Positions 1 through 41,890 of a stretch of DNA of 41,890 bases are shown here, one piece after another. The notes beneath the pieces were generated by a model. It was not told the DNA's origin, did no database searches, and saw only the letters and a list, made by a program, of their open reading frames with translations. The stretch comes from a virus. The stretch spans positions 1 to 41,890 of IMG/VR virus record IMGVR_UViG_3300037517_002214; one strand, given 5' to 3'. How positions within the stretch are numbered: the first letter of the stretch is position 1; the number at the start of each line of letters is the position of its first letter. Both the position numbers and the translations under genes were made by a program.

Positions 1-2144
1 GCGTGATTAGTGACAGACGCCAGCGTGTTGGCGTTTGTGGCGAAGACAAGAATGTTCGCGTTCTCTGGCGTTGTCGAATTGAACCCGGCAGATGCCGTTG
101 AGCCTGCGGCCCGGTAAGTGAATAAGTTGCTTGCAGACCGCGACAATCCGACGAAATTAGTCATCGACGCATTTGCGACACTGACGGAACTGTCGCCCGT
201 TGAATTGTGAATTCGCCAGTTTGCGTTGACGCTTCCCCTAAAGATGTTGGTTCCGCCAGCATTGTTGACGCTGCTGCCGATGTACGAATCTGACGTTTGC
301 GTCGTTACAGAATCCACCCATACGCTGATATGCTTGTCGTTCTGGCCGTCGGCGTTGTTGTTCCTGTTGCTATCCAGGTACTTGGTCGTCCCGTTGCCGA
401 CTAGGCCGGTCTTCCGATTGTAGTCGCCGCTGACGAAGTTGAAGTTTGTTGGTGCAGCACCCTTGAGAGGCACCAATGCGCCAGCGAGCGTGTCGGCGCC
501 AGCAAGCAGCACCACAGACTTCATCGCCGGCCAGATGCCATCAGCCACGCAACCGTCAACGAAGTTGCTTACGGCAGTGGCAACTGGTTGCGAAACCGTA
601 GACCCTGCGGCGTAGACGCGGTTTATCCAGTCTTGGGCATCGGCGTTGGAGACCTGCGGGGCGAGCGGCACTGCCCACTTGTTTGCCAAATACCGCTCCA
701 CATTCGCTCGCTGTGTCGCTGTCAGAGGTGACGCGAAAGCCAGCACCTCGTACATATCTCCGTTATAGAACACAAGCCCATCGCCGCCAGCATAGCCGCC
801 GATTGTGTGCGAGTCACCGCCATTGAATGTCACACCGCTTGTCGAATACATCTGCGCGCCGCGCCGCCTGTGTGTATACACCCCCGACTGCACTCTTTCT
901 GAAGTGATCTGCACGCCAGAGATGGCTGAATACAGTTGCACATTATTGAGCCGCGACTGCATGAACGTGCCGGGATAGCCGAAGCCGTCCGTGACATACT
1001 GGTAGTAATGCGTATTTGCTCGCGTTCCGTAGAGCGCATAGGCTTGGTCGCCAAGCGGGTTGAACGCAACAAACACTTCTCCATAGGACGACGGAAAGGC
1101 AGCGGACAGGTTGCCGAGCGTGAAGTATTGCGAACTTGATTGCGTGAGCCGCAGCGTGTTGCGTCCGTTTTGCGTTGTGGCGTTGCGTGTCGGCCTGCTC
1201 GCCGCCGTCGCCTGCACCGCGTGCCTGCCGTTTCCAGACTTATCCCCCCAATACCCCACCGGATCGTTGGTCGCCGTTGCCTGTGCGTGGACTCCGCTGA
1301 TCCCCCACTTCGCTGCGAGGTAGGCTTCGACGCGGGCGATGTTTGCTGTGGAAAGAGAAGCGTTGAAGAAGATCAGTTCTGCGATGCGCCCGTTCCACCC
1401 CCTGTCGTTACCATCGGCAACGGATCGGTTTCCAATTGCTAGTGTGCTTATGCCTGTGGACGATACAGAATCGCCGGTTCCAGTAAGGCCAGCACTAGAC
1501 GACGCGCCGGAAAGTCTTGGCGTGATCGCTGTGGACACATCAAGCCCGCCGCTCCAAGTGAACGACGATAGGCTCCATGCCCCAAGAGCCACCGACGAGT
1601 TCGCGGTGCGTTGCCCGGCGTTGCCGGTGGCGCCAGCGAACGGAGGGTTGTACCGAAGTGCGGCATTCGCGCCATCGAAAAATAGCGCTGAAGCCCCGCG
1701 TGTCATTGCTCTCCCAAGCGAACCGCCGCCAGCGGCATCGGCCCGCAACACCACAAATACAGTCGCCGCCGTGTAGCCGCTGGATATGGCGGCTTCCATC
1801 ACATCGTCTGCGCCGTCAAACGACACAACGCTCCTGCCGTTCAGGGCGTTGCTCACAAGGGTGGGTCGCGCCGTGCCGCTCGCCGTCGCATGGTTCCCCT
1901 GCCCGCTCTTGTCATTCCACTGGCTCACCAGCCCGCCCGACTGCGTGATGCTGGACGCATCGCTCGCATCCCACCACCCCACGCACCCACTGACCTCCGT
2001 AGGTGCCGACACCGCCGTCACCGGCCCAGCGTCGGTGGTGTAGAGCGACGAGCCGTCAGCCGCGTCCAGCCAGAGGGCGAGGCCAGAGATGGAGCGCGGC
2101 GTGAAGGTGCTGCCAGGACGCAGGGTGCGGGGGTTCATCGGCAT
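1..2144 (-). CDS. LamG/concanavalin-like tail protein, 3' end outside window
   Basis: Translating the minus strand from ATG at 2144 gives 714 uninterrupted codons down to base 1, so the gene is open at the left edge. Residues about 21-34 read GLALWLDAADGSSL. Three jellyroll-type modules follow: about 54-280 (starts GCVGWWDASD..SQWNDKSGQGNHA, ends RVEAYLAAKWG), about 285-493 (GYWGDKSGNGRHA to VERYLANKW) and about 500 to the edge. The W-DKSG-GNHA and YLA-KW signatures are typical of LamG/concanavalin A-like lectin modules in phage tail proteins and Planctomycetes surface proteins. GAGGAA lies about 10 nt before the ATG; a second ATG at 2138 is possible. It is the most promoter-distal gene visible in the late operon. 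Inferred role: carbohydrate-binding tail or receptor-binding protein. Confidence 0.85.
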   Translation of the reverse strand, partial: MPMNPRTLRPGSTFTPRSISGLALWLDAADGSSLYTTDAGPVTAVSAPTEVSGCVGWWDASDASSITQSGGLVSQWNDKSGQGNHATASGTARPTLVSNALNGRSVVSFDGADDVMEAAISSGYTAATVFVVLRADAAGGGSLGRAMTRGASALFFDGANAALRYNPPFAGATGNAGQRTANSSVALGAWSLSSFTWSGGLDVSTAITPRLSGASSSAGLTGTGDSVSSTGISTLAIGNRSVADGNDRGWNGRIAELIFFNASLSTANIARVEAYLAAKWGISGVHAQATATNDPVGYWGDKSGNGRHAVQATAASRPTRNATTQNGRNTLRLTQSSSQYFTLGNLSAAFPSSYGEVFVAFNPLGDQAYALYGTRANTHYYQYVTDGFGYPGTFMQSRLNNVQLYSAISGVQITSERVQSGVYTHRRRGAQMYSTSGVTFNGGDSHTIGGYAGGDGLVFYNGDMYEVLAFASPLTATQRANVERYLANKWAVPLAPQVSNADAQDWINRVYAAGSTVSQPVATAVSNFVDGCVADGIWPAMKSVVLLAGADTLAGALVPLKGAAPTNFNFVSGDYNRKTGLVGNGTTKYLDSNRNNNADGQNDKHISVWVDSVTTQTSDSYIGSSVNNAGGTNIFRGSVNANWRIHNSTGDSSVSVANASMTNFVGLSRSASNLFTYRAAGSTASAGFNSTTPENANILVFATNANTLASVTNH

Positions 2145-2150
2145 GCGGCG

Positions 2151-2462
2151 TCAGTTCCTCGTCTGTTCTTCGACCACCGACCGCACGACTTGATGCAGTT
2201 CGCGCTGCCCGTGCGCCAACTCTTGCAGGGTCACGGCCTGCTGGCGCTGCACCTGTCCGATTTCTTTGAGCGTCTCCGATGTCGTGTCCAGGAACTCGAC
2301 ATGGGACTTCACCATCGGCTCGACGACCGTCCCGTGCAGGGCGATCGCGGCCTCGCGTCCAAAGAACATCACGACCGCCAGAATCACGCACGGCACGCCG
2401 AACCTGTCGGCGATGCGGAGAAACGTGTCCAGGACGCTCTGCTTGATCTCCTCGGCCGTCAC
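2151..2462 (-). CDS. Small membrane protein with coiled coil
   Basis: 103 residues starting at GTG (2462). One hydrophobic segment at about 23-42 (VPCVILAVVMFFG) is followed by a heptad-like stretch rich in E, Q and L (about 55-95), suggesting one transmembrane helix plus a coiled coil. It sits 6 nt before the LamG gene and 13 nt after the preceding stop. Size and topology would fit a holin-like or spanin-like protein or a tail-associated membrane protein, but nothing in the sequence decides this. Confidence 0.7.
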   Translation of the reverse strand: MTAEEIKQSVLDTFLRIADRFGVPCVILAVVMFFGREAAIALHGTVVEPMVKSHVEFLDTTSETLKEIGQVQRQQAVTLQELAHGQRELHQVVRSVVEEQTRN

Positions 2463-2475
2463 GGTCGCCCCCTCG

Positions 2476-2829
2476 TCAGGTCTTGAGGAGGACGACGCAC
2501 GACACCGCCGTGCCGGCGGCTTGGCCGGCGACGAGTTTCAGCGCCCCCACGCCATAGGCGGCGTCGGGGAGGGCGTAGACGCGGGCCTCGGTGGCCGATT
2601 GGGCCAAGGTGATGTCGGCCGCACTGCCGCTGGCGTCATGGAGCCGGCCGAACGTGCCGTCCGTCGTGCCGCTGCACCAGAGCTGGATCGAGGTGAACGA
2701 GGTGCTGCTCGTCCCCAGCAGGACGCCGCCGCCTGCCACATCGTCCCAGCGAATCGTGGTGGCCGCCGCGGTCGCCGTGGACAGCGTGACGTTGAGAGCC
2801 TTGAACTTCCGCCGAATCTTCGGTTCCAT
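2476..2829 (-). CDS. Small predicted beta-rich structural protein
   Basis: 117 residues from ATG 2829. A strong ribosome site AGGAGGTG ends 6 nt upstream, which favours this ATG over the GTG at 2838 that lies inside it. The protein is rich in A, G, T, S and V with alternating hydrophobic residues, has one Cys near the middle and one near the C-terminus, and no known motif. Composition resembles the beta-rich accessory proteins at 10.5 and 17.8-18.8 kb, without clear alignment. Likely a tail or virion component, inferred from context only. Confidence 0.65.
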   Translation of the reverse strand: MEPKIRRKFKALNVTLSTATAAATTIRWDDVAGGGVLLGTSSTSFTSIQLWCSGTTDGTFGRLHDASGSAADITLAQSATEARVYALPDAAYGVGALKLVAGQAAGTAVSCVVLLKT

Positions 2830-2890
2830 CGCAGGCACCTCCTTGTGCGTTGCGGGCCTCTATGGGCCTCACGGGGCGTGCTACACGGGG

Positions 2891-3445
2891 CTATACCACC
2901 ATTGTAGCGGCCTGTAGCCGGCTCATTGCGGCATCGACGGCGGCCTGGAGGGCCAGAATGCCGCCGCCGTTTACGATCTCGTCATCGACGTATTCGTCGG
3001 GAATGCCGCGCTCGCTCTCGTGGCTCGCCGTCTCGCCGTCCAGGACGCCAAAGCCGGGACGCACCACCCGCCACACGACGCCGCCGCGGGCCTTGATGGC
3101 CGCCGCCTCGTTGGGGAAGCGGACGTCGGTGATGCAGAGGTCGCCTCCGGCGGCCTCTGCCCGCTGCATCGTCGCCATGACCCAGATTTCGGGATGGATC
3201 ATGTTTCGGCCCCAGTCGGTGCCGAGGGTCTGAAGGAGTCTCCGGGGCGAGCAACTGATCCACCCGAGTGCGTTCTCTTTGCGGCTCCTGTCCTGCAACT
3301 GCTCAACAGTCAGCCCGGTGATCGCCGACACGGCGTCATAGATCGGGTCGGCGAACGCCAGCGGCACGAACTGATGCTCCAGGCACAGCCGCGCCGCGAC
3401 CGTGTTTTTCCCCGCCCCGGCCGCCCCGCAGAGTCCAATGATCAC
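2891..3445 (-). CDS. Deoxynucleoside monophosphate kinase
   Basis: 184 residues. The N-terminus MIIGLCGAAGAGKNT is a P-loop (Walker A about 7-15), as in phage dNMP kinases (T4 gp1 family) and adenylate-kinase-like P-loop kinases. Central ITDVRFPNEAAAI matches the DVR-pN-E motif common in phage dNMP kinases. The reaction would be ATP-dependent phosphorylation of dNMP to dNDP in the infected cell. It overlaps the upstream deaminase by 4 nt (ATGA), so the two are translationally coupled and form a nucleotide-supply pair. The exact dNMP substrate cannot be read from sequence. Confidence 0.85.
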   Translation of the reverse strand: MIIGLCGAAGAGKNTVAARLCLEHQFVPLAFADPIYDAVSAITGLTVEQLQDRSRKENALGWISCSPRRLLQTLGTDWGRNMIHPEIWVMATMQRAEAAGGDLCITDVRFPNEAAAIKARGGVVWRVVRPGFGVLDGETASHESERGIPDEYVDDEIVNGGGILALQAAVDAAMSRLQAATMVV

Positions 3446-3945
3446 AGCGTCATCTCCTGGCCGTCGAACTTAATCGTCACCCCCAGCGGCTCCGCGAGCC
3501 ACCGCATACTGACGTTCGCCTCGCGGAGCATGGCCTCGGCCTTGACGATGCTCGACGTCCACCGCTCCGGCGTCGCGGCCCGCGGTTTGACATGGCCGAC
3601 GACCTCGGCGATCCCGGCCGCGATGATCGCCCTGGCACAGTCCATGCAGGCGAACCAGGGGCAGTAAAGCGTCGCCCCCAGCGTCGGCGTGCCGACCCGC
3701 GCGGCTTGGTAGATCGCCATCCGCTCCGCGTGTTCGATGTATTCGTATTTCGCCGGCCGCGCGAGCCGATCCGGCGCCGCCCACACGCCCGCCGGCACCT
3801 TGTTGACGCCGACGCAGACGTAGGCCGCGCCCCGCGGCACCAGGATCGCGCCGTTCTGGGTGTGCATATCGTGGCTCCCCGCAGCGGCCTCCTGGGCGGC
3901 GATGCGGAGCCAGTCGATCGGGGTGTTGTGGTGCAGGGTAGCCAT
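3442..3945 (-). CDS. dCMP/cytidine deaminase family protein
   Basis: 167 residues. Zinc site of the cytidine/deoxycytidylate deaminase superfamily: HAE at 72-74 (zinc His, catalytic Glu) and CMDC with zinc Cys 100 and 103 in the segment PWFACMDC, a variant of the usual PCxxC. Expected reaction: deamination of dCMP to dUMP for dTMP synthesis. The start at 3945 shares one base with the upstream stop (TAATG). The next gene is a dNMP kinase, which supports a role in deoxynucleotide supply. Substrate assignment is by family and context. Confidence 0.85.
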   Translation of the reverse strand: MATLHHNTPIDWLRIAAQEAAAGSHDMHTQNGAILVPRGAAYVCVGVNKVPAGVWAAPDRLARPAKYEYIEHAERMAIYQAARVGTPTLGATLYCPWFACMDCARAIIAAGIAEVVGHVKPRAATPERWTSSIVKAEAMLREANVSMRWLAEPLGVTIKFDGQEMTL

Positions 3946-5111
3946 TATTCCACCCCCGCAACGTGCATGGAAACTAGCCCACCCTCGGGGCGGTACAGAA
4001 ACGTCTCCATGCACTGCCTCGCGCCAATGAAGCCACCGGCCGAGTGCCAATCGTCCGGCGGGACGACCGTGGGGGCCGTTCTGACGATCACTCCATCAAG
4101 CGTGTCCAGCGGTTTGTTGTTCTCGGCGGCCTGGTGGTGGAGGTGGCCTGTGTGCCACTCCCGATAGACGCTTTCGCTCCAGGCCGCAGACTGCTCGAGC
4201 GCCATGATCTGGGGCAGCTTCCGCTTGGCTTTGTGGCCGTGGCAGAAGCCCAGCAAGTTCCGCCCGTATGGGGCGTACTGGCGGCCGGTGAACTGCGTTC
4301 TCACGTTGACGGACGAAACTCCGCGGTAGCGCTCTAGGAGTATTCGCTGAAACGCCCATGTCAGGACTTCGTCGTGGTTGCCGTTGACGGTGAAGACGTC
4401 CGTCGGGACGGTCGCCGCCGACCGCTCGACGATGCCAAGTAGAACGTCGGATGCGACGTTGATGACCTTCTGGATGCGTCCGTCCCGCTCGAGCGGCGTC
4501 CCGCTGGTTGTCGTGCCTGCGGGTGTGTCGAAGTGGAACAGGTCGCCAAGGAAGGCGATCGTGCGGAGGGCCGGCTGGTACTCGTCCCCGGCGTCAAACA
4601 GTCGGCTTGTTGCCGCCGTGACCCGCGATTCCGCGATGCCCAGGTCATAGTCGGCGCCGCCGGTAGTCTTGCCCCACGCATACGCTCCGAAGTGCGTGTC
4701 AGAGACGATGAGAACTTGCCAGAGGCCGTCCTTGCGGGGCTTTCTGCTTCGGGCGGCAGGCTTGTGCTGGCGCAGCTTCTTCCCGGCAGCCTTGATCATC
4801 CCCTCGACGCACTCAAGCACTCCAGGCCCGGCCTTGGGCTTGAGGCGAACGAAGACGCGGTGGAGTTCGATACTGCCGCCTTCGCCGTCCCCACACTCCC
4901 ACTTTGTGGCCTCGCTGGCCGCCACCTCGTAGCGGGCCATGTCGGCTTCGATATGCCGCAGGAGGTCTTCCACGGTCTTGATCCGCCGCGAGGTGCTCTT
5001 CGCCTCGAGCGTGTCGCCATCCTGGCGCTGCGTGACCTGTTCGGAGTCCGCGGCCGGCGTCTCCGCAGGCAGCGCCGAGATGATCGCCGCCTTCAGCCCC
5101 TTTGCAGCCAT
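3945..5111 (-). CDS. Calcineurin-like metallophosphoesterase
   Basis: 388 residues. The C-terminal two thirds carry the metallophosphoesterase signatures in order: D-x-H in VSDTHFG (D138, H140), GDLFH (D190), GNHD (245-247), H291 in FCHGHK and GHLHH (about 322-326). These residues hold a di-metal centre. The N-terminal about 125 residues are charged and possibly helical (RRIKTVEDLLRHIEADMARY) with a basic linker before the catalytic domain, which may bind DNA. Such phage proteins are often annotated as DNA repair exonuclease-like, but the substrate cannot be told. It overlaps the upstream ORF by 19 nt. Confidence 0.88.
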   Translation of the reverse strand: MAAKGLKAAIISALPAETPAADSEQVTQRQDGDTLEAKSTSRRIKTVEDLLRHIEADMARYEVAASEATKWECGDGEGGSIELHRVFVRLKPKAGPGVLECVEGMIKAAGKKLRQHKPAARSRKPRKDGLWQVLIVSDTHFGAYAWGKTTGGADYDLGIAESRVTAATSRLFDAGDEYQPALRTIAFLGDLFHFDTPAGTTTSGTPLERDGRIQKVINVASDVLLGIVERSAATVPTDVFTVNGNHDEVLTWAFQRILLERYRGVSSVNVRTQFTGRQYAPYGRNLLGFCHGHKAKRKLPQIMALEQSAAWSESVYREWHTGHLHHQAAENNKPLDTLDGVIVRTAPTVVPPDDWHSAGGFIGARQCMETFLYRPEGGLVSMHVAGVE

Positions 5112-5428
5112 GCTTCGACTCCTGGGAATCCGATCCGGCAGATGCCGCGCTCGTTGAGTTGCTTGGCGATCGCCTTGGCGAGCGTGCGGCGCGGGGTCTT
5201 GATGGCGCCGGCCCGAAACTGCCGCTTGATCTCGTCCAATTCCGCCCTGGCGTCGGGGGCGACGTTGTCGATCCAGTAGCCGATGCCGTGGTAGGTGTCG
5301 GGGAGCGTCGCGACGACGGCGTCAAGGAGACTCGTCGCGGAGGCTCCAGAGGACGCGGGAGATGTCTCTGGCGGCCTCGGTAACGTGCTCTTCGCTGGCC
5401 GTGGGGAACGAGACATGGATGCACTCAT
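5093..5428 (-). CDS. Small protein of unknown function, start uncertain
   Basis: 111 residues if initiated at ATG 5428 (107 from ATG 5416). The first about 35 residues lie over the 3' end of the HExxH gene and are low-complexity, whereas the rest (from LLDAVVATLPDTYHG) looks like a genuine globular protein with a basic helical stretch (TPRRTLAKAIAKQLNERG). There is no ATG, GTG or TTG in this frame after 5416 until well inside the conserved-looking part, so either the overlap is about 95-107 nt or a non-standard start is used. No family recognised. Confidence 0.55.
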   Translation of the reverse strand: MSASMSRSPRPAKSTLPRPPETSPASSGASATSLLDAVVATLPDTYHGIGYWIDNVAPDARAELDEIKRQFRAGAIKTPRRTLAKAIAKQLNERGICRIGFPGVEAWLQRG

Positions 5429-5606
5429 GCAGGATCGTCTCCAGGCGGGCGCGGCCCGTGAGCCGCTCGTCGATCAGAATCTTCCGCGGCATCTTCGGGT
5501 TCTTGGCATCAGGCAAGTACGCCCACCCGGCCGCCCGCCCCCGCAGCCGCGTGAAGCGGAGGAGCCATTTGACGCCGTGGATGGTGAAGTGGTGGTCGCC
5601 GGGCAT
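5322..5606 (-). CDS. Minimal HExxH zinc metallopeptidase-like protein
   Basis: 94 residues. ILHECIH places H60-E61-x-x-H64 in a helix, the zinc-binding and catalytic signature of gluzincin-type peptidases and SprT-like proteins. A Glu-rich helix (SEEHVTEAARDI, 72-83) follows and could give the third ligand. The preceding KILIDERLTGRARLETIL is the strand-helix usual before such a motif. At under 100 residues it is much smaller than known active families, so it may be a minimal peptidase or an inactive metal-binding protein. It sits among tail and metal-binding genes in the late operon. Confidence 0.65.
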   Translation of the reverse strand: MPGDHHFTIHGVKWLLRFTRLRGRAAGWAYLPDAKNPKMPRKILIDERLTGRARLETILHECIHVSFPTASEEHVTEAARDISRVLWSLRDESP

Positions 5607-5628
5607 AGGTAATATCGTGACAAGTAGG

Positions 5629-6000
5629 CTAGGGGTTGTCCACGGCCTTTTGGGCGGCCCGCTGGCAGGCTTTCCTAATCAGCCACTTCGCCCCAGTCTC
5701 GCTCCACGGCAGGATCGTCTCGCGCTTGGCCCTGCGCTGGGAATGCTCCGTTCGCATGGCCTTGAGGATTTCCGGCATCCCCGGCCCTTGGCACCACTCT
5801 GGCCCGTTGGCGTCCATCTTCTTAGCCATCGCGTTGCACGAGCAGCCGAGGTTGGAAACGATCCCGAACCAGTCCTTCAGCAGCGTTTTGAGTTCCGTCC
5901 CAGGCCCGGTTTCCGGCATGTGGGCCGCTGCCGGCGCGCCGGTATGGCAGTCGCGGTAGACGGCTTCACCGTTCTCGTAGGTTTTTTCGACGCAACTCAT
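5629..6000 (-). CDS. Small cysteine-motif protein
   Basis: 123 residues. A central block GTELKTLLKDWFGI...LGCSCNAMAKKMDANGPEWC holds C-x-C plus a distal Cys, a pattern I have seen repeatedly in small phage and Planctomycetes proteins near tail or glycosyltransferase genes (metal-binding or disulphide-bonded). The C-terminal part is basic and helical. Two bases separate it from the stop of the giant cysteine-rich gene upstream, so it belongs to the same late transcript. Function unknown. Confidence 0.7.
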   Translation of the reverse strand: MSCVEKTYENGEAVYRDCHTGAPAAAHMPETGPGTELKTLLKDWFGIVSNLGCSCNAMAKKMDANGPEWCQGPGMPEILKAMRTEHSQRRAKRETILPWSETGAKWLIRKACQRAAQKAVDNP

Positions 6001-6002
6001 GG

Positions 6003-8708
6003 TTATTCCATTACGTTTACGATAGTGATCTCAAAGTCCTTCTCAACATAAAACCCGCTGGAATCGGTCGATCGGATTCTGATCGTCGCAGATTGCTGCG
6101 ACTCAAAGTCAAATGCCTGCGAAGTTTTCAGAGATGTTCCTTGAATAGAAAAACCGCTCCCTGAAACGATTGTGTATGTGAACGAGTCGTCTATGTATGG
6201 GTCTTCAATGTCAGCGTCAACGGTGGACAGCGTCCCGACGGTTGTTCCGATCGGTTCGTTTTCGCGAACGGCGAGCGATGACAGCAGGATGTCCGTTGGG
6301 GCGGCAGCGATCACAAGCGTGGATGTGTCCGACTCGTACTTCGCCTTGACTTGAGTCCCTGTCAGGCTTGGCGCGTACAACTGAACTGTCGGCCCAGCAA
6401 AGAGAACGTATCTTGATTCAGGCTCGGGGTCATCTGAAAACTCCACCGTTAGCGTACTGCTCGTAAACGTCGCCGAGGTCACGAGGCCGCCTGGGTTGGT
6501 GATCGGCTCGTTGGCGATCACCGTTCCGCCAGTGATCGACAGACTGCCGGTCATGCTGTTCTGGTTCAGCGTCAGCGTTCCGGCCTCGTTGACGATGCCG
6601 CCAGCACCGGATAGGTCACTGACCGTCAGGTCGCCGCCGCCTGTGATTGTCAGCGTCCCGGTCACTATCAGGTCATCCAGGGACTGCGACACCGCTGGAT
6701 CACCGGGCTCTTCTTGCAGTATCAGGGTCGCCGTGCCTGCTGTCACGGCGGTTGTTGGGTCGATGCCGCCGTAGGTGGTCCCTTGCACTCGCAGCGATGC
6801 ACCGGAGGCCAGCGTCAGCCCGCCGCCCGCGACGAGCAGATCATCAGCCCCGATCCTCACACTGCCATAGGCGACGGTGACTTGACCGGTAGTAGTCCCA
6901 GCACTGCCGACCGTGTTCAAATAGAACTCACCCTCGTAGCCTGCTGCGCCGAAAATTATGTCATTGTCAGCGGGGAGGTTCCCGTTCCCGTCAGCCCATG
7001 ACCCCCTGAACTCAAAGACTCCTCCCGCCTTGGCTACCAGCGTCAGCGGACGGCCTATCCTAATTTGGCCGATCATATACACCCGGCCGGAGTCGGCCAT
7101 GGCCCCGATTATCACGGGCTGTGAGCCGGGCAAAACATATGGGTCGAACGCCACATACAAATCCTTTTCTATCAGCACCGTGGCAGGGCCGCTATCGCCA
7201 CCTATTTGCATCATGTTTCCAAGTGACCCAGCGTTTCCGATTTGGAGCGTGCCGCGCCTTACCGTCAGGACGCCCTCCAAAACATTGCTTGGCGCATTCA
7301 ATCTCCACCGGCCAGTCCCATCCTTGATCGCATGACACTGCGCAGAGCCGGCTGGGTCATTGATCCTGCGAATCTCGTTGGCGTGATCGCTAGAACCCGA
7401 CAGCGTCAGCGTCCGGTCGCAGTTACCAGCGTGCGTGACGGCACTCGTCAGGACGAGCGGCCCCGTGCCGTCTGCGCAAATCTCGCCGTCGCCTCGCATT
7501 ACGATGTTGGCGTTGCTCGTGTGGCCTGGGCCGTCGTAGGTCATCACCGTCTTGCACTCGTACAGGCAGTTGCCCAGCCAAATTGTGATGCCGTTGCAGC
7601 CAGAGAACTTCAGCGTCTCAGCGTCGGTCGCCGGTGAATCCCAGCACACCTTGATCTTGAGGTCTTGGAAGTTGGAACCGCACGGCACCGGCTCGACGTT
7701 GAATGCGTCCCAGCACAGCGGAAACACAATCGTCTCGCGGACGCACCGGTCGTATGGCGTCGGGATATACAGTTCGCCGTGAACGCGGACGGCCGACATA
7801 GATTCAAGTTCCACCCGCACCCACACCGTGTCGCTGATCGGCGGCAGCCGCTTAGTGCGTGGCTGGTAGAAGGTCAGGCCAGCAGCCTTGCTGGTTTTTT
7901 CTTCGCAGCAGCAGGCGTCGAACGGCGGGCGGCAGCGAGCGTTCTGCGGACATCCAGGCTCCGTGCTTATAAGGCACTGCGTCGTCCCGACGCCCTGAAA
8001 CTCGCCGCCGACGCCGTCGCAGTTCGCCTTCGTTGTCGGCGACGACTCGTGCAGGACGTAGTCTCCGTCTTCGTTGTAGACGCAGCATGCGCCTACGCAG
8101 GCCGCTTCATCGCAACTGTTTGAGGTGGCGCGAATGGACGGCGCTGGGCAAGTCGCTTGATCGACAACCACGCAATGCCCGTCGTCTGGGTCGCAGCACG
8201 GCACCGGACACCCGAGATCGCAGCATCCGCCAAGAAACTGCCCGGCGCATTCGGAGGGCTTCTTGCTTTGGCAATTGCCATTTTCGCAGCACCGGCCAGG
8301 ACACTCCCCCCACTGGTCACGAAACACGATCGCGCCGTCGCACGCAGGGCAGCACAGGCCAGCCGCGACGTTTTCGGCTCCTTCGATGCCGCCGTTCAGT
8401 TCTGGATTCATGGCGTTCGGAGGCACGCACCCGCAGCACTGATCTACCTCGTCGCCCCACCGCAGGAACGTCCACCCCTCCTCGCATGGCGCGTCTGGGT
8501 CGTTTTCAGGACTCCAGATTTCGTCGCCGCAGCAGTACCCAGGCTCCGTTTTCCACTCGTCGTTGCAGCACTGCCCCTGCCCCTGCCCCTCTTCGCAGTG
8601 GCATTCGCCGTTGCAGAAAGTGCCGCCGCGAACGCACTCGCACCAAAACCGACAGGTACTGACGATCAGGCCGTTGAACACGGCCAACGCGCCGTTGATT
8701 ACGAGCAT
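6003..8708 (-). CDS. Giant cysteine-rich, beta-helical and cadherin-domain tail protein
   Basis: 901 residues in three parts. Residues about 18-275 hold about 40 cysteines, many as CC pairs or CCC, with spacing like small disulphide-knotted or EGF/WAP-like repeats. Residues about 300-790 are beta-rich with repeated G-rich strands (LTLASGASL, LTITGGG), like autotransporter-type right-handed beta-helices of tail fibres and adhesins. The last about 95 residues (ENEPIGTTVGTLSTVDAD ... FDFESQQSATIRI ... FEITIVNV) are a cadherin-type repeat; its calcium motif is read as DAD plus the DFE segment. Position after the tape measure supports a tail-tip or receptor-binding role. The cysteine density implies oxidation outside the cytoplasm or metal binding. 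It overlaps the upstream gene by 10 nt. Confidence 0.85.
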   Translation of the reverse strand: MLVINGALAVFNGLIVSTCRFWCECVRGGTFCNGECHCEEGQGQGQCCNDEWKTEPGYCCGDEIWSPENDPDAPCEEGWTFLRWGDEVDQCCGCVPPNAMNPELNGGIEGAENVAAGLCCPACDGAIVFRDQWGECPGRCCENGNCQSKKPSECAGQFLGGCCDLGCPVPCCDPDDGHCVVVDQATCPAPSIRATSNSCDEAACVGACCVYNEDGDYVLHESSPTTKANCDGVGGEFQGVGTTQCLISTEPGCPQNARCRPPFDACCCEEKTSKAAGLTFYQPRTKRLPPISDTVWVRVELESMSAVRVHGELYIPTPYDRCVRETIVFPLCWDAFNVEPVPCGSNFQDLKIKVCWDSPATDAETLKFSGCNGITIWLGNCLYECKTVMTYDGPGHTSNANIVMRGDGEICADGTGPLVLTSAVTHAGNCDRTLTLSGSSDHANEIRRINDPAGSAQCHAIKDGTGRWRLNAPSNVLEGVLTVRRGTLQIGNAGSLGNMMQIGGDSGPATVLIEKDLYVAFDPYVLPGSQPVIIGAMADSGRVYMIGQIRIGRPLTLVAKAGGVFEFRGSWADGNGNLPADNDIIFGAAGYEGEFYLNTVGSAGTTTGQVTVAYGSVRIGADDLLVAGGGLTLASGASLRVQGTTYGGIDPTTAVTAGTATLILQEEPGDPAVSQSLDDLIVTGTLTITGGGDLTVSDLSGAGGIVNEAGTLTLNQNSMTGSLSITGGTVIANEPITNPGGLVTSATFTSSTLTVEFSDDPEPESRYVLFAGPTVQLYAPSLTGTQVKAKYESDTSTLVIAAAPTDILLSSLAVRENEPIGTTVGTLSTVDADIEDPYIDDSFTYTIVSGSGFSIQGTSLKTSQAFDFESQQSATIRIRSTDSSGFYVEKDFEITIVNVME

Positions 8709-9394
8709 GCGGTTTCTGCTGAGATGGGGAGCGAGAGCGTCGCCGTCTCGCCGGGGTAGGGAATCCAGGCTCGGATGCGAGTGAACTCGATGGCGGCTGT
8801 GGTTAATGAAACTGAAGTAATTACGGCCGTCTCGTGGTGTTGCACGTTCAGCAAATGCCAGGCGGGGTTATTCTGTTGCTCGACGGTTGGGACTTTCGCG
8901 ATGTACGCTATCTGCTCTGTGCAGGCGTCTCCTATCGTGAATAGTTGATTCCAGGCCGCTGCGGTGTTTGTGCTGCCTTGAAATGTCAGCGTCTTCGTTT
9001 CGTTAATTGCCCATGATCCGCTAAACGTGCAGGCCCGAATTATGTCTTTGGGTGGCGACTCAACCTCGACCGCCGTCTGCGTCCCCATGACGGATCCGAA
9101 GACGACGTTGAACGAGGCCGACGACGCCGTGCTGCCCTCGGCGTCGATGCAGTAGTTAGTGACTGCGTAGGTCTGCGTCGAGCCGACGAGCGTTACGACG
9201 GCCGTTGTGCCGATGGCCCACGAGCCGGTGTAGGTGCCGCGCTTGAGCTTTTGGCCGGGGGACGGCTCATCCTCAAACCGAGTCTGTATCCGCGACAGCC
9301 CAGCCTGGTAAGGCATCGAGTCGACGCGCTTCACCACGCTGATGATGCGGTCGGTCAGAACGGGGCCGAATTGGTAGGACTTGTTTTCAGCCAT
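8699..9394 (-). CDS. Predicted tail-tip structural protein
   Basis: 231 residues with two internally similar beta-rich segments: a TYTGSWAIGTTAVVTLVGST block (about 55-75) and a TFSGSWAINETKTLTFQGST block (about 125-147) each read as F/Y-x-GSWAI-x-x-T-x-x-(V/L)-T-(L/F)-x-GST. That is a tandem duplication of a beta module. No catalytic motif is visible. Its start shares one base with the stop of the upstream gene. Position between tape measure and the cysteine-rich protein suggests a baseplate or tail-tip component. Confidence 0.75.
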   Translation of the reverse strand: MAENKSYQFGPVLTDRIISVVKRVDSMPYQAGLSRIQTRFEDEPSPGQKLKRGTYTGSWAIGTTAVVTLVGSTQTYAVTNYCIDAEGSTASSASFNVVFGSVMGTQTAVEVESPPKDIIRACTFSGSWAINETKTLTFQGSTNTAAAWNQLFTIGDACTEQIAYIAKVPTVEQQNNPAWHLLNVQHHETAVITSVSLTTAAIEFTRIRAWIPYPGETATLSLPISAETACS

Positions 9395-10455
9395 CAGACG
9401 ATGTCGAAGATGCGGACGCCCATGTTGACGAAGTTTGGTCCGAAGGCGACTGTCTCTTGAGTCAAATACCTGTCTGTCAAGACGGCGTCCTCGCCACCTG
9501 GAGGGTTTTCGACGTCTCTCGGCGTGCCGTCTCTGTTGAGGGCCACCGGCTGGGCGGATGGACGCTGCGTGACGGCGCCCTCGGGGGCGCTGATCAGCAC
9601 CCTGGCCCGCATCTTCTTTCCCTGCGAGTCATCGGCTAACTCCGGTGCGTTAGGCCACCCGACGATCTCTTCATTGACGATCTTGAGGTTCAGCGCTCCG
9701 TTGTCGACTCCTGCCTGATTGACGCCATCGTTTTTGATGTTGAAACCCTCGATCAACTGGTCGATGAACCACCCGCCGTTGGTCTTGATTGCGAACTCGT
9801 AGGTGCGCTTGAATCCTCGGTACAAGGCCGCGCCGTGAGACTCAACAACCGGCTGCACGGAGATATTTCGCAGCATACAGGTGTATTTGGCAACTGGCAG
9901 GCCGAGAAACGTGAAGTCGTCGCTGTTTACCTTCCCGGCGTCCTCGAGCCTGCGAGTCGGGAAGTTGTCGAATTGCTCGATGTTGATTGAGATGATCGGC
10001 ACAAGCATCGACACGCCGTCATATCTGTCCTTGACGGGGTTCAGCGGCGGCGTCGGAGATGCAAGGCCGACGGACGTAATGAGTCGCCACCTCGTCGTCG
10101 GAACTTCCATCAGCGACGATGTGATGCTGTATTGCGCTGGCCTGATGTCAGGCGGTTCTTTGTTTGGATCGTTGCCTGGATCGGCTCCAGGCGTCGTCCG
10201 GTAGTTCGCCGTGACGATGCGGACGACGCGAGAGTCACCCTCGGCCTTCTCCGAGATGGAGACGCACGGGAGTTGCGTGTTTACAGGGTGCGTGTCGCCG
10301 ATGTAGACGCCGATCGCCTGCTGGACGTCATACGCCTCTGACGGCGAGTTGAGGATCACCCGCCAAGACCGCACTGAAACGTCCGCGACCTGGCCGCCGT
10401 CTACGGAGCGGCTGTTCTCGTTGCCGGACGTTATCTCCTTGACTAACTTCGGCAT
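9394..10455 (-). CDS. Predicted tail/baseplate protein
   Basis: 353 residues, not recognised as a named family. The mix of beta-strand-like segments and Pro/Gly-rich loops, and its place 2-3 genes after the tape measure, suit a distal tail or baseplate hub protein. A central region (FTFLGLPVAKYTCMLRNISVQP) and the segment RTYEFAIKTNGGWF look like compact beta domains. The next gene starts on its last base; 3 nt separate it from the gene before. Function by context only. Confidence 0.75.
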   Translation of the reverse strand: MPKLVKEITSGNENSRSVDGGQVADVSVRSWRVILNSPSEAYDVQQAIGVYIGDTHPVNTQLPCVSISEKAEGDSRVVRIVTANYRTTPGADPGNDPNKEPPDIRPAQYSITSSLMEVPTTRWRLITSVGLASPTPPLNPVKDRYDGVSMLVPIISINIEQFDNFPTRRLEDAGKVNSDDFTFLGLPVAKYTCMLRNISVQPVVESHGAALYRGFKRTYEFAIKTNGGWFIDQLIEGFNIKNDGVNQAGVDNGALNLKIVNEEIVGWPNAPELADDSQGKKMRARVLISAPEGAVTQRPSAQPVALNRDGTPRDVENPPGGEDAVLTDRYLTQETVAFGPNFVNMGVRIFDIV

Positions 10456-10458
10456 CGA

Positions 10459-10827
10459 CTAGCCCTCCAGAATGTCGACGCGGAGCCGGGTGCCGGCGAC
10501 GCCGACGGCCTGATAGTCGACGCCTGTAGTCAATCGGAACAACTGCGGCTCGCCGGCCTTGATGGTCGTGAATGGGGCGAACGAACCGCCGGCCGTGATC
10601 CCGACCTGGGCGGTCGCCGAGGTCGCTGTCGACAGGTTTCGCACGAACGCGATGCCGACGGCCGACAGGTTCGCCGTCGTGATGCTGACAGCGTTCGTCG
10701 ACAGCGTGTAGGTGTCGGACTTGAGTCCGGCGATGCCCATGCTCGCCGTCACGCCGGAGATATTGACCTGACTCGACAGGAACCCCTTGTTGACGTTGAG
10801 CGTGATACCGTAAGAAATGTCTGCCAT
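10459..10827 (-). CDS. Small beta-rich virion protein, likely relative of the 17.8-18.8 kb pair
   Basis: 122 residues, beta-rich, no cysteines. The C-terminal half (VRNLSTATSATAQVGI ... AGEPQLFRLTTG ... LRVDILEG) shares an order of short motifs with the proteins at 17799-18332 and 18336-18821: a K/R-N-x-S strand, an aromatic/F-x-P strand, a G-E-P-x/F-R-L strand and a final Y/V-x-(I/V)-x-(I/V) strand. I read these as divergent paralogues. Two nt separate it from the tape measure stop. Likely a virion accessory or tail protein. Confidence 0.7.
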   Translation of the reverse strand: MADISYGITLNVNKGFLSSQVNISGVTASMGIAGLKSDTYTLSTNAVSITTANLSAVGIAFVRNLSTATSATAQVGITAGGSFAPFTTIKAGEPQLFRLTTGVDYQAVGVAGTRLRVDILEG

Positions 10828-10829
10828 GT

Positions 10830-13800
10830 TTATCCTCTGATTTCCACGACGTCCTGACCGGCCTGTTCGTTGATGGCGTCGATGACGCCCTGTAGCAGTT
10901 CTGACTGCTTCTGAAGTTCGACGAGGTTGACGTCCTTGTTGGGATCGTCGCCGCGGAGAAGGCGGTTGAGTTCGCGATTCCCTTCCATCGTCTGGGCGTC
11001 AGCTACGTTGAGCGCCGCCCGCGACGGCCCCTGGAGCATCGCGTTCATCCGCTCCTCGCGGAATCCGGCGAGCATCGGGGCGACTTGCTGCAACTGCTGC
11101 TCGGCGAGGCGGTTGAGGGCGGCGTTGCGGCCGGCGACGTCGGCGACGAACCGCTGGCCTTGCAGTTCAACCGTGAACGCCTCGGTTATGTCCCTAGCGC
11201 TCTGCTCGACCTCTCGCCTTGCTCGCTGGACTGGCGTCATCGCGAGTTCGCGACCACGGTCGCCTGACGCCGCACGCTCCGCGCGGCGCGTCATATCGTC
11301 TCGCTGACGTCTGGCAGCCTGAACCTCGGGGTCGCGCTCCGCGTCTGCGTTGATGCTCTCCTGCAATCTCCTGCGTTCCTCGCGGGCAGCGGCACGCTCC
11401 TCGGCCGTGCCGCCGCGGGTGCCGTCGGCGCCAGTGTCGTTGGCTGGGGCAGACAGCATGGCGTCAATTTCACGAAGACGACGGAACCTTGGATCGCCGT
11501 TACGGATGGAGTCCTGCTCCATGCGCTCGATCGCAGACGCCCGGCGGTCCTCGAACTCCTGCTGCGCGCGGCGAGCGTTGCGGACGTCCTCTTCGGCTCG
11601 CGTCCGCTGGGCTGCCGTCTCTGGCGTCCCCCTGGCAACATCCTCTCGCCTAGCCTGCTCGGCCCGCTGCTCAAGCGTCGCGACGTCCTGGGCGACCGAC
11701 TCCGACAACCTCGCCAGTTCGGAGCCGAAAGTCTTTACGGCCGCGGCGGCGTCGCGGAGAGCGTTGATATGGGCCTTAATGGCGTTGACGTCATCGTTGA
11801 GCGCCCTGGCCTCTTCGACGCGGCCTGCCTGGGCGGCCTCGCCCGCGGCCTTCTGCAACTGGGCCAGTGACTCCGCGAACGCGGCAATCTCTTCCTCGAT
11901 CGCACTCGCACCAATGACACCCTCGAATGCCGAGGCGATGTCGGCCTGGGCGGCGTTCATGGCGTCCGCGATCCGCAGGGCTTCGCGGCTGATGCGGGCG
12001 GCGAGTTTGTCGGCTTCAATTTGCCTGACTTGGACTAGAAGCTGCTCTCGGATTTGCTGGAGTGGCTGGATGATGTCTCCAGTCGCACCGGACTGCCGGA
12101 GGGCATTGATACGTTCTTCGAGAACCCTGATCGCTTCGTCTGGAGACTGGCCGATGTTTTGCAGTCCGGCGATTCGAGCCTCGTTGCGTCGCTCCGTATC
12201 TCGCGCCAACTGGAACGCACCGCTGTTTCCGGCTGCGCGTGCTCCAGCAAAAGCGCGTTGGGTTTCGCCTCGGATTTCCGCCTCAAGGGCAGCAATTACT
12301 CGCTGCCTGACGTTGCCTGCGCCGTTGCGGTTGGCGTCTCTGACAGCCCGCTGCTCCTCCTGCCGCTGACGTTCTTGGGCGGCCTGGAGTTGCAGCCTCG
12401 CCCTAATTTGCTCGCCAGGAGTCGTTGCCGCGTTGAGTTCTCGCTCAAACCTTGCGACGTCTCCGCGAGCCGCAGCGACGCCAACATCGACGGCCTGGAT
12501 TCTTTGCTCGCGGGCCTGACGCTGCTGCTGCTGAATCTCCTCAACTTGACGCCGAATGGAGGCGTTTCGCTGCCCCTGCTGCGACAGGCCGGCGTCCTGG
12601 ACTGCTTCAGCAACCTTCTTATAGGACTCTGCCAGGGCGTCAACGACTCGCTTCTGGTCGGCGAGCGCAGCGTTCAACGCCTTCGTCTGGTCTTCAGACT
12701 TGCGGCCGTTGTTGTACCAGTTGATCAATGCTGCAACGAGTTGCGCGCCGATGGCGGCCGAGATGCCGGCAATGAGTCCGGTTGTCCCGCCGATAATGAA
12801 CCCAAGTTGCGAGATGTTGTTCCCGGCCGCGCGGATGCGCTGGTCAAGGCCGCCGGTAACGCTGAAGAAGTCTTCGACAGCGAAAGCAGCCTGCTGGATA
12901 GCAAGGCCAGCGCGGTCGCCGAAGCCTCGAGCCTGGTCGCCGGCCCGCCGGAAGTCCTCGGCGAATCGGCCAGGTCGCACGCCTTCCGCAGCCGCGGCGG
13001 TGCGGATTAACTCTTGCCTGGTGCGTGCAATATCCGCCGCGGCCTGCTCCGCGCTGTCTGCCGTTCCAGAGAATGCGCGGAATGCCGCCTGTCTGTAAGC
13101 CTCAAGGGCGGCGACGGCTGGGCCTCGCTGCTCGGCGGTCAGCCGAGAGAGTCTGTTCTGAACGAACTCGATCTGCGATCCGACGGAACGCAGTTGCCGC
13201 TCGTCGATGCCCAGCGACAGGCCGGCGACGCCCTCGCCACCGAAGTTTTGCAGAAACTGCTGGCCGATGCCTCGGCGGCTGTTGAGCGCAGCCTGGATGG
13301 CTTGCGTCTCCTGCTGAACTCGCCGCAGTTGGTCAGCCGTAAATCCGACGCCGGCGCGGCCGAGGTTTTGCCACCGAGTCGTGAGGTTGTCGACAACGGG
13401 GCCAAGCGATCCAGCCAAGTCAGGCAGTTCGCGGAGTTGATTGCGGACGGCTGTGATCTCGCCGCCGACTCGGTCAAGGAACGCCTGCTGCGGGTTGACG
13501 CGAGACGCTGCCCCCTGGTTTGACAACAGTTGCGAACCACTCTGGTCTACATTGAGGAACCTGGACGCTGCCTCGGCGCGGCGTTGGGCGTCGGCAAGCG
13601 CATCCGTGCGAATACGCGCGTCCTCAAGCAGTTGCAGATAGGCGCGGACGTCCGTCTGCTGGCCCTCGCTCGCTATGAGATTCGACTCACGTTGGTCGAC
13701 AACCAGGAAGCGGGACGCGGCCTCGGCCCGCCGCTGGGCGTCGGCCAACGCTTCCGTTCTGGCCCTGGCCTGCTCAAGAAGTTGGATGTATTCGCGAATG

Positions 13801-14903
13801 TCCTGCTGCTGGCCCTCATTCGCAATCAGGTTCGACTCCCGCTGGTCGACGTTGAGGAACCTGGACGCTGCCTCGGCCCGCCGCTGGGCATCAGTCAGCG
13901 CTTCCGTCCTTGCCCTCGCCTGCTCGAGCAGTTGGAGGTACGCGCGAATGTCCTGCTGTTGGCCCTCGTTCGCAATCAGGTTCGACTCGCGCTGGTCGAC
14001 GTTGAGGAACCTGGACGCTGCCTCGGCGCGTCGCTGGGCGTCGGCAGCGGCCTCTCGCTGGGCGTTCGCCGCCTGCTGCGACAGCGTGATCTCTCGCTCC
14101 AACTGGTCATTGACCAACCGCAGTGACGCGACCTGGCGGTTGTACGCGGCCTCGGCCGCCTGCGCGTCTCCATTTCGCGTGGCGCGGATGCGCTCGAGCG
14201 TGGAGAGGAGATTCGCCGCCTCCTGGGCCGCCTGCCGCTGCTGGCCGACGAGGGCCGCCACGCCGCTGCCTTGAATCTGCTCTGGCGACAGGGCCGCGGC
14301 CTGCTGCTGGAGCGCGGCGGCGCGGGACGTCTGCTGGAGGAAGCCAGGGCGCTGGAAGCGGAGTTCCTGGCCGGAGGCGAGGCCCGCGGTTGCCTGTCCC
14401 GCCTCGCGGAGGCGGCTCGCGGCCTGCGTGACGCGGTTGATCCTCGCTTCGAGGTTGGCAAAGTCGCGCTCGCTGACCCTGGCGCCGTTGCCGATGGAAG
14501 TGCGGAGTTGCTCGGCCGCCTTCTGCGCCGACTCGAGCGCCGGGGCGAAGTTCCGCTGCACCTGGGTCGACAGACCGGCGAAGTCCTTCGCGGCCTGCGA
14601 GACTGGCTTGGCGATCCGCTCGGCGGCCTCGGCGAACTGCCGGATCGCCTGCACTTCCTGCTGATTGACTAACTTGAGATTCTGGCCGACGCCGACCTTG
14701 AGCGCCCGCTGCAACTTTTGCAGCGGTGTCAGGATGTTGTCGAACTCACGACCCGCGCGGCTCGTGGCACCGGAGATCGTGCTCTGAATCTTCCGCGCGA
14801 ACTGCGTGACGTCCTTGGCGCCGGCGTTCAGTCCTCGCGACAGACCCTTGGAGTCTGCCGTGAGGATCGCCGAGATTTTGCCAAGGTAGCCGCGTCCAGC
14901 CAT
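10830..14903 (-). CDS. Tail tape measure protein
   Basis: 1357 residues, by far the longest gene, immediately after the tail chaperone frameshift pair, as in siphophages. The first about 600 residues and the C-terminal half are Gln/Arg/Ala/Glu-rich coiled coil, and a hydrophobic stretch about 690-725 (LGFIIGGTTGLIAGISAAIGAQLVAALI) is the usual tape measure membrane segment. Residues about 288-455 are near-perfect 50-residue repeats. Tape measure length sets tail length, so about 1350 residues imply a tail of roughly 200 nm at 0.15 nm per residue. No lytic or peptidase motif was recognised in it. Confidence 0.93.
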   Translation of the reverse strand: MAGRGYLGKISAILTADSKGLSRGLNAGAKDVTQFARKIQSTISGATSRAGREFDNILTPLQKLQRALKVGVGQNLKLVNQQEVQAIRQFAEAAERIAKPVSQAAKDFAGLSTQVQRNFAPALESAQKAAEQLRTSIGNGARVSERDFANLEARINRVTQAASRLREAGQATAGLASGQELRFQRPGFLQQTSRAAALQQQAAALSPEQIQGSGVAALVGQQRQAAQEAANLLSTLERIRATRNGDAQAAEAAYNRQVASLRLVNDQLEREITLSQQAANAQREAAADAQRRAEAASRFLNVDQRESNLIANEGQQQDIRAYLQLLEQARARTEALTDAQRRAEAASRFLNVDQRESNLIANEGQQQDIREYIQLLEQARARTEALADAQRRAEAASRFLVVDQRESNLIASEGQQTDVRAYLQLLEDARIRTDALADAQRRAEAASRFLNVDQSGSQLLSNQGAASRVNPQQAFLDRVGGEITAVRNQLRELPDLAGSLGPVVDNLTTRWQNLGRAGVGFTADQLRRVQQETQAIQAALNSRRGIGQQFLQNFGGEGVAGLSLGIDERQLRSVGSQIEFVQNRLSRLTAEQRGPAVAALEAYRQAAFRAFSGTADSAEQAAADIARTRQELIRTAAAAEGVRPGRFAEDFRRAGDQARGFGDRAGLAIQQAAFAVEDFFSVTGGLDQRIRAAGNNISQLGFIIGGTTGLIAGISAAIGAQLVAALINWYNNGRKSEDQTKALNAALADQKRVVDALAESYKKVAEAVQDAGLSQQGQRNASIRRQVEEIQQQQRQAREQRIQAVDVGVAAARGDVARFERELNAATTPGEQIRARLQLQAAQERQRQEEQRAVRDANRNGAGNVRQRVIAALEAEIRGETQRAFAGARAAGNSGAFQLARDTERRNEARIAGLQNIGQSPDEAIRVLEERINALRQSGATGDIIQPLQQIREQLLVQVRQIEADKLAARISREALRIADAMNAAQADIASAFEGVIGASAIEEEIAAFAESLAQLQKAAGEAAQAGRVEEARALNDDVNAIKAHINALRDAAAAVKTFGSELARLSESVAQDVATLEQRAEQARREDVARGTPETAAQRTRAEEDVRNARRAQQEFEDRRASAIERMEQDSIRNGDPRFRRLREIDAMLSAPANDTGADGTRGGTAEERAAAREERRRLQESINADAERDPEVQAARRQRDDMTRRAERAASGDRGRELAMTPVQRARREVEQSARDITEAFTVELQGQRFVADVAGRNAALNRLAEQQLQQVAPMLAGFREERMNAMLQGPSRAALNVADAQTMEGNRELNRLLRGDDPNKDVNLVELQKQSELLQGVIDAINEQAGQDVVEIRG
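13543..14042 (-). repeat. 150-bp in-frame tandem repeats inside the tape measure gene
   Basis: Three full copies (14042-13893, 13892-13743, 13742-13593) and a partial fourth (13592 to about 13543). Each encodes a 50-residue unit starting DAQRRAEAASRFL and including the segment DQRESNLIA and, in the full copies, YLQLLE-x-AR or a close variant. Copies differ by only a few residues. Unequal recombination between copies would change tail length in 50-residue steps. Confidence 0.9.
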
Positions 14904-14907
14904 CGTC

Positions 14908-15548
14908 TCATCCTTGAGGCTTCTGCAACTTCATCAGTTCGGAGAACATCGCGTCCTGCGACTGCTTCGGCCGCTTCGACGCTGGGATGAACACTTCTTC
15001 GTCAGGAACCCGCTTGTAGTTGCCCGACGCCGCCATGATCGTCCGGCATATCCTGGCAGTCTGCTGCCAACTGTTCCCCAGCGGCCACCGCTGCTGGTAT
15101 GCGTACCACTCCGACAACTCTTGCGAATCGACCGTCTCGAGCAGTTCTTTGACCGACCGGCCCAGCGCCAGCGCTAGGTCGAAGTAGAACTTTCGCTCGG
15201 GGCGGTCGGTGAACCGTTTCCCAGCGCATCCACCGCCGAGTCGGTGAAGGCATTGTGCTGCCACGCCTTGTCGAAGAGCCGGTTGATCACGACGCTTGAC
15301 TTGTTGCCGAGGGCGTCGATGTCGGCGTCGCCGAACAACCGCTCGCCCGACTCGTCGGCCAGCGTCAGGACGAGGAAGCGAACGCGGAACGCCTTCATCT
15401 TCTGCTCGCTGTACGCTTCCTCGAACTTGTCGCGTTCGGTGCCGCTGATCGTGCGGATGTAGACGTCACCGCCCCACTCCGGGACCGGGACCGCCTCGGA
15501 CAACTTCACATCCTTCGCCGCCAGAATCTTCGCCTTGCTCAACGCCAT
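14908..15548 (-). CDS. Tail assembly chaperone gpGT by -1 frameshift
   Basis: Fusion product predicted from -1 slippage at 15222-15216. The first 111 residues come from the gpG frame, ending ...DALGN; then the -1 frame gives R-FTDRPERKFYFDLALALGRS and so on for 102 more, total about 213 residues. The -1 frame has no convincing start of its own in this region, it overlaps gpG's 3' end, and its stop lies 5 nt before the tape measure ATG. That is the classic lambda G/GT arrangement, in which gpGT recruits tail tube subunits to the tape measure. The T-part (LGRSVKELLETVDSQELSEWYAYQQRWPLG in two stretches) matches tail chaperone C-terminal composition. Confidence 0.85.
15174..15548 (-). CDS. Tail assembly chaperone gpG
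   Basis: 124 residues in the zero frame: mostly helical core with acidic/basic helices (SGTERDKFEEAYSEQK, RVRFLVLTLADESGERLF). The last about 13 residues after the slippery site (GSPTAPSESSTST) are low-complexity, as expected for a frame-zero tail of a frameshift gene. Position between tail tube genes and tape measure is diagnostic. It would be made in excess over gpGT. The start ATG at 15548 is 3 nt after the upstream stop. Confidence 0.85.
   Translation of the reverse strand: MALSKAKILAAKDVKLSEAVPVPEWGGDVYIRTISGTERDKFEEAYSEQKMKAFRVRFLVLTLADESGERLFGDADIDALGNKSSVVINRLFDKAWQHNAFTDSAVDALGNGSPTAPSESSTST
15216..15222 (-). promoter_or_regulatory. -1 programmed frameshift slippery heptamer GGGAAAC
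   Basis: On the minus strand the bases read G GGA AAC in the gpG frame, a canonical X-XXY-YYZ heptamer; the lambda G/T site is the close relative GGGAAAG. Slippage moves the tRNAs to GGG AAA and the ribosome then reads CGG TTC in the -1 frame, which is open to 14908. No further stimulator was established by eye. Confidence 0.85.
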
Positions 15549-15551
15549 GAA

Positions 15552-15935
15552 TCAGGTTCCTTGGTAGTCCGTAACCTTGAAGTTCGCAGTCCCTCGCACC
15601 AACTCCCCGACACGAGCCTCCATGTTGGCCGACTCGAGAATTGCTCGTCGCGTCACGCTCCATCGCGGCGACGAAAACGTCAGTTGGCCGATGCCCCTGA
15701 CGAGACTCTGAATGTCCCCTGTGTCTCCAGTTGCAATGAAGTCCAGGGAGATACTCCCGCCAGACCACTCGCCCGTCGGGACGAGGACGGCGTAGCCAGA
15801 TGGGTCGCTCGGGGACGTCATGTTGACGACCTCCGCGACCGGCGTCTCGACGCCGATGCCGACGACGGCCCCAGCAAAGTTGCCGCGGGAGCCAGCGAAC
15901 GTGAATGTTGCCCCTTGGGCCGCGAATCCCGCCAT
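15552..15935 (-). CDS. Tail tube-like protein, copy 2
   Basis: 127 residues, beta-rich, starting MAGFAAQGATFTFAG. This aligns with the next protein upstream (MAGVSAQGLTFSFGG) and both end in a (G/S)-(T/S)-A-(N/T)-F-(K/R)-V strand. The short beta-sheet protein with N-terminal Met-Ala-Gly, next to the tail chaperone, fits a major tail (tube) protein or a tail tube paralogue. 3 nt separate it from its neighbour. Either one of the pair is the tube and the other a tail-end or decoration variant, or both build a mixed tube. Confidence 0.75.
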   Translation of the reverse strand: MAGFAAQGATFTFAGSRGNFAGAVVGIGVETPVAEVVNMTSPSDPSGYAVLVPTGEWSGGSISLDFIATGDTGDIQSLVRGIGQLTFSSPRWSVTRRAILESANMEARVGELVRGTANFKVTDYQGT

Positions 15936-15938
15936 CGC

Positions 15939-16274
15939 TTACGCGACTCGGAACGTCGCACTCCCGGAGACGAGGGCGCCGACAGAACCGCCGATCGAAG
16001 ACGACGCGATCGTCGCGTTGCCGCTGAACGAGATCGGGCCGGAGATCGACATGGAGCCGGACACGCCGGCCGTGAGGATGTTCGTGGAGATGTAGTCGAT
16101 CTGCACCTCGCGGTCGGTCGCGAAGCCACCGACGTACTCCCGACGGCCGTTCGGGGCGATGCCCAGGTGGCTGCCGTCGATGAGGTCTTGGGTGTCATTG
16201 ACCTGAACCGAGGTGACCGTGAGGTTGGACCCGCCGAACGAGAACGTGAGTCCCTGTGCCGAAACGCCTGCCAT
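15939..16274 (-). CDS. Tail tube-like protein, copy 1
   Basis: 111 residues, rich in S, G, T and V, predicted beta-sandwich like the major tail protein family of siphophages. N-terminus MAGVSAQGLTFSFGG and the C-terminal GSATFRVA strand are shared with the adjacent 127-residue paralogue. It lies directly after the tail completion protein, as a major tail protein normally does. GGAGG just upstream of ATG 16274 is a strong ribosome site, consistent with high expression. Confidence 0.75.
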   Translation of the reverse strand: MAGVSAQGLTFSFGGSNLTVTSVQVNDTQDLIDGSHLGIAPNGRREYVGGFATDREVQIDYISTNILTAGVSGSMSISGPISFSGNATIASSSIGGSVGALVSGSATFRVA

Positions 16275-16313
16275 GAGTCGCGCCTCCTTGCGCCAGTGTC
16301 GTGACCTGTAGGG

Positions 16314-16739
16314 TTACGAGGCGGCTTCTTGCCACCTGATCTGATACAGTTGCCTGACCTCGTAAGCCGGCGGGAGTTGTGCTCCGACGGCCGTAGGATC
16401 GAGAAAATCGTCAGTTTCGCTGACGAGCCTCATATCACTGATTGTAACCCCCATTGCCGTGCCGGTGTTGCCATCCAGAGCAAGCCGCACCTCGTCCCCC
16501 AACTCCCTGGCGGCGTCGTGGGTGAGCGCCCAGGAGGCGATCTGGATCGACAAGAGCGGGACGTAGAGCGGCCCCGACAGCGTCGTCTCGCGGATGATGT
16601 TCTGCCGCTTGTAGACAATGAACGGGAACCCAGCCGACTTCGGCACGGCGATCGGGTAGACGTTGAAGCCGACGAGTCGGGCGACCGCGGGGACGCTCGT
16701 CAGACGGTAGTAGACGTAGTCCTCGGGCTTGATGATCAC
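16314..16739 (-). CDS. Tail completion/tail terminator-like protein
   Basis: 141 residues. The segment FPFIVYKRQ followed by (I/L)-SIQIASWALTHDAARELGDEVRLAL is characteristic of the DUF3168/gp17-like tail completion (terminator) proteins that cap the tail tube and join it to the head. It lies between the HK97 gp10-like protein and the tail tube genes, the usual place, and overlaps the upstream gene by 4 nt (ATGA). Confidence 0.82.
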   Translation of the reverse strand: MIIKPEDYVYYRLTSVPAVARLVGFNVYPIAVPKSAGFPFIVYKRQNIIRETTLSGPLYVPLLSIQIASWALTHDAARELGDEVRLALDGNTGTAMGVTISDMRLVSETDDFLDPTAVGAQLPPAYEVRQLYQIRWQEAAS

Positions 16740-17485
16740 CGGAGTTCCTCGATGTAGGTCTTCATGTTGGCGATGAGGGACGCCAGGACGGCCGAGGAGT
16801 TCTCGGAGATCGTCTTCTGCATCAGGTTCTTGGCCGGCATGAAGCGGTACGTCTCTCCGGGGTGGAGAGTGACCGGCCGCTGCTCGCCGCCGCCTGGGGG
16901 CGTCCAGAAGTCATGGTCGCCGCCGCTGCCGGCCTTCGCCTGCCTGGTTCGCTCCTTCTTCGACCCCATGAGGAAGTAGTATCCTCGGCCCATGCTCGCG
17001 AACTGCTCGTTGTTGAACGTGCCGGCCCGATTCATCTTCCCGTTGATCATCTGGTGGACGTTGACGTAGGTGCGGCGACCCTGCGTGCCGGGCTTTCTGG
17101 CGCCGGTCCCGAACTCGACTAGCCAGGCGTGATTCCCACTCCCCATGTCCGGGTCGGCGCCGACGGGGCCGGTGACTCTCGGGCCAGTGATCGCGACCGT
17201 CGCCCCTTCGTACTGCCGAATCCGCGTCGTCACCGACTTCCCGAGGTTGTCGGTGACGTTGTTGATCTTGGCCTTGTAGCCCTTGCGGATGATCTCCGAC
17301 GCCTTCTTGGCGGCTTTGGCCTTGAGTTGGCCTGGGTCTTTCATGGCCCGCAGGGCCATCAGTTCAAGCTCCTTGGCAACCTCGCGAGCGCCGGCCGTCT
17401 GGATGCTGACGAACCCTTCGACGATCTGCTTGGCAGACTGCCCGCCGAAGTCGCGCGGCTGCGTTGCGTCGATGAGTACCGCCAT
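16736..17485 (-). CDS. HK97 gp10-like head-tail/tail protein
   Basis: 249 residues from ATG 17485, which shares one base with the upstream stop (TGATG). The N-terminal region is helical (REVAKELELMALRAMKD) and the middle carries HAWLVEFGTGARKPGTQGRR, typical of the HK97 gp10 family, whose members have an EFGT motif. Order head closure, gp10-like, tail completion, tail tube is the standard connector module. A longer upstream reading of the same frame is not needed. Confidence 0.82.
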   Translation of the reverse strand: MAVLIDATQPRDFGGQSAKQIVEGFVSIQTAGAREVAKELELMALRAMKDPGQLKAKAAKKASEIIRKGYKAKINNVTDNLGKSVTTRIRQYEGATVAITGPRVTGPVGADPDMGSGNHAWLVEFGTGARKPGTQGRRTYVNVHQMINGKMNRAGTFNNEQFASMGRGYYFLMGSKKERTRQAKAGSGGDHDFWTPPGGGEQRPVTLHPGETYRFMPAKNLMQKTISENSSAVLASLIANMKTYIEELR

Positions 17486-17802
17486 CACTGCACCTCGCGG
17501 GCCAGGATTTCCAGGGCCGTGCGGTTGTCGCGCTCGACGACCGCCGCAATTTCCATCGTACGGCCTCGCCAGATGAGGCGGTTGAGATGCGTGACGTCGG
17601 CACGGTAGCGGATGCGGATGCGGTGGGTCGCGATGACGTTGGCCTGCTGGGCCTGGAGGATGTCCCGGCTCGAGAGGCCGCTGACGCTCGCCCACACCGT
17701 GGCGACGGTGGTGTCCCAGTCCATGACCGTCTCGCCGGAGGGCTTACGCACCTCCGTCTGGGACTTGATCGCGACCCGCTCCCGCATGGTCCCGATGATC
17801 AT
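17485..17802 (-). CDS. Head closure (head-tail joining) protein
   Basis: 105 residues with MRERVAIKSQTEVRKPSGE ... W-x-x-VATVWASVSGLSSRDILQAQQ ... THRIRIRYRADV ... IWRGRTMEI. These are the signature blocks of the SPP1 gp16/HK97 head-tail joining family (Phage_H_T_join). It closes the head after packaging, beneath the connector. It overlaps the upstream gene by 4 nt. Confidence 0.9.
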   Translation of the reverse strand: MIIGTMRERVAIKSQTEVRKPSGETVMDWDTTVATVWASVSGLSSRDILQAQQANVIATHRIRIRYRADVTHLNRLIWRGRTMEIAAVVERDNRTALEILAREVQ

Positions 17803-18332
17803 GTGACCGTGCCTTCGCCGATGATGACGATTTCGTAACTTGCAGCGCCTCCGTCCGTCGCAGATAAGCGAATGATCTTTGACGTCGCTCCGACCTGATA
17901 GCCGTCTTCGGACGGAGAAAACACAAAAAAGAATGAGGTTCCGGCCAGCCGGATCGGCTCCCCTGCACCGTCGCTCTGATTTCTGTAAAGCGGAAGGTAG
18001 TAGAACCTGTTTTGTGGCGTGGTATCATTCCAGTCCGCGCCGACGAGTAGCGCCTCGCCTGGATTTGTGTTCTTGATGTAGATTCCCTTGACATATGTCA
18101 TGCTTACGGTGCCGCGGTCGTCTGGCAAGGACTGAAGGTTGAAGTCAACGTATCCGCCGAACCCTGGGGTTGACCCGGACGCGCTCCACGCCACCTGCGC
18201 CTGGTTGGCTCCGGTGCCGTCGGTGAGCGTTAGTGCGTAGTTTGCCGGCGTGGCCCGCAGCGTCCGCGACAAGTCACCGCTGGACGTCTCGTGAGCAAGG
18301 ATGGAGAGAGCGATCTGGGCGGTGAGTGCCAT
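17799..18332 (-). CDS. Beta-rich accessory virion protein, paralogue 2
   Basis: 177 residues, beta-rich. From about residue 80 it aligns with the adjacent 161-residue protein: KGIYIKN versus KLLCLKN, then GEPIRLAGTSFFFVFSP versus GYPIREGGAFLLSCP, then a shared (S/N)YEIV/YV-I-G C-terminal strand. Two related genes in tandem inside the connector module are unusual; they may encode a head or neck decoration, or whisker-like adhesin subunits. Function unknown. Confidence 0.72.
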   Translation of the reverse strand: MALTAQIALSILAHETSSGDLSRTLRATPANYALTLTDGTGANQAQVAWSASGSTPGFGGYVDFNLQSLPDDRGTVSMTYVKGIYIKNTNPGEALLVGADWNDTTPQNRFYYLPLYRNQSDGAGEPIRLAGTSFFFVFSPSEDGYQVGATSKIIRLSATDGGAASYEIVIIGEGTVT

Positions 18333-18335
18333 CGG

Positions 18336-18821
18336 TCAGGTTCCCATGACGTAGATTTCGTAGTTCTGGCCCGTCGTCCCGCCGACGCGGAGGATGCTCC
18401 CGCCGGACGTCGTGGCGAAGCCGGCCGAGTTCGGGCAGGACAGCAAGAACGCGCCGCCCTCGCGGATCGGGTAGCCGCGGAGCGTCAGCGCCCCGAGGTT
18501 GATGATCGGTGAGAAGTTCCAGGCCGTGACGTCCTGCCGGAACAGGCTGAACTGGCTCCCCGTCCACCCCGCAGACAGGGCGATCTGGCTCGTCGTCGAC
18601 AGGTTCTTGAGGCACAGGAGCTTCACTGTGCCGATGCCGATGGCCGAGAAGTCGACCTCGTCCAACCCAGCAGAGAACGTGCGGCGGTCGCTCCAGACCT
18701 TCGTGCAGTCGCCGACGTCGAAGAAGAACGTCAGCGGGTGGTCGGCGATCTCCGTCGTCAGGCCGTTCGCGAACTGCGAACGTGCCTGCACCTTTGCCTG
18801 CACCTGGGCCTGGAGGCTCAT
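18336..18821 (-). CDS. Beta-rich accessory virion protein, paralogue 1
   Basis: 161 residues from ATG 18821 (ATGA overlap with the preceding connector gene); the frame stays open further upstream but that part is a shadow. After a Gln/Ala-rich helical N-terminus (SLQAQVQAKVQARSQF) the protein is beta-rich. Residues about 75-161 align with the next gene downstream as described there, and more weakly with the 122-residue protein after the tape measure. Likely a virion protein; no catalytic motif. Confidence 0.72.
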   Translation of the reverse strand: MSLQAQVQAKVQARSQFANGLTTEIADHPLTFFFDVGDCTKVWSDRRTFSAGLDEVDFSAIGIGTVKLLCLKNLSTTSQIALSAGWTGSQFSLFRQDVTAWNFSPIINLGALTLRGYPIREGGAFLLSCPNSAGFATTSGGSILRVGGTTGQNYEIYVMGT

Positions 18822-19468
18822 CGGTAGCCTCCCCAGCCGGACGCCGCCAGGAGCGTGTCGAACGTCTGCGGGACGGGAAGCACCTGGCTGAAGCCGGTGA
18901 CCACGGGCTGCCGCATCTCGAACCAGTGGGCGACGAGGAGAAGGATCAGACCCTTGACCGTGCTCGGCACGCTCGAGCCGCTGGCTCCGTAGCCTGCCGG
19001 CCAGCGGACGACGACGCTGTTCTCGTCGCCCCGCACCGCCGGCCAGACGCCTTCGTAGACAGGGTAGATGCGGCCGGGCGTGGCGTAGTGGTCGGTCTGG
19101 AACGCACCCGTCGCCGAGGTGATCGTCTGGCTGACGCCGGCCTCGTCGCGGTAGATGACCGTCACCGTACCGCTCGCCATCGGCGGGCGGGGCAGGATGA
19201 TCTCCCATAAGGGGAAGCAGTCATAGCGGGCCTCGAGCGTCTGGGAGATGAGGCTGACGTCCAGCACGTTCTCGACGTACTCGGTCGCCATCGCGATCAG
19301 ACTGTTGAGGTATGTGTCCTCGTCGGAGGTGTCGACGCGGCACTGCGTCTTCGCCTCCGCGAGCGTCACCGGATAGACCGCCGGGGCGGTGTGCTTGACG
19401 AGGCTGCGGTATGGCGTGATGCCAGCCGACGGATACTCTGGCGAGCCGTAGGTGATGGTGACGGTCAT
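18818..19468 (-). CDS. Head-tail connector (gp6-like adaptor)
   Basis: 216 residues with the adaptor signature: P-V-T-L-A-E-A-K-T-Q-C-R-V then D-E-D-T-Y-L-N-S-L-I-A-M-A-T-E-Y-V-E, the conserved helical start of HK97 gp6/SPP1 gp15-type adaptors (DNA packaging/connector family), followed by a beta insertion with Y-R-D-x-x-G and a final helix V-K-G-L-I-L-L-L-V-A-H-W-F-E. It binds the portal and extends the DNA channel. 4-nt overlaps join it to both neighbours. Confidence 0.9.
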   Translation of the reverse strand: MTVTITYGSPEYPSAGITPYRSLVKHTAPAVYPVTLAEAKTQCRVDTSDEDTYLNSLIAMATEYVENVLDVSLISQTLEARYDCFPLWEIILPRPPMASGTVTVIYRDEAGVSQTITSATGAFQTDHYATPGRIYPVYEGVWPAVRGDENSVVVRWPAGYGASGSSVPSTVKGLILLLVAHWFEMRQPVVTGFSQVLPVPQTFDTLLAASGWGGYR

Positions 19469-19662
19469 TTCGCCTTCCTCCTGGCCGGCTGCGGCATCGT
19501 GGCCCGCTCGCTCCGCTCTTCGACGGTCGCGGCCTCCAGGCGACGCTCGCCGATCTCCTCGACCATGCCGCGGGCGATGTAGATGCGCGCCGCGCCGTCG
19601 CCCCAGTCAAACTCTTGCCCGACGCGGTAGCCGGCGAACGACTTCAGTACGCGAATCCTCAT
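19465..19662 (-). CDS. Small basic/acidic protein, unknown
   Basis: 65 residues. The first half (RIRVLKSFAGYRVGQEFDWGDGAARIYIARGMVEEI, read as two stretches) resembles the small beta-barrel-like proteins often found between capsid and connector genes of phages, and the C-terminal third is charged (RRLEAATVEERSERA..ARRKAK). 4-nt overlaps with both neighbours support that it is a real gene of this operon. No function assigned. Confidence 0.7.
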   Translation of the reverse strand: MRIRVLKSFAGYRVGQEFDWGDGAARIYIARGMVEEIGERRLEAATVEERSERATMPQPARRKAK

Positions 19663-20387
19663 GGCACGAATCCCCAGGCGCCTTCCGGCGGCTTCTTCCC
19701 GTTGTTCCAGAACTCCGTCGTGTGCTGCTGCACCTTGCCGCCTTCGACGCTCCTGGAGGGCCAGGTGATCATCAGTTCGGCGTGGCCGACGCTGACGTTG
19801 GTGGCGATGCCCAGGCGGTTCCCGCTGGCGGCGAACTTCTTCCAGAAGTAGATGTCCTCGTCGATATGGCCGCCCGTGAACGTCCCTTCGTCATTGGCCT
19901 CGGCCAGGAACCACGGCTTCGCCATCTTCTTGATGGCCGCGGTGCGGATGAACGTGCAGCCGAAGTGCGCTGTCTCGACGGGCTGGACGACCTTCTGGAA
20001 CCAGTCGTTTTCGACCGTTGTCTTCTCGTCCGGCGTGATCCCAGGCAGGGCGAACATCACCGTGTTCGCCTCCCGCTTGGTCTGAAGCGGAGCGAGGGCG
20101 TCGAAGCCCGAGTGCATCAGGAGGGCGAGGAGCGCTTCCACCGTCTTGGCGGTGAAGATCGTGTCATAGTCGATCGTCAGCACGACGTCGTGCGTGTCGA
20201 CGACCTGTTCCATGCACCGCTGGAGGCATTGACCGAAGAACGCGCCCGTGTATTTGATCGGGGCGATCCCGTGCGGCGCGAGAGCCTGCGAGATGCAGAA
20301 GAAATTATCAGTGAAGCCGAGGCGAGGGACGCTCATCAGAGCGGCTACCTTCACCTCGGCTTCACAATTACCGACACGCAGCAGCAT
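19659..20387 (-). CDS. Glycosyltransferase-like protein in the head module
   Basis: 242 residues. A GT-A-type fold is suggested by LTIDYDTIF, a D-x-D motif at 73-75, followed by helix TAKTVEALLALL, and by FGCTFIRTAAIKKMAKPWF and GHIDEDIYFWKKFAASG, which match the acceptor/E-D-x-x-F region of GT2-like enzymes. Expected role: transfer of a sugar to a virion or host acceptor using a nucleotide sugar and a divalent metal. Its place between the capsid accessory gene and connector genes suggests glycosylation of structural proteins, but this is inference. The ribosome site AGGAG lies in a small hairpin (20393-20408). Confidence 0.8.
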   Translation of the reverse strand: MLLRVGNCEAEVKVAALMSVPRLGFTDNFFCISQALAPHGIAPIKYTGAFFGQCLQRCMEQVVDTHDVVLTIDYDTIFTAKTVEALLALLMHSGFDALAPLQTKREANTVMFALPGITPDEKTTVENDWFQKVVQPVETAHFGCTFIRTAAIKKMAKPWFLAEANDEGTFTGGHIDEDIYFWKKFAASGNRLGIATNVSVGHAELMITWPSRSVEGGKVQQHTTEFWNNGKKPPEGAWGFVP

Positions 20388-20392
20388 GGTTC

Positions 20393-20408
20393 GCTCCTTG
20401 TGAGGAGC
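20393..20408 (-). promoter_or_regulatory. Hairpin holding the ribosome site of the glycosyltransferase gene
   Basis: GCTCCT-CACA-AGGAGC on the minus strand: a perfect 6-bp stem whose 3' arm contains the SD AGGAG, 6 nt before ATG 20387. If it forms in mRNA it would hide the SD and lower translation. Confidence 0.45.
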
Positions 20409-20446
20409 GGGCGCGCATCCTTGCGCCTTTGTCGGCCGTCATGGCC

Positions 20447-20464
20447 GTCCCGCTTGTACGGGAC
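20447..20464 (-). terminator. Hairpin directly after the capsid accessory gene
   Basis: GTCCCG-CTTGTA-CGGGAC (perfect 6-bp inverted repeat, 6-nt loop) begins on the last base of the stop codon of the 145-residue gene. It has no T-tract, so it may be an attenuator or mRNA-stabilising 3' end for the abundant capsid transcripts rather than a strong terminator. Confidence 0.4.
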
Positions 20465-20901
20465 TAGCCAACGAATCGGCCGATGACACCAGCGTCGGAG
20501 TTCGACACGGGCGACTCTTCGGCACGACCCAGGCGGGCCACCATCGCCACGTTCGCCGTGGCGCCGGGCGTGTAGGACACCTTCAGGTAGCGCTTCTTGG
20601 CCTTCGTGTCGATGTCCAGCTTGAGGACGGACGTCAGGGCCGTGCTCGTGACAGCCGGGATCGAGAAGCCGCCGACGCCGCCGCCCACCAGGGCAGTGAC
20701 GTTCGAGTAGGACGAGTTGTCGTCTGACTCTTCGACCTTCACGACGTTCGCGAACACCGTGCTGGCGTTGCTGGCCCGCAGCACGGTCACGCTGGCGTGA
20801 TCGTAGCCGATGGTGTCGATCGTCAGCGTGGCGGTCGCGGTCGCGCCGACAGCGGCCGACTCGAGGTTCGCAACGACCTTATGGTTCTGGGAGTGGATCA
20901 T
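20464..20901 (-). CDS. Predicted capsid accessory/decoration-type protein
   Basis: 145 residues, beta-rich with a V-A-N-L-E-S-A-A-V-G-A-T-A-T-A-T-L-T-I-D start and LKVSYTPGATANVAMVA near the end. It follows the major capsid gene by 19 nt with a good ribosome site (CAGGAG), is followed by hairpins, and has the usual size of decoration or capsid-stabilising proteins. I do not recognise the family; decoration function is inferred from place and size. Confidence 0.7.
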   Translation of the reverse strand: MIHSQNHKVVANLESAAVGATATATLTIDTIGYDHASVTVLRASNASTVFANVVKVEESDDNSSYSNVTALVGGGVGGFSIPAVTSTALTSVLKLDIDTKAKKRYLKVSYTPGATANVAMVARLGRAEESPVSNSDAGVIGRFVG

Positions 20902-20920
20902 GCTTCAGAGGCTCCTGTTA

Positions 20921-22270
20921 TCACGAGGCGGCCGAACGGAGAGCGATCACGGGACCGACCTCCGAAGTCGTGCCAAGGGTGTGGGCAACGGAATCGAACC
21001 GCATCGTTCCCTGGAGCAGGAGCTGGTCGGTGGTCGCGTAGACCTGATCGAACAGCCGCACCGAGAAGTCACGACGCCGGGCGTAGATGCAGGCGAGGTT
21101 CAGGTTGCCGAAGAGCAACTTCACCTTGCTGGTGTCCGCACCGAGGGTGCTGTTCATCACATGCACCATCCGCACGGGGTAGCCGAGGAAGGACTCGCCA
21201 GCCGCCGCACCGATGTTCTCGACGGTGTTGCCACCGGCCGCGTACTTCAGGCGGGCAATGCTCGCCGCGTAGCCGGCCGGCGACACATACCAGGCCGCTC
21301 CCTGACGGGCGTAGAGGGGCAACTTGCCCATCACGGCCAGGAAGTCCTCGATGTCCAGCGTCTCGAACGCCGTGTTGCCCGAGGCGGCCGACACCACCGA
21401 AGAGGTGTGCGTGCCGTCGTTGATCTTGTTGATGACGCCGTTGATGCCGCCGTACTGGCTGGTGCCGTCACCGATCCAGCCGCACTGGTCGATGCGGAAG
21501 GCCAGCGAGGTCGAGAACTCCGTAGCGATTGCGTCGGCCAAAGACACCACGCCAGCGGTATCTTCGACCACCTCGGTGCTCATCCGGCAACCGACGGCCA
21601 ACTTCTTGGCGACGAGCGACACGTTGCCGTAGGTCGGCTCGCTCTCGGTCACTGCGGAGCCTTCGCCCACGAAGTAAGCGGTCGTCCCCGACAGTCGCTT
21701 CGGGATCACCATCGTGTCCCGGCTCATCGACACGTTCTCGACGGCGCCCGGGTAGGTGCCGTAGGTTTCGACGAGACGAATCACGCGAGCGGCGAACTCC
21801 TCCGGCACCAGGCTGCCGCCGGCCGAATTGCTGCCCTCGTTGAGGGCGCGGGCCTCGACGCCGTGCTCACGGCACCACCGGATGTCCGACTCGTTCTTGA
21901 ACACGGTGGCCTTGATCCACCGGCCGCACCGGTAGGCGCTCTCGACGGCATCGGGGCCGTCGTTGAACGCACGCAGGGTCGAGTGATGCGGGTTGATCGC
22001 CCGAATCTCGGCCTTCTTGGGCTGCTCGGCAGCCACGGGGGCGGCGGGGGCCGCCGGGGCCGCAGCCTCGACGACCGCGCGGAGTTCCTGCTCCTTCGCG
22101 GCGAGCTTGCCCTCGAACTCCAGGTCGGACTTGACCTTGTCGGCCTCGTCGGAAAGCCGACGGAGTTCCGCGGTCTGATCCTCCGAACGCTCGGCCACAT
22201 CGGCCAGTTCGGTCATCCGGGCGGCGATCGCCGCGGCACGGTCCTGAAGACGCTTGAGGTTGCTCGCCAT
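20921..22270 (-). CDS. HK97-fold major capsid protein
   Basis: 449 residues. The N-terminal about 85 residues are coiled coil (LKRLQDRAAAIAARMTELADVAERSEDQT in two stretches), the scaffold-like delta domain removed by the prohead protease in HK97-type phages, followed by an Ala/Pro linker. The rest has HK97 hallmarks: a conserved RMSTEVVEDTAGVVSLADAI helix region, GWIGDGTSQYGGINGV, and a late GYPV-x-x-V segment with FGNLNLACIYARRRDFSV. Order protease then capsid is canonical. The ATG abuts an 8-bp stem (22271-22303) that holds the SD. Confidence 0.93.
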   Translation of the reverse strand: MASNLKRLQDRAAAIAARMTELADVAERSEDQTAELRRLSDEADKVKSDLEFEGKLAAKEQELRAVVEAAAPAAPAAPVAAEQPKKAEIRAINPHHSTLRAFNDGPDAVESAYRCGRWIKATVFKNESDIRWCREHGVEARALNEGSNSAGGSLVPEEFAARVIRLVETYGTYPGAVENVSMSRDTMVIPKRLSGTTAYFVGEGSAVTESEPTYGNVSLVAKKLAVGCRMSTEVVEDTAGVVSLADAIATEFSTSLAFRIDQCGWIGDGTSQYGGINGVINKINDGTHTSSVVSAASGNTAFETLDIEDFLAVMGKLPLYARQGAAWYVSPAGYAASIARLKYAAGGNTVENIGAAAGESFLGYPVRMVHVMNSTLGADTSKVKLLFGNLNLACIYARRRDFSVRLFDQVYATTDQLLLQGTMRFDSVAHTLGTTSEVGPVIALRSAAS

Positions 22271-22303
22271 GATTGGCCTTGCTCCTTGTGAAGCCGGCCA
22301 ATC
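22271..22303 (-). promoter_or_regulatory. Stem-loop displaying the SD of the major capsid gene
   Basis: On the minus strand GATTGGCC - 17-nt loop GGCTTCACAAGGAGCAA - GGCCAATC forms a perfect 8-bp stem with the SD AAGGAG in the loop, and the ATG (22270) begins directly after the stem. A loop-exposed SD flanked by a stem could help a stable structured leader stay translatable, or be a site for translational control of capsid synthesis. Confidence 0.55.
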
Positions 22304-22379
22304 GCGAAGGTGCGGCGGCCGGCGGGTGGTTTGCCCGCAAGCGCGCCGCGAAATGAATCCTCAAGTCGCTCGCACTGCT

Positions 22380-22401
22380 CCCTGCGAAATCCTTCGCAGG
22401 G
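22380..22401 (-). terminator. Hairpin in the protease-capsid gap
   Basis: CCCTGCGAA-GGAT-TTCGCAGGG is a perfect 9-bp stem with a tetraloop, 28 nt after the protease stop and about 110 nt before the capsid start. No T-tract follows. In this compact operon the 158-nt gap is unusual, so this may be an mRNA-processing, stabilising or attenuator site. No promoter was identified by eye in the gap. Confidence 0.45.
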
Positions 22402-22428
22402 CGTATATCTTGATTTGTAGGGTACGGA

Positions 22429-23577
22429 CTACTTGCCGTGCAAGTGAGTCCGCAGCATCGTTGCCTTGAGCGACGCGATCTTCGACTGGAAGTCATCCGT
22501 CGACGCAGAGACTATGACGGCAAGTGGCTTCGGCTCGAGCGACTCTTCGTCGACGTCTCGCTCTTCGTCGATCATCGACAGATCACGCTCGCCCTCCATC
22601 TCCTTGACCTTGCGTGCCGACCAGTTCTTGGCGGCATTTCCGCCCCACAAGAGCCACGCCACAAAGCCGGGCTTCTCTTCGCCGGCTTTGTCCCAGCCGG
22701 GGGACTTGCTCGCCGACTCGTGCCGCGCGAACCAGGCATTCATCTCGCGAACCCAGTCGTCGTTCATCTCCTCGCGGCGGGCCAGGCGGTTCGCGCGGGC
22801 CACCGTCTCCGGCTTCAGGCCGTCGCCAGACTTGCCTTCCTCGTGGAGTTTCAGACCTCGTCGAGCCGCCGAGGCCATTCCGGCCGTAGGTTTGAGGCTG
22901 ACGGCGGCACGCTCCTCATCGCCGGCCGCCACCGCACCGTCTTCGGGGGCGGCGTCCGCTTCGGCTTCAGGAGCCGCGACAGAATCTTCGACCAGAGCGC
23001 TATCCGCTCGCTGCTCATCGGCAGGCTCCTCGGCCTTGGTGTTCTCGGCGAGGGCCATTTCGATGGCCCGCTTGCTGACGTAGGTTTCGGTGGCGAGATA
23101 GGCCGGGGTGTCGACGGGGCCGGCGTCCCCGAGATACGAAAACTTCTTGATCCGACGGATCATTCGGCCGTTGGCGTCGCGGGTCCACGACTCGTCTGCT
23201 GGCTTCGAGCGGAAGGCGAAGCTCGACCCGCGCACATCGCCTCTTTCGATCAATTCGACGACGTCCGCAGCCGACCGCGGCGGGTCGATTTCGTACCGCA
23301 GGCCGCGCTCGTCGACTGTCAGGCGCATCGTGCCGCTGGTGGTGCGGCCGATGACGCGCTCGTGGTTGTATTTGCCGAAGACGTCGGGATTCGACCGCAT
23401 GACGTCGTCGAACGCGCCGCGTTCCACGATCTCGACAAAGCCACCCAAGTCCTGCGACTCGGATTCAAATACGGCGGCGTAGCCGCGAATGACCGTGCGG
23501 CCATTGTCGTCCTGCTTGACAACCAGCCCCGGCACTTCGCCGATCAGGCGTCGCTCAAGTTCGCACGATCCGTCCAT
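22429..23577 (-). CDS. HK97 prohead protease fused to a C-terminal domain
   Basis: 382 residues. The N-terminal about 180 residues are the U35/S78 protease domain: GYAAVFESES, NHERVIGRT (H72, catalytic) and GDVRGSSFAF (serine 118 or 119). A 50-residue acidic low-complexity linker follows. Residues about 230-330 (MASAARRGLKLHEEGKS ... VARANRLARREEMND ... GFVAWLLWGGNAAKNW) resemble a domain found in other phage morphogenesis and protease proteins, rich in W and G near GFVAWLLWGG; it is not a protease. The gene is about 200 residues longer than simple proteases. It overlaps the portal gene by 34 nt, and 158 nt separate it from the capsid gene. Confidence 0.88.
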   Translation of the reverse strand: MDGSCELERRLIGEVPGLVVKQDDNGRTVIRGYAAVFESESQDLGGFVEIVERGAFDDVMRSNPDVFGKYNHERVIGRTTSGTMRLTVDERGLRYEIDPPRSAADVVELIERGDVRGSSFAFRSKPADESWTRDANGRMIRRIKKFSYLGDAGPVDTPAYLATETYVSKRAIEMALAENTKAEEPADEQRADSALVEDSVAAPEAEADAAPEDGAVAAGDEERAAVSLKPTAGMASAARRGLKLHEEGKSGDGLKPETVARANRLARREEMNDDWVREMNAWFARHESASKSPGWDKAGEEKPGFVAWLLWGGNAAKNWSARKVKEMEGERDLSMIDEERDVDEESLEPKPLAVIVSASTDDFQSKIASLKATMLRTHLHGK

Positions 23578-25184
23578 GACTTCGTCGCCTCCTCATACGG
23601 CCTGCCGGAGCGGTGACACTCCAGGAGGCGGTTTCTCGTCTCTTCCATCCACGCAAGCACGAACGCCTCGATGTCGCGGCCAGTGGCCTTGGCGGCGTCC
23701 AGCAGTTCGGTCTTCATCCGCTGCTCGTGGGCCTCGAGCCACGCCTGCAACTTCCCCGGCTTGTTGCGGCGCTCGAGAATCCCGTCGGCCTCGACGGCCG
23801 CGAGCCGCCGGAGCGTCGTGCGGAAGAGCACCTCGGCCGCGGAGCGGTCGCTGGTGGCGGCGTCCGCAGGCGTCGGCCCGTCGTTGCCGTCGGTGGCCTC
23901 CTGCTCGTCGGCGTCATCGTCCATGCTGTCATCGCTGGAGGCGTCCGTCGCCGGCTCGCCGGGCGCGCCCGTCGGATTCTCGACGGTGAAGGCGTCCAGG
24001 AGTTGCATATTCACCTGGACAAACCGCTTGTTGCCGAGGCCGTCGGGGAGCGGGTTGTAGCCGATCTGGCCGCGGATTTCGTCGACACTCAAGCAGCCCA
24101 TGTTGAACATCTCTCGCAGAAACTGCGAGCGGGCCTGGTAGTCGCCGGCCATGAGCGCCGACATATCGAACTCGACGAAGTAGTTGGCCGAGTCCGCGAT
24201 CAAGTCGCGACGGGCGGCAAACTGCCACCGCCGGCAGTGCGGAATGAGCGAGAACGTCGCGAAGTCGATGGCCGACTGCTCGACGGAGTTGTAGCGGACG
24301 TTGCTCAAATCGCCGAGGAGATGTAACGGCACCCGATAGCCGCGCGAGATTTCTTCGACTGCATAGCGGCGTGTGGCGATAAGCTCCGCGTGCTGGTTGT
24401 TGACGGGGTCGTTCTTCTTGTGGAAGCCGAAGGGCATGACCACGGTGGAGAACGCTTTGGTCGGGCCGCGGTGGGCGTCGTCCCACTGGCTCTTGAAGTT
24501 CCGCAGCGCGTCAGGCTTGAACGGCTGGTCGGTTTCGATGTACGTCCCCGTCTGGGCGCCGTTGCCAAAGAACGCGCTCGAGTGCAGTTCCGTCGCCCTG
24601 GCGAGGGCGATGGCGTCCTTGGCGAGCGAGATCGGGATGTAGCCGGTGACGCCGTCGCTCGAGAGCCAGCGGAGGTGGAAAATCTGATCCTGCCGGTACT
24701 TCTTCGGCTCGGCCTGCATCGGCTCGGTGTATTGGTACTGGAGCCGGCCGTTCTCGAGCCGGACGATCTTCATCCGGCTGGCGTGCAGGGGGATCAGTTG
24801 ATCGACGGCCCCGCGGCGGCCGGGCTTGATGAGGGAGTAGGCGTTGCCCCAGAGGAGCAACTGGCTCATCATCCACTCCCGCCACTCGAAACTCGTCATC
24901 CAGTCATTCGGCTGGTAGGCGAGGACTTCCTGGAGCGGCTGGTCTTCGGCGATTTCCTTGCCTCCACCCGGCAGACGCCGGTAGAGGTTGAAGGGCATCG
25001 ACGCGATGCTTTCGGATAGCACTCTTACGCAGCAAAGTACCGCGCTGCACTGGAGGCTGCTCTCGGGACTGACGGTGACGCCGGCCGTCGTCTTGTTGTT
25101 CTCGACGATTTCCTCGAAGACGCGGGAGAGGCTGGATCGCAACTCCAGGATGTCGCCGATGTTTTCGTCGTCGAAGTCAGGCAT
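23544..25184 (-). CDS. Portal protein (HK97 type)
   Basis: 546 residues. Portal signatures include CCVRVLSESIASMPFNLYRR near the start, SFEWREWMMSQLLLWGNAYSLI, and a conserved middle with EEISRGYRVPLHLLGDL and (A/F)-T-F-S-L-I-P-H-C-R-R-W that match the HK97-type portal (SPP1/HK97 family). It forms the dodecameric DNA channel at one capsid vertex. The C-terminal about 130 residues are acidic (SSDDSMDDDADEQEATDGND) with a helical tail, longer than in short family members. 3 nt separate it from the terminase. Confidence 0.93.
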   Translation of the reverse strand: MPDFDDENIGDILELRSSLSRVFEEIVENNKTTAGVTVSPESSLQCSAVLCCVRVLSESIASMPFNLYRRLPGGGKEIAEDQPLQEVLAYQPNDWMTSFEWREWMMSQLLLWGNAYSLIKPGRRGAVDQLIPLHASRMKIVRLENGRLQYQYTEPMQAEPKKYRQDQIFHLRWLSSDGVTGYIPISLAKDAIALARATELHSSAFFGNGAQTGTYIETDQPFKPDALRNFKSQWDDAHRGPTKAFSTVVMPFGFHKKNDPVNNQHAELIATRRYAVEEISRGYRVPLHLLGDLSNVRYNSVEQSAIDFATFSLIPHCRRWQFAARRDLIADSANYFVEFDMSALMAGDYQARSQFLREMFNMGCLSVDEIRGQIGYNPLPDGLGNKRFVQVNMQLLDAFTVENPTGAPGEPATDASSDDSMDDDADEQEATDGNDGPTPADAATSDRSAAEVLFRTTLRRLAAVEADGILERRNKPGKLQAWLEAHEQRMKTELLDAAKATGRDIEAFVLAWMEETRNRLLECHRSGRPYEEATKSWTDRANLSDA

Positions 25185-25187
25185 CGC

Positions 25188-26696
25188 TTAGAACACCACC
25201 AGTTTCGGGTCTTCCTCGGGGCCGTGGGTTTCGCCGCTGGCGAGGCCCAAGGCCATGATCAAGGCCACGGCGGCGTCGATCCTTGCGGTCGCGTGAGAGT
25301 GTTGTTTTGTAGGCTTGACGTTCCCGGCGTCATCGACGCGGCACTGCATATTGCTCAAGTGGAGGGCGATCGCCTTGTTGTCACCGAGTCGGAGCCGGCC
25401 TCCCAACGCCAGCGCCTCAAGCAACTTCGTAGGCGCTGACAAACTGGCGTAGCCCTGTCCGTAGGGCTTGACGTCAATCCCTTCAGCGACCAACTGGGTC
25501 GTGATATGCGTGGCATTCCAGCGATCAATAGCCACGGCGCGGACTGCGTTCTTCTCGCAAAACGAGAGGACGTAGTTCCGAACCGCGTCAAAATCGACAA
25601 GATCGCCTTCTGTTAGTGTAACGAATCCATCCTTGGCCCATTGCCGATACGGCGCTTCCGGCTTGTCGGCGTTCTCCTCTGGGATGAAGAGATGCGCGTG
25701 AACGTCGAACGAGCCGTCATCGTCAGCCCAGACGGCGACGAACGCCGTGGTGTCGGTGTTGCTCGACAAGTCGAGGCCGCAGTAGGCGATGCGGTCGCCG
25801 ATGGGCCTGGTGGGAGTAAGGCACTTGTCGATGGTGCCGGTGCGGAAGTAGCGGTTTGCCCCGTTTGACACCCACTGGTTCAGGTACAGTGTCCTGAACT
25901 TGATCTCCTGGACGACGCTTTCGCGGGCGAGCGACGCCTCGCGTTCCATGAACTCCTGCCGTACGGTCGTGCCGTAGTTCGGCTGGGCAATGCGCCAAGT
26001 AGCCTCGTCGAACGGGTCGGCATCGTCAGGAGCCGCAAAGATGCACGGCAGGAACGTCGGATCGTCGATCAGGCCGTCCCTGACCTTCAAGGCCCGCTGC
26101 CACTCGTCATAGCAGGGGCCGACGCGATCCATGCCGGCCGTGCTCACATAGATGACGAGCGGCTCGGCTCGCGCACCCATACCCGATTCCAGCACATCGA
26201 CCAGATCCCGGCTGGTCTGGACATGGTATTCGTCCACCACCACCAGGCTCGGGTTGTAGCCGTGCTTGCCCTTGTGCTCGCTGGAAAGGAACTGAATCGT
26301 GCTCTGCTTGTGCGGGATGACGATGGAGTTCTTGTAGATTTTGCACCGCTTCAGCAGGCCGGGGCAGGATTCGATGTACCTTGAGCACGCCGTGAACAGG
26401 AGGCTCGCCTGCTTCCGATCCCCGGCAGCGATGAGAATCTGGCCGCCGGCCTCGCCAAAGAAGCCCTCGTAGGCGCCGATCACGCCGCACATCGCCGTCT
26501 TGCCCATCTTCCGAGGCAATGCCAGCAGGCTCCGCTGGTACTGGCGGCGTCCGTCCGGCCGCTTCGTGTTGAAGAGGGCGTCGAGGTACTCGTCCTGCCA
26601 CGGGGCCGGAATGAACGGCTGGCCGGTAAACGGGGACTCCGTATGCTTCAGCAGCCGCGCGAACTCGCGGATGTCAACCCGTCGCTGCGTCGTCAA
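25188..26696 (-). CDS. terL: Terminase large subunit
   Basis: 502 residues. The N-terminal ATPase has Walker A LALPRKMGKT (about 58-67) and Walker B LVVVDEYH (D155/E156); the C-terminal RNase H-like nuclease has GLDLSSNTDTTA (D309), AIDRWN (D391) and a late ARIDAAVAL (acidic residue). This is the phage terminase (HK97-like/T4-like) architecture that packages DNA through the portal. It overlaps the small subunit by 23 nt. The arrangement makes this a headful or cos phage; which cannot be said from sequence alone. Confidence 0.95.
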   Translation of the reverse strand: MTTQRRVDIREFARLLKHTESPFTGQPFIPAPWQDEYLDALFNTKRPDGRRQYQRSLLALPRKMGKTAMCGVIGAYEGFFGEAGGQILIAAGDRKQASLLFTACSRYIESCPGLLKRCKIYKNSIVIPHKQSTIQFLSSEHKGKHGYNPSLVVVDEYHVQTSRDLVDVLESGMGARAEPLVIYVSTAGMDRVGPCYDEWQRALKVRDGLIDDPTFLPCIFAAPDDADPFDEATWRIAQPNYGTTVRQEFMEREASLARESVVQEIKFRTLYLNQWVSNGANRYFRTGTIDKCLTPTRPIGDRIAYCGLDLSSNTDTTAFVAVWADDDGSFDVHAHLFIPEENADKPEAPYRQWAKDGFVTLTEGDLVDFDAVRNYVLSFCEKNAVRAVAIDRWNATHITTQLVAEGIDVKPYGQGYASLSAPTKLLEALALGGRLRLGDNKAIALHLSNMQCRVDDAGNVKPTKQHSHATARIDAAVALIMALGLASGETHGPEEDPKLVVF

Positions 26697-27162
26697 AGAG
26701 GGCGTCCACGGGGTCTGAAGTGACCTTCACGGCGCCGTATCCAAGGCGCGTGCGGTCGGCCGGAGTAAGGCCCAGAACAGTCTCCAACTGCCGCAGTTGC
26801 TCATGGCAGTGGTTGCTCTGTGACTGCCAGCGAGACGGCCTGCTGAATCGCAGCGATCCGTCGGGTGCCAGCACCTCGACCCATCCAGACTCCATCTTGG
26901 CGAGGTTCTTTTCGGCCTCTTGCCACCTGTCCCAAATGACCGAATACCTGGCGATGACCTCGGCGTCCGACTCTGCCAGAGTCCCCATTCGCGTCGCGTA
27001 TTCGCACACGAGCGAGAACATGGCCTTGGCGGCTGGGCGCATCCACTCCGGCGGCACCGGCATATTCTTCGGAGCCGTACCGAGTTCCTCTCGGTAGTTC
27101 GCCTCCTCCGAACCGCGGAGCTTGAGAACGTGCTTCGGTAGTGGGGCAGGGCCGCGTGCCAT
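26674..27162 (-). CDS. terS: Terminase small subunit (P27 family)
   Basis: 162 residues from ATG 27162. It begins ARGPAPLPKHVLKLRGSEEANYRE, the typical P27/HK97 gp1-like start G-x-P-x-P-x-x-L-K-x-L-x-G, then P-x-P-P-x-x-M-x-P-A-A-K-A-M-F and ends with ADRTRLGYG, all signatures of the P27 small terminase family. It recognises the packaging site and starts cutting. 5 nt separate it from the HNH stop; no clear SD is visible and coupling may be used. Confidence 0.92.
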   Translation of the reverse strand: MARGPAPLPKHVLKLRGSEEANYREELGTAPKNMPVPPEWMRPAAKAMFSLVCEYATRMGTLAESDAEVIARYSVIWDRWQEAEKNLAKMESGWVEVLAPDGSLRFSRPSRWQSQSNHCHEQLRQLETVLGLTPADRTRLGYGAVKVTSDPVDALFDDAATG

Positions 27163-27167
27163 GACTG

Positions 27168-28382
27168 CTAGTCTAGGCTTGTAGCGTACCGCTGCACAAA
27201 GGAGTCGAGCGGTTCCGCGCCCCGCAGGCAATTACACTTCCAGCAGGCGGCCTGGCAGTTGTCGAGGACATGGCCTGGGCCGTCCGGCCCCAGCGACAGA
27301 GGGGCGATGTGGTCGATGGTTGGGCATCGAGGATGCGGCGTCCTCGTGCCTGGCATGACGGTGAATGATGGAAGCAACTCGCAGCCGCATATCTGGCAGG
27401 CCCAGTTGGCGCGGTCCATGACCACCTTCTTGCTCACCTTGGTGTAGGCGGCGCCGTACTTCTTGCACCTTTGCCTGAACGTACATGCGTGACCGTACAG
27501 CCGCCTTCTGCGTCGCTTGTTTTCGCGGCGGCTCTTGATTTGACGGTCTTTTGCACACTGGCCGCATAGCCGCCTTCCTGGTTGACACTCACAACCACAT
27601 TCGCTGCAAAACCGCAGCGGCTGGCACCGATCACACATGGTCTTGCCGGAGCCGAAGCCGACGATGGCAGACTCTCCGCAGCGGGCGCAGGCAATCGTCT
27701 CGTGCTTCGGCGGTTCAGTGGCCTCTCGGCGCCACTCGAGAAACCAGCCGGCAAGTTTATGGGCAACCTCTAGCGGGCGAGAGGCACACGGCAGTTTGCG
27801 GCGGCGTGCGTCGAACGCGCATTCGCGAGAGCAGTATTTCGACTGCACCGAGTAGGCGCCGCTTTTATACCTCTTGCGTGTGAATGTAACGCCGCAGCAG
27901 AGACATTCATAAACCTTCGCCTGGCAGGCGCACTTATACGAGCAATACTGCTGATTCGCTTTGTTTGTCTTGAAGTTCCTTCCGCATCGCTTGCACTGTA
28001 TTGGATCGCCGTGGATGATGCCTTTTCCGTTATGCTGACACCGACGAGAGCAGAACTTCTTTTTGTACGGCGAACTGAATGCCCCTCCGCAACGGACGCA
28101 CGCTTGATCAAGCAGCCTCCTTGGACGGCAGTAGGCGGCCAGGCACTTTTCGCACTGGATTCCAGACCTCGGCCCACGGCCTGGATAGTCCACGCGGACT
28201 CCGCACTTGAAGCAGAAGCACGGCTGGTTGCGGCGAAGATGCAGACCCTTCGACGCAATGCTGGCACAGCGGCTCGAGCAATACTTTCTCGGCTTGTACC
28301 CGAGAGACGCAGGCACACCGCTCCCGCAGACGGGACACGATTTGACCTCCTTGTCGCCGCAACATCCGGTGTCGCAGGCCAC
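27168..28382 (-). CDS. HNH endonuclease with long zinc-ribbon array
   Basis: 404 residues. The C-terminus is an HNH nuclease: CQICG (329-333), D357-H358 in TIDHIAPLSLG, N375, CWKCN (380-384). The first about 280 residues hold seven pairs of C-x2-4-C motifs: 16/19 with 35/39; 57/60 with 77/80; 95/98 with 111/115; 130/133 with 147/151; 160/163 with 184/188; 232/235 with 250/253; 259/262 with 273/276. Each is a zinc-ribbon or treble-clef-like unit, followed by a very basic linker (SRRENKRRRRR). HNH nucleases next to terminases help packaging (HK97 gp74); the zinc array likely binds nucleic acid. The start is GTG 28382 with no clear SD; a perfect AAGGAGGT lies about 35 bases inside but leads into another frame. 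Confidence 0.85.
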   Translation of the reverse strand: MACDTGCCGDKEVKSCPVCGSGVPASLGYKPRKYCSSRCASIASKGLHLRRNQPCFCFKCGVRVDYPGRGPRSGIQCEKCLAAYCRPRRLLDQACVRCGGAFSSPYKKKFCSRRCQHNGKGIIHGDPIQCKRCGRNFKTNKANQQYCSYKCACQAKVYECLCCGVTFTRKRYKSGAYSVQSKYCSRECAFDARRRKLPCASRPLEVAHKLAGWFLEWRREATEPPKHETIACARCGESAIVGFGSGKTMCDRCQPLRFCSECGCECQPGRRLCGQCAKDRQIKSRRENKRRRRRLYGHACTFRQRCKKYGAAYTKVSKKVVMDRANWACQICGCELLPSFTVMPGTRTPHPRCPTIDHIAPLSLGPDGPGHVLDNCQAACWKCNCLRGAEPLDSFVQRYATSLD

Positions 28383-28697
28383 GCTCGTAGCCTACAGGAC
28401 GCGCGTTTTTTCTCCAAATCGTCGGCTCGGGTTTTCCATGTTCTAGGAGCTGGAAAACGCCGCCCAGCAAATCGGGTACGCCCCCCGGAATCTGCCCGTC
28501 TGGGGACAAGCGGTCTGTTACATAATCCGCCCCGACGGCGTATCCCCCACCCATAGGGGGTGTGATATTTTCCCCACGATTTACGGGCCGGGGCGCACAC
28601 CTTGAGTGTTTCGCCGCTGAAATATAGGCTTCTGCGGATTCTTTCTCATCGTGCTAAGTGTCCAATTAAATTCCGCGCGGGCCGTTGCCGATTACAC

Positions 28698-28725
28698 TTG
28701 ACACGGCCCGCGTGAAGCGTATTCT
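28698..28725 (+). promoter_or_regulatory. Sigma70-type promoter for the plus-strand small-gene region
   Basis: TTGACA (28698-28703), 16-nt spacer, TATTCT (28720-28725). The -35 hexamer is perfect. An imperfect inverted repeat (CGGCCC.GCGTGAAG ... CTTCATGCG..GGGCCG, 28704-28741) straddles the -10, a candidate operator. The first gene starts 54 nt beyond the -10. Confidence 0.7.
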
Positions 28726-28733
28726 TCATGCGA

Positions 28734-28752
28734 ACGGGCCGCGCGGCCCGCG
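28734..28752. repeat. 16-nt perfect palindrome after the promoter
   Basis: CGGGCCGCGCGGCCCG lies just downstream of the -10 (near the expected transcription start) and is self-complementary. It could be an operator or an early hairpin in the 5' leader; the same GGGCC block also completes the inverted repeat over the promoter. Confidence 0.55.
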
Positions 28753-28778
28753 AGACTTCAGCACGAAAGGACGAGACG

Positions 28779-29138
28779 ATGAATGCTGTGCAAGTGTGGA
28801 AAGATGGCGGCGAGCGGTTTGAACTGTGGAACGAGCGCCAGATGGTCGATATCGTCAGCACTCGCGAAGAGGCGAGCGCGTGTGGTGCTACTAGTTTCAC
28901 GCTGACGGAAGAACCACGTTTCCTCGTTCGCGATGAGAGTGGGCGCGGGTGGTGCGCGGAATGGAACTACACTGATTTTGGCGCCGAAGAGCGCGAGTAT
29001 CGTGAGGAAGGATACGATACCGACTGCGCTGGCAACGAAGTAGAGTTTCAGTCTCTGGGCGAATGGCTGGATTCATCAGATGCTGGGGATGAATTCGACA
29101 ACTCTGATCAGATGCTCACGATCATTCGCATTAACTGA
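28779..29138 (+). CDS. Small acidic protein, unknown
   Basis: 119 residues from ATG 28779, chosen over an upstream start because GAAAGG lies 8 nt before it. The product is acidic, with V-S-T-R-E-E-A-S-A near residue 27 (a motif pattern also seen in other small proteins of this region as FKSEADA or ATREEAE) and many Tyr and Trp near the middle. No known family. First gene after the promoter, hence likely early expressed. Confidence 0.7.
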   Translation: MNAVQVWKDGGERFELWNERQMVDIVSTREEASACGATSFTLTEEPRFLVRDESGRGWCAEWNYTDFGAEEREYREEGYDTDCAGNEVEFQSLGEWLDSSDAGDEFDNSDQMLTIIRIN

Positions 29139-29448
29139 CCACCACCACCACGAAACGAAAGGGCATTCGATGAAAATCGAAACAGACTACCAGCCAGTGT
29201 TCTACAACGGTGCATTGTGGGGGTTCCTAAAAACCACGTTTGACCACGATACGAACGAACTAACGGCGGAAGTTGCCGCGCATGCCGATACCGTGAAGAC
29301 TCTTCCGCAGTGGGTTGTAGATTGCTACTTCGGAAGTGATCGTCCAGAGAGTGTTAGCGAGTATGAATGGAACAGCGTTACATTCTGGCCCACTAACAAG
29401 AGCATTCGATTCCCTAACTGACCACCACCACCACCACGAAACGAAAGG
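29135..29448 (+). repeat. Repeated leader CTGACCACCACCACCACGAAACGAAAGG
   Basis: The sequence occurs at 29135-29162 and, with one extra ACC, at 29418-29448, each beginning on the preceding gene's stop (CTGA) and ending in the SD-like GAAAGG about 8-10 nt before the ATG. A shorter form GCACGAAAGGACGAGACG precedes the first gene (28779). This is a conserved translation leader shared by three genes. Confidence 0.75.
29170..29421 (+). CDS. Small protein, unknown
   Basis: 83 residues, acidic with several Trp. ATG 29170 is preceded by the leader CACCACCACGAAACGAAAGG that recurs before the next gene. No motif recognised. The short gap with a shared leader suggests it is co-regulated with its neighbours. 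Confidence 0.7.
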   Translation: MKIETDYQPVFYNGALWGFLKTTFDHDTNELTAEVAAHADTVKTLPQWVVDCYFGSDRPESVSEYEWNSVTFWPTNKSIRFPN

Positions 29449-29457
29449 CTACATACC

Positions 29458-30327
29458 ATGAAGACTATCGACACTGCGACCATTAACAAGTCCGTCCGCT
29501 CTATCCTTTCTGACAACACGAAACTCCGAAAACTGCCCAACGGGCAACGGGTGATTAACGCTGGCGTTACGCTGGCACCGTCGAAGCGTTCGGGCATCGT
29601 CAACGTCTGCCCACATGCGACGGCGGCGTGTATTCTGGTATGCGTTCTCTGGTTCGCGGGTCGCACCGTAACGCGAACGGTGCGGGAGGCCGCCACGAAG
29701 CGTACGCGCCTCTGGTTCTACGATCCTGCGACGTTCTACGCTCGTTTGGCGCGTGAACTTGCGGCGCTCGCCCGCAAGGCGGCGCGGGATGATGTTCGCG
29801 GATTCTGCCGAACCAACGTAGCAAGCGACGTTGATCATCCGCACGAAGTCTACACGGCCCACCCTGCGATCACGTTCTACAACTATACGAAGAACGAAGA
29901 CCACGCCGCAGCGTACGGGCGTGGTGAGTTGCCCGCGAACTACCACGTTTCCTATTCCGTTTCAGAGCGCACCACGTTTGAAACGGCCCGCGCCTTGAAT
30001 GCCGCTGGTGTCAATCTGGTGGTGGTGTTTAACAGCCACTACTTCGGGCCGCTTCACCGCTTCGGCATTGTTCCAGCCAGCGTTCGTTTCGTTTCGCGCG
30101 CCACGGGCGAGACGTTCACGGTCGACACGGTCGACGGTGATATTCACGATCTGAGAACGCCAGAGTTTGACGGGCGCGGTGTGGTGGTGGCGTTGCGGGC
30201 GAAGAGCGGCGCGAAGCTGCGGGCGCGGGCCGTTGAACTGGGGTTTATCAAGCGTTTCGCCGCTGGGGCGAAATGGTTCGTTGATGAGTACGTTCGCGCG
30301 GGTGAGTGTGTGGTCGAATTGAACTAA
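29458..30327 (+). CDS. gp88-like phage protein
   Basis: 289 residues, the largest plus-strand gene. Conserved elements: N-terminal small polar part, then C51-x6-C58-x3-C62 (CPHATAACILVC), REAATKRTRLWF, and (V/A)-S-D-V-D-H-P with AITFYNYTKNEDHAAAYGRG and VVFNSHYFGPLHRFG. The cysteine block and flanking order resemble the phage gp88/GP88-type family (CPxATxxCxxxC); function in that family is unknown. Loss of the usual CYA ending is visible. It is followed directly by a strong hairpin and the 35-bp repeat array. Confidence 0.7.
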   Translation: MKTIDTATINKSVRSILSDNTKLRKLPNGQRVINAGVTLAPSKRSGIVNVCPHATAACILVCVLWFAGRTVTRTVREAATKRTRLWFYDPATFYARLARELAALARKAARDDVRGFCRTNVASDVDHPHEVYTAHPAITFYNYTKNEDHAAAYGRGELPANYHVSYSVSERTTFETARALNAAGVNLVVVFNSHYFGPLHRFGIVPASVRFVSRATGETFTVDTVDGDIHDLRTPEFDGRGVVVALRAKSGAKLRARAVELGFIKRFAAGAKWFVDEYVRAGECVVELN

Positions 30328-30346
30328 AACCACCACCAGCGCCACC

Positions 30347-30384
30347 AGCGGCCCGCGCCACTTCACGGAGTGGCGCGGGCCGCT
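30347..30384 (+). terminator. Perfect 16-bp hairpin after the gp88-like gene
   Basis: AGCGGCCCGCGCCACT - TCACGG - AGTGGCGCGGGCCGCT: a 16-bp GC-rich stem with a 6-nt loop, 20 nt after the stop. It has no T-run, so it may stop transcription weakly, process the 3' end or form an mRNA barrier. It also marks the start of the non-coding block. Confidence 0.7.
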
Positions 30385-30406
30385 CACTGCGCATAACTAC
30401 GGGCGA

Positions 30407-30733
30407 AACACCACGCCCGCACCACGGGCCGACAGCATCGACCACCACGCCCGCACCAGCGGGCCGACAGCATCGACCACCACGCCCGCACCAGCGGGCC
30501 GACAGCATCGACCACCACGCCCGCACCAGCGGGCCGACAGCATCGACCACCACGCCCGCACCAGCGGGCCGACAGCATCGACCACCACGCCAGCACCAGC
30601 GGGCCGACAGCATCGACCACCACGCCCGCACCAGCGGGCCGACAGCATCGACCACCACGCCAGCACCAGCGGGCCGACAGCATCGACCACCACGCCCGCA
30701 CCAGCGGGCCGACAGCATCGACCACCACGCCCG
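30407..30733 (+). repeat. Array of 35-bp tandem repeats with internal hairpin
   Basis: Eight full units of exactly 35 bp (30441-30720), one leading degenerate 34-bp unit (30407-30440) and a 13-nt truncated end. Unit: ACCACCACGC CCGCACCAGC GGGCCGACAG CATCG (spaces for reading). Each holds GCCCGC-ACCA-GCGGGC, a perfect 6-bp hairpin with tetraloop. Units 5 and 7 differ only by C to A at position 11 of the unit. Because 35 is not a multiple of 3 the array is open in several frames on both strands by composition alone, so it is treated as non-coding. Spacers are identical, so it is not a CRISPR array; it resembles iterons, a partition/origin site or a structured leader. Confidence 0.9.
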
Positions 30734-30934
30734 ACCGTAGAAACCCCGACCGTAGAAACGGGCCGCCCCCCGAACATGGAAACCCCGAACGTGGAAACCC
30801 CGACCGCCTGGCCCGATCATGGAAACGAGCCGCAGCTGCGGCCCGGTGCGTGGAAACCCGTATCCTTCGAGGATGCCCCCGAGCGTGGAAACTGGGGGTA
30901 TCTAAGGTCGGCCGCCGGGCTGATCGGGCTTTCT

Positions 30935-30972
30935 GGGGCATTCTGTGACTGCCATTTTTGGCAAAATGCCCC
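30935..30972 (+). other. Compound hairpin in the non-coding block
   Basis: GGGGCATT (30935-30942) pairs with AATGCCCC (30965-30972); inside, TGCCA-TTTT-TGGCA (30950-30963) forms a second stem. The outer stem has a 7-nt one-sided bulge. It would be stable in RNA of either strand and lies about 40 nt before the next gene. Confidence 0.6.
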
Positions 30973-31014
30973 CCAACGTGGAAACGAGCACCCCCAACGT
31001 AGGAACGAGAACCA

Positions 31015-31269
31015 ATGAAACGAAAACGAACGAAAGCAGAACTGGAGCGGCTCGCCGCTGACTTTGAAGACCGCATGGCATGGCTTGAGACGGCATGGGG
31101 GTGCCGAACGGAATACGAGGTCGATCTGGCGACCGGCCGCGTCTGGCTGAAGGTCACGATGCCAGCCAGCCCGACCGCGCTCGTGGTGCGGTGCGCCATC
31201 GACGGCATCACCCTCCCCGGCACAAGCCCGGCTGGCGCGGATTCTCACGATCCCAACTGTCCTGGCTGA
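31015..31269 (+). CDS. Small protein, unknown
   Basis: 84 residues. It begins MKRKRTKAELERLAADFEDRM, a basic/helical start, then Cys 29-x-T-E-Y-E-V and ends HDPNCPG. The ATG is preceded by motif CGTAGGAAC and GAGAACCA. No family recognised. The next gene lies 136 nt on, after another motif copy and a candidate promoter. Confidence 0.65.
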   Translation: MKRKRTKAELERLAADFEDRMAWLETAWGCRTEYEVDLATGRVWLKVTMPASPTALVVRCAIDGITLPGTSPAGADSHDPNCPG

Positions 31270-31316
31270 CTCCGAACGTGGAAACGAGCGGCGAAAACGA
31301 AAAACAGATTTTAGGC

Positions 31317-31344
31317 TTGACTCAACTTGTGCCGATGCTAGGAT
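31317..31344 (+). promoter_or_regulatory. Candidate sigma70-type promoter
   Basis: TTGACT (31317-31322), 16-nt spacer, TAGGAT (31339-31344), 62 nt before ATG 31406, in the gap between two small genes. Spacing matches the 28698 promoter; the -10 is poor. Confidence 0.45.
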
Positions 31345-31405
31345 TGTCACGAACGAGGGCGACGGTCGCCCCGATCATGGAAACCCAAGAACGAGGAAAC
31401 GAGCG

Positions 31406-31627
31406 ATGACAACGGAAACGAATCTCCAGTGGCAGGTGGTGCGCGGCTTCGGCGATATCGTCGACTCCCCGAACGAGTGCTTCGACCTTGAAGTGGTCGC
31501 GACGTTCAAGAGCGAAGCCGACGCGCAGGTTTTCGCTGATCTCTACTACGAAACGAACATCGTGGACATTCAAGAGCGGATGCCCGGCATGTGGAAAGCG
31601 TTTTTCGTGACCGTGAAGAAGTCCTGA
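31406..31627 (+). CDS. Small protein, unknown
   Basis: 73 residues, acidic, with FKSEADAQVFADLYY. The leader CGAGGAAACGAGCG lies directly before the ATG, and a second CATGGAAAC copy lies 16 nt further upstream. The A-x-V-F-A-D-L helix pattern is like that in other small phage proteins of the region (ATREEAEQFL). Function unknown. Confidence 0.7.
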   Translation: MTTETNLQWQVVRGFGDIVDSPNECFDLEVVATFKSEADAQVFADLYYETNIVDIQERMPGMWKAFFVTVKKS

Positions 31628-31660
31628 ACCAACCCCAACCCCCGAACGAGGAAACGAGCG

Positions 31661-31963
31661 ATGCGACAGATGATGCAGCAAAACCCAGCAGACAAGCAGC
31701 GAGCAAAAGAGGTCAGCGATATTTTCTGCGCTCTTGAGGAGTGCATGTGCTACTTGAGCAACCGATGGGCAGACGAGCATGAATATGAAGACATTGCTGA
31801 CTACAAGAGCAGGATCGAAGCAGAACTGTCCGAACTGAAAGTCGATGGTTTCGCGATCACCAAGATGACGCGGCGGCCGTTTGGTTTTGTCGCGTCATAC
31901 AAAGGCGCAGAGTACAAGTTCAAGGCAGGCGCGCGAGCCTACGAATACACGCGCACGAAGTGA
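31661..31963 (+). CDS. Small protein, unknown
   Basis: 100 residues. Helical N-terminus (QQNPADKQRAKEVSDIFCALEECMCYL in two stretches), then beta-like C-terminus (GFVASYKGAEYKFKAGARAYEYTRTK). The leader CCCGAACGAGGAAACGAGCG precedes ATG 31661. Its stop is 38 nt before the next gene's ATG. No family recognised. Confidence 0.7.
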   Translation: MRQMMQQNPADKQRAKEVSDIFCALEECMCYLSNRWADEHEYEDIADYKSRIEAELSELKVDGFAITKMTRRPFGFVASYKGAEYKFKAGARAYEYTRTK

Positions 31964-32001
31964 CAGTTTTATTCACCAACCCCCGAACGAGGAAACGAGC
32001 G

Positions 32002-32301
32002 ATGCGCGACGTTACATGGTATGCTGTCTACGAAAGCAACGATTCCAAGGGCTACGATGCGGACTACGTTCCCTGCGTCAGTCGCGATGCCGCGATGCAG
32101 GCGGCGGAAGGGTACCTGGCGTTCGCCAGCGGCGAACGCGATGCGGTCTACATCGTGGCAGTGCCGCATTCGTTGTGCGTGACGGACAACGAGGAGTGGT
32201 CGCTCTGGGAGTGCCTGGGAGAGATCGAAGCCGATGGTGCGTCGAACTTCGTGCATCTGCATCGCGGCCCGCGATACGGTGAGGATGCAGCTGCGGTCTG
32301 A
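32002..32301 (+). CDS. Small protein, unknown
   Basis: 99 residues from ATG 32002, chosen because the leader CGAGGAAACGAGCG ends exactly there. A start upstream in the same frame would run through the motif. The product is acidic with YLAFASGERDAVYIVAVPHSL, which looks like a small beta-alpha domain. No known motif. It is followed by 110 nt of gap that contains two motif copies. Confidence 0.7.
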   Translation: MRDVTWYAVYESNDSKGYDADYVPCVSRDAAMQAAEGYLAFASGERDAVYIVAVPHSLCVTDNEEWSLWECLGEIEADGASNFVHLHRGPRYGEDAAAV

Positions 32302-32411
32302 CGCAGGCCCGGAGCGGATGCCATAGCCTGCATACCGATAGAACTACGGGGCGGCGCGTTGCCGCCCCGGATCGTGGAAACGATTGGAAGCCCCGTAGGA
32401 GGAAACGAGCG

Positions 32412-32690
32412 ATGGGCGCGGAGTTTGACTGCCGACGATTCGATGATGCCGACAAGGCGACCGTGCAGGCGAAGTGGGAGGCGGCCGTCGACAGCGACAG
32501 TCGCGAGAACGGCCGTTCATACAGCGGCACAATCGCGATGCTGCCTGGCCCGATCTCGTGGCGGCTGGAGCAGTTCGCCACCCGTGAGGAAGCCGAACAG
32601 TTCCTCGTGGAGAAGCACCAAAAGTGGGAACCACCGATGGCGGTACGCTGCGGCGAAGGGTGGATTGTCGGAGGGTGGTGCTCTTCGTAG
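32412..32690 (+). CDS. Small protein, unknown
   Basis: 92 residues. The leader AGGAGGAAACGAGCG precedes ATG 32412. It contains QFATREEAEQFLVEKHQKW, resembling the short aromatic-rich input-strand/helix proteins seen at 31406. No catalytic motif. Belongs to the motif-controlled gene set. Confidence 0.7.
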   Translation: MGAEFDCRRFDDADKATVQAKWEAAVDSDSRENGRSYSGTIAMLPGPISWRLEQFATREEAEQFLVEKHQKWEPPMAVRCGEGWIVGGWCSS

Positions 32691-32763
32691 CAAGGCATTC
32701 GATGGCAGGGGCCGCGTCGGCCCCGAACGTGGAAACGATACCCCCGAGTGGAGGAACGCGACG

Positions 32764-33117
32764 ATGGGATATGTGAGCAACGCGATGATCGAAATGGCCG
32801 AGGCCGGCGCCGTCATGGCCGAGGTGACCGAGGTGCAGGCGTGGCGGGCTGCCGGCCACACCGTGCCGCTGGTGTGGGTCGAGGTCGACACCTACCGGGG
32901 CCGGCGGAATATGCCTGCCATGACCCTGGAGACGGCCGAGCGGCTCGCCGGCTGCCTGGATGACGAGGAGGCCCGCGAGACGCTGCGGCAGGCCGTGGCC
33001 GATGCACGCAGCTACCTCGCCACGGTCGGCCGGGTGTGCGCCCAGTGCGGATGCCACGGGCAGCGGCACTGGTTCGTGAACACCGGCAGCGAGACGCTGT
33101 GTGTGGAGTGCGGGTGA
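32764..33117 (+). CDS. Small zinc-ribbon protein
   Basis: 117 residues from ATG 32764, placed by the ribosome site (GGAGGAACGCGACG) despite an open frame that extends further upstream. The C-terminal VCAQCGCHG...HWFVNTG...LCVECG has two C-x2-C pairs (about 92-117), a probable zinc ribbon. The N-terminal part is helical (SNAMIEMAEAGAVMAEVTEVQAW in two stretches) and includes RAAGHTVPLVWVEVDTYRG. Function unknown. Confidence 0.72.
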   Translation: MGYVSNAMIEMAEAGAVMAEVTEVQAWRAAGHTVPLVWVEVDTYRGRRNMPAMTLETAERLAGCLDDEEARETLRQAVADARSYLATVGRVCAQCGCHGQRHWFVNTGSETLCVECG

Positions 33118-33214
33118 TGCCGACACCGCCCCGGCTCGTTGCCTGGGCGGTTCGATTAGTGGATGATTTCACCAGACCCCCGAGTGGGGGAACGAGAAGC
33201 AAAAGGGAACAACG

Positions 33215-33811
33215 ATGGACTGCATTATCTGCACGATGCCTGAGTGCTGCGGCGAAAAGGACTGCCCGGTCGGCTGGCATCTCGCCCACTACTGGCGATA
33301 CGACGACGGCACCTACAGCGTCTGCGATTCGGACGGGAATCACGACGACTGCGACGAGAGCGATATCCCGACCGACTCCGAGTATAGCGCCGCCTGGCTC
33401 GACTACTCGCGGCACGTTGCCGATACCGGCTGCGACCCGCTGGGGGAGTTCCACGGCATCCCCCGTGCGACGAAACGGAAGGAGCGGTATACCGCAGCCT
33501 TCCGCCCTTCGATCCTGGGCGGCAAGCTTGTCGCCGTCCGGCGCGGCGGCAAGGTCATGCCGCTGCGTGACCTCCCGCAGCGAGTGATCGACTACCTCGA
33601 CTGCGAGCGGATGCCTGGCGAGGCCGGCAACCTCCGGTTTCGCGGCGGGTGGCAGGAGTTGACAAGCCTGGACTGCGTGAAACTCTACCGCGGCACGGCC
33701 CGCGTCACCTTTACGCTTGACCATGAGGAGCCGAGGCCCGCGGCGGCCGTCGAGGCCGACCTGCGACGAGCGGCTCGACGCCACCTGCGAGAAAAGAAGG
33801 CGAAGGCGTGA
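33215..33811 (+). CDS. Cysteine-rich small protein, unknown
   Basis: 198 residues. The N-terminus has clustered cysteines (MDCIICTMPECCGEKDC, 1-17) and an acidic aspartate/serine-rich part (DGNHDDCDESD), which suggests metal binding. The middle has FRPSILGGKLVAVRRGGKVMPLRD and the C-terminus is basic. A weaker leader (AAAAGGGAACAACG) precedes the ATG. No known family. Confidence 0.7.
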   Translation: MDCIICTMPECCGEKDCPVGWHLAHYWRYDDGTYSVCDSDGNHDDCDESDIPTDSEYSAAWLDYSRHVADTGCDPLGEFHGIPRATKRKERYTAAFRPSILGGKLVAVRRGGKVMPLRDLPQRVIDYLDCERMPGEAGNLRFRGGWQELTSLDCVKLYRGTARVTFTLDHEEPRPAAAVEADLRRAARRHLREKKAKA

Positions 33812-33921
33812 GCGACCCGCCCTGGTCCCCCGGCCGGCGAAACGCTGGTACGGGGGCGACGGGCGGGCCGCGGTGGCCCGGAACGTGGAAACCCATAACC
33901 CTAGAGACGAGGAGAGCGACG

Positions 33922-34170
33922 ATGACCGACCGATTCAAGTTCCTGGCCGTGCGCCGTGCCGGCCGCGTGGCGATTGTGCGTGTGCTGCATAGCGGCGAGG
34001 TGGCCGGCTACGATCCCGTGGCCGACCGCGAGCAGCGGCAGCGGCACTTCAAGATTCACCGCGGGCCTGCGGCATACGATGCTGCCTTCGGCGACTCGCG
34101 GCAGTATGGCAGCCTGGAGGATGCCGTGGCCGACGCGGCTGTGGCTGGCCGGTGGGTCGAGACTGCCTGA
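33922..34170 (+). CDS. Small basic protein, unknown
   Basis: 82 residues from ATG 33922, favoured by GACGAGGAGAGCGACG directly before it; an alternative GTG at 33808 overlapping the previous stop (GTGA) would add 38 residues, mostly translated from the motif-bearing leader. The core RFKFLAVRRAGRVAIVRVLHSGEVAG is beta-like. No family recognised. Confidence 0.68.
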   Translation: MTDRFKFLAVRRAGRVAIVRVLHSGEVAGYDPVADREQRQRHFKIHRGPAAYDAAFGDSRQYGSLEDAVADAAVAGRWVETA

Positions 34171-34242
34171 CCCCCTGACCGTGGAAACCAGAGTTCGATT
34201 TCACCCTGCCGCCCCGTGCGGCGAAACCAGAGGAGAGCGACG

Positions 34243-34608
34243 ATGATCTACTGGATTCTGGCCGATATCGCCGGAGAGCACGGCCGCCGGCACGATGGCA
34301 ACTGGGAGCCGTTGTCGAAGCGTGAGCCGGCGAGCGACGAGGTGGAGCGGTTCCACCGGCACGCCGACGCCGTGGCGAAGGCCCGGAAGCTCAAGGCGAA
34401 GGATTGCCACTGCAAGCCGCTGAAGCAGGAAGGCGTCGTGTTCTACTGGCATCTGCCGGAGGCGGCGGCCGGCGAGAGCGACCTCGCCGAGGTCGTCGAG
34501 TTTCGGTCGGCGAGGCAGGCGGCGGCGTGGCGGAAGCGGGCCGAGGCCGAGGGCTGCGAGGTGATCGAGTGCCTGGGGACGGCGAAACGAAAGGCGGCGA
34601 AGAAATGA
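34243..34608 (+). CDS. Small protein, unknown
   Basis: 121 residues from ATG 34243 with leader GAGGAGAGCGACG. Helical and basic toward the end (AWRKRAEAEGCEVIECLGTAKRKAAKK). H-C-x-C in KDCHCKPLK is the only metal-like site. It overlaps the next gene by 4 nt (ATGA), so they are coupled. Confidence 0.7.
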   Translation: MIYWILADIAGEHGRRHDGNWEPLSKREPASDEVERFHRHADAVAKARKLKAKDCHCKPLKQEGVVFYWHLPEAAAGESDLAEVVEFRSARQAAAWRKRAEAEGCEVIECLGTAKRKAAKK

Positions 34609-34790
34609 GCAACCGCATCAGCCCATACGAAGCCGGCTGGCTCACCTTCCTCGTCGAGCAGCGGCTGGCGACGGCCTCCGAGGCCCGCGAGGCACAGAAT
34701 CGCGTGGCACAGGATGCCGTCCGCGAATTGGAGGAGCGCCGGCGGCAGCGCCGGCTCGAGCGCAGGCGGAAAAAACGCGAGGAGGACTAG
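34605..34790 (+). CDS. Short basic helical protein
   Basis: 61 residues from ATG 34605 (ATGA overlap with the previous stop). The C-terminal half is a highly charged helix (RELEERRRQRRLERRRKKREED), typical of a coiled-coil or nucleic-acid-binding tail. The N-terminal part reads SPYEAGWLTFLVEQRL. No family. The size fits an anti-host or regulator peptide but this is a guess. Confidence 0.68.
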   Translation: MSNRISPYEAGWLTFLVEQRLATASEAREAQNRVAQDAVRELEERRRQRRLERRRKKREED

Positions 34791-34825
34791 GCTACTGGCC
34801 GATAGTCAGCGTAGGCTACTGGCCG
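34788..34825 (+). repeat. 14-bp direct repeat TAGGCTACTGGCCG
   Basis: The string TAGGCTACTGGCCG occurs at 34788-34801 and 34812-34825, 24 bp apart, just after the stop of the 61-residue gene and just before another motif copy (34837). A local duplication or a binding site. Confidence 0.7.
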
Positions 34826-34860
34826 TGACAGTGGAGCGTAGAAACCAGAGGAGCAGAGAC

Positions 34861-35163
34861 ATGAGGATCGAAGGGTTCAAGGACGGGGATCGGGCATGGG
34901 CGGCAGCGGTGTACGTTCGGGACGGTGGCGGCCGGGAGCCGGCGGCGGCGACGGTCTACGTCCACGAGGTGGCGATCGTGATGGCGGCCGGCGGCATCAT
35001 CCAGGAGGACGGCCGCGAGCCGCGCGTCAGCGGCGTCGGCGAGACGTTCCACCGGACGCAGCAGCAGGCCCGCGAGTGGGCGGCGGCTGAACTCCGCAGG
35101 AGCGCGGCCAACCTGTACCGGCAGGCCGAGGAAGTGGCCGAGCCGCGTGTGGTGACCGTATGA
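34861..35163 (+). CDS. Small protein, unknown
   Basis: 100 residues from ATG 34861, preceded by AGAAACCAGAGGAGCAGAGAC, which contains the SD GAGGAG and a motif copy. It has a beta-like N-terminus (DGDRAWAAAVYVRDGG), VHEVAIVMAAGGIIQEDG and a helical C-terminus. It overlaps the next gene by 4 nt (ATGA). No family recognised. Confidence 0.7.
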   Translation: MRIEGFKDGDRAWAAAVYVRDGGGREPAAATVYVHEVAIVMAAGGIIQEDGREPRVSGVGETFHRTQQQAREWAAAELRRSAANLYRQAEEVAEPRVVTV

Positions 35164-35432
35164 TCGGCCTCGTCCGAGATACCTGGCGGGCCGTGCTCGT
35201 CGTTGTCGTCGCCGTGCTGCTCCGCGGAGTCTTCGCGGAGCGGCCGGCGCCGCCGCCGGCACCCGTGGCCCCTGCGTGGCAACCGGCGGCCGTTCAGTGG
35301 TCGCCCCCGCCCGTGGCAACCGGAGCGTGGCAAACCATGCCCGCCCCGGCCGTGGAAACCCAAGGCCCGATTCGCCGCGTGGCCCGAGAACTCGTAGACT
35401 TGTCCGAAGCCGTGATAGGAGTGGTGCGATGA
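35160..35432 (+). CDS. Short secreted or membrane-anchored proline-rich protein
   Basis: 90 residues. N-terminal hydrophobic segment about 8-24 (TWRAVLVVVVAVLLRGVF) serves as signal or anchor, followed by a Pro/Ala-rich linker (PAPPPAPVAPAW...PPPVATG) and a charged amphipathic C-terminus (VARELVDLSEAVIGVV). Proline-rich linkers after a membrane helix are common in spanin-like or envelope-spanning proteins; function is not settled. The CGTGGAAAC at 35351 lies in its coding frame. Confidence 0.7.
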   Translation: MIGLVRDTWRAVLVVVVAVLLRGVFAERPAPPPAPVAPAWQPAAVQWSPPPVATGAWQTMPAPAVETQGPIRRVARELVDLSEAVIGVVR

Positions 35433-35713
35433 ACGTCGAAGACCTGATGACACCGGAGCAGGCCGCCGAGGCTATCGGGGCGACGAGCCGGCGGGCCGTG
35501 TACCGGGCGATCGCTCGAGCCAAGGCCGCCGGCTCCGACGTCACCGTGGCCCCGTTCGGCAAGATGCTCGTGCGGAAAGACATGGTCGCCGTGCTCAAGG
35601 GCTTCTACTTCCCCTACTACTCAGAGGCGCACCAGGCCAACGTGAAGAAGTGGGGCGCGGCCGGCGGGGCGGCGGCGGGCGTCACCAAGCGAAAGCGGAA
35701 GCAGGGCGGCTAG
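35429..35713 (+). CDS. HTH DNA-binding-like protein
   Basis: 94 residues from ATG 35429 (ATGA overlap with the previous stop). The N-terminal about 60 residues (LMTPEQAAEAIGATSRRAVYRAIARAKAAG ... LVRKDMVAVLKGFYF) look like a winged or MerR/excisionase-type helix-turn-helix: sensor-like start, recognition helix TSRRAVYRAI, then a short wing. The C-terminus is Gly/Ala/Lys-rich. It could bind DNA of this region, for example the repeats or motifs. Its stop overlaps that of the convergent HNH gene. Confidence 0.72.
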   Translation: MNVEDLMTPEQAAEAIGATSRRAVYRAIARAKAAGSDVTVAPFGKMLVRKDMVAVLKGFYFPYYSEAHQANVKKWGAAGGAAAGVTKRKRKQGG

Positions 35714-36024
35714 AGGCTCTCGCGTGCCGTCTTACGGGAGTGGCACCGCCGGCAGAGCAACTGCAACCCTGACAGCGGCGTGGCCTCTGCGGCCTCGCTG
35801 GCTGGCTTGGCGACGATGTGGTCGATCTGGGCATCTCCGGCCCGGTGGCAGACGGCACCACACTCGCGGCAGCAGCCGCCGTCGCGGGCGATGACAGCCT
35901 TCCGTACCCGCTGCCATGCGGCCGAGCCGTACCCCCGTTCGTGAGAACTGGCGCGGGTCTGCGCGGCCTCCGTCCGGCGAAACGAGCCGAATCGCGGTCT
36001 AAAGGTGGGGATTCTGCGCGGCAC
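35710..36024 (-). CDS. HNH endonuclease
   Basis: 104 residues, start GTG 36024. It begins PRRIPTFRPRFGSF, the typical short N-terminus of phage HNH proteins (pattern PRR-PTFRP). Zinc cysteines C52/C55 (CCRECG) and C91/C94 (CRRCHS) bracket the active D68-H69 (IDHIVAKP); the usual asparagine before LQLLC is a glycine (G87). It overlaps the membrane gene by 26 nt. Role may be in packaging or DNA cleavage; a second HNH sits by the terminase. Confidence 0.85.
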   Translation of the reverse strand: MPRRIPTFRPRFGSFRRTEAAQTRASSHERGYGSAAWQRVRKAVIARDGGCCRECGAVCHRAGDAQIDHIVAKPASEAAEATPLSGLQLLCRRCHSRKTARESL

Positions 36025-36352
36025 TCGACCACCCGACCAGGAGAACGCGATGGCTCTCGCGGGCGAACCACCACTCGATCACCAGTTTGATGATCACCTG
36101 CGCGAGCATCGACAGGAGGAACATGGCGACGACGCTGCCGTACTTCTTTCGCAGACGCACCGAGACGCGGGCCTTGACCACCTCTTCCAGGCGATCCGTC
36201 GGACAGCCGGCAGGCCACTCCTCGACGATCATCTCCACGATGCGGTCGCGGAGCGGCCCGTGCATGGCAAGCCGCATCCCGCCTCGCTTGGCGACGAACG
36301 CCTTCAGCGGACGATAGACCGCGTCGCTGGCGGGCATGTGCCGCTCGTGCAT
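35999..36352 (-). CDS. Small membrane protein
   Basis: 117 residues from ATG 36352; the ribosome site AAAGGA lies 7 nt before, so the longer reading is not needed. One hydrophobic segment about 80-100 (SVVAMFLLSMLAQVIIKLVIEWWF) is a membrane helix; the N-terminus is basic/polar. Such single-span proteins in this cluster could be a holin, an antiholin or an anchored regulator. It overlaps the lipoprotein gene by 49 nt, an unusually long overlap. Confidence 0.68.
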   Translation of the reverse strand: MHERHMPASDAVYRPLKAFVAKRGGMRLAMHGPLRDRIVEMIVEEWPAGCPTDRLEEVVKARVSVRLRKKYGSVVAMFLLSMLAQVIIKLVIEWWFARESHRVLLVGWSSAAQNPHL

Positions 36353-36642
36353 GGTGCGTCCTTTGTCTTTTCCTTCCCCGTTCCATCGCACGCGGCGCAG
36401 ACCACTGACACGGTTCCGTCGCCGAGGCGGCCCTTGCCGCCACACGCGCTACAGACCCCCGCAGGGCCGGGCTTCGGCGCCGGCGTCGGGCCGACGGCCG
36501 CCGACCACACGCCGTAGTTGCCGGTCACGGCGACGAACGGTTGGAGATTCTCCTTCACGTTCTTCTCGACGCAGCCGACAACCGCGGCGGCGATGATCGC
36601 GACAATTGCGACGCCCGTGGCGTCAACGACGAGACATCTCAT
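36304..36642 (-). CDS. Lipoprotein with double zinc-knuckle motif
   Basis: 112 residues from ATG 36642 (RBS AAGGGG). Signal peptide of type II: hydrophobic 10-23 (GVAIVAIIAAAVVG) then lipid-modifiable C24 in VVGC. The mature part has two DnaJ-like knuckles CSACGGKG (64/67) and CAACDGTG (82/85), and a C-rich tail (CTSGTC). So it is probably an envelope lipoprotein binding zinc. It overlaps the peptidase stop by 4 nt (ATGA). Its function in phage is not known; such lipoproteins could be spanin-like or superinfection-exclusion factors. Confidence 0.75.
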   Translation of the reverse strand: MRCLVVDATGVAIVAIIAAAVVGCVEKNVKENLQPFVAVTGNYGVWSAAVGPTPAPKPGPAGVCSACGGKGRLGDGTVSVVCAACDGTGKEKTKDAPCTSGTCPPATRSIVR

Positions 36643-37637
36643 ACGTTCCCCTTCGCACCGTAGGTCGTCTGCCGACGTCGCGGCCACCCGGCGACGCTCG
36701 AGAGGGCGATGTTCTGGGCGCGGTCGATAGTGCTCGCCAACGCCCAGTAGGCACCCTCGGGAATCTCCAGGTCGGTGCCACGCACCTTCCGCGGCCCCTT
36801 GTTCCACTTGTTCCAACTGTTGAGCCAACACACGAGCGCCTGCCCGTACTTCTGGTGCGTCTCGGGGCGATCGTCATAGCCGATGTAGACCTGGCTGTGC
36901 TGCCAGGTGCCGATCTGCCGGCTGAAGCCGTCCTCGTTTCGCGTGCGGTCGAAACCCATCGACGAGCAGTTAAAGATTCCATAGCCCTGAAACAAAAAGT
37001 CGCGGACTTGCTCTCGACCCTTCAGGAACGTCGCCGTGCGGGCGATGTATTTGCTCGACTCCGCGAGCCACTTGTCGCCGGGCAACTTCTTACCGCCGAG
37101 GCGGATCGTCTGTTCGGTGTAGCGGGTGAGATCGAAGCCGAGTTCGGGGTACGGCTTGCGAACCAGGAAGCCGCGCGTCGTCGCCGTCTGCGCGGCGGCG
37201 GAACAGTACCACCCGTCGTCATCGAATCCGCGCCATGCGAACAGGCTTTCGCTTGCCACGGGGACGTTGAGGATGCCTTCGCGCGGCAGTTCCGGCGCGA
37301 CCTCGACATGGCCGGTGACTTCGTCGGGGCGACCGTCGTTGATCTCGAGCGCGAGACTCGTCAGCAACGAGTTCGCACATCCTTTCCCTACGCAGTCGCC
37401 CCACAATTGCGTCGGGCCGGGCCAGCAGCCTGGGAACACGCTGTCGACGACGGGCGAGAGGAGAGTCAACTTGCCTTTGCCGGCGTCCGCGAACTCCCAC
37501 TCATGGGCGACGTCGGAGCCGTCGGGGTTGCCACCCTTGCGGATGATGGAGTCGGCAAACTGCTCGTCGGCCTGGGGGTTCGCACGGCAGCCGGCGAACC
37601 CGCGCGAGTAGGCATCAAGTGGATCGAAATTACTCAT
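36639..37637 (-). CDS. Papain-like cysteine peptidase
   Basis: 332 residues from ATG 37637 (8-nt overlap with the previous gene). Catalytic elements in the order of family C1 peptidases: PTQLWGDCVGKGCANSLLT (Q77 as oxyanion Gln, C87 as probable nucleophile, helix after it), WQHSQVYIGYDD (H247), and VCWLNSWNKWNKG (N273 and the conserved NSW). The usual CGSCW is changed to C-x4-C. No signal peptide is visible, so it acts inside or is exported by another route. A cell-wall or host-protein cleavage role is possible; context of membrane proteins and a lipoprotein supports lysis or entry. Substrate unknown. Confidence 0.8.
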   Translation of the reverse strand: MSNFDPLDAYSRGFAGCRANPQADEQFADSIIRKGGNPDGSDVAHEWEFADAGKGKLTLLSPVVDSVFPGCWPGPTQLWGDCVGKGCANSLLTSLALEINDGRPDEVTGHVEVAPELPREGILNVPVASESLFAWRGFDDDGWYCSAAAQTATTRGFLVRKPYPELGFDLTRYTEQTIRLGGKKLPGDKWLAESSKYIARTATFLKGREQVRDFLFQGYGIFNCSSMGFDRTRNEDGFSRQIGTWQHSQVYIGYDDRPETHQKYGQALVCWLNSWNKWNKGPRKVRGTDLEIPEGAYWALASTIDRAQNIALSSVAGWPRRRQTTYGAKGNV

Positions 37638-38112
37638 GGCCGATGCCGAGGCTCCATGAGAGCACGCCGCACGCGGCCACCAGCCTCGAGCCGACCTTCT
37701 CGTCGATCTTCTGCACCTCGGCGCCGCAGGCGTTGATGAACGTCTCGTCGATGGCTTCGGCGAGGCCGGGATACTTGCCGACGTTGGCCTTGTCGATCGC
37801 CAGCCGCAGCGAGCCGCCGTGGAAGTTGGCGAATTGCTCCGTCGAGCCGATGATCGGCAACTCACGCTGGCGGTCGCGGATCAGGACGAACGCCATCGCG
37901 TCATAGAATGCCGCCAGATACTGCCGGTCTTTCGGCAGCATCTTCGGCAGGATCGGACGCAGCGGTTCGGCCCACTTGAGCAACTCTGCATCGGGCTGCG
38001 GCGTGGTGATGTTCTCGTGCGGGGCAGGGGGCCACGGCATGGAGAGGTCGGAACCTTTCCAGGCGAAGAAGAGAAGCACGGCCGCCACGATCCACCTCGC
38101 GTCGATCTTCAT
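37630..38112 (-). CDS. Membrane-anchored or secreted small protein
   Basis: 160 residues. N-terminal K-I-D-A-R then hydrophobic 7-18 (WIVAAVLLFFAWKG) makes an uncleaved signal/anchor. The rest is helical with conserved-looking PKDRQYLAAFYDAMAFVL, then FHGGSLRLAIDKANVGKYPGLAEAID and a C-terminal helix. Overlaps by 4 nt upstream and 8 nt downstream (with the peptidase) show tight coupling. Likely acts in the envelope with the peptidase. Confidence 0.7.
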   Translation of the reverse strand: MKIDARWIVAAVLLFFAWKGSDLSMPWPPAPHENITTPQPDAELLKWAEPLRPILPKMLPKDRQYLAAFYDAMAFVLIRDRQRELPIIGSTEQFANFHGGSLRLAIDKANVGKYPGLAEAIDETFINACGAEVQKIDEKVGSRLVAACGVLSWSLGIGHE

Positions 38113-38390
38113 CGGTCACTCCCGTCCACGAGCGCCAGCGTCAGCGTGTCGATGGCCTTCTTCTGCTCGTCGCCGAGTTTCTCGGTCCCGAGCAGCCGCA
38201 GACGCACCGTCGCCAGATGGGCAATGGCGTCCTGATATGAAGGGGCGATGGCCTCCTCGAGCGGCTTGGGCGGCGGGACGATGCTGTCGTCCTGCCAGAG
38301 GCCGATCGCCCACTGAATGAACAACTGCACCTGGGGGGCGAACGCCACGCACAGTGCAGCCACGGCGGCGAGGGACTGAAGGATCGTCAC
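38109..38390 (-). CDS. Small single-span membrane protein
   Basis: 93 residues starting at GTG 38390, which overlaps the previous stop (GTGA). Hydrophobic 3-27 (ILQSLAAVAALCVAFAPQVQLF) with W-A-I-G-L-W, then a Pro-rich linker and a charged helix (DEQKKAIDTLTLAL). Topology is consistent with a holin or a membrane-bound partner of the next proteins. No family recognised. Confidence 0.68.
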   Translation of the reverse strand: MTILQSLAAVAALCVAFAPQVQLFIQWAIGLWQDDSIVPPPKPLEEAIAPSYQDAIAHLATVRLRLLGTEKLGDEQKKAIDTLTLALVDGSDR

Positions 38391-38665
38391 TTCGTCACCT
38401 GTGCGATGACCCAGTTGAAGAACGCCTGACCCTCGGGGGTCTTGAGCACCGCCTCCAGGTGGAAGAGTGCCTCGTCGTCCAAGCTCGTGGACGACTTGCC
38501 CGCGGCCCACTGGAGCGTCTTCACGACGGCGGTGGCCTGGTCATACGGGGTCTTCGCGTCCATCACCGACTGGAGGCGGCCGATCAGCGGCGCCCACTCG
38601 GCGAGGAGTTTCAGTTTCTCGAAGATCGGCAGCCCGGCGCCGTAGATTTCCTCTTCATTGTCCAT
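38387..38665 (-). CDS. Small helical protein, unknown
   Basis: 92 residues, helical: EEEIYGAGLPIFEKLKLLAEWAPLIG, KTLQWAAGK and AEVL-like helices with Trp. It overlaps neighbours by 4 and 11 nt. Similar short acidic/hydrophobic proteins occur near phage lysis or head genes, but no function is assigned. Confidence 0.68.
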   Translation of the reverse strand: MDNEEEIYGAGLPIFEKLKLLAEWAPLIGRLQSVMDAKTPYDQATAVVKTLQWAAGKSSTSLDDEALFHLEAVLKTPEGQAFFNWVIAQVTK

Positions 38666-38849
38666 TCCGCACCTCCTTGTGTTTCTTGAGAAATGCCATG
38701 TATTGCGCCGAGAGCGTCCTGCTCTGGCTCGTCAGTTTGCCCCAGTGACTCGGCGGCGGCTCCGGCACCTTCGCCATGAGTGGAGGAGTGTCATCGCCGT
38801 AGCGCGCCTGCAACTCCCTGGCGTCGAGGTGGTCGTCACTCACTGCCAT
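38655..38849 (-). CDS. Small protein, unknown
   Basis: 64 residues, with DDHLDARELQARYGDDTP and a Pro-rich middle (KVPEPPPSHWG), then basic end (FLKKHKEVRNGQ). Overlaps its neighbours by 14 and 11 nt. The compact overlapping arrangement supports that it is real. Confidence 0.6.
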   Translation of the reverse strand: MAVSDDHLDARELQARYGDDTPPLMAKVPEPPPSHWGKLTSQSRTLSAQYMAFLKKHKEVRNGQ

Positions 38850-39051
38850 GCACGAGGTTATTCATCAGGTCGAAACAGCCGTCGAAGATGACGCGGACCA
38901 TCTCGTTCGCCTCGGTCGAACTCATCTTGCGGTCGAACTTCCAGAGTTCGTCCTCGACGAAGTCGTCATTCTTCTTCAGGATCAGTCGCGCCTCCTTGGC
39001 CCCTATGATCAGGTGTACCTCGGATAGCATCGGTGTCGTGTCCTGTAGCAT
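38836..39051 (-). CDS. Small protein, unknown
   Basis: 71 residues, start at ATG 39051 or ATG 39030 (M8). It reads EVHLIIGAKEARLILKKNDDFVEDELWKFDRKMSS: beta-strand then helix. It overlaps the upstream gene by 86 nt if the first ATG is used, or 65 nt from the second. No family recognised. Confidence 0.6.
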   Translation of the reverse strand: MLQDTTPMLSEVHLIIGAKEARLILKKNDDFVEDELWKFDRKMSSTEANEMVRVIFDGCFDLMNNLVHGSE

Positions 39052-39361
39052 TTTCCATTCTAACAGACCGGGCAGCCTCGAGACGGGCTTCCCGCTCCAC
39101 CTGCGACCACCCGGCGCGGATGCGGGCGCAGGCCATCCGTATCTCCTCTGGCGACGGCAAATAGAACTCCGGCTCTGGCCGGTCGGGGAGGCCGAGGGCG
39201 GCGGCGAACGCCAGCACCTCGTCGGACGTCATGCCCATTTCTTCGCAAATCTCGTCGTGCGACGAGTCGCCGGCCCATAGCCTGCGAAGCTTGCGCTTGT
39301 GGTTTGCCCGCTCCTCGGAGGCAGCCAGTTCAGCCGGGGTCATCCGGCGTCGAGATGTCAT
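38966..39361 (-). CDS. GcrA/HTH-like small DNA-binding protein
   Basis: 131 residues. HKRKLRRLWAGDSSHDEICEEMGMTSDEVLAFAAALGLPDR has the layout of GcrA-type or sigma-like HTH domains (L-W-x-x-G-x-S-x-x-x-I-x-x-x-x-G-x-x-x-x-x-V). The following PSPEEIRMACARIRAGWS resembles a region common in small Planctomycetes and phage DNA-binding proteins. The C-terminus is acidic and overlaps the next gene. A transcription regulator is the best guess. Confidence 0.68.
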   Translation of the reverse strand: MTSRRRMTPAELAASEERANHKRKLRRLWAGDSSHDEICEEMGMTSDEVLAFAAALGLPDRPEPEFYLPSPEEIRMACARIRAGWSQVEREARLEAARSVRMENATGHDTDAIRGTPDHRGQGGATDPEEE

Positions 39362-40212
39362 TGCCAGACAGCGATATACCTGGAGCCGGGATTAAGGAAC
39401 ATCTGCCAGCCGGCCCGCTGCATCCGCCTGTGATGCCCAACGTGCTCGCAGTCCTCGCCGCTGTAGCCTCCTGCCAAGAACGCTTCCGTCCAGTATACCG
39501 CGAGGCCGCCGAAGGCCGAGTTCATCGCCAGCGGCGGCGAGCCGACGGGGGGCAGAAACGAGGAGAACCATGTGAAACCGATCTCGTTGCGGCGATCCCG
39601 CCACCAGTTCGGCCGCGCGGCCCAGGCGTCATAGTGGGCCACGCCCACATTCCCGTCCTCCTGCGGCATACGAATCAGCGAATAGGAAGCCATGCCGCCC
39701 GGCGGGGTCGTCGAGCCGCTGGAACGCTTGTGAGCGAGCCAGGCGATGCTGTTGAAGACGCCGTCCACGCTGAAGCCGTACTCCGGGTCCATGTCGAGGA
39801 CGATGGTGAACGCGGTGTCCGCGGCGTTCTCGCGCACCCACTCCAGGCACCTGTTGCGGCAGTGGGCCAGGCGGATCGTCCGCTCTGGCTCGAACCCCCT
39901 GGAGTCGCTGCCGCCGAGGGTGTCATGTTCAACCGTCAGCCACGGCAGGAGTTCCGTGGCCTTGTCGAGGCCGACGTTCGTGCCGTCGCTCGAGTCGTTC
40001 TCGTAGACGAACATCCGGCAGTCCTGGAAGCCACGCTGAACCTCGACCAGGAGGTCGAACGTGTTTCCCATCACCGGAATGGCGTTTCGGGCGATCGCCA
40101 CGATCGTCGCCTTCAGGTCCGCGGCGATGGCACGCCCCTCGGCCACCTTCGCCGCGTAGGTTTCGGCGTACTCCTGGTCGACCACCCACACATCTTCCGG
40201 CCGTCTAATCAT
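39358..40212 (-). CDS. Glycosyltransferase (GT-A fold, CAP59-like)
   Basis: 284 residues. FVYENDSSDGT (69-78), IVLDMDPEYGF with D140-x-D142 (metal-binding), ERTIRLAHCRNRCLEWV (about 110-126), and a late ALAM-type region with GYSGEDCEHVGHHRRM are the order of GT-A enzymes of the alpha-1,3-mannosyltransferase (CAP59, GT69) type. It would transfer a sugar from a nucleotide sugar onto an acceptor. 8-nt overlap with the next glycosyltransferase indicates a two-enzyme unit. Confidence 0.82.
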   Translation of the reverse strand: MIRRPEDVWVVDQEYAETYAAKVAEGRAIAADLKATIVAIARNAIPVMGNTFDLLVEVQRGFQDCRMFVYENDSSDGTNVGLDKATELLPWLTVEHDTLGGSDSRGFEPERTIRLAHCRNRCLEWVRENAADTAFTIVLDMDPEYGFSVDGVFNSIAWLAHKRSSGSTTPPGGMASYSLIRMPQEDGNVGVAHYDAWAARPNWWRDRRNEIGFTWFSSFLPPVGSPPLAMNSAFGGLAVYWTEAFLAGGYSGEDCEHVGHHRRMQRAGWQMFLNPGSRYIAVWQ

Positions 40213-40942
40213 TGTTCACCGTCCAGAGTTCAAAGGGTTGCACCACCGGCACCGACGGGTCGCACCAAACTTCGCCGCCGAGTGACCGAATCGACTCGCA
40301 GAGGCCGACGAGGCCGTTGCCGTTCATGCGGGCGCCCTTGTGGATGTAGGCGGCGTCCACGAGCACCACGCTGCCGACGCTGTCCAGGCGAAACGGGCCG
40401 TCCTGCCGGTAGCACTCGTGATATGGTGGCTTGTTGGCAAAGCGGACGCCGTCCTTCCGGTAGCCCCAGGTGTCATAGAAGATCGGCGGGTCGAGGGTCA
40501 GCCGCTTCGGCGTGCGGATGCCGAGCGCGGGGTGCGTTGGGCAGTGCGACAGCCACGGCCAGCCGCCGATGGCGCCGATGGCCTCGGCGCCCAGGCAGTA
40601 GGAGTTGCCGAGGGCCACGGCGACGGCGGGGAGCGTGAACAGGTCGCTCTCGTGCCAGAGAACGTGCGTGTCGGTATCGCGGACGTAGTCCAGGATAGCG
40701 TCGCCGGCCGCCGAGAGCCGGGGCAGGCGGTCTTCCAGTTGCTCCTCCGGCTCGACGATGATCTCGCACTCCACGCCGCAGAATCCAGCCATCGCCGAGA
40801 GCATCTGCGCCGTCGCGTCACGCCCTGGCCGAACGGTGAACATCCAGCGGTCGACGTTGACCTTCTGGAACAAGTGCAGCGCCCGATCCGCGAGGTGCTT
40901 GCCTGCGTCCTGATACCACATCGAGATGCCGACGATGCTCAT
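40205..40942 (-). CDS. Second glycosyltransferase, Anp1/GT-like
   Basis: 245 residues. VLWHESDLFTLPAVAVAL (E98-S99-D100, a metal-binding E/D-x-D equivalent) and LDSVGSVVLVDAAYIHKGARM resemble GT62/Anp1-type and related GT-A enzymes in their ..DD/SD..P..L..L and G-x-V-x-L-V-x-A segments. It overlaps the CAP59-like gene by 8 nt. Likely makes, with it, a short glycan or modifies phage or cell surface material. Assignment by weak pattern similarity only. Confidence 0.7.
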   Translation of the reverse strand: MSIVGISMWYQDAGKHLADRALHLFQKVNVDRWMFTVRPGRDATAQMLSAMAGFCGVECEIIVEPEEQLEDRLPRLSAAGDAILDYVRDTDTHVLWHESDLFTLPAVAVALGNSYCLGAEAIGAIGGWPWLSHCPTHPALGIRTPKRLTLDPPIFYDTWGYRKDGVRFANKPPYHECYRQDGPFRLDSVGSVVLVDAAYIHKGARMNGNGLVGLCESIRSLGGEVWCDPSVPVVQPFELWTVNND

Positions 40943-40945
40943 AGT

Positions 40946-41149
40946 TCAAATGTCCAGCATTTCCGAGGGAATCTTGGCTCGCAGCGTCTCGCACAACTTC
41001 CGCACGGCGTCAGACGGATCGCCGTGATTGAGAATCGACCGGCAGTGCTGGTCGATGTCCCACAAGACCGTCAGGGCGTCGCGGCCGAGGCGGGCGGCGT
41101 CATATTCACCTTGCTCGTCGGGGAGCGTGAACGTGAGGGTGGCTTTCAT
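40946..41149 (-). CDS. Small protein, unknown
   Basis: 67 residues from ATG 41149. The acidic N-terminus (TLTFTLPDEQGEYDAARLGRDALTVLWD) is typical of small phage proteins with a beta hairpin and a helix; the rest (ILNHGDPSDAVRKLCETLRAKIPSEML) is helical. The ribosome site is weak (GAAAAAAG). The start is therefore uncertain; the frame stays open further upstream. Confidence 0.62.
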   Translation of the reverse strand: MKATLTFTLPDEQGEYDAARLGRDALTVLWDIDQHCRSILNHGDPSDAVRKLCETLRAKIPSEMLDI

Positions 41150-41260
41150 GCTTTTTTCGCTTCGCCGTCTTTCGCGGCGACTTCCTCGCCTAGCGGCCGT
41201 GAAACGCATTTCCGCGCCGTGTTAGGCGGCGAAGATGCCGCCGAATACTTGTTCTCGGAA

Positions 41261-41548
41261 TCACCCCGTCTCCCACTCAGTCTCGCGGACAGTCGCGCCC
41301 TGCGACTGCAACCACGGAATGAGTTTCGCAGTGAAACACGCCGGACAGATGTCAACTTCGTACACAACGCCGCTTCCGCTCTCTGGATACTGCTTGCCGG
41401 TCTTGAATCGCACCGTCGTGTCGTTCACCTCAAACCCGCCGCCGTCTGTTTCGGGCCACCCGTATGCGTGGCCCTTCGCGCCGCACAGGTCACAAATGAC
41501 CTTGACGACAACGGTTTGCTCGTAAGTCCTGCGTTCTGTTTGTTTCAT
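41261..41548 (-). CDS. Small zinc-binding protein
   Basis: 95 residues. CDLCGAKGHAYGW (C19/C22) and ICPACF (C68/C71) are two C-x2-C pairs, so a zinc-ribbon-like fold. The SD CGGAGGAAACG is exactly like the plus-strand leaders (GAGGAAACG then ATG). It overlaps the gene before by 4 nt. Function unknown. Confidence 0.75.
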   Translation of the reverse strand: MKQTERRTYEQTVVVKVICDLCGAKGHAYGWPETDGGGFEVNDTTVRFKTGKQYPESGSGVVYEVDICPACFTAKLIPWLQSQGATVRETEWETG

Positions 41549-41757
41549 CGTTTCCTCCGAGAACCACGCGATGCAGCGGACGGTGCCGCTGATCGCTGGC
41601 TGTCTCGCTCAGTGGCCGGCCCCGCCTCGCCTGCATCAGCGACGGCGTCATCAGGAATCACCCAGCCGTAGTGTGTATCCAGCCACACGCCGTCTGCGGC
41701 GAAGCCAAAGCACAGCGGCCCCTCCGGGTCATGAGTCGCTGTCGTTGGATCACTCAT
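41545..41757 (-). CDS. Small protein, unknown
   Basis: 70 residues from ATG 41757, preferred because AGGGG lies 7 nt before it; longer readings would add a Cys/Arg-rich shadow. Core GPLCFGFAADGVWLDTHYGWVIPDDAV, then an Ser/Arg-rich tail. It overlaps the upstream partial gene's stop by 8 nt (ATGAGTGA) and the next start by 4 nt. No family. Confidence 0.68.
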   Translation of the reverse strand: MSDPTTATHDPEGPLCFGFAADGVWLDTHYGWVIPDDAVADAGEAGPATERDSQRSAAPSAASRGSRRKR

Positions 41758-41890
41758 GCGATGCCCCTGGTCCCGCGTGTCGGTGCAGCAGCCCCCGCAG
41801 CGTGTCGGCTCGCCCATACGCAGTCGCCGCCTCGTCGTCCGCAACGCACGCCGCGATTGCCTCTCGCTCCGCGTCGGTGAGCCGCAGGCG
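41750..41890 (-). CDS. Partial gene at right edge, C-terminal 46 residues
   Basis: Reading the minus strand from base 41890 gives 46 codons then TGA at 41750; there is no start inside the window, so the gene begins beyond the right edge. The fragment reads RLRLTDAEREAIAACVADDE ... RADTLRGLLHRH, which has the look of small Planctomycetes-associated proteins with the L-T-D-x-E-R-E-A start. It is the most upstream gene visible of this minus-strand operon. Confidence 0.65.
   Translation of the reverse strand, partial: RLRLTDAEREAIAACVADDEAATAYGRADTLRGLLHRHAGPGASHE

Follow-up and report, generated by a model that had tools for sequence, protein, structure and literature searches.

The window, by which we mean the whole 41,890-nucleotide stretch of DNA analyzed here, derives from an uncultured caudovirus (tailed phage) with an HK97-like capsid, and the 901-aa gene under study (positions 6003–8708, minus strand) lies within its tail module. 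Genes on one strand follow the order TerS, TerL, portal, head protease, capsid, head–tail adaptor, tail chaperone and a long open reading frame, followed by genes for proteins of 122, 353, 231, 901, and 123 aa and then by exonuclease and nucleotide-metabolism genes. The long frame (10830–14903, minus strand) is the longest gene of the window and encodes a 1357-aa protein devoid of cysteine and lacking a PHROG match; from its size and its position after the tail assembly chaperone we infer that it is the tape measure protein, which makes the 901-aa gene the fourth one downstream of a putative tape measure gene. A 150-bp tandem repeat (3.4 copies, 13538–14045) is found inside this long gene. The immediate neighbors of the 901-aa gene, likewise on the minus strand, are the genes for the 353-aa tail-region protein (9394–10455) and the 231-aa protein (8699–9394) on one side and a 123-aa companion with conserved cysteines (5629–6000) on the other. 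The frame of 901 codons begins with ATG on the minus strand, which the preliminary description had left unstated, and the plus strand is interrupted by stops; the counts and coordinates given there were correct.

Several features elsewhere in the window were recorded as well. Weak glycosyltransferase-type Pfam matches (PF13632, PF11735), below cut-off, fall on the minus strand at 39358–40212 and at 19659–20387, the latter gene being located between the head and adaptor genes. The plus-strand gene block encodes a GP88 family protein (29458–30327; PF17338, E 1.9e-32). A 35-bp tandem repeat (9.3 copies, 98% matches) occupies 30409–30733, and an interspersed element resembling CCCCGAACGTGGAAACGAGC is scattered over 30806–35987; some of its copies run straight into an ATG (GAGGAAACGAGCGATG) ahead of small plus-strand genes, and the element may serve as a recurring promoter or translation signal.

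The 901-aa protein contains 50 cysteines, 40 of them within residues 19–268 (7905–8654, minus strand) and none beyond residue 458. Its relatives in IMG/VR comprise near-identical copies, a group at 72–75% identity and a more distant group (L024, L037–L039). Within residues 1–275, 31 of the 40 cysteines are invariant as opposed to 42 of the 235 other residues (Fisher p 2e-13, a nominal value only, as the aligned rows are related), and for residues 58–275 the proportion is 30 of 32 cysteines. Since frame and cysteines persist in homologues of only about 42–52% identity and dN is lower than dS in all regions, this is not a chance open frame: the cysteine-rich gene is real, and its homologues share the very cysteine pattern whose absence from them the preliminary description had named as evidence against its proposal. 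A lipobox at C19 was ruled out, as relatives have F or R at this position, and matches to placenta growth factor among PDB sequences (E 0.03–0.05) are attributed to chance arising from cysteine richness. Conservation is unevenly distributed along the protein. Residues 276–395 are 92–98% identical among close relatives, whereas residues 471–700, its most divergent part, are only 45–49% identical; the corresponding nucleotide identities of 94–97% versus about 54–59% in most pairs (77% for L006/L008) indicate recombination between diverged alleles. A conserved, presumably virion-proximal part is thus combined with a divergent and exchangeable distal part, as in tail fibers.

The divergent stretch belongs to a predicted right-handed beta-helix (residues about 405–760; 6429–7496), which is preceded and partly overlapped by a conserved domain defined by alignment (residues 276–470; 7299–7883) and followed by a cadherin-like domain (residues 802–901; 6006–6305), all on the minus strand. 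The beta-helix, already proposed in the preliminary description, is supported by the NCBIfam beta-strand repeat TIGR02601 at residues 461–491 (above its cut-off), by a Pfam PATR match slightly under cut-off (E 1.7e-5), by an AlphaFold2 model with pLDDT values of about 70–90 for most of residues 461–720, and by fold searches of the PDB, in which the UpaB autotransporter was the best match (Z 14.0, rmsd 6.1, 286 aligned residues, over residues 383–750) and the K1 capsule lyase matched as well (Z 11.3, rmsd 5.8, 285 aligned). For residues 802–900, many cadherin EC domains were retrieved (Z about 11, rmsd 2–3, about 90–98 residues), whereas the Pfam PF00028 match at residues 812–885 (E 1.6e-5) reached 25.6 bits versus a gathering cut-off of 28.8; for this reason the proposed cadherin domain is upheld here as cadherin-like by fold. 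Structure prediction, which had been suggested as a check, thereby recovered the beta-helix and the cadherin fold, most of both being modeled confidently, but it did not extend this confidence to residues 1–300: the cysteine-rich part was modeled with pLDDT values of about 25–48, so that no disulfide pairing is predicted. The notion that a terminal cadherin is unusual did not hold up. Cadherin domains with 27–39% identity to that of the fiber also occur in proteins of cyanophage SS120-1 and of phages of Rhizobium and Caulobacter, the similarity being confined to the cadherin part (in AF3 it also includes some of the preceding 100 residues). Our literature search on phage cadherins gave nothing direct. 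Moreover, most relatives of the fiber end short of this domain while the distant L039 carries it, in line with an optional tip.

Among known systems, beta-helical tailspikes and depolymerases such as the K1 capsule lyase (Klebsiella, PDB 7w1c) resemble the fiber in having a conserved N-terminal part, a variable beta-helix and a history of gene exchange; the fiber differs from them by its cysteine-rich N-terminal domain and its cadherin tip. With the UpaB autotransporter passenger (PDB 6bea; TIGR02601/PATR) it shares a beta-helix with beta-strand repeats, but it has no signal-peptide-like start, is encoded among phage tail genes and gave no Pfam match to an outer-membrane barrel.

The strongest evidence that the 901-aa gene encodes a tail adhesin was obtained by comparing its gene neighborhood between phages. 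Contigs L004–L007 and L009 share with the window the fiber (72–74%), the 123-aa gene (95–97%) and residues 119–231 of the 231-aa protein (74%; its C-terminal half, encoded at 8702–9040, minus strand), whereas their counterpart of the 353-aa protein has 24% identity or no match and no match to the tape measure was found. Conversely, L031 and L034 share the tape measure (89%) and the 122-aa protein (97%), but their fiber slot is occupied by an unrelated protein of 1059 aa, and of the 231-aa protein they retain only residues 1–69. The exchanged unit thus comprises residues 119–231 of the 231-aa protein, the fiber and the 123-aa protein, to the exclusion of the 353-aa protein. The alternative 1059-aa protein matches PHROG tail fiber, baseplate and virion structural families via its repeats. 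This slot protein (L031:9488–12667) contains GSGYTSAPTV repeats and an N-terminal cysteine cluster (GCSPCCGGCSKC). As the block is transferred among phages whose tails differ and can be replaced as a whole, it behaves like receptor-binding tail fibers and spikes, and the fiber probably docks to the C-terminal half of the 231-aa protein. Position, cassette exchange and architecture together lend good support to the earlier designation as a tail protein, and the tailspike- or fiber-like working of the protein is likewise well supported.

Within the cysteine-rich region, residues 206–243 resemble what we take to be a repeat of planctomycete proteins, termed the GACC repeat in the following. A degenerate DNA pattern for this repeat, run on bacterial genomes, matched at least 119 stretches; among the 80 matches listed, 67 bore the title Planctomycetota, Phycisphaerae or planctomycete, 7 came from other phyla and 6 were designated ‘bacterium’ only, and the same pattern found 3 viral contigs. 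An HMM built exclusively from the bacterial repeats was then scored on the fiber and matched residues 206–243 with 23.5 bits (repeat 3, residues 205–253; 7950–8096, minus strand), while it reported no match in 2000 shuffled sequences, 1000 of them with cysteine positions fixed. Two degenerate GACC-like repeats may precede it on the same strand, one with a weak score of 5.3 bits and appropriate spacing (repeat 2, residues 168–204; 8097–8207), the other proposed from its cysteine spacing at a score of −2.9 bits, below noise (repeat 1, residues 136–167; 8208–8303); one of the three proposed repeats thus scores well. Repeat 3 has the pattern GACC....TxxxC..GG.[FY]QG.GT.C and the richness in CC pairs in common with the repeat of secreted Planctomycetota/Phycisphaerae proteins, but has about 7 extra residues and lacks the cysteine normally present in ‘DGxC’, so that the six-cysteine set is incomplete and the phage copy is a divergent GACC repeat at best. 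A further difference is that a signal-peptide-like N-terminus was called in 68 of 84 bacterial GACC proteins (a simple heuristic, applied to proteins with a start inside the locus) but in only 1 of 22 phage proteins, and not in the fiber. The eight proteins scanned gave no Pfam or NCBIfam model for the repeat. For the repeat, AlphaFold2 (68 sequences) predicted a small beta-beta-alpha-beta unit with a pLDDT of about 85 over residues 11–45 of the model, for which the PDB fold search returned no match; this is not to be taken as proof of a new fold. On viral contig L176, the gene for an unrelated GACC protein (308 aa, 37 cysteines, L176:645–1571), in which no signal-peptide-like start was evident by eye, is the third one downstream of an unambiguous tape measure gene (PHROG E 1.6e-52). 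This suggests that such a domain has been incorporated into a tail region repeatedly or is passed around among phages of this kind. Another phage contig encodes a short GACC-repeat protein, again with 37 cysteines, at L194:8001–8696, and L196–L198 share only its first 91 residues.

The preliminary description had considered acquisition from a host surface adhesin. This idea stands insofar as residues 206–243 are tied to extracellular planctomycete proteins, leaving aside the direction of transfer, but no bacterial homologue was detected for the rest of the domain: no relative turned up when bacterial genomes were searched with the alignment of the conserved N-terminal part, nor was the N-terminus matched in eight GACC-rich genomes, a weak result for want of a positive control. 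The similarity could alternatively reflect convergence of two cysteine-rich sequences on a protein that would still be a tail fiber. Indeed, the matches are short and dominated by cysteine and glycine, there is one strong repeat only, and, as we designed the search pattern with the phage repeat in mind, its GG.[FYW]QG.GT.C part matches partly by construction. The host-built HMM, with its score on residues 206–243 and its silence on the shuffled sequences, nevertheless argues for shared ancestry, as do matches outside the search pattern (GA before CC, TxxxC before GG) and the very uneven distribution of the pattern among phyla, and we therefore consider convergence unlikely. Less probable still, in our view, is that the protein is not part of the virion at all but a phage product acting within or upon the host and playing no part in the tail. 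Neither a PHROG match in general nor a PHROG tail annotation was obtained for the fiber, and the repeat it has in common with host secreted proteins would suit such a function. However, the gene's position in the tail module and its coupling to the preceding tail gene, the occupation of its slot by proteins matching tail and virion families, and the lack of a signal-peptide-like start for export all speak against it.

A related issue is the state of the cysteines. Metal binding at the phage tail tip has a precedent in lambda gpL, which binds a [4Fe-4S] cluster through four cysteines (PMC10721106). As presumed for the fiber, gpL has its cysteines in a siphophage tail tip, but four Fe–S cysteines there are set against 40 in the fiber, a comparison that extends to cysteine number and spacing only. 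The fiber might thus be a tail protein whose cysteines bind zinc clusters or Fe–S and are stable in the reducing cytoplasm, where a protein with no signal-peptide-like start would be made. Vicinal CC pairs, furthermore, are also found in metallothioneins. Yet in residues 1–275 of the fiber CC is enriched (10 versus 5.7 expected from shuffling) and CxxC is depleted (2 versus 5.6), with only 3 histidines in this stretch, whereas an HNH protein of the same phage displays the opposite, zinc-type pattern (CxxC 12 versus 5.5 expected). The HNH endonuclease (404 aa, 27168–28382, minus strand; Pfam E 6.9e-6) adjoins the terminase small subunit and has 48 cysteines in a CxxC-rich, zinc-finger-like arrangement. 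Bacterial GACC proteins resemble the fiber in this respect (748 CC and 115 CxxC in 6452 cysteines), and the matching repeat resides in secreted bacterial proteins, in which disulfides are usual. Metal ligation is accordingly a doubtful explanation, and the sequence patterns indirectly favor disulfides, which would form after release from the cell since the fiber has no export signal.

The host is probably a planctomycete. TerL matches were found in 21 of 298 Planctomycetota genomes (best 43%) and capsid matches in 9 of 392 (about 30%), but these are too distant to assign a host and were obtained with no comparison phylum; regions beside the TerL matches contained no comparable tail module. The 123-aa companion gene or a related cassette was not matched in the 392 genomes either, again a weak result as there was no positive control, and our literature search on planctomycete or cysteine-rich tail proteins and on Phycisphaerae phages gave nothing direct.

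Taken together, we consider it likely that the protein is a modular tail-tip fiber or spike, i.e., a receptor-binding adhesin of a tailed phage that probably infects planctomycetes, with a disulfide-hardened stalk. According to this model, the fiber, which may be a trimer, would be made in the cytoplasm and would join the tail via the 231-aa protein encoded just before it, namely via the C-terminal half of that protein, which is variable. The virion-proximal anchor or stalk would consist of the cysteine-rich N-terminal part, in which one or more GACC repeats lie, together with the conserved domain next to it; the beta-helix would serve as the variable, possibly polysaccharide-binding receptor-binding body, and the cadherin would be an optional extra tip. 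Upon exit of the virion from the cell, the fiber cysteines would most likely pair into disulfides and harden the stalk, and the same repeat presumably forms disulfides in secreted host proteins. One may go further and envisage, as a possibility we rate as rather improbable at present, that on more than one occasion planctomycete phages have co-opted a host extracellular disulfide repeat to serve as a scaffold in the virion; the protein would stay reduced during cytoplasmic assembly and acquire up to about 20 disulfides after lysis, yielding an oxidation-matured adhesin that perhaps docks on similar repeats at the host surface.

The fiber is real, conserved, and mosaic, and represents an unusual variant of the modular phage adhesin, equipped with a cysteine-rich anchor. 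The surface of Planctomycetota is unlike that of model bacteria and, to our knowledge, very little is known about its recognition by phages; here, the fiber block provides a specific adhesin cassette that is exchangeable and whose borders are defined. It is also a test case for whether phages rely on oxidative cross-linking after lysis, and it points to a widespread Phycisphaerae cysteine repeat that library models missed in the proteins scanned.

Follow-up and report, generated by a model that had tools for sequence, protein, structure and literature searches.

Organisation of the small-gene block and its repeat

The window analysed here is a stretch of 41,890 nucleotides from a virus record. 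Its plus strand carries a block of early small genes (Table 1) in which P1 is followed by motif-free genes, a non-coding tandem array, P2 with flanking motif copies and many genes led by motif doublets. The block is homologous across related phages, and promoters comparable to P1 stand at its head in G001–G004, G008, G012 and G013. The repeat is almost confined to this single block: in related contigs, a copy lies at most 100 nt upstream of 231 of 302 block genes, as against 2 of 906 other genes.

A preliminary description had reported a 9-mer family on the plus strand between 30736 and 35359. Its counts proved exact (CGTGGAAAC, ten copies; CATGGAAAC, CGTAGAAAC and CGAGGAAAC, three each), and the same interval adds CGTGGCAAC twice and CGTAGGAAC at 30998, with every copy on the plus strand. 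The repeat is thus real, but its unit is 16 bp long rather than 9 bp, an asymmetric and bipartite CCCCGA(A/C)CGTGGAAAC (as a duplex probe sequence, CCCCGAACGTGGAAAC) with a certain preference for (G/C)A(G) on its 3' side. The family is also larger than described, totalling 27 copies in the window (PWM score >13) when weaker members are included (32398, 32749, 33185, 33468, 33835, 34219, 35326 and three at 35940–36038). One-mismatch matches in the whole window number 26, compared to 11.4 ± 3.6 in dinucleotide shuffles, none of which reached 26. Each phage record holds 18–41 copies, and 33 non-redundant related contigs together contain 603 sense and 2 antisense copies (PWM score >16). In the proposed PWM search of this and related phages, the refuting conditions set earlier did not hold: the motif is not equally frequent on both strands, not frequent elsewhere and kept between genes of the relatives. 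Its best conserved parts, CCCG and AAC, are separated by about one helical turn. The consensus is near-identical across 14 phages and barely varies, although their terminases share anything between 56 and 98% identity with that of the window.

The placement of nearly all copies in gaps before small genes applies to about half to two thirds of them; eight form a mostly non-coding array (30736–30977) ahead of the first robust gene, and three fall within a CDS (35160–35432), with copies matching this trio found in G001 and G002 too. Most gap copies leading to a plus-strand gene stop over 12 nt short of its start codon. In the Shine–Dalgarno (SD) copies A replaces T and the start codon adjoins, and CGAGGAAACGAGCGATG indeed serves as the SD at 31392, 31647 and 31988. 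Downstream of P2, many block genes are preceded by a doublet, in which a non-SD copy is followed 15–25 nt later by an SD-serving copy; over all doublets the spacing is 15–55 nt. The GC-rich spacer between cores 33835 and 33884 has hairpin potential.

Table 1. Coordinates of features in and around the small-gene block of the window.
Feature	Position	Strand	Remarks
P1	28698..28725	+	predicted; sigma-70-like, TTGACA-N16-TATTCT; heads the block
Three motif-free genes	28779..30327	+	behind P1
GP88-family protein (PF17338)	29458..30327	+	last of the three motif-free genes
35-bp tandem array	30409..30733	.	9.3 copies; between GP88 gene and motif array
Motif array	30729..30985	+	cores 30736, 30751, 30775, 30790, 30818, 30849, 30884, 30977
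Motif copy	31270..31285	+	core 40 bp upstream of P2 −35 box
P2	31317..31344	+	predicted; TTGACT-N16-TAGGAT, CCGATGC ahead of −10
Leader hairpin	31357..31371	+	GGGCGA(CGG)TCGCCC; 3' arm overlaps C-run of next motif
First doublet	31369..31400	+	non-SD core 31376, SD core 31392; ahead of ATG 31406
SD copy	31640..31655	+	ahead of ATG 31661
SD copy	31981..31996	+	ahead of ATG 32002
Doublet	32366..32406	+	cores 32373 and 32398; ahead of ATG 32412
Hairpin			GGGGCC(GCGTC)GGCCCC; precedes doublet 32721..32757
Doublet	32721..32757	+	cores 32728 and 32749; ahead of gene at 32764
Two copies	33828..33892	+	cores 33835 (CGGCGAAAC) and 33884; ahead of ATG 33922
Two copies	34173..34227	+	cores 34180 and 34219; ahead of ATG 34243
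Copy CGTAGAAAC	34830..34845	+	ahead of ATG 34861
Three copies	35305..35359	+	within CDS 35160–35432, upstream of HTH gene
94-aa HTH-like protein	35429..35713	+	final plus-strand gene of block; weak candidate reader

Promoter geometry, constraint and leader hairpins

Copies lie 40 bp before and ~53 and ~74 bp after the −35 box of P2. The 40-bp distance recurs identically in seven contigs and as 41 bp in two more, and the P2 region can be aligned over ~100 bp between phages. P2-type promoters in the blocks number 38 on the plus and 4 on the minus strand; of the former, 30 are accompanied by a copy between +50 and +80 (5.1 expected) and eight by one between −42 and −38 (0.95 expected). None of the copies extends into the P2 hexamers, which rules out simple occlusion.

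The repeat is tentatively attributed to a polar duplex-DNA recognition site for one sequence-specific regulator of the early small-gene operon, similar to a stoperator, a reading that we place slightly short of an even chance. The earlier suggestion of phage regulator sites holds up well. One regulator would bind the 16-mers and switch the whole early gene block on or off, the effect presumably being silencing and the reader probably phage-encoded. Since copies flank P2 and recur in most gene gaps, bound regulator could stop initiation as well as read-through from P1, which would parallel the stoperators of Cluster A mycobacteriophages. The A-for-T copies beside start codons double as SD sequences.

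The array sits in a largely non-coding stretch adjoining the 35-bp tandem array, and the upstream copy has its centre at about −75 relative to the start predicted for P2, a distance from which class I activators work; the array and the −40 copy could recruit an activator or form origin iterons, with the gap copies being secondary. Copies in most gene gaps would be needless for origins or activators, however, and no 10.5-bp phasing of copies was found, so that activator or replication-initiator sites appear highly unlikely. The GAAC-like core, the single strand and the location upstream of genes would also suit a motif read directly as a promoter by an ECF-type sigma factor or phage RNA polymerase. 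This is extremely improbable: copies 15 bp apart leave no space for a second promoter box, a conserved downstream element is absent, and the sigma-70-like promoters of the block are distinct and have a consensus of their own.

In aligned homologous blocks, motif copies change at a lower rate than the sequence flanking them. At 70–80% block identity, the motif is 0.86 identical, the intergenic flanks 0.77 and third codon positions 0.63; the corresponding values at 80–90% are 0.92, 0.82 and 0.73, while blocks of 90–98% identity reveal no added constraint on the motif (0.94 vs. 0.94). The idea of duplicated leader cassettes is partly true because inter-phage homology blocks often start at the motif, but motif constraint exceeds that of the flanks. 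Of 102 left block ends, 30 lie no more than 5 bp from a motif (10% expected), and some blocks begin precisely where a motif starts and finish where one ends. Such ends are what recombination linkers would leave, the motif spreading via short identity that shuffles small genes, with no regulatory role. We assign this explanation a low probability, as only 15% of right ends are near a motif and breakpoints would in any case be expected at gene borders. It also leaves unexplained the fixed P2 geometry, the constraint above flanks, the strict orientation and the absence from other gene gaps.

Of 27 promoter-proximal copies, 25 have a hairpin ahead of them, with at least six pairs in 15 cases (4.6 expected), and a stem is found at 50 of 170 non-SD gene-gap copies (21.7 expected). 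Array and SD copies show no hairpin excess. The idea that the motif must include the leader hairpin was rejected, hairpins being frequent only before promoter-proximal copies. RNA structure within the motif was likewise rejected because pairwise covariation is negligible, and known RNA families gave no match. At sites picked by the right half alone, the left half CC.G is kept in 85% of cases with a hairpin, 92% without and 76% in the array, compared to 5% outside the block. Preservation of the full 16-mer with or without C-run pairing in an mRNA hairpin favours the duplex-DNA reading.

Conversely, a dimeric RNA-binding protein, perhaps the phage CsrA, might bridge non-SD and SD copies and so control translation or stability, with the array serving as a CsrB-like sponge RNA. 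This RNA-level leader code, which we consider somewhat unlikely, has to be weighed because the phages encode CsrA: it is present in every group phage holding the relevant region (PF02599, 8e-18 in G008; similar small proteins in 13 further group phages). The sense orientation and SD overlap fit it, as do the promoter-proximal hairpins and the enrichment of GGA (93% vs. 64% elsewhere) and GAGGA (45% vs. 9%) in block SDs. Every array copy stands downstream of P1, and no plus-strand terminator is predicted between the P1 genes and the array in the window. The doublet spacing falls inside the 10–63 nt over which CsrA bridges sites (PMC7652899). Still, CsrA requires GGA, which was 100% conserved in SELEX (PMC7652899), and the common non-SD variants CGGCGAAAC, CGTAGAAAC and CGACGAAAC lack it. 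The best kept parts, CCC.G and AAC, are irrelevant to CsrA, and the array keeps the C-run though hairpins are not enriched there or at SD copies.

Several observations count against duplex-DNA recognition: the constancy of the consensus across divergent phages, which is unlike stoperators, the excisionase look of the candidate reader (see below) and the lack of extra constraint in the 90–98% blocks; orientation, SD overlap, hairpins and CsrA moreover suit an RNA-level role. A 16-base word with two levels, being a polar DNA site at the promoter and between genes and, by one base change, the ribosome binding site of those genes, with CsrA and the array as a post-transcriptional layer, seems distinctly unlikely; we know of no phage regulon with a two-level code of this kind.

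Carriers and candidate readers

The carriers are apparently an undescribed group of temperate Planctomycetota phages. They encode an integrase (PF00589), and three MAGs from a single Planctomycetota family contain contigs of the group. Searching the phage collection gave no DNA match to isolate phages, and all terminase relatives in it are below 60% identity. A host regulon was rejected, as none of 392 Planctomycetota genomes has more than two exact copies, which is chance level. An alternative motif in the motif-less relatives G014, G015 and G018 was also rejected, the whole block and adjoining genes being absent there. A motif-matching 13-mer occurs in CRISPR arrays only in one from an Acidobacteria MAG (L162), judged a chance match, and no array was found in 60 host-family genomes; CRISPR-repeat mimicry was rejected.

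The leading candidate reader is a protein of ~180 aa with two tandem winged-helix domains, encoded divergently from the integrase. It resembles an excisionase: its fold-search matches include Pukovnik Xis 4j2n (probability 1.00) and TraN (probability 0.85), none reaching E 0.001, and no Cluster A repressor is among the matches listed. Its divergence correlates poorly with that of the motif (r 0.13), but as the motif hardly varies, co-divergence is uninformative for naming the reader. Nothing singles out the HTH protein at 35429–35713, put forward earlier as the binder, the orthologues of which occur in 11 of 15 motif genomes. A 229-aa double-HTH protein of G008 was rejected because its orthologues are shorter.

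Comparison with known repeat systems

Mycobacteriophages supply most known cases of dispersed polar repeats that govern a phage operon; their stoperators are understood, and their SAS and ESAS elements were described in 2011 without an assigned function. That Planctomycetota phages carry another such system, unrelated in sequence, suggests that operon-wide tagging arises repeatedly. With promoter-flanking, gap and SD copies occurring together, DNA- and RNA-level ideas on SAS-like elements become testable with short synthetic sequences, and the motif provides a sequence tag for the phage group in metagenomes that ties it to the host family.

CsrA leaders and CsrB-type sponge RNAs share two sites per leader, one of them on the SD, a multi-copy non-coding stretch and an encoded CsrA, but GGA is not the conserved part here and a large share of non-SD copies lack it. 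Cluster K SAS/ESAS are likewise directional repeats limited to non-structural small genes and carrying the SD, with an inverted repeat upstream of about half and only chance matches in the host (PMC3203893). SAS (GGGATAGGAGCCC, 3–7 bp from start codons) differs in sequence, and most copies here are at least 13 nt upstream, without SD function, or in the array or around the promoter. Compared to Cluster A stoperators (L5, TipsytheTRex), the sequence is unrelated, 16 bp long instead of 13 bp and limited to one operon, with an SD-copy class, doublets and a tandem array. Stoperator motifs vary between immunity groups (PMC6550527), whereas this consensus hardly varies and does not follow the candidate reader (r 0.13). 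What the two have in common is an asymmetric site that occurs over 20 times in a temperate phage, points in the direction of transcription and is placed both at the early promoter and in short gaps between genes; the stoperator reader binds via two DNA-binding domains (PMC9283540). The analogy to SAS logic drawn previously suits the SD copies, while the non-SD, array and P2 copies are nearer to stoperators.

Motif definition, distribution and host

A recount reproduced the 9-mer counts of the preliminary description exactly, and the family is real; its unit, by contrast, is larger than the nine bases proposed. Iterating a weight matrix on the window plus 14 related contigs yielded a 16-bp directional element, CCCCGA(A/C)CGTGGAAAC, followed by a mild preference for G/C, A and G. 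Conservation is strongest at CC.G (left) and AAAC (right), while the two central bases of CGTGG are variable (CGGCG, CGTAG, CGACG, CGAGG). The same-strand bias noted earlier holds: sense copies outnumber antisense copies 754 to 15 at scores >12 and 603 to 2 at scores >16 in 33 non-redundant contigs. Likewise, the association with small genes is specific to the block, i.e. the + strand run of early small genes, as the motif lies within 100 nt of 231/302 block genes vs 2/906 genes elsewhere (gene calls from a simple codon-usage caller, so that individual starts may be off).

Among 45 contigs matched in IMG/VR, 10 contain 2–11 copies in an exact 15-mer scan, and block-holding records repeat the one-strand pattern (e.g. 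20:0, 17:0 and 0:17, whole-record counts). The motif-bearing contigs constitute a single syntenic group of tailed phages with common terminase, capsid and tail genes, encoded on the strand opposite the block. Seemingly motif-free relatives lack the whole block and adjacent genes, which is attributed to a tendency of contigs to break near the motif array. Contig G008 looks complete because of its 127-bp terminal repeats. Its main + strand operon is the block, and another + strand gene pair includes a tyrosine integrase (PF00589), the presence of which suggests that the group is probably temperate.

Three MAGs of one Planctomycetota family (G019, G425, G415) hold motif-bearing phage contigs; the phylum was assigned because searches centred on G019 and on a Pirellulaceae MAG returned the same genomes. 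A single co-binning case could be wrong. Still, this family is a credible host, as three cases fall in it and none of 392 genomes drawn across the phylum holds >2 exact copies. In host genomes the motif occurs at no more than chance level.

Block anatomy, spacing and constraint

The block opens with P1, followed by 1–5 motif-free genes, a largely non-coding motif array and then P2 (TTGAC(C/T)-N16-TANNNT, with CCGATGC preceding the -10 box), both promoters being consensus predictions rather than mapped starts. In 7 contigs the closest copy 5' of P2 and the -35 box are exactly 40 bp apart, and in 2 others 41 bp; the first 3' copy is at +53 in 7 contigs and between +53 and +75 in most. Promoter-like sites in blocks number 38 on the + and 4 on the - strand, and at 30 of the 38 a copy lies between +50 and +80 (5.1 expected). 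Downstream of P2, copy-to-start-codon distances are bimodal: copies at 5–12 nt carry the Shine–Dalgarno sequence (SD copies), those at 15–35 nt are mainly CGTGGAAAC.

Several other elements were observed. A second conserved box, approximately TTCTCACAATCCCAACTGTCC, directly precedes the -40 copy of P2 and recurs 5' of P2 in L170, G008, L183, L082 and G009. The GP88 gene is separated from the array by nine tandem repeats of 35 bp, every one containing a CCCGCACCAGCGGG palindrome; G016, a close relative, has a contig that terminates within this repeat too. In a 1357-aa minus-strand ORF, likely the tape-measure gene, a 150-bp unit is repeated 3.4 times.

Coordinates of features in the window and in related loci
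Feature	Location	Strand or orientation
Motif-free genes behind P1, incl. GP88 protein	window, 28779-30327	+
35-bp tandem repeats	window, 30409-30733	
Motif-bearing stretch used for spacing	window, 30736-35359	+
TTCTCACAATCCCAACTGTCC-like box	window, about 31240-31262	
94-aa HTH protein	window, 35429-35713	
150-bp repeat	window, 13538-14045	
Tandem winged-helix protein (orthologues in alignment A1)	L148:1645-2304	divergent from integrase
CsrA homologue (PF02599, E 8e-18)	L147:13882-14070 (G008)	

Spacings between neighbouring copies (14–60 bp) are odd in 239 and even in 39 cases over 30 phage blocks, including that of the window; doublets next to start codons give 98 odd and 5 even spacings, and merging similar spacers leaves 103 and 26. 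Copy-to-start-codon distances do not show this bias. Odd-looped hairpins with arms co-varying in length, together with shared ancestry, could account for part of the long-spacing class; the short-spacing class is not obviously explained by them.

With motif sites defined in one sequence per pair, which somewhat biases the figures, identity in 70–80% identical aligned blocks is 86% for the motif, 77% for intergenic flanks and 63% for third codon positions (92%, 82% and 73% in 80–90% identical blocks). Blocks of 90–98% identity reveal no extra constraint, motif and flanks both being at 94%. Homology blocks between phages begin at the motif in 30/102 cases vs 10% expected, and the copies are therefore also places of exchange.

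DNA or RNA reading and candidate readers

A GC hairpin stands before promoter-proximal copies, and its 3' arm usually includes the motif C-run (stems of >=4 pairs in 25/27; >=6 pairs in 15 vs 4.6 expected), an excess not found at array or SD copies. To a protein that reads single-stranded RNA, the C-run would be base-paired in one class of copies and accessible in the other; for a reader of duplex DNA this would make no difference. With sites chosen by the right half alone, hairpin-bearing copies keep CC.G in 85% of cases, hairpin-free copies in 92% and array copies in 76%; outside the block the figure is 5%. This retention irrespective of the hairpin, together with the fixed positions around P2, leads us to prefer, as an inference, reading at the DNA level.

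In phages holding the integrase region, a ~180-aa protein of two winged-helix repeats adjoins the integrase; both genes are missing from the window because the contig is incomplete. The protein is apparently an internally duplicated excisionase, and its model (pLDDT 84.8) resembles phage excisionases and TraN with weak E-values. The two conserved parts of the site lie one helical turn apart, and a protein with two domains would fit such an arrangement, as the TipsytheTRex repressor does (PMC9283540); an excisionase role alone is equally likely for the candidate. Other candidates are the phage CsrA, of which 13 further members of the group encode a similar protein, and the 94-aa HTH protein suggested for a pull-down in the preliminary description, with orthologues in 11/15 motif genomes.

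Comparison with known systems

A CRISPR repeat in an Acidobacteria MAG (L162, JAIVJM010000033.1) ends in the same 13-mer, CGAACGTGGAAAC, which we judge a chance match. In logic, the motif is nearest to stoperators and its SD copies to SAS/ESAS (PMC3203893). It belongs to neither system, as its sequence and position rules differ from both and, unlike stoperators (PMC6550527), it is near-invariant between phages.
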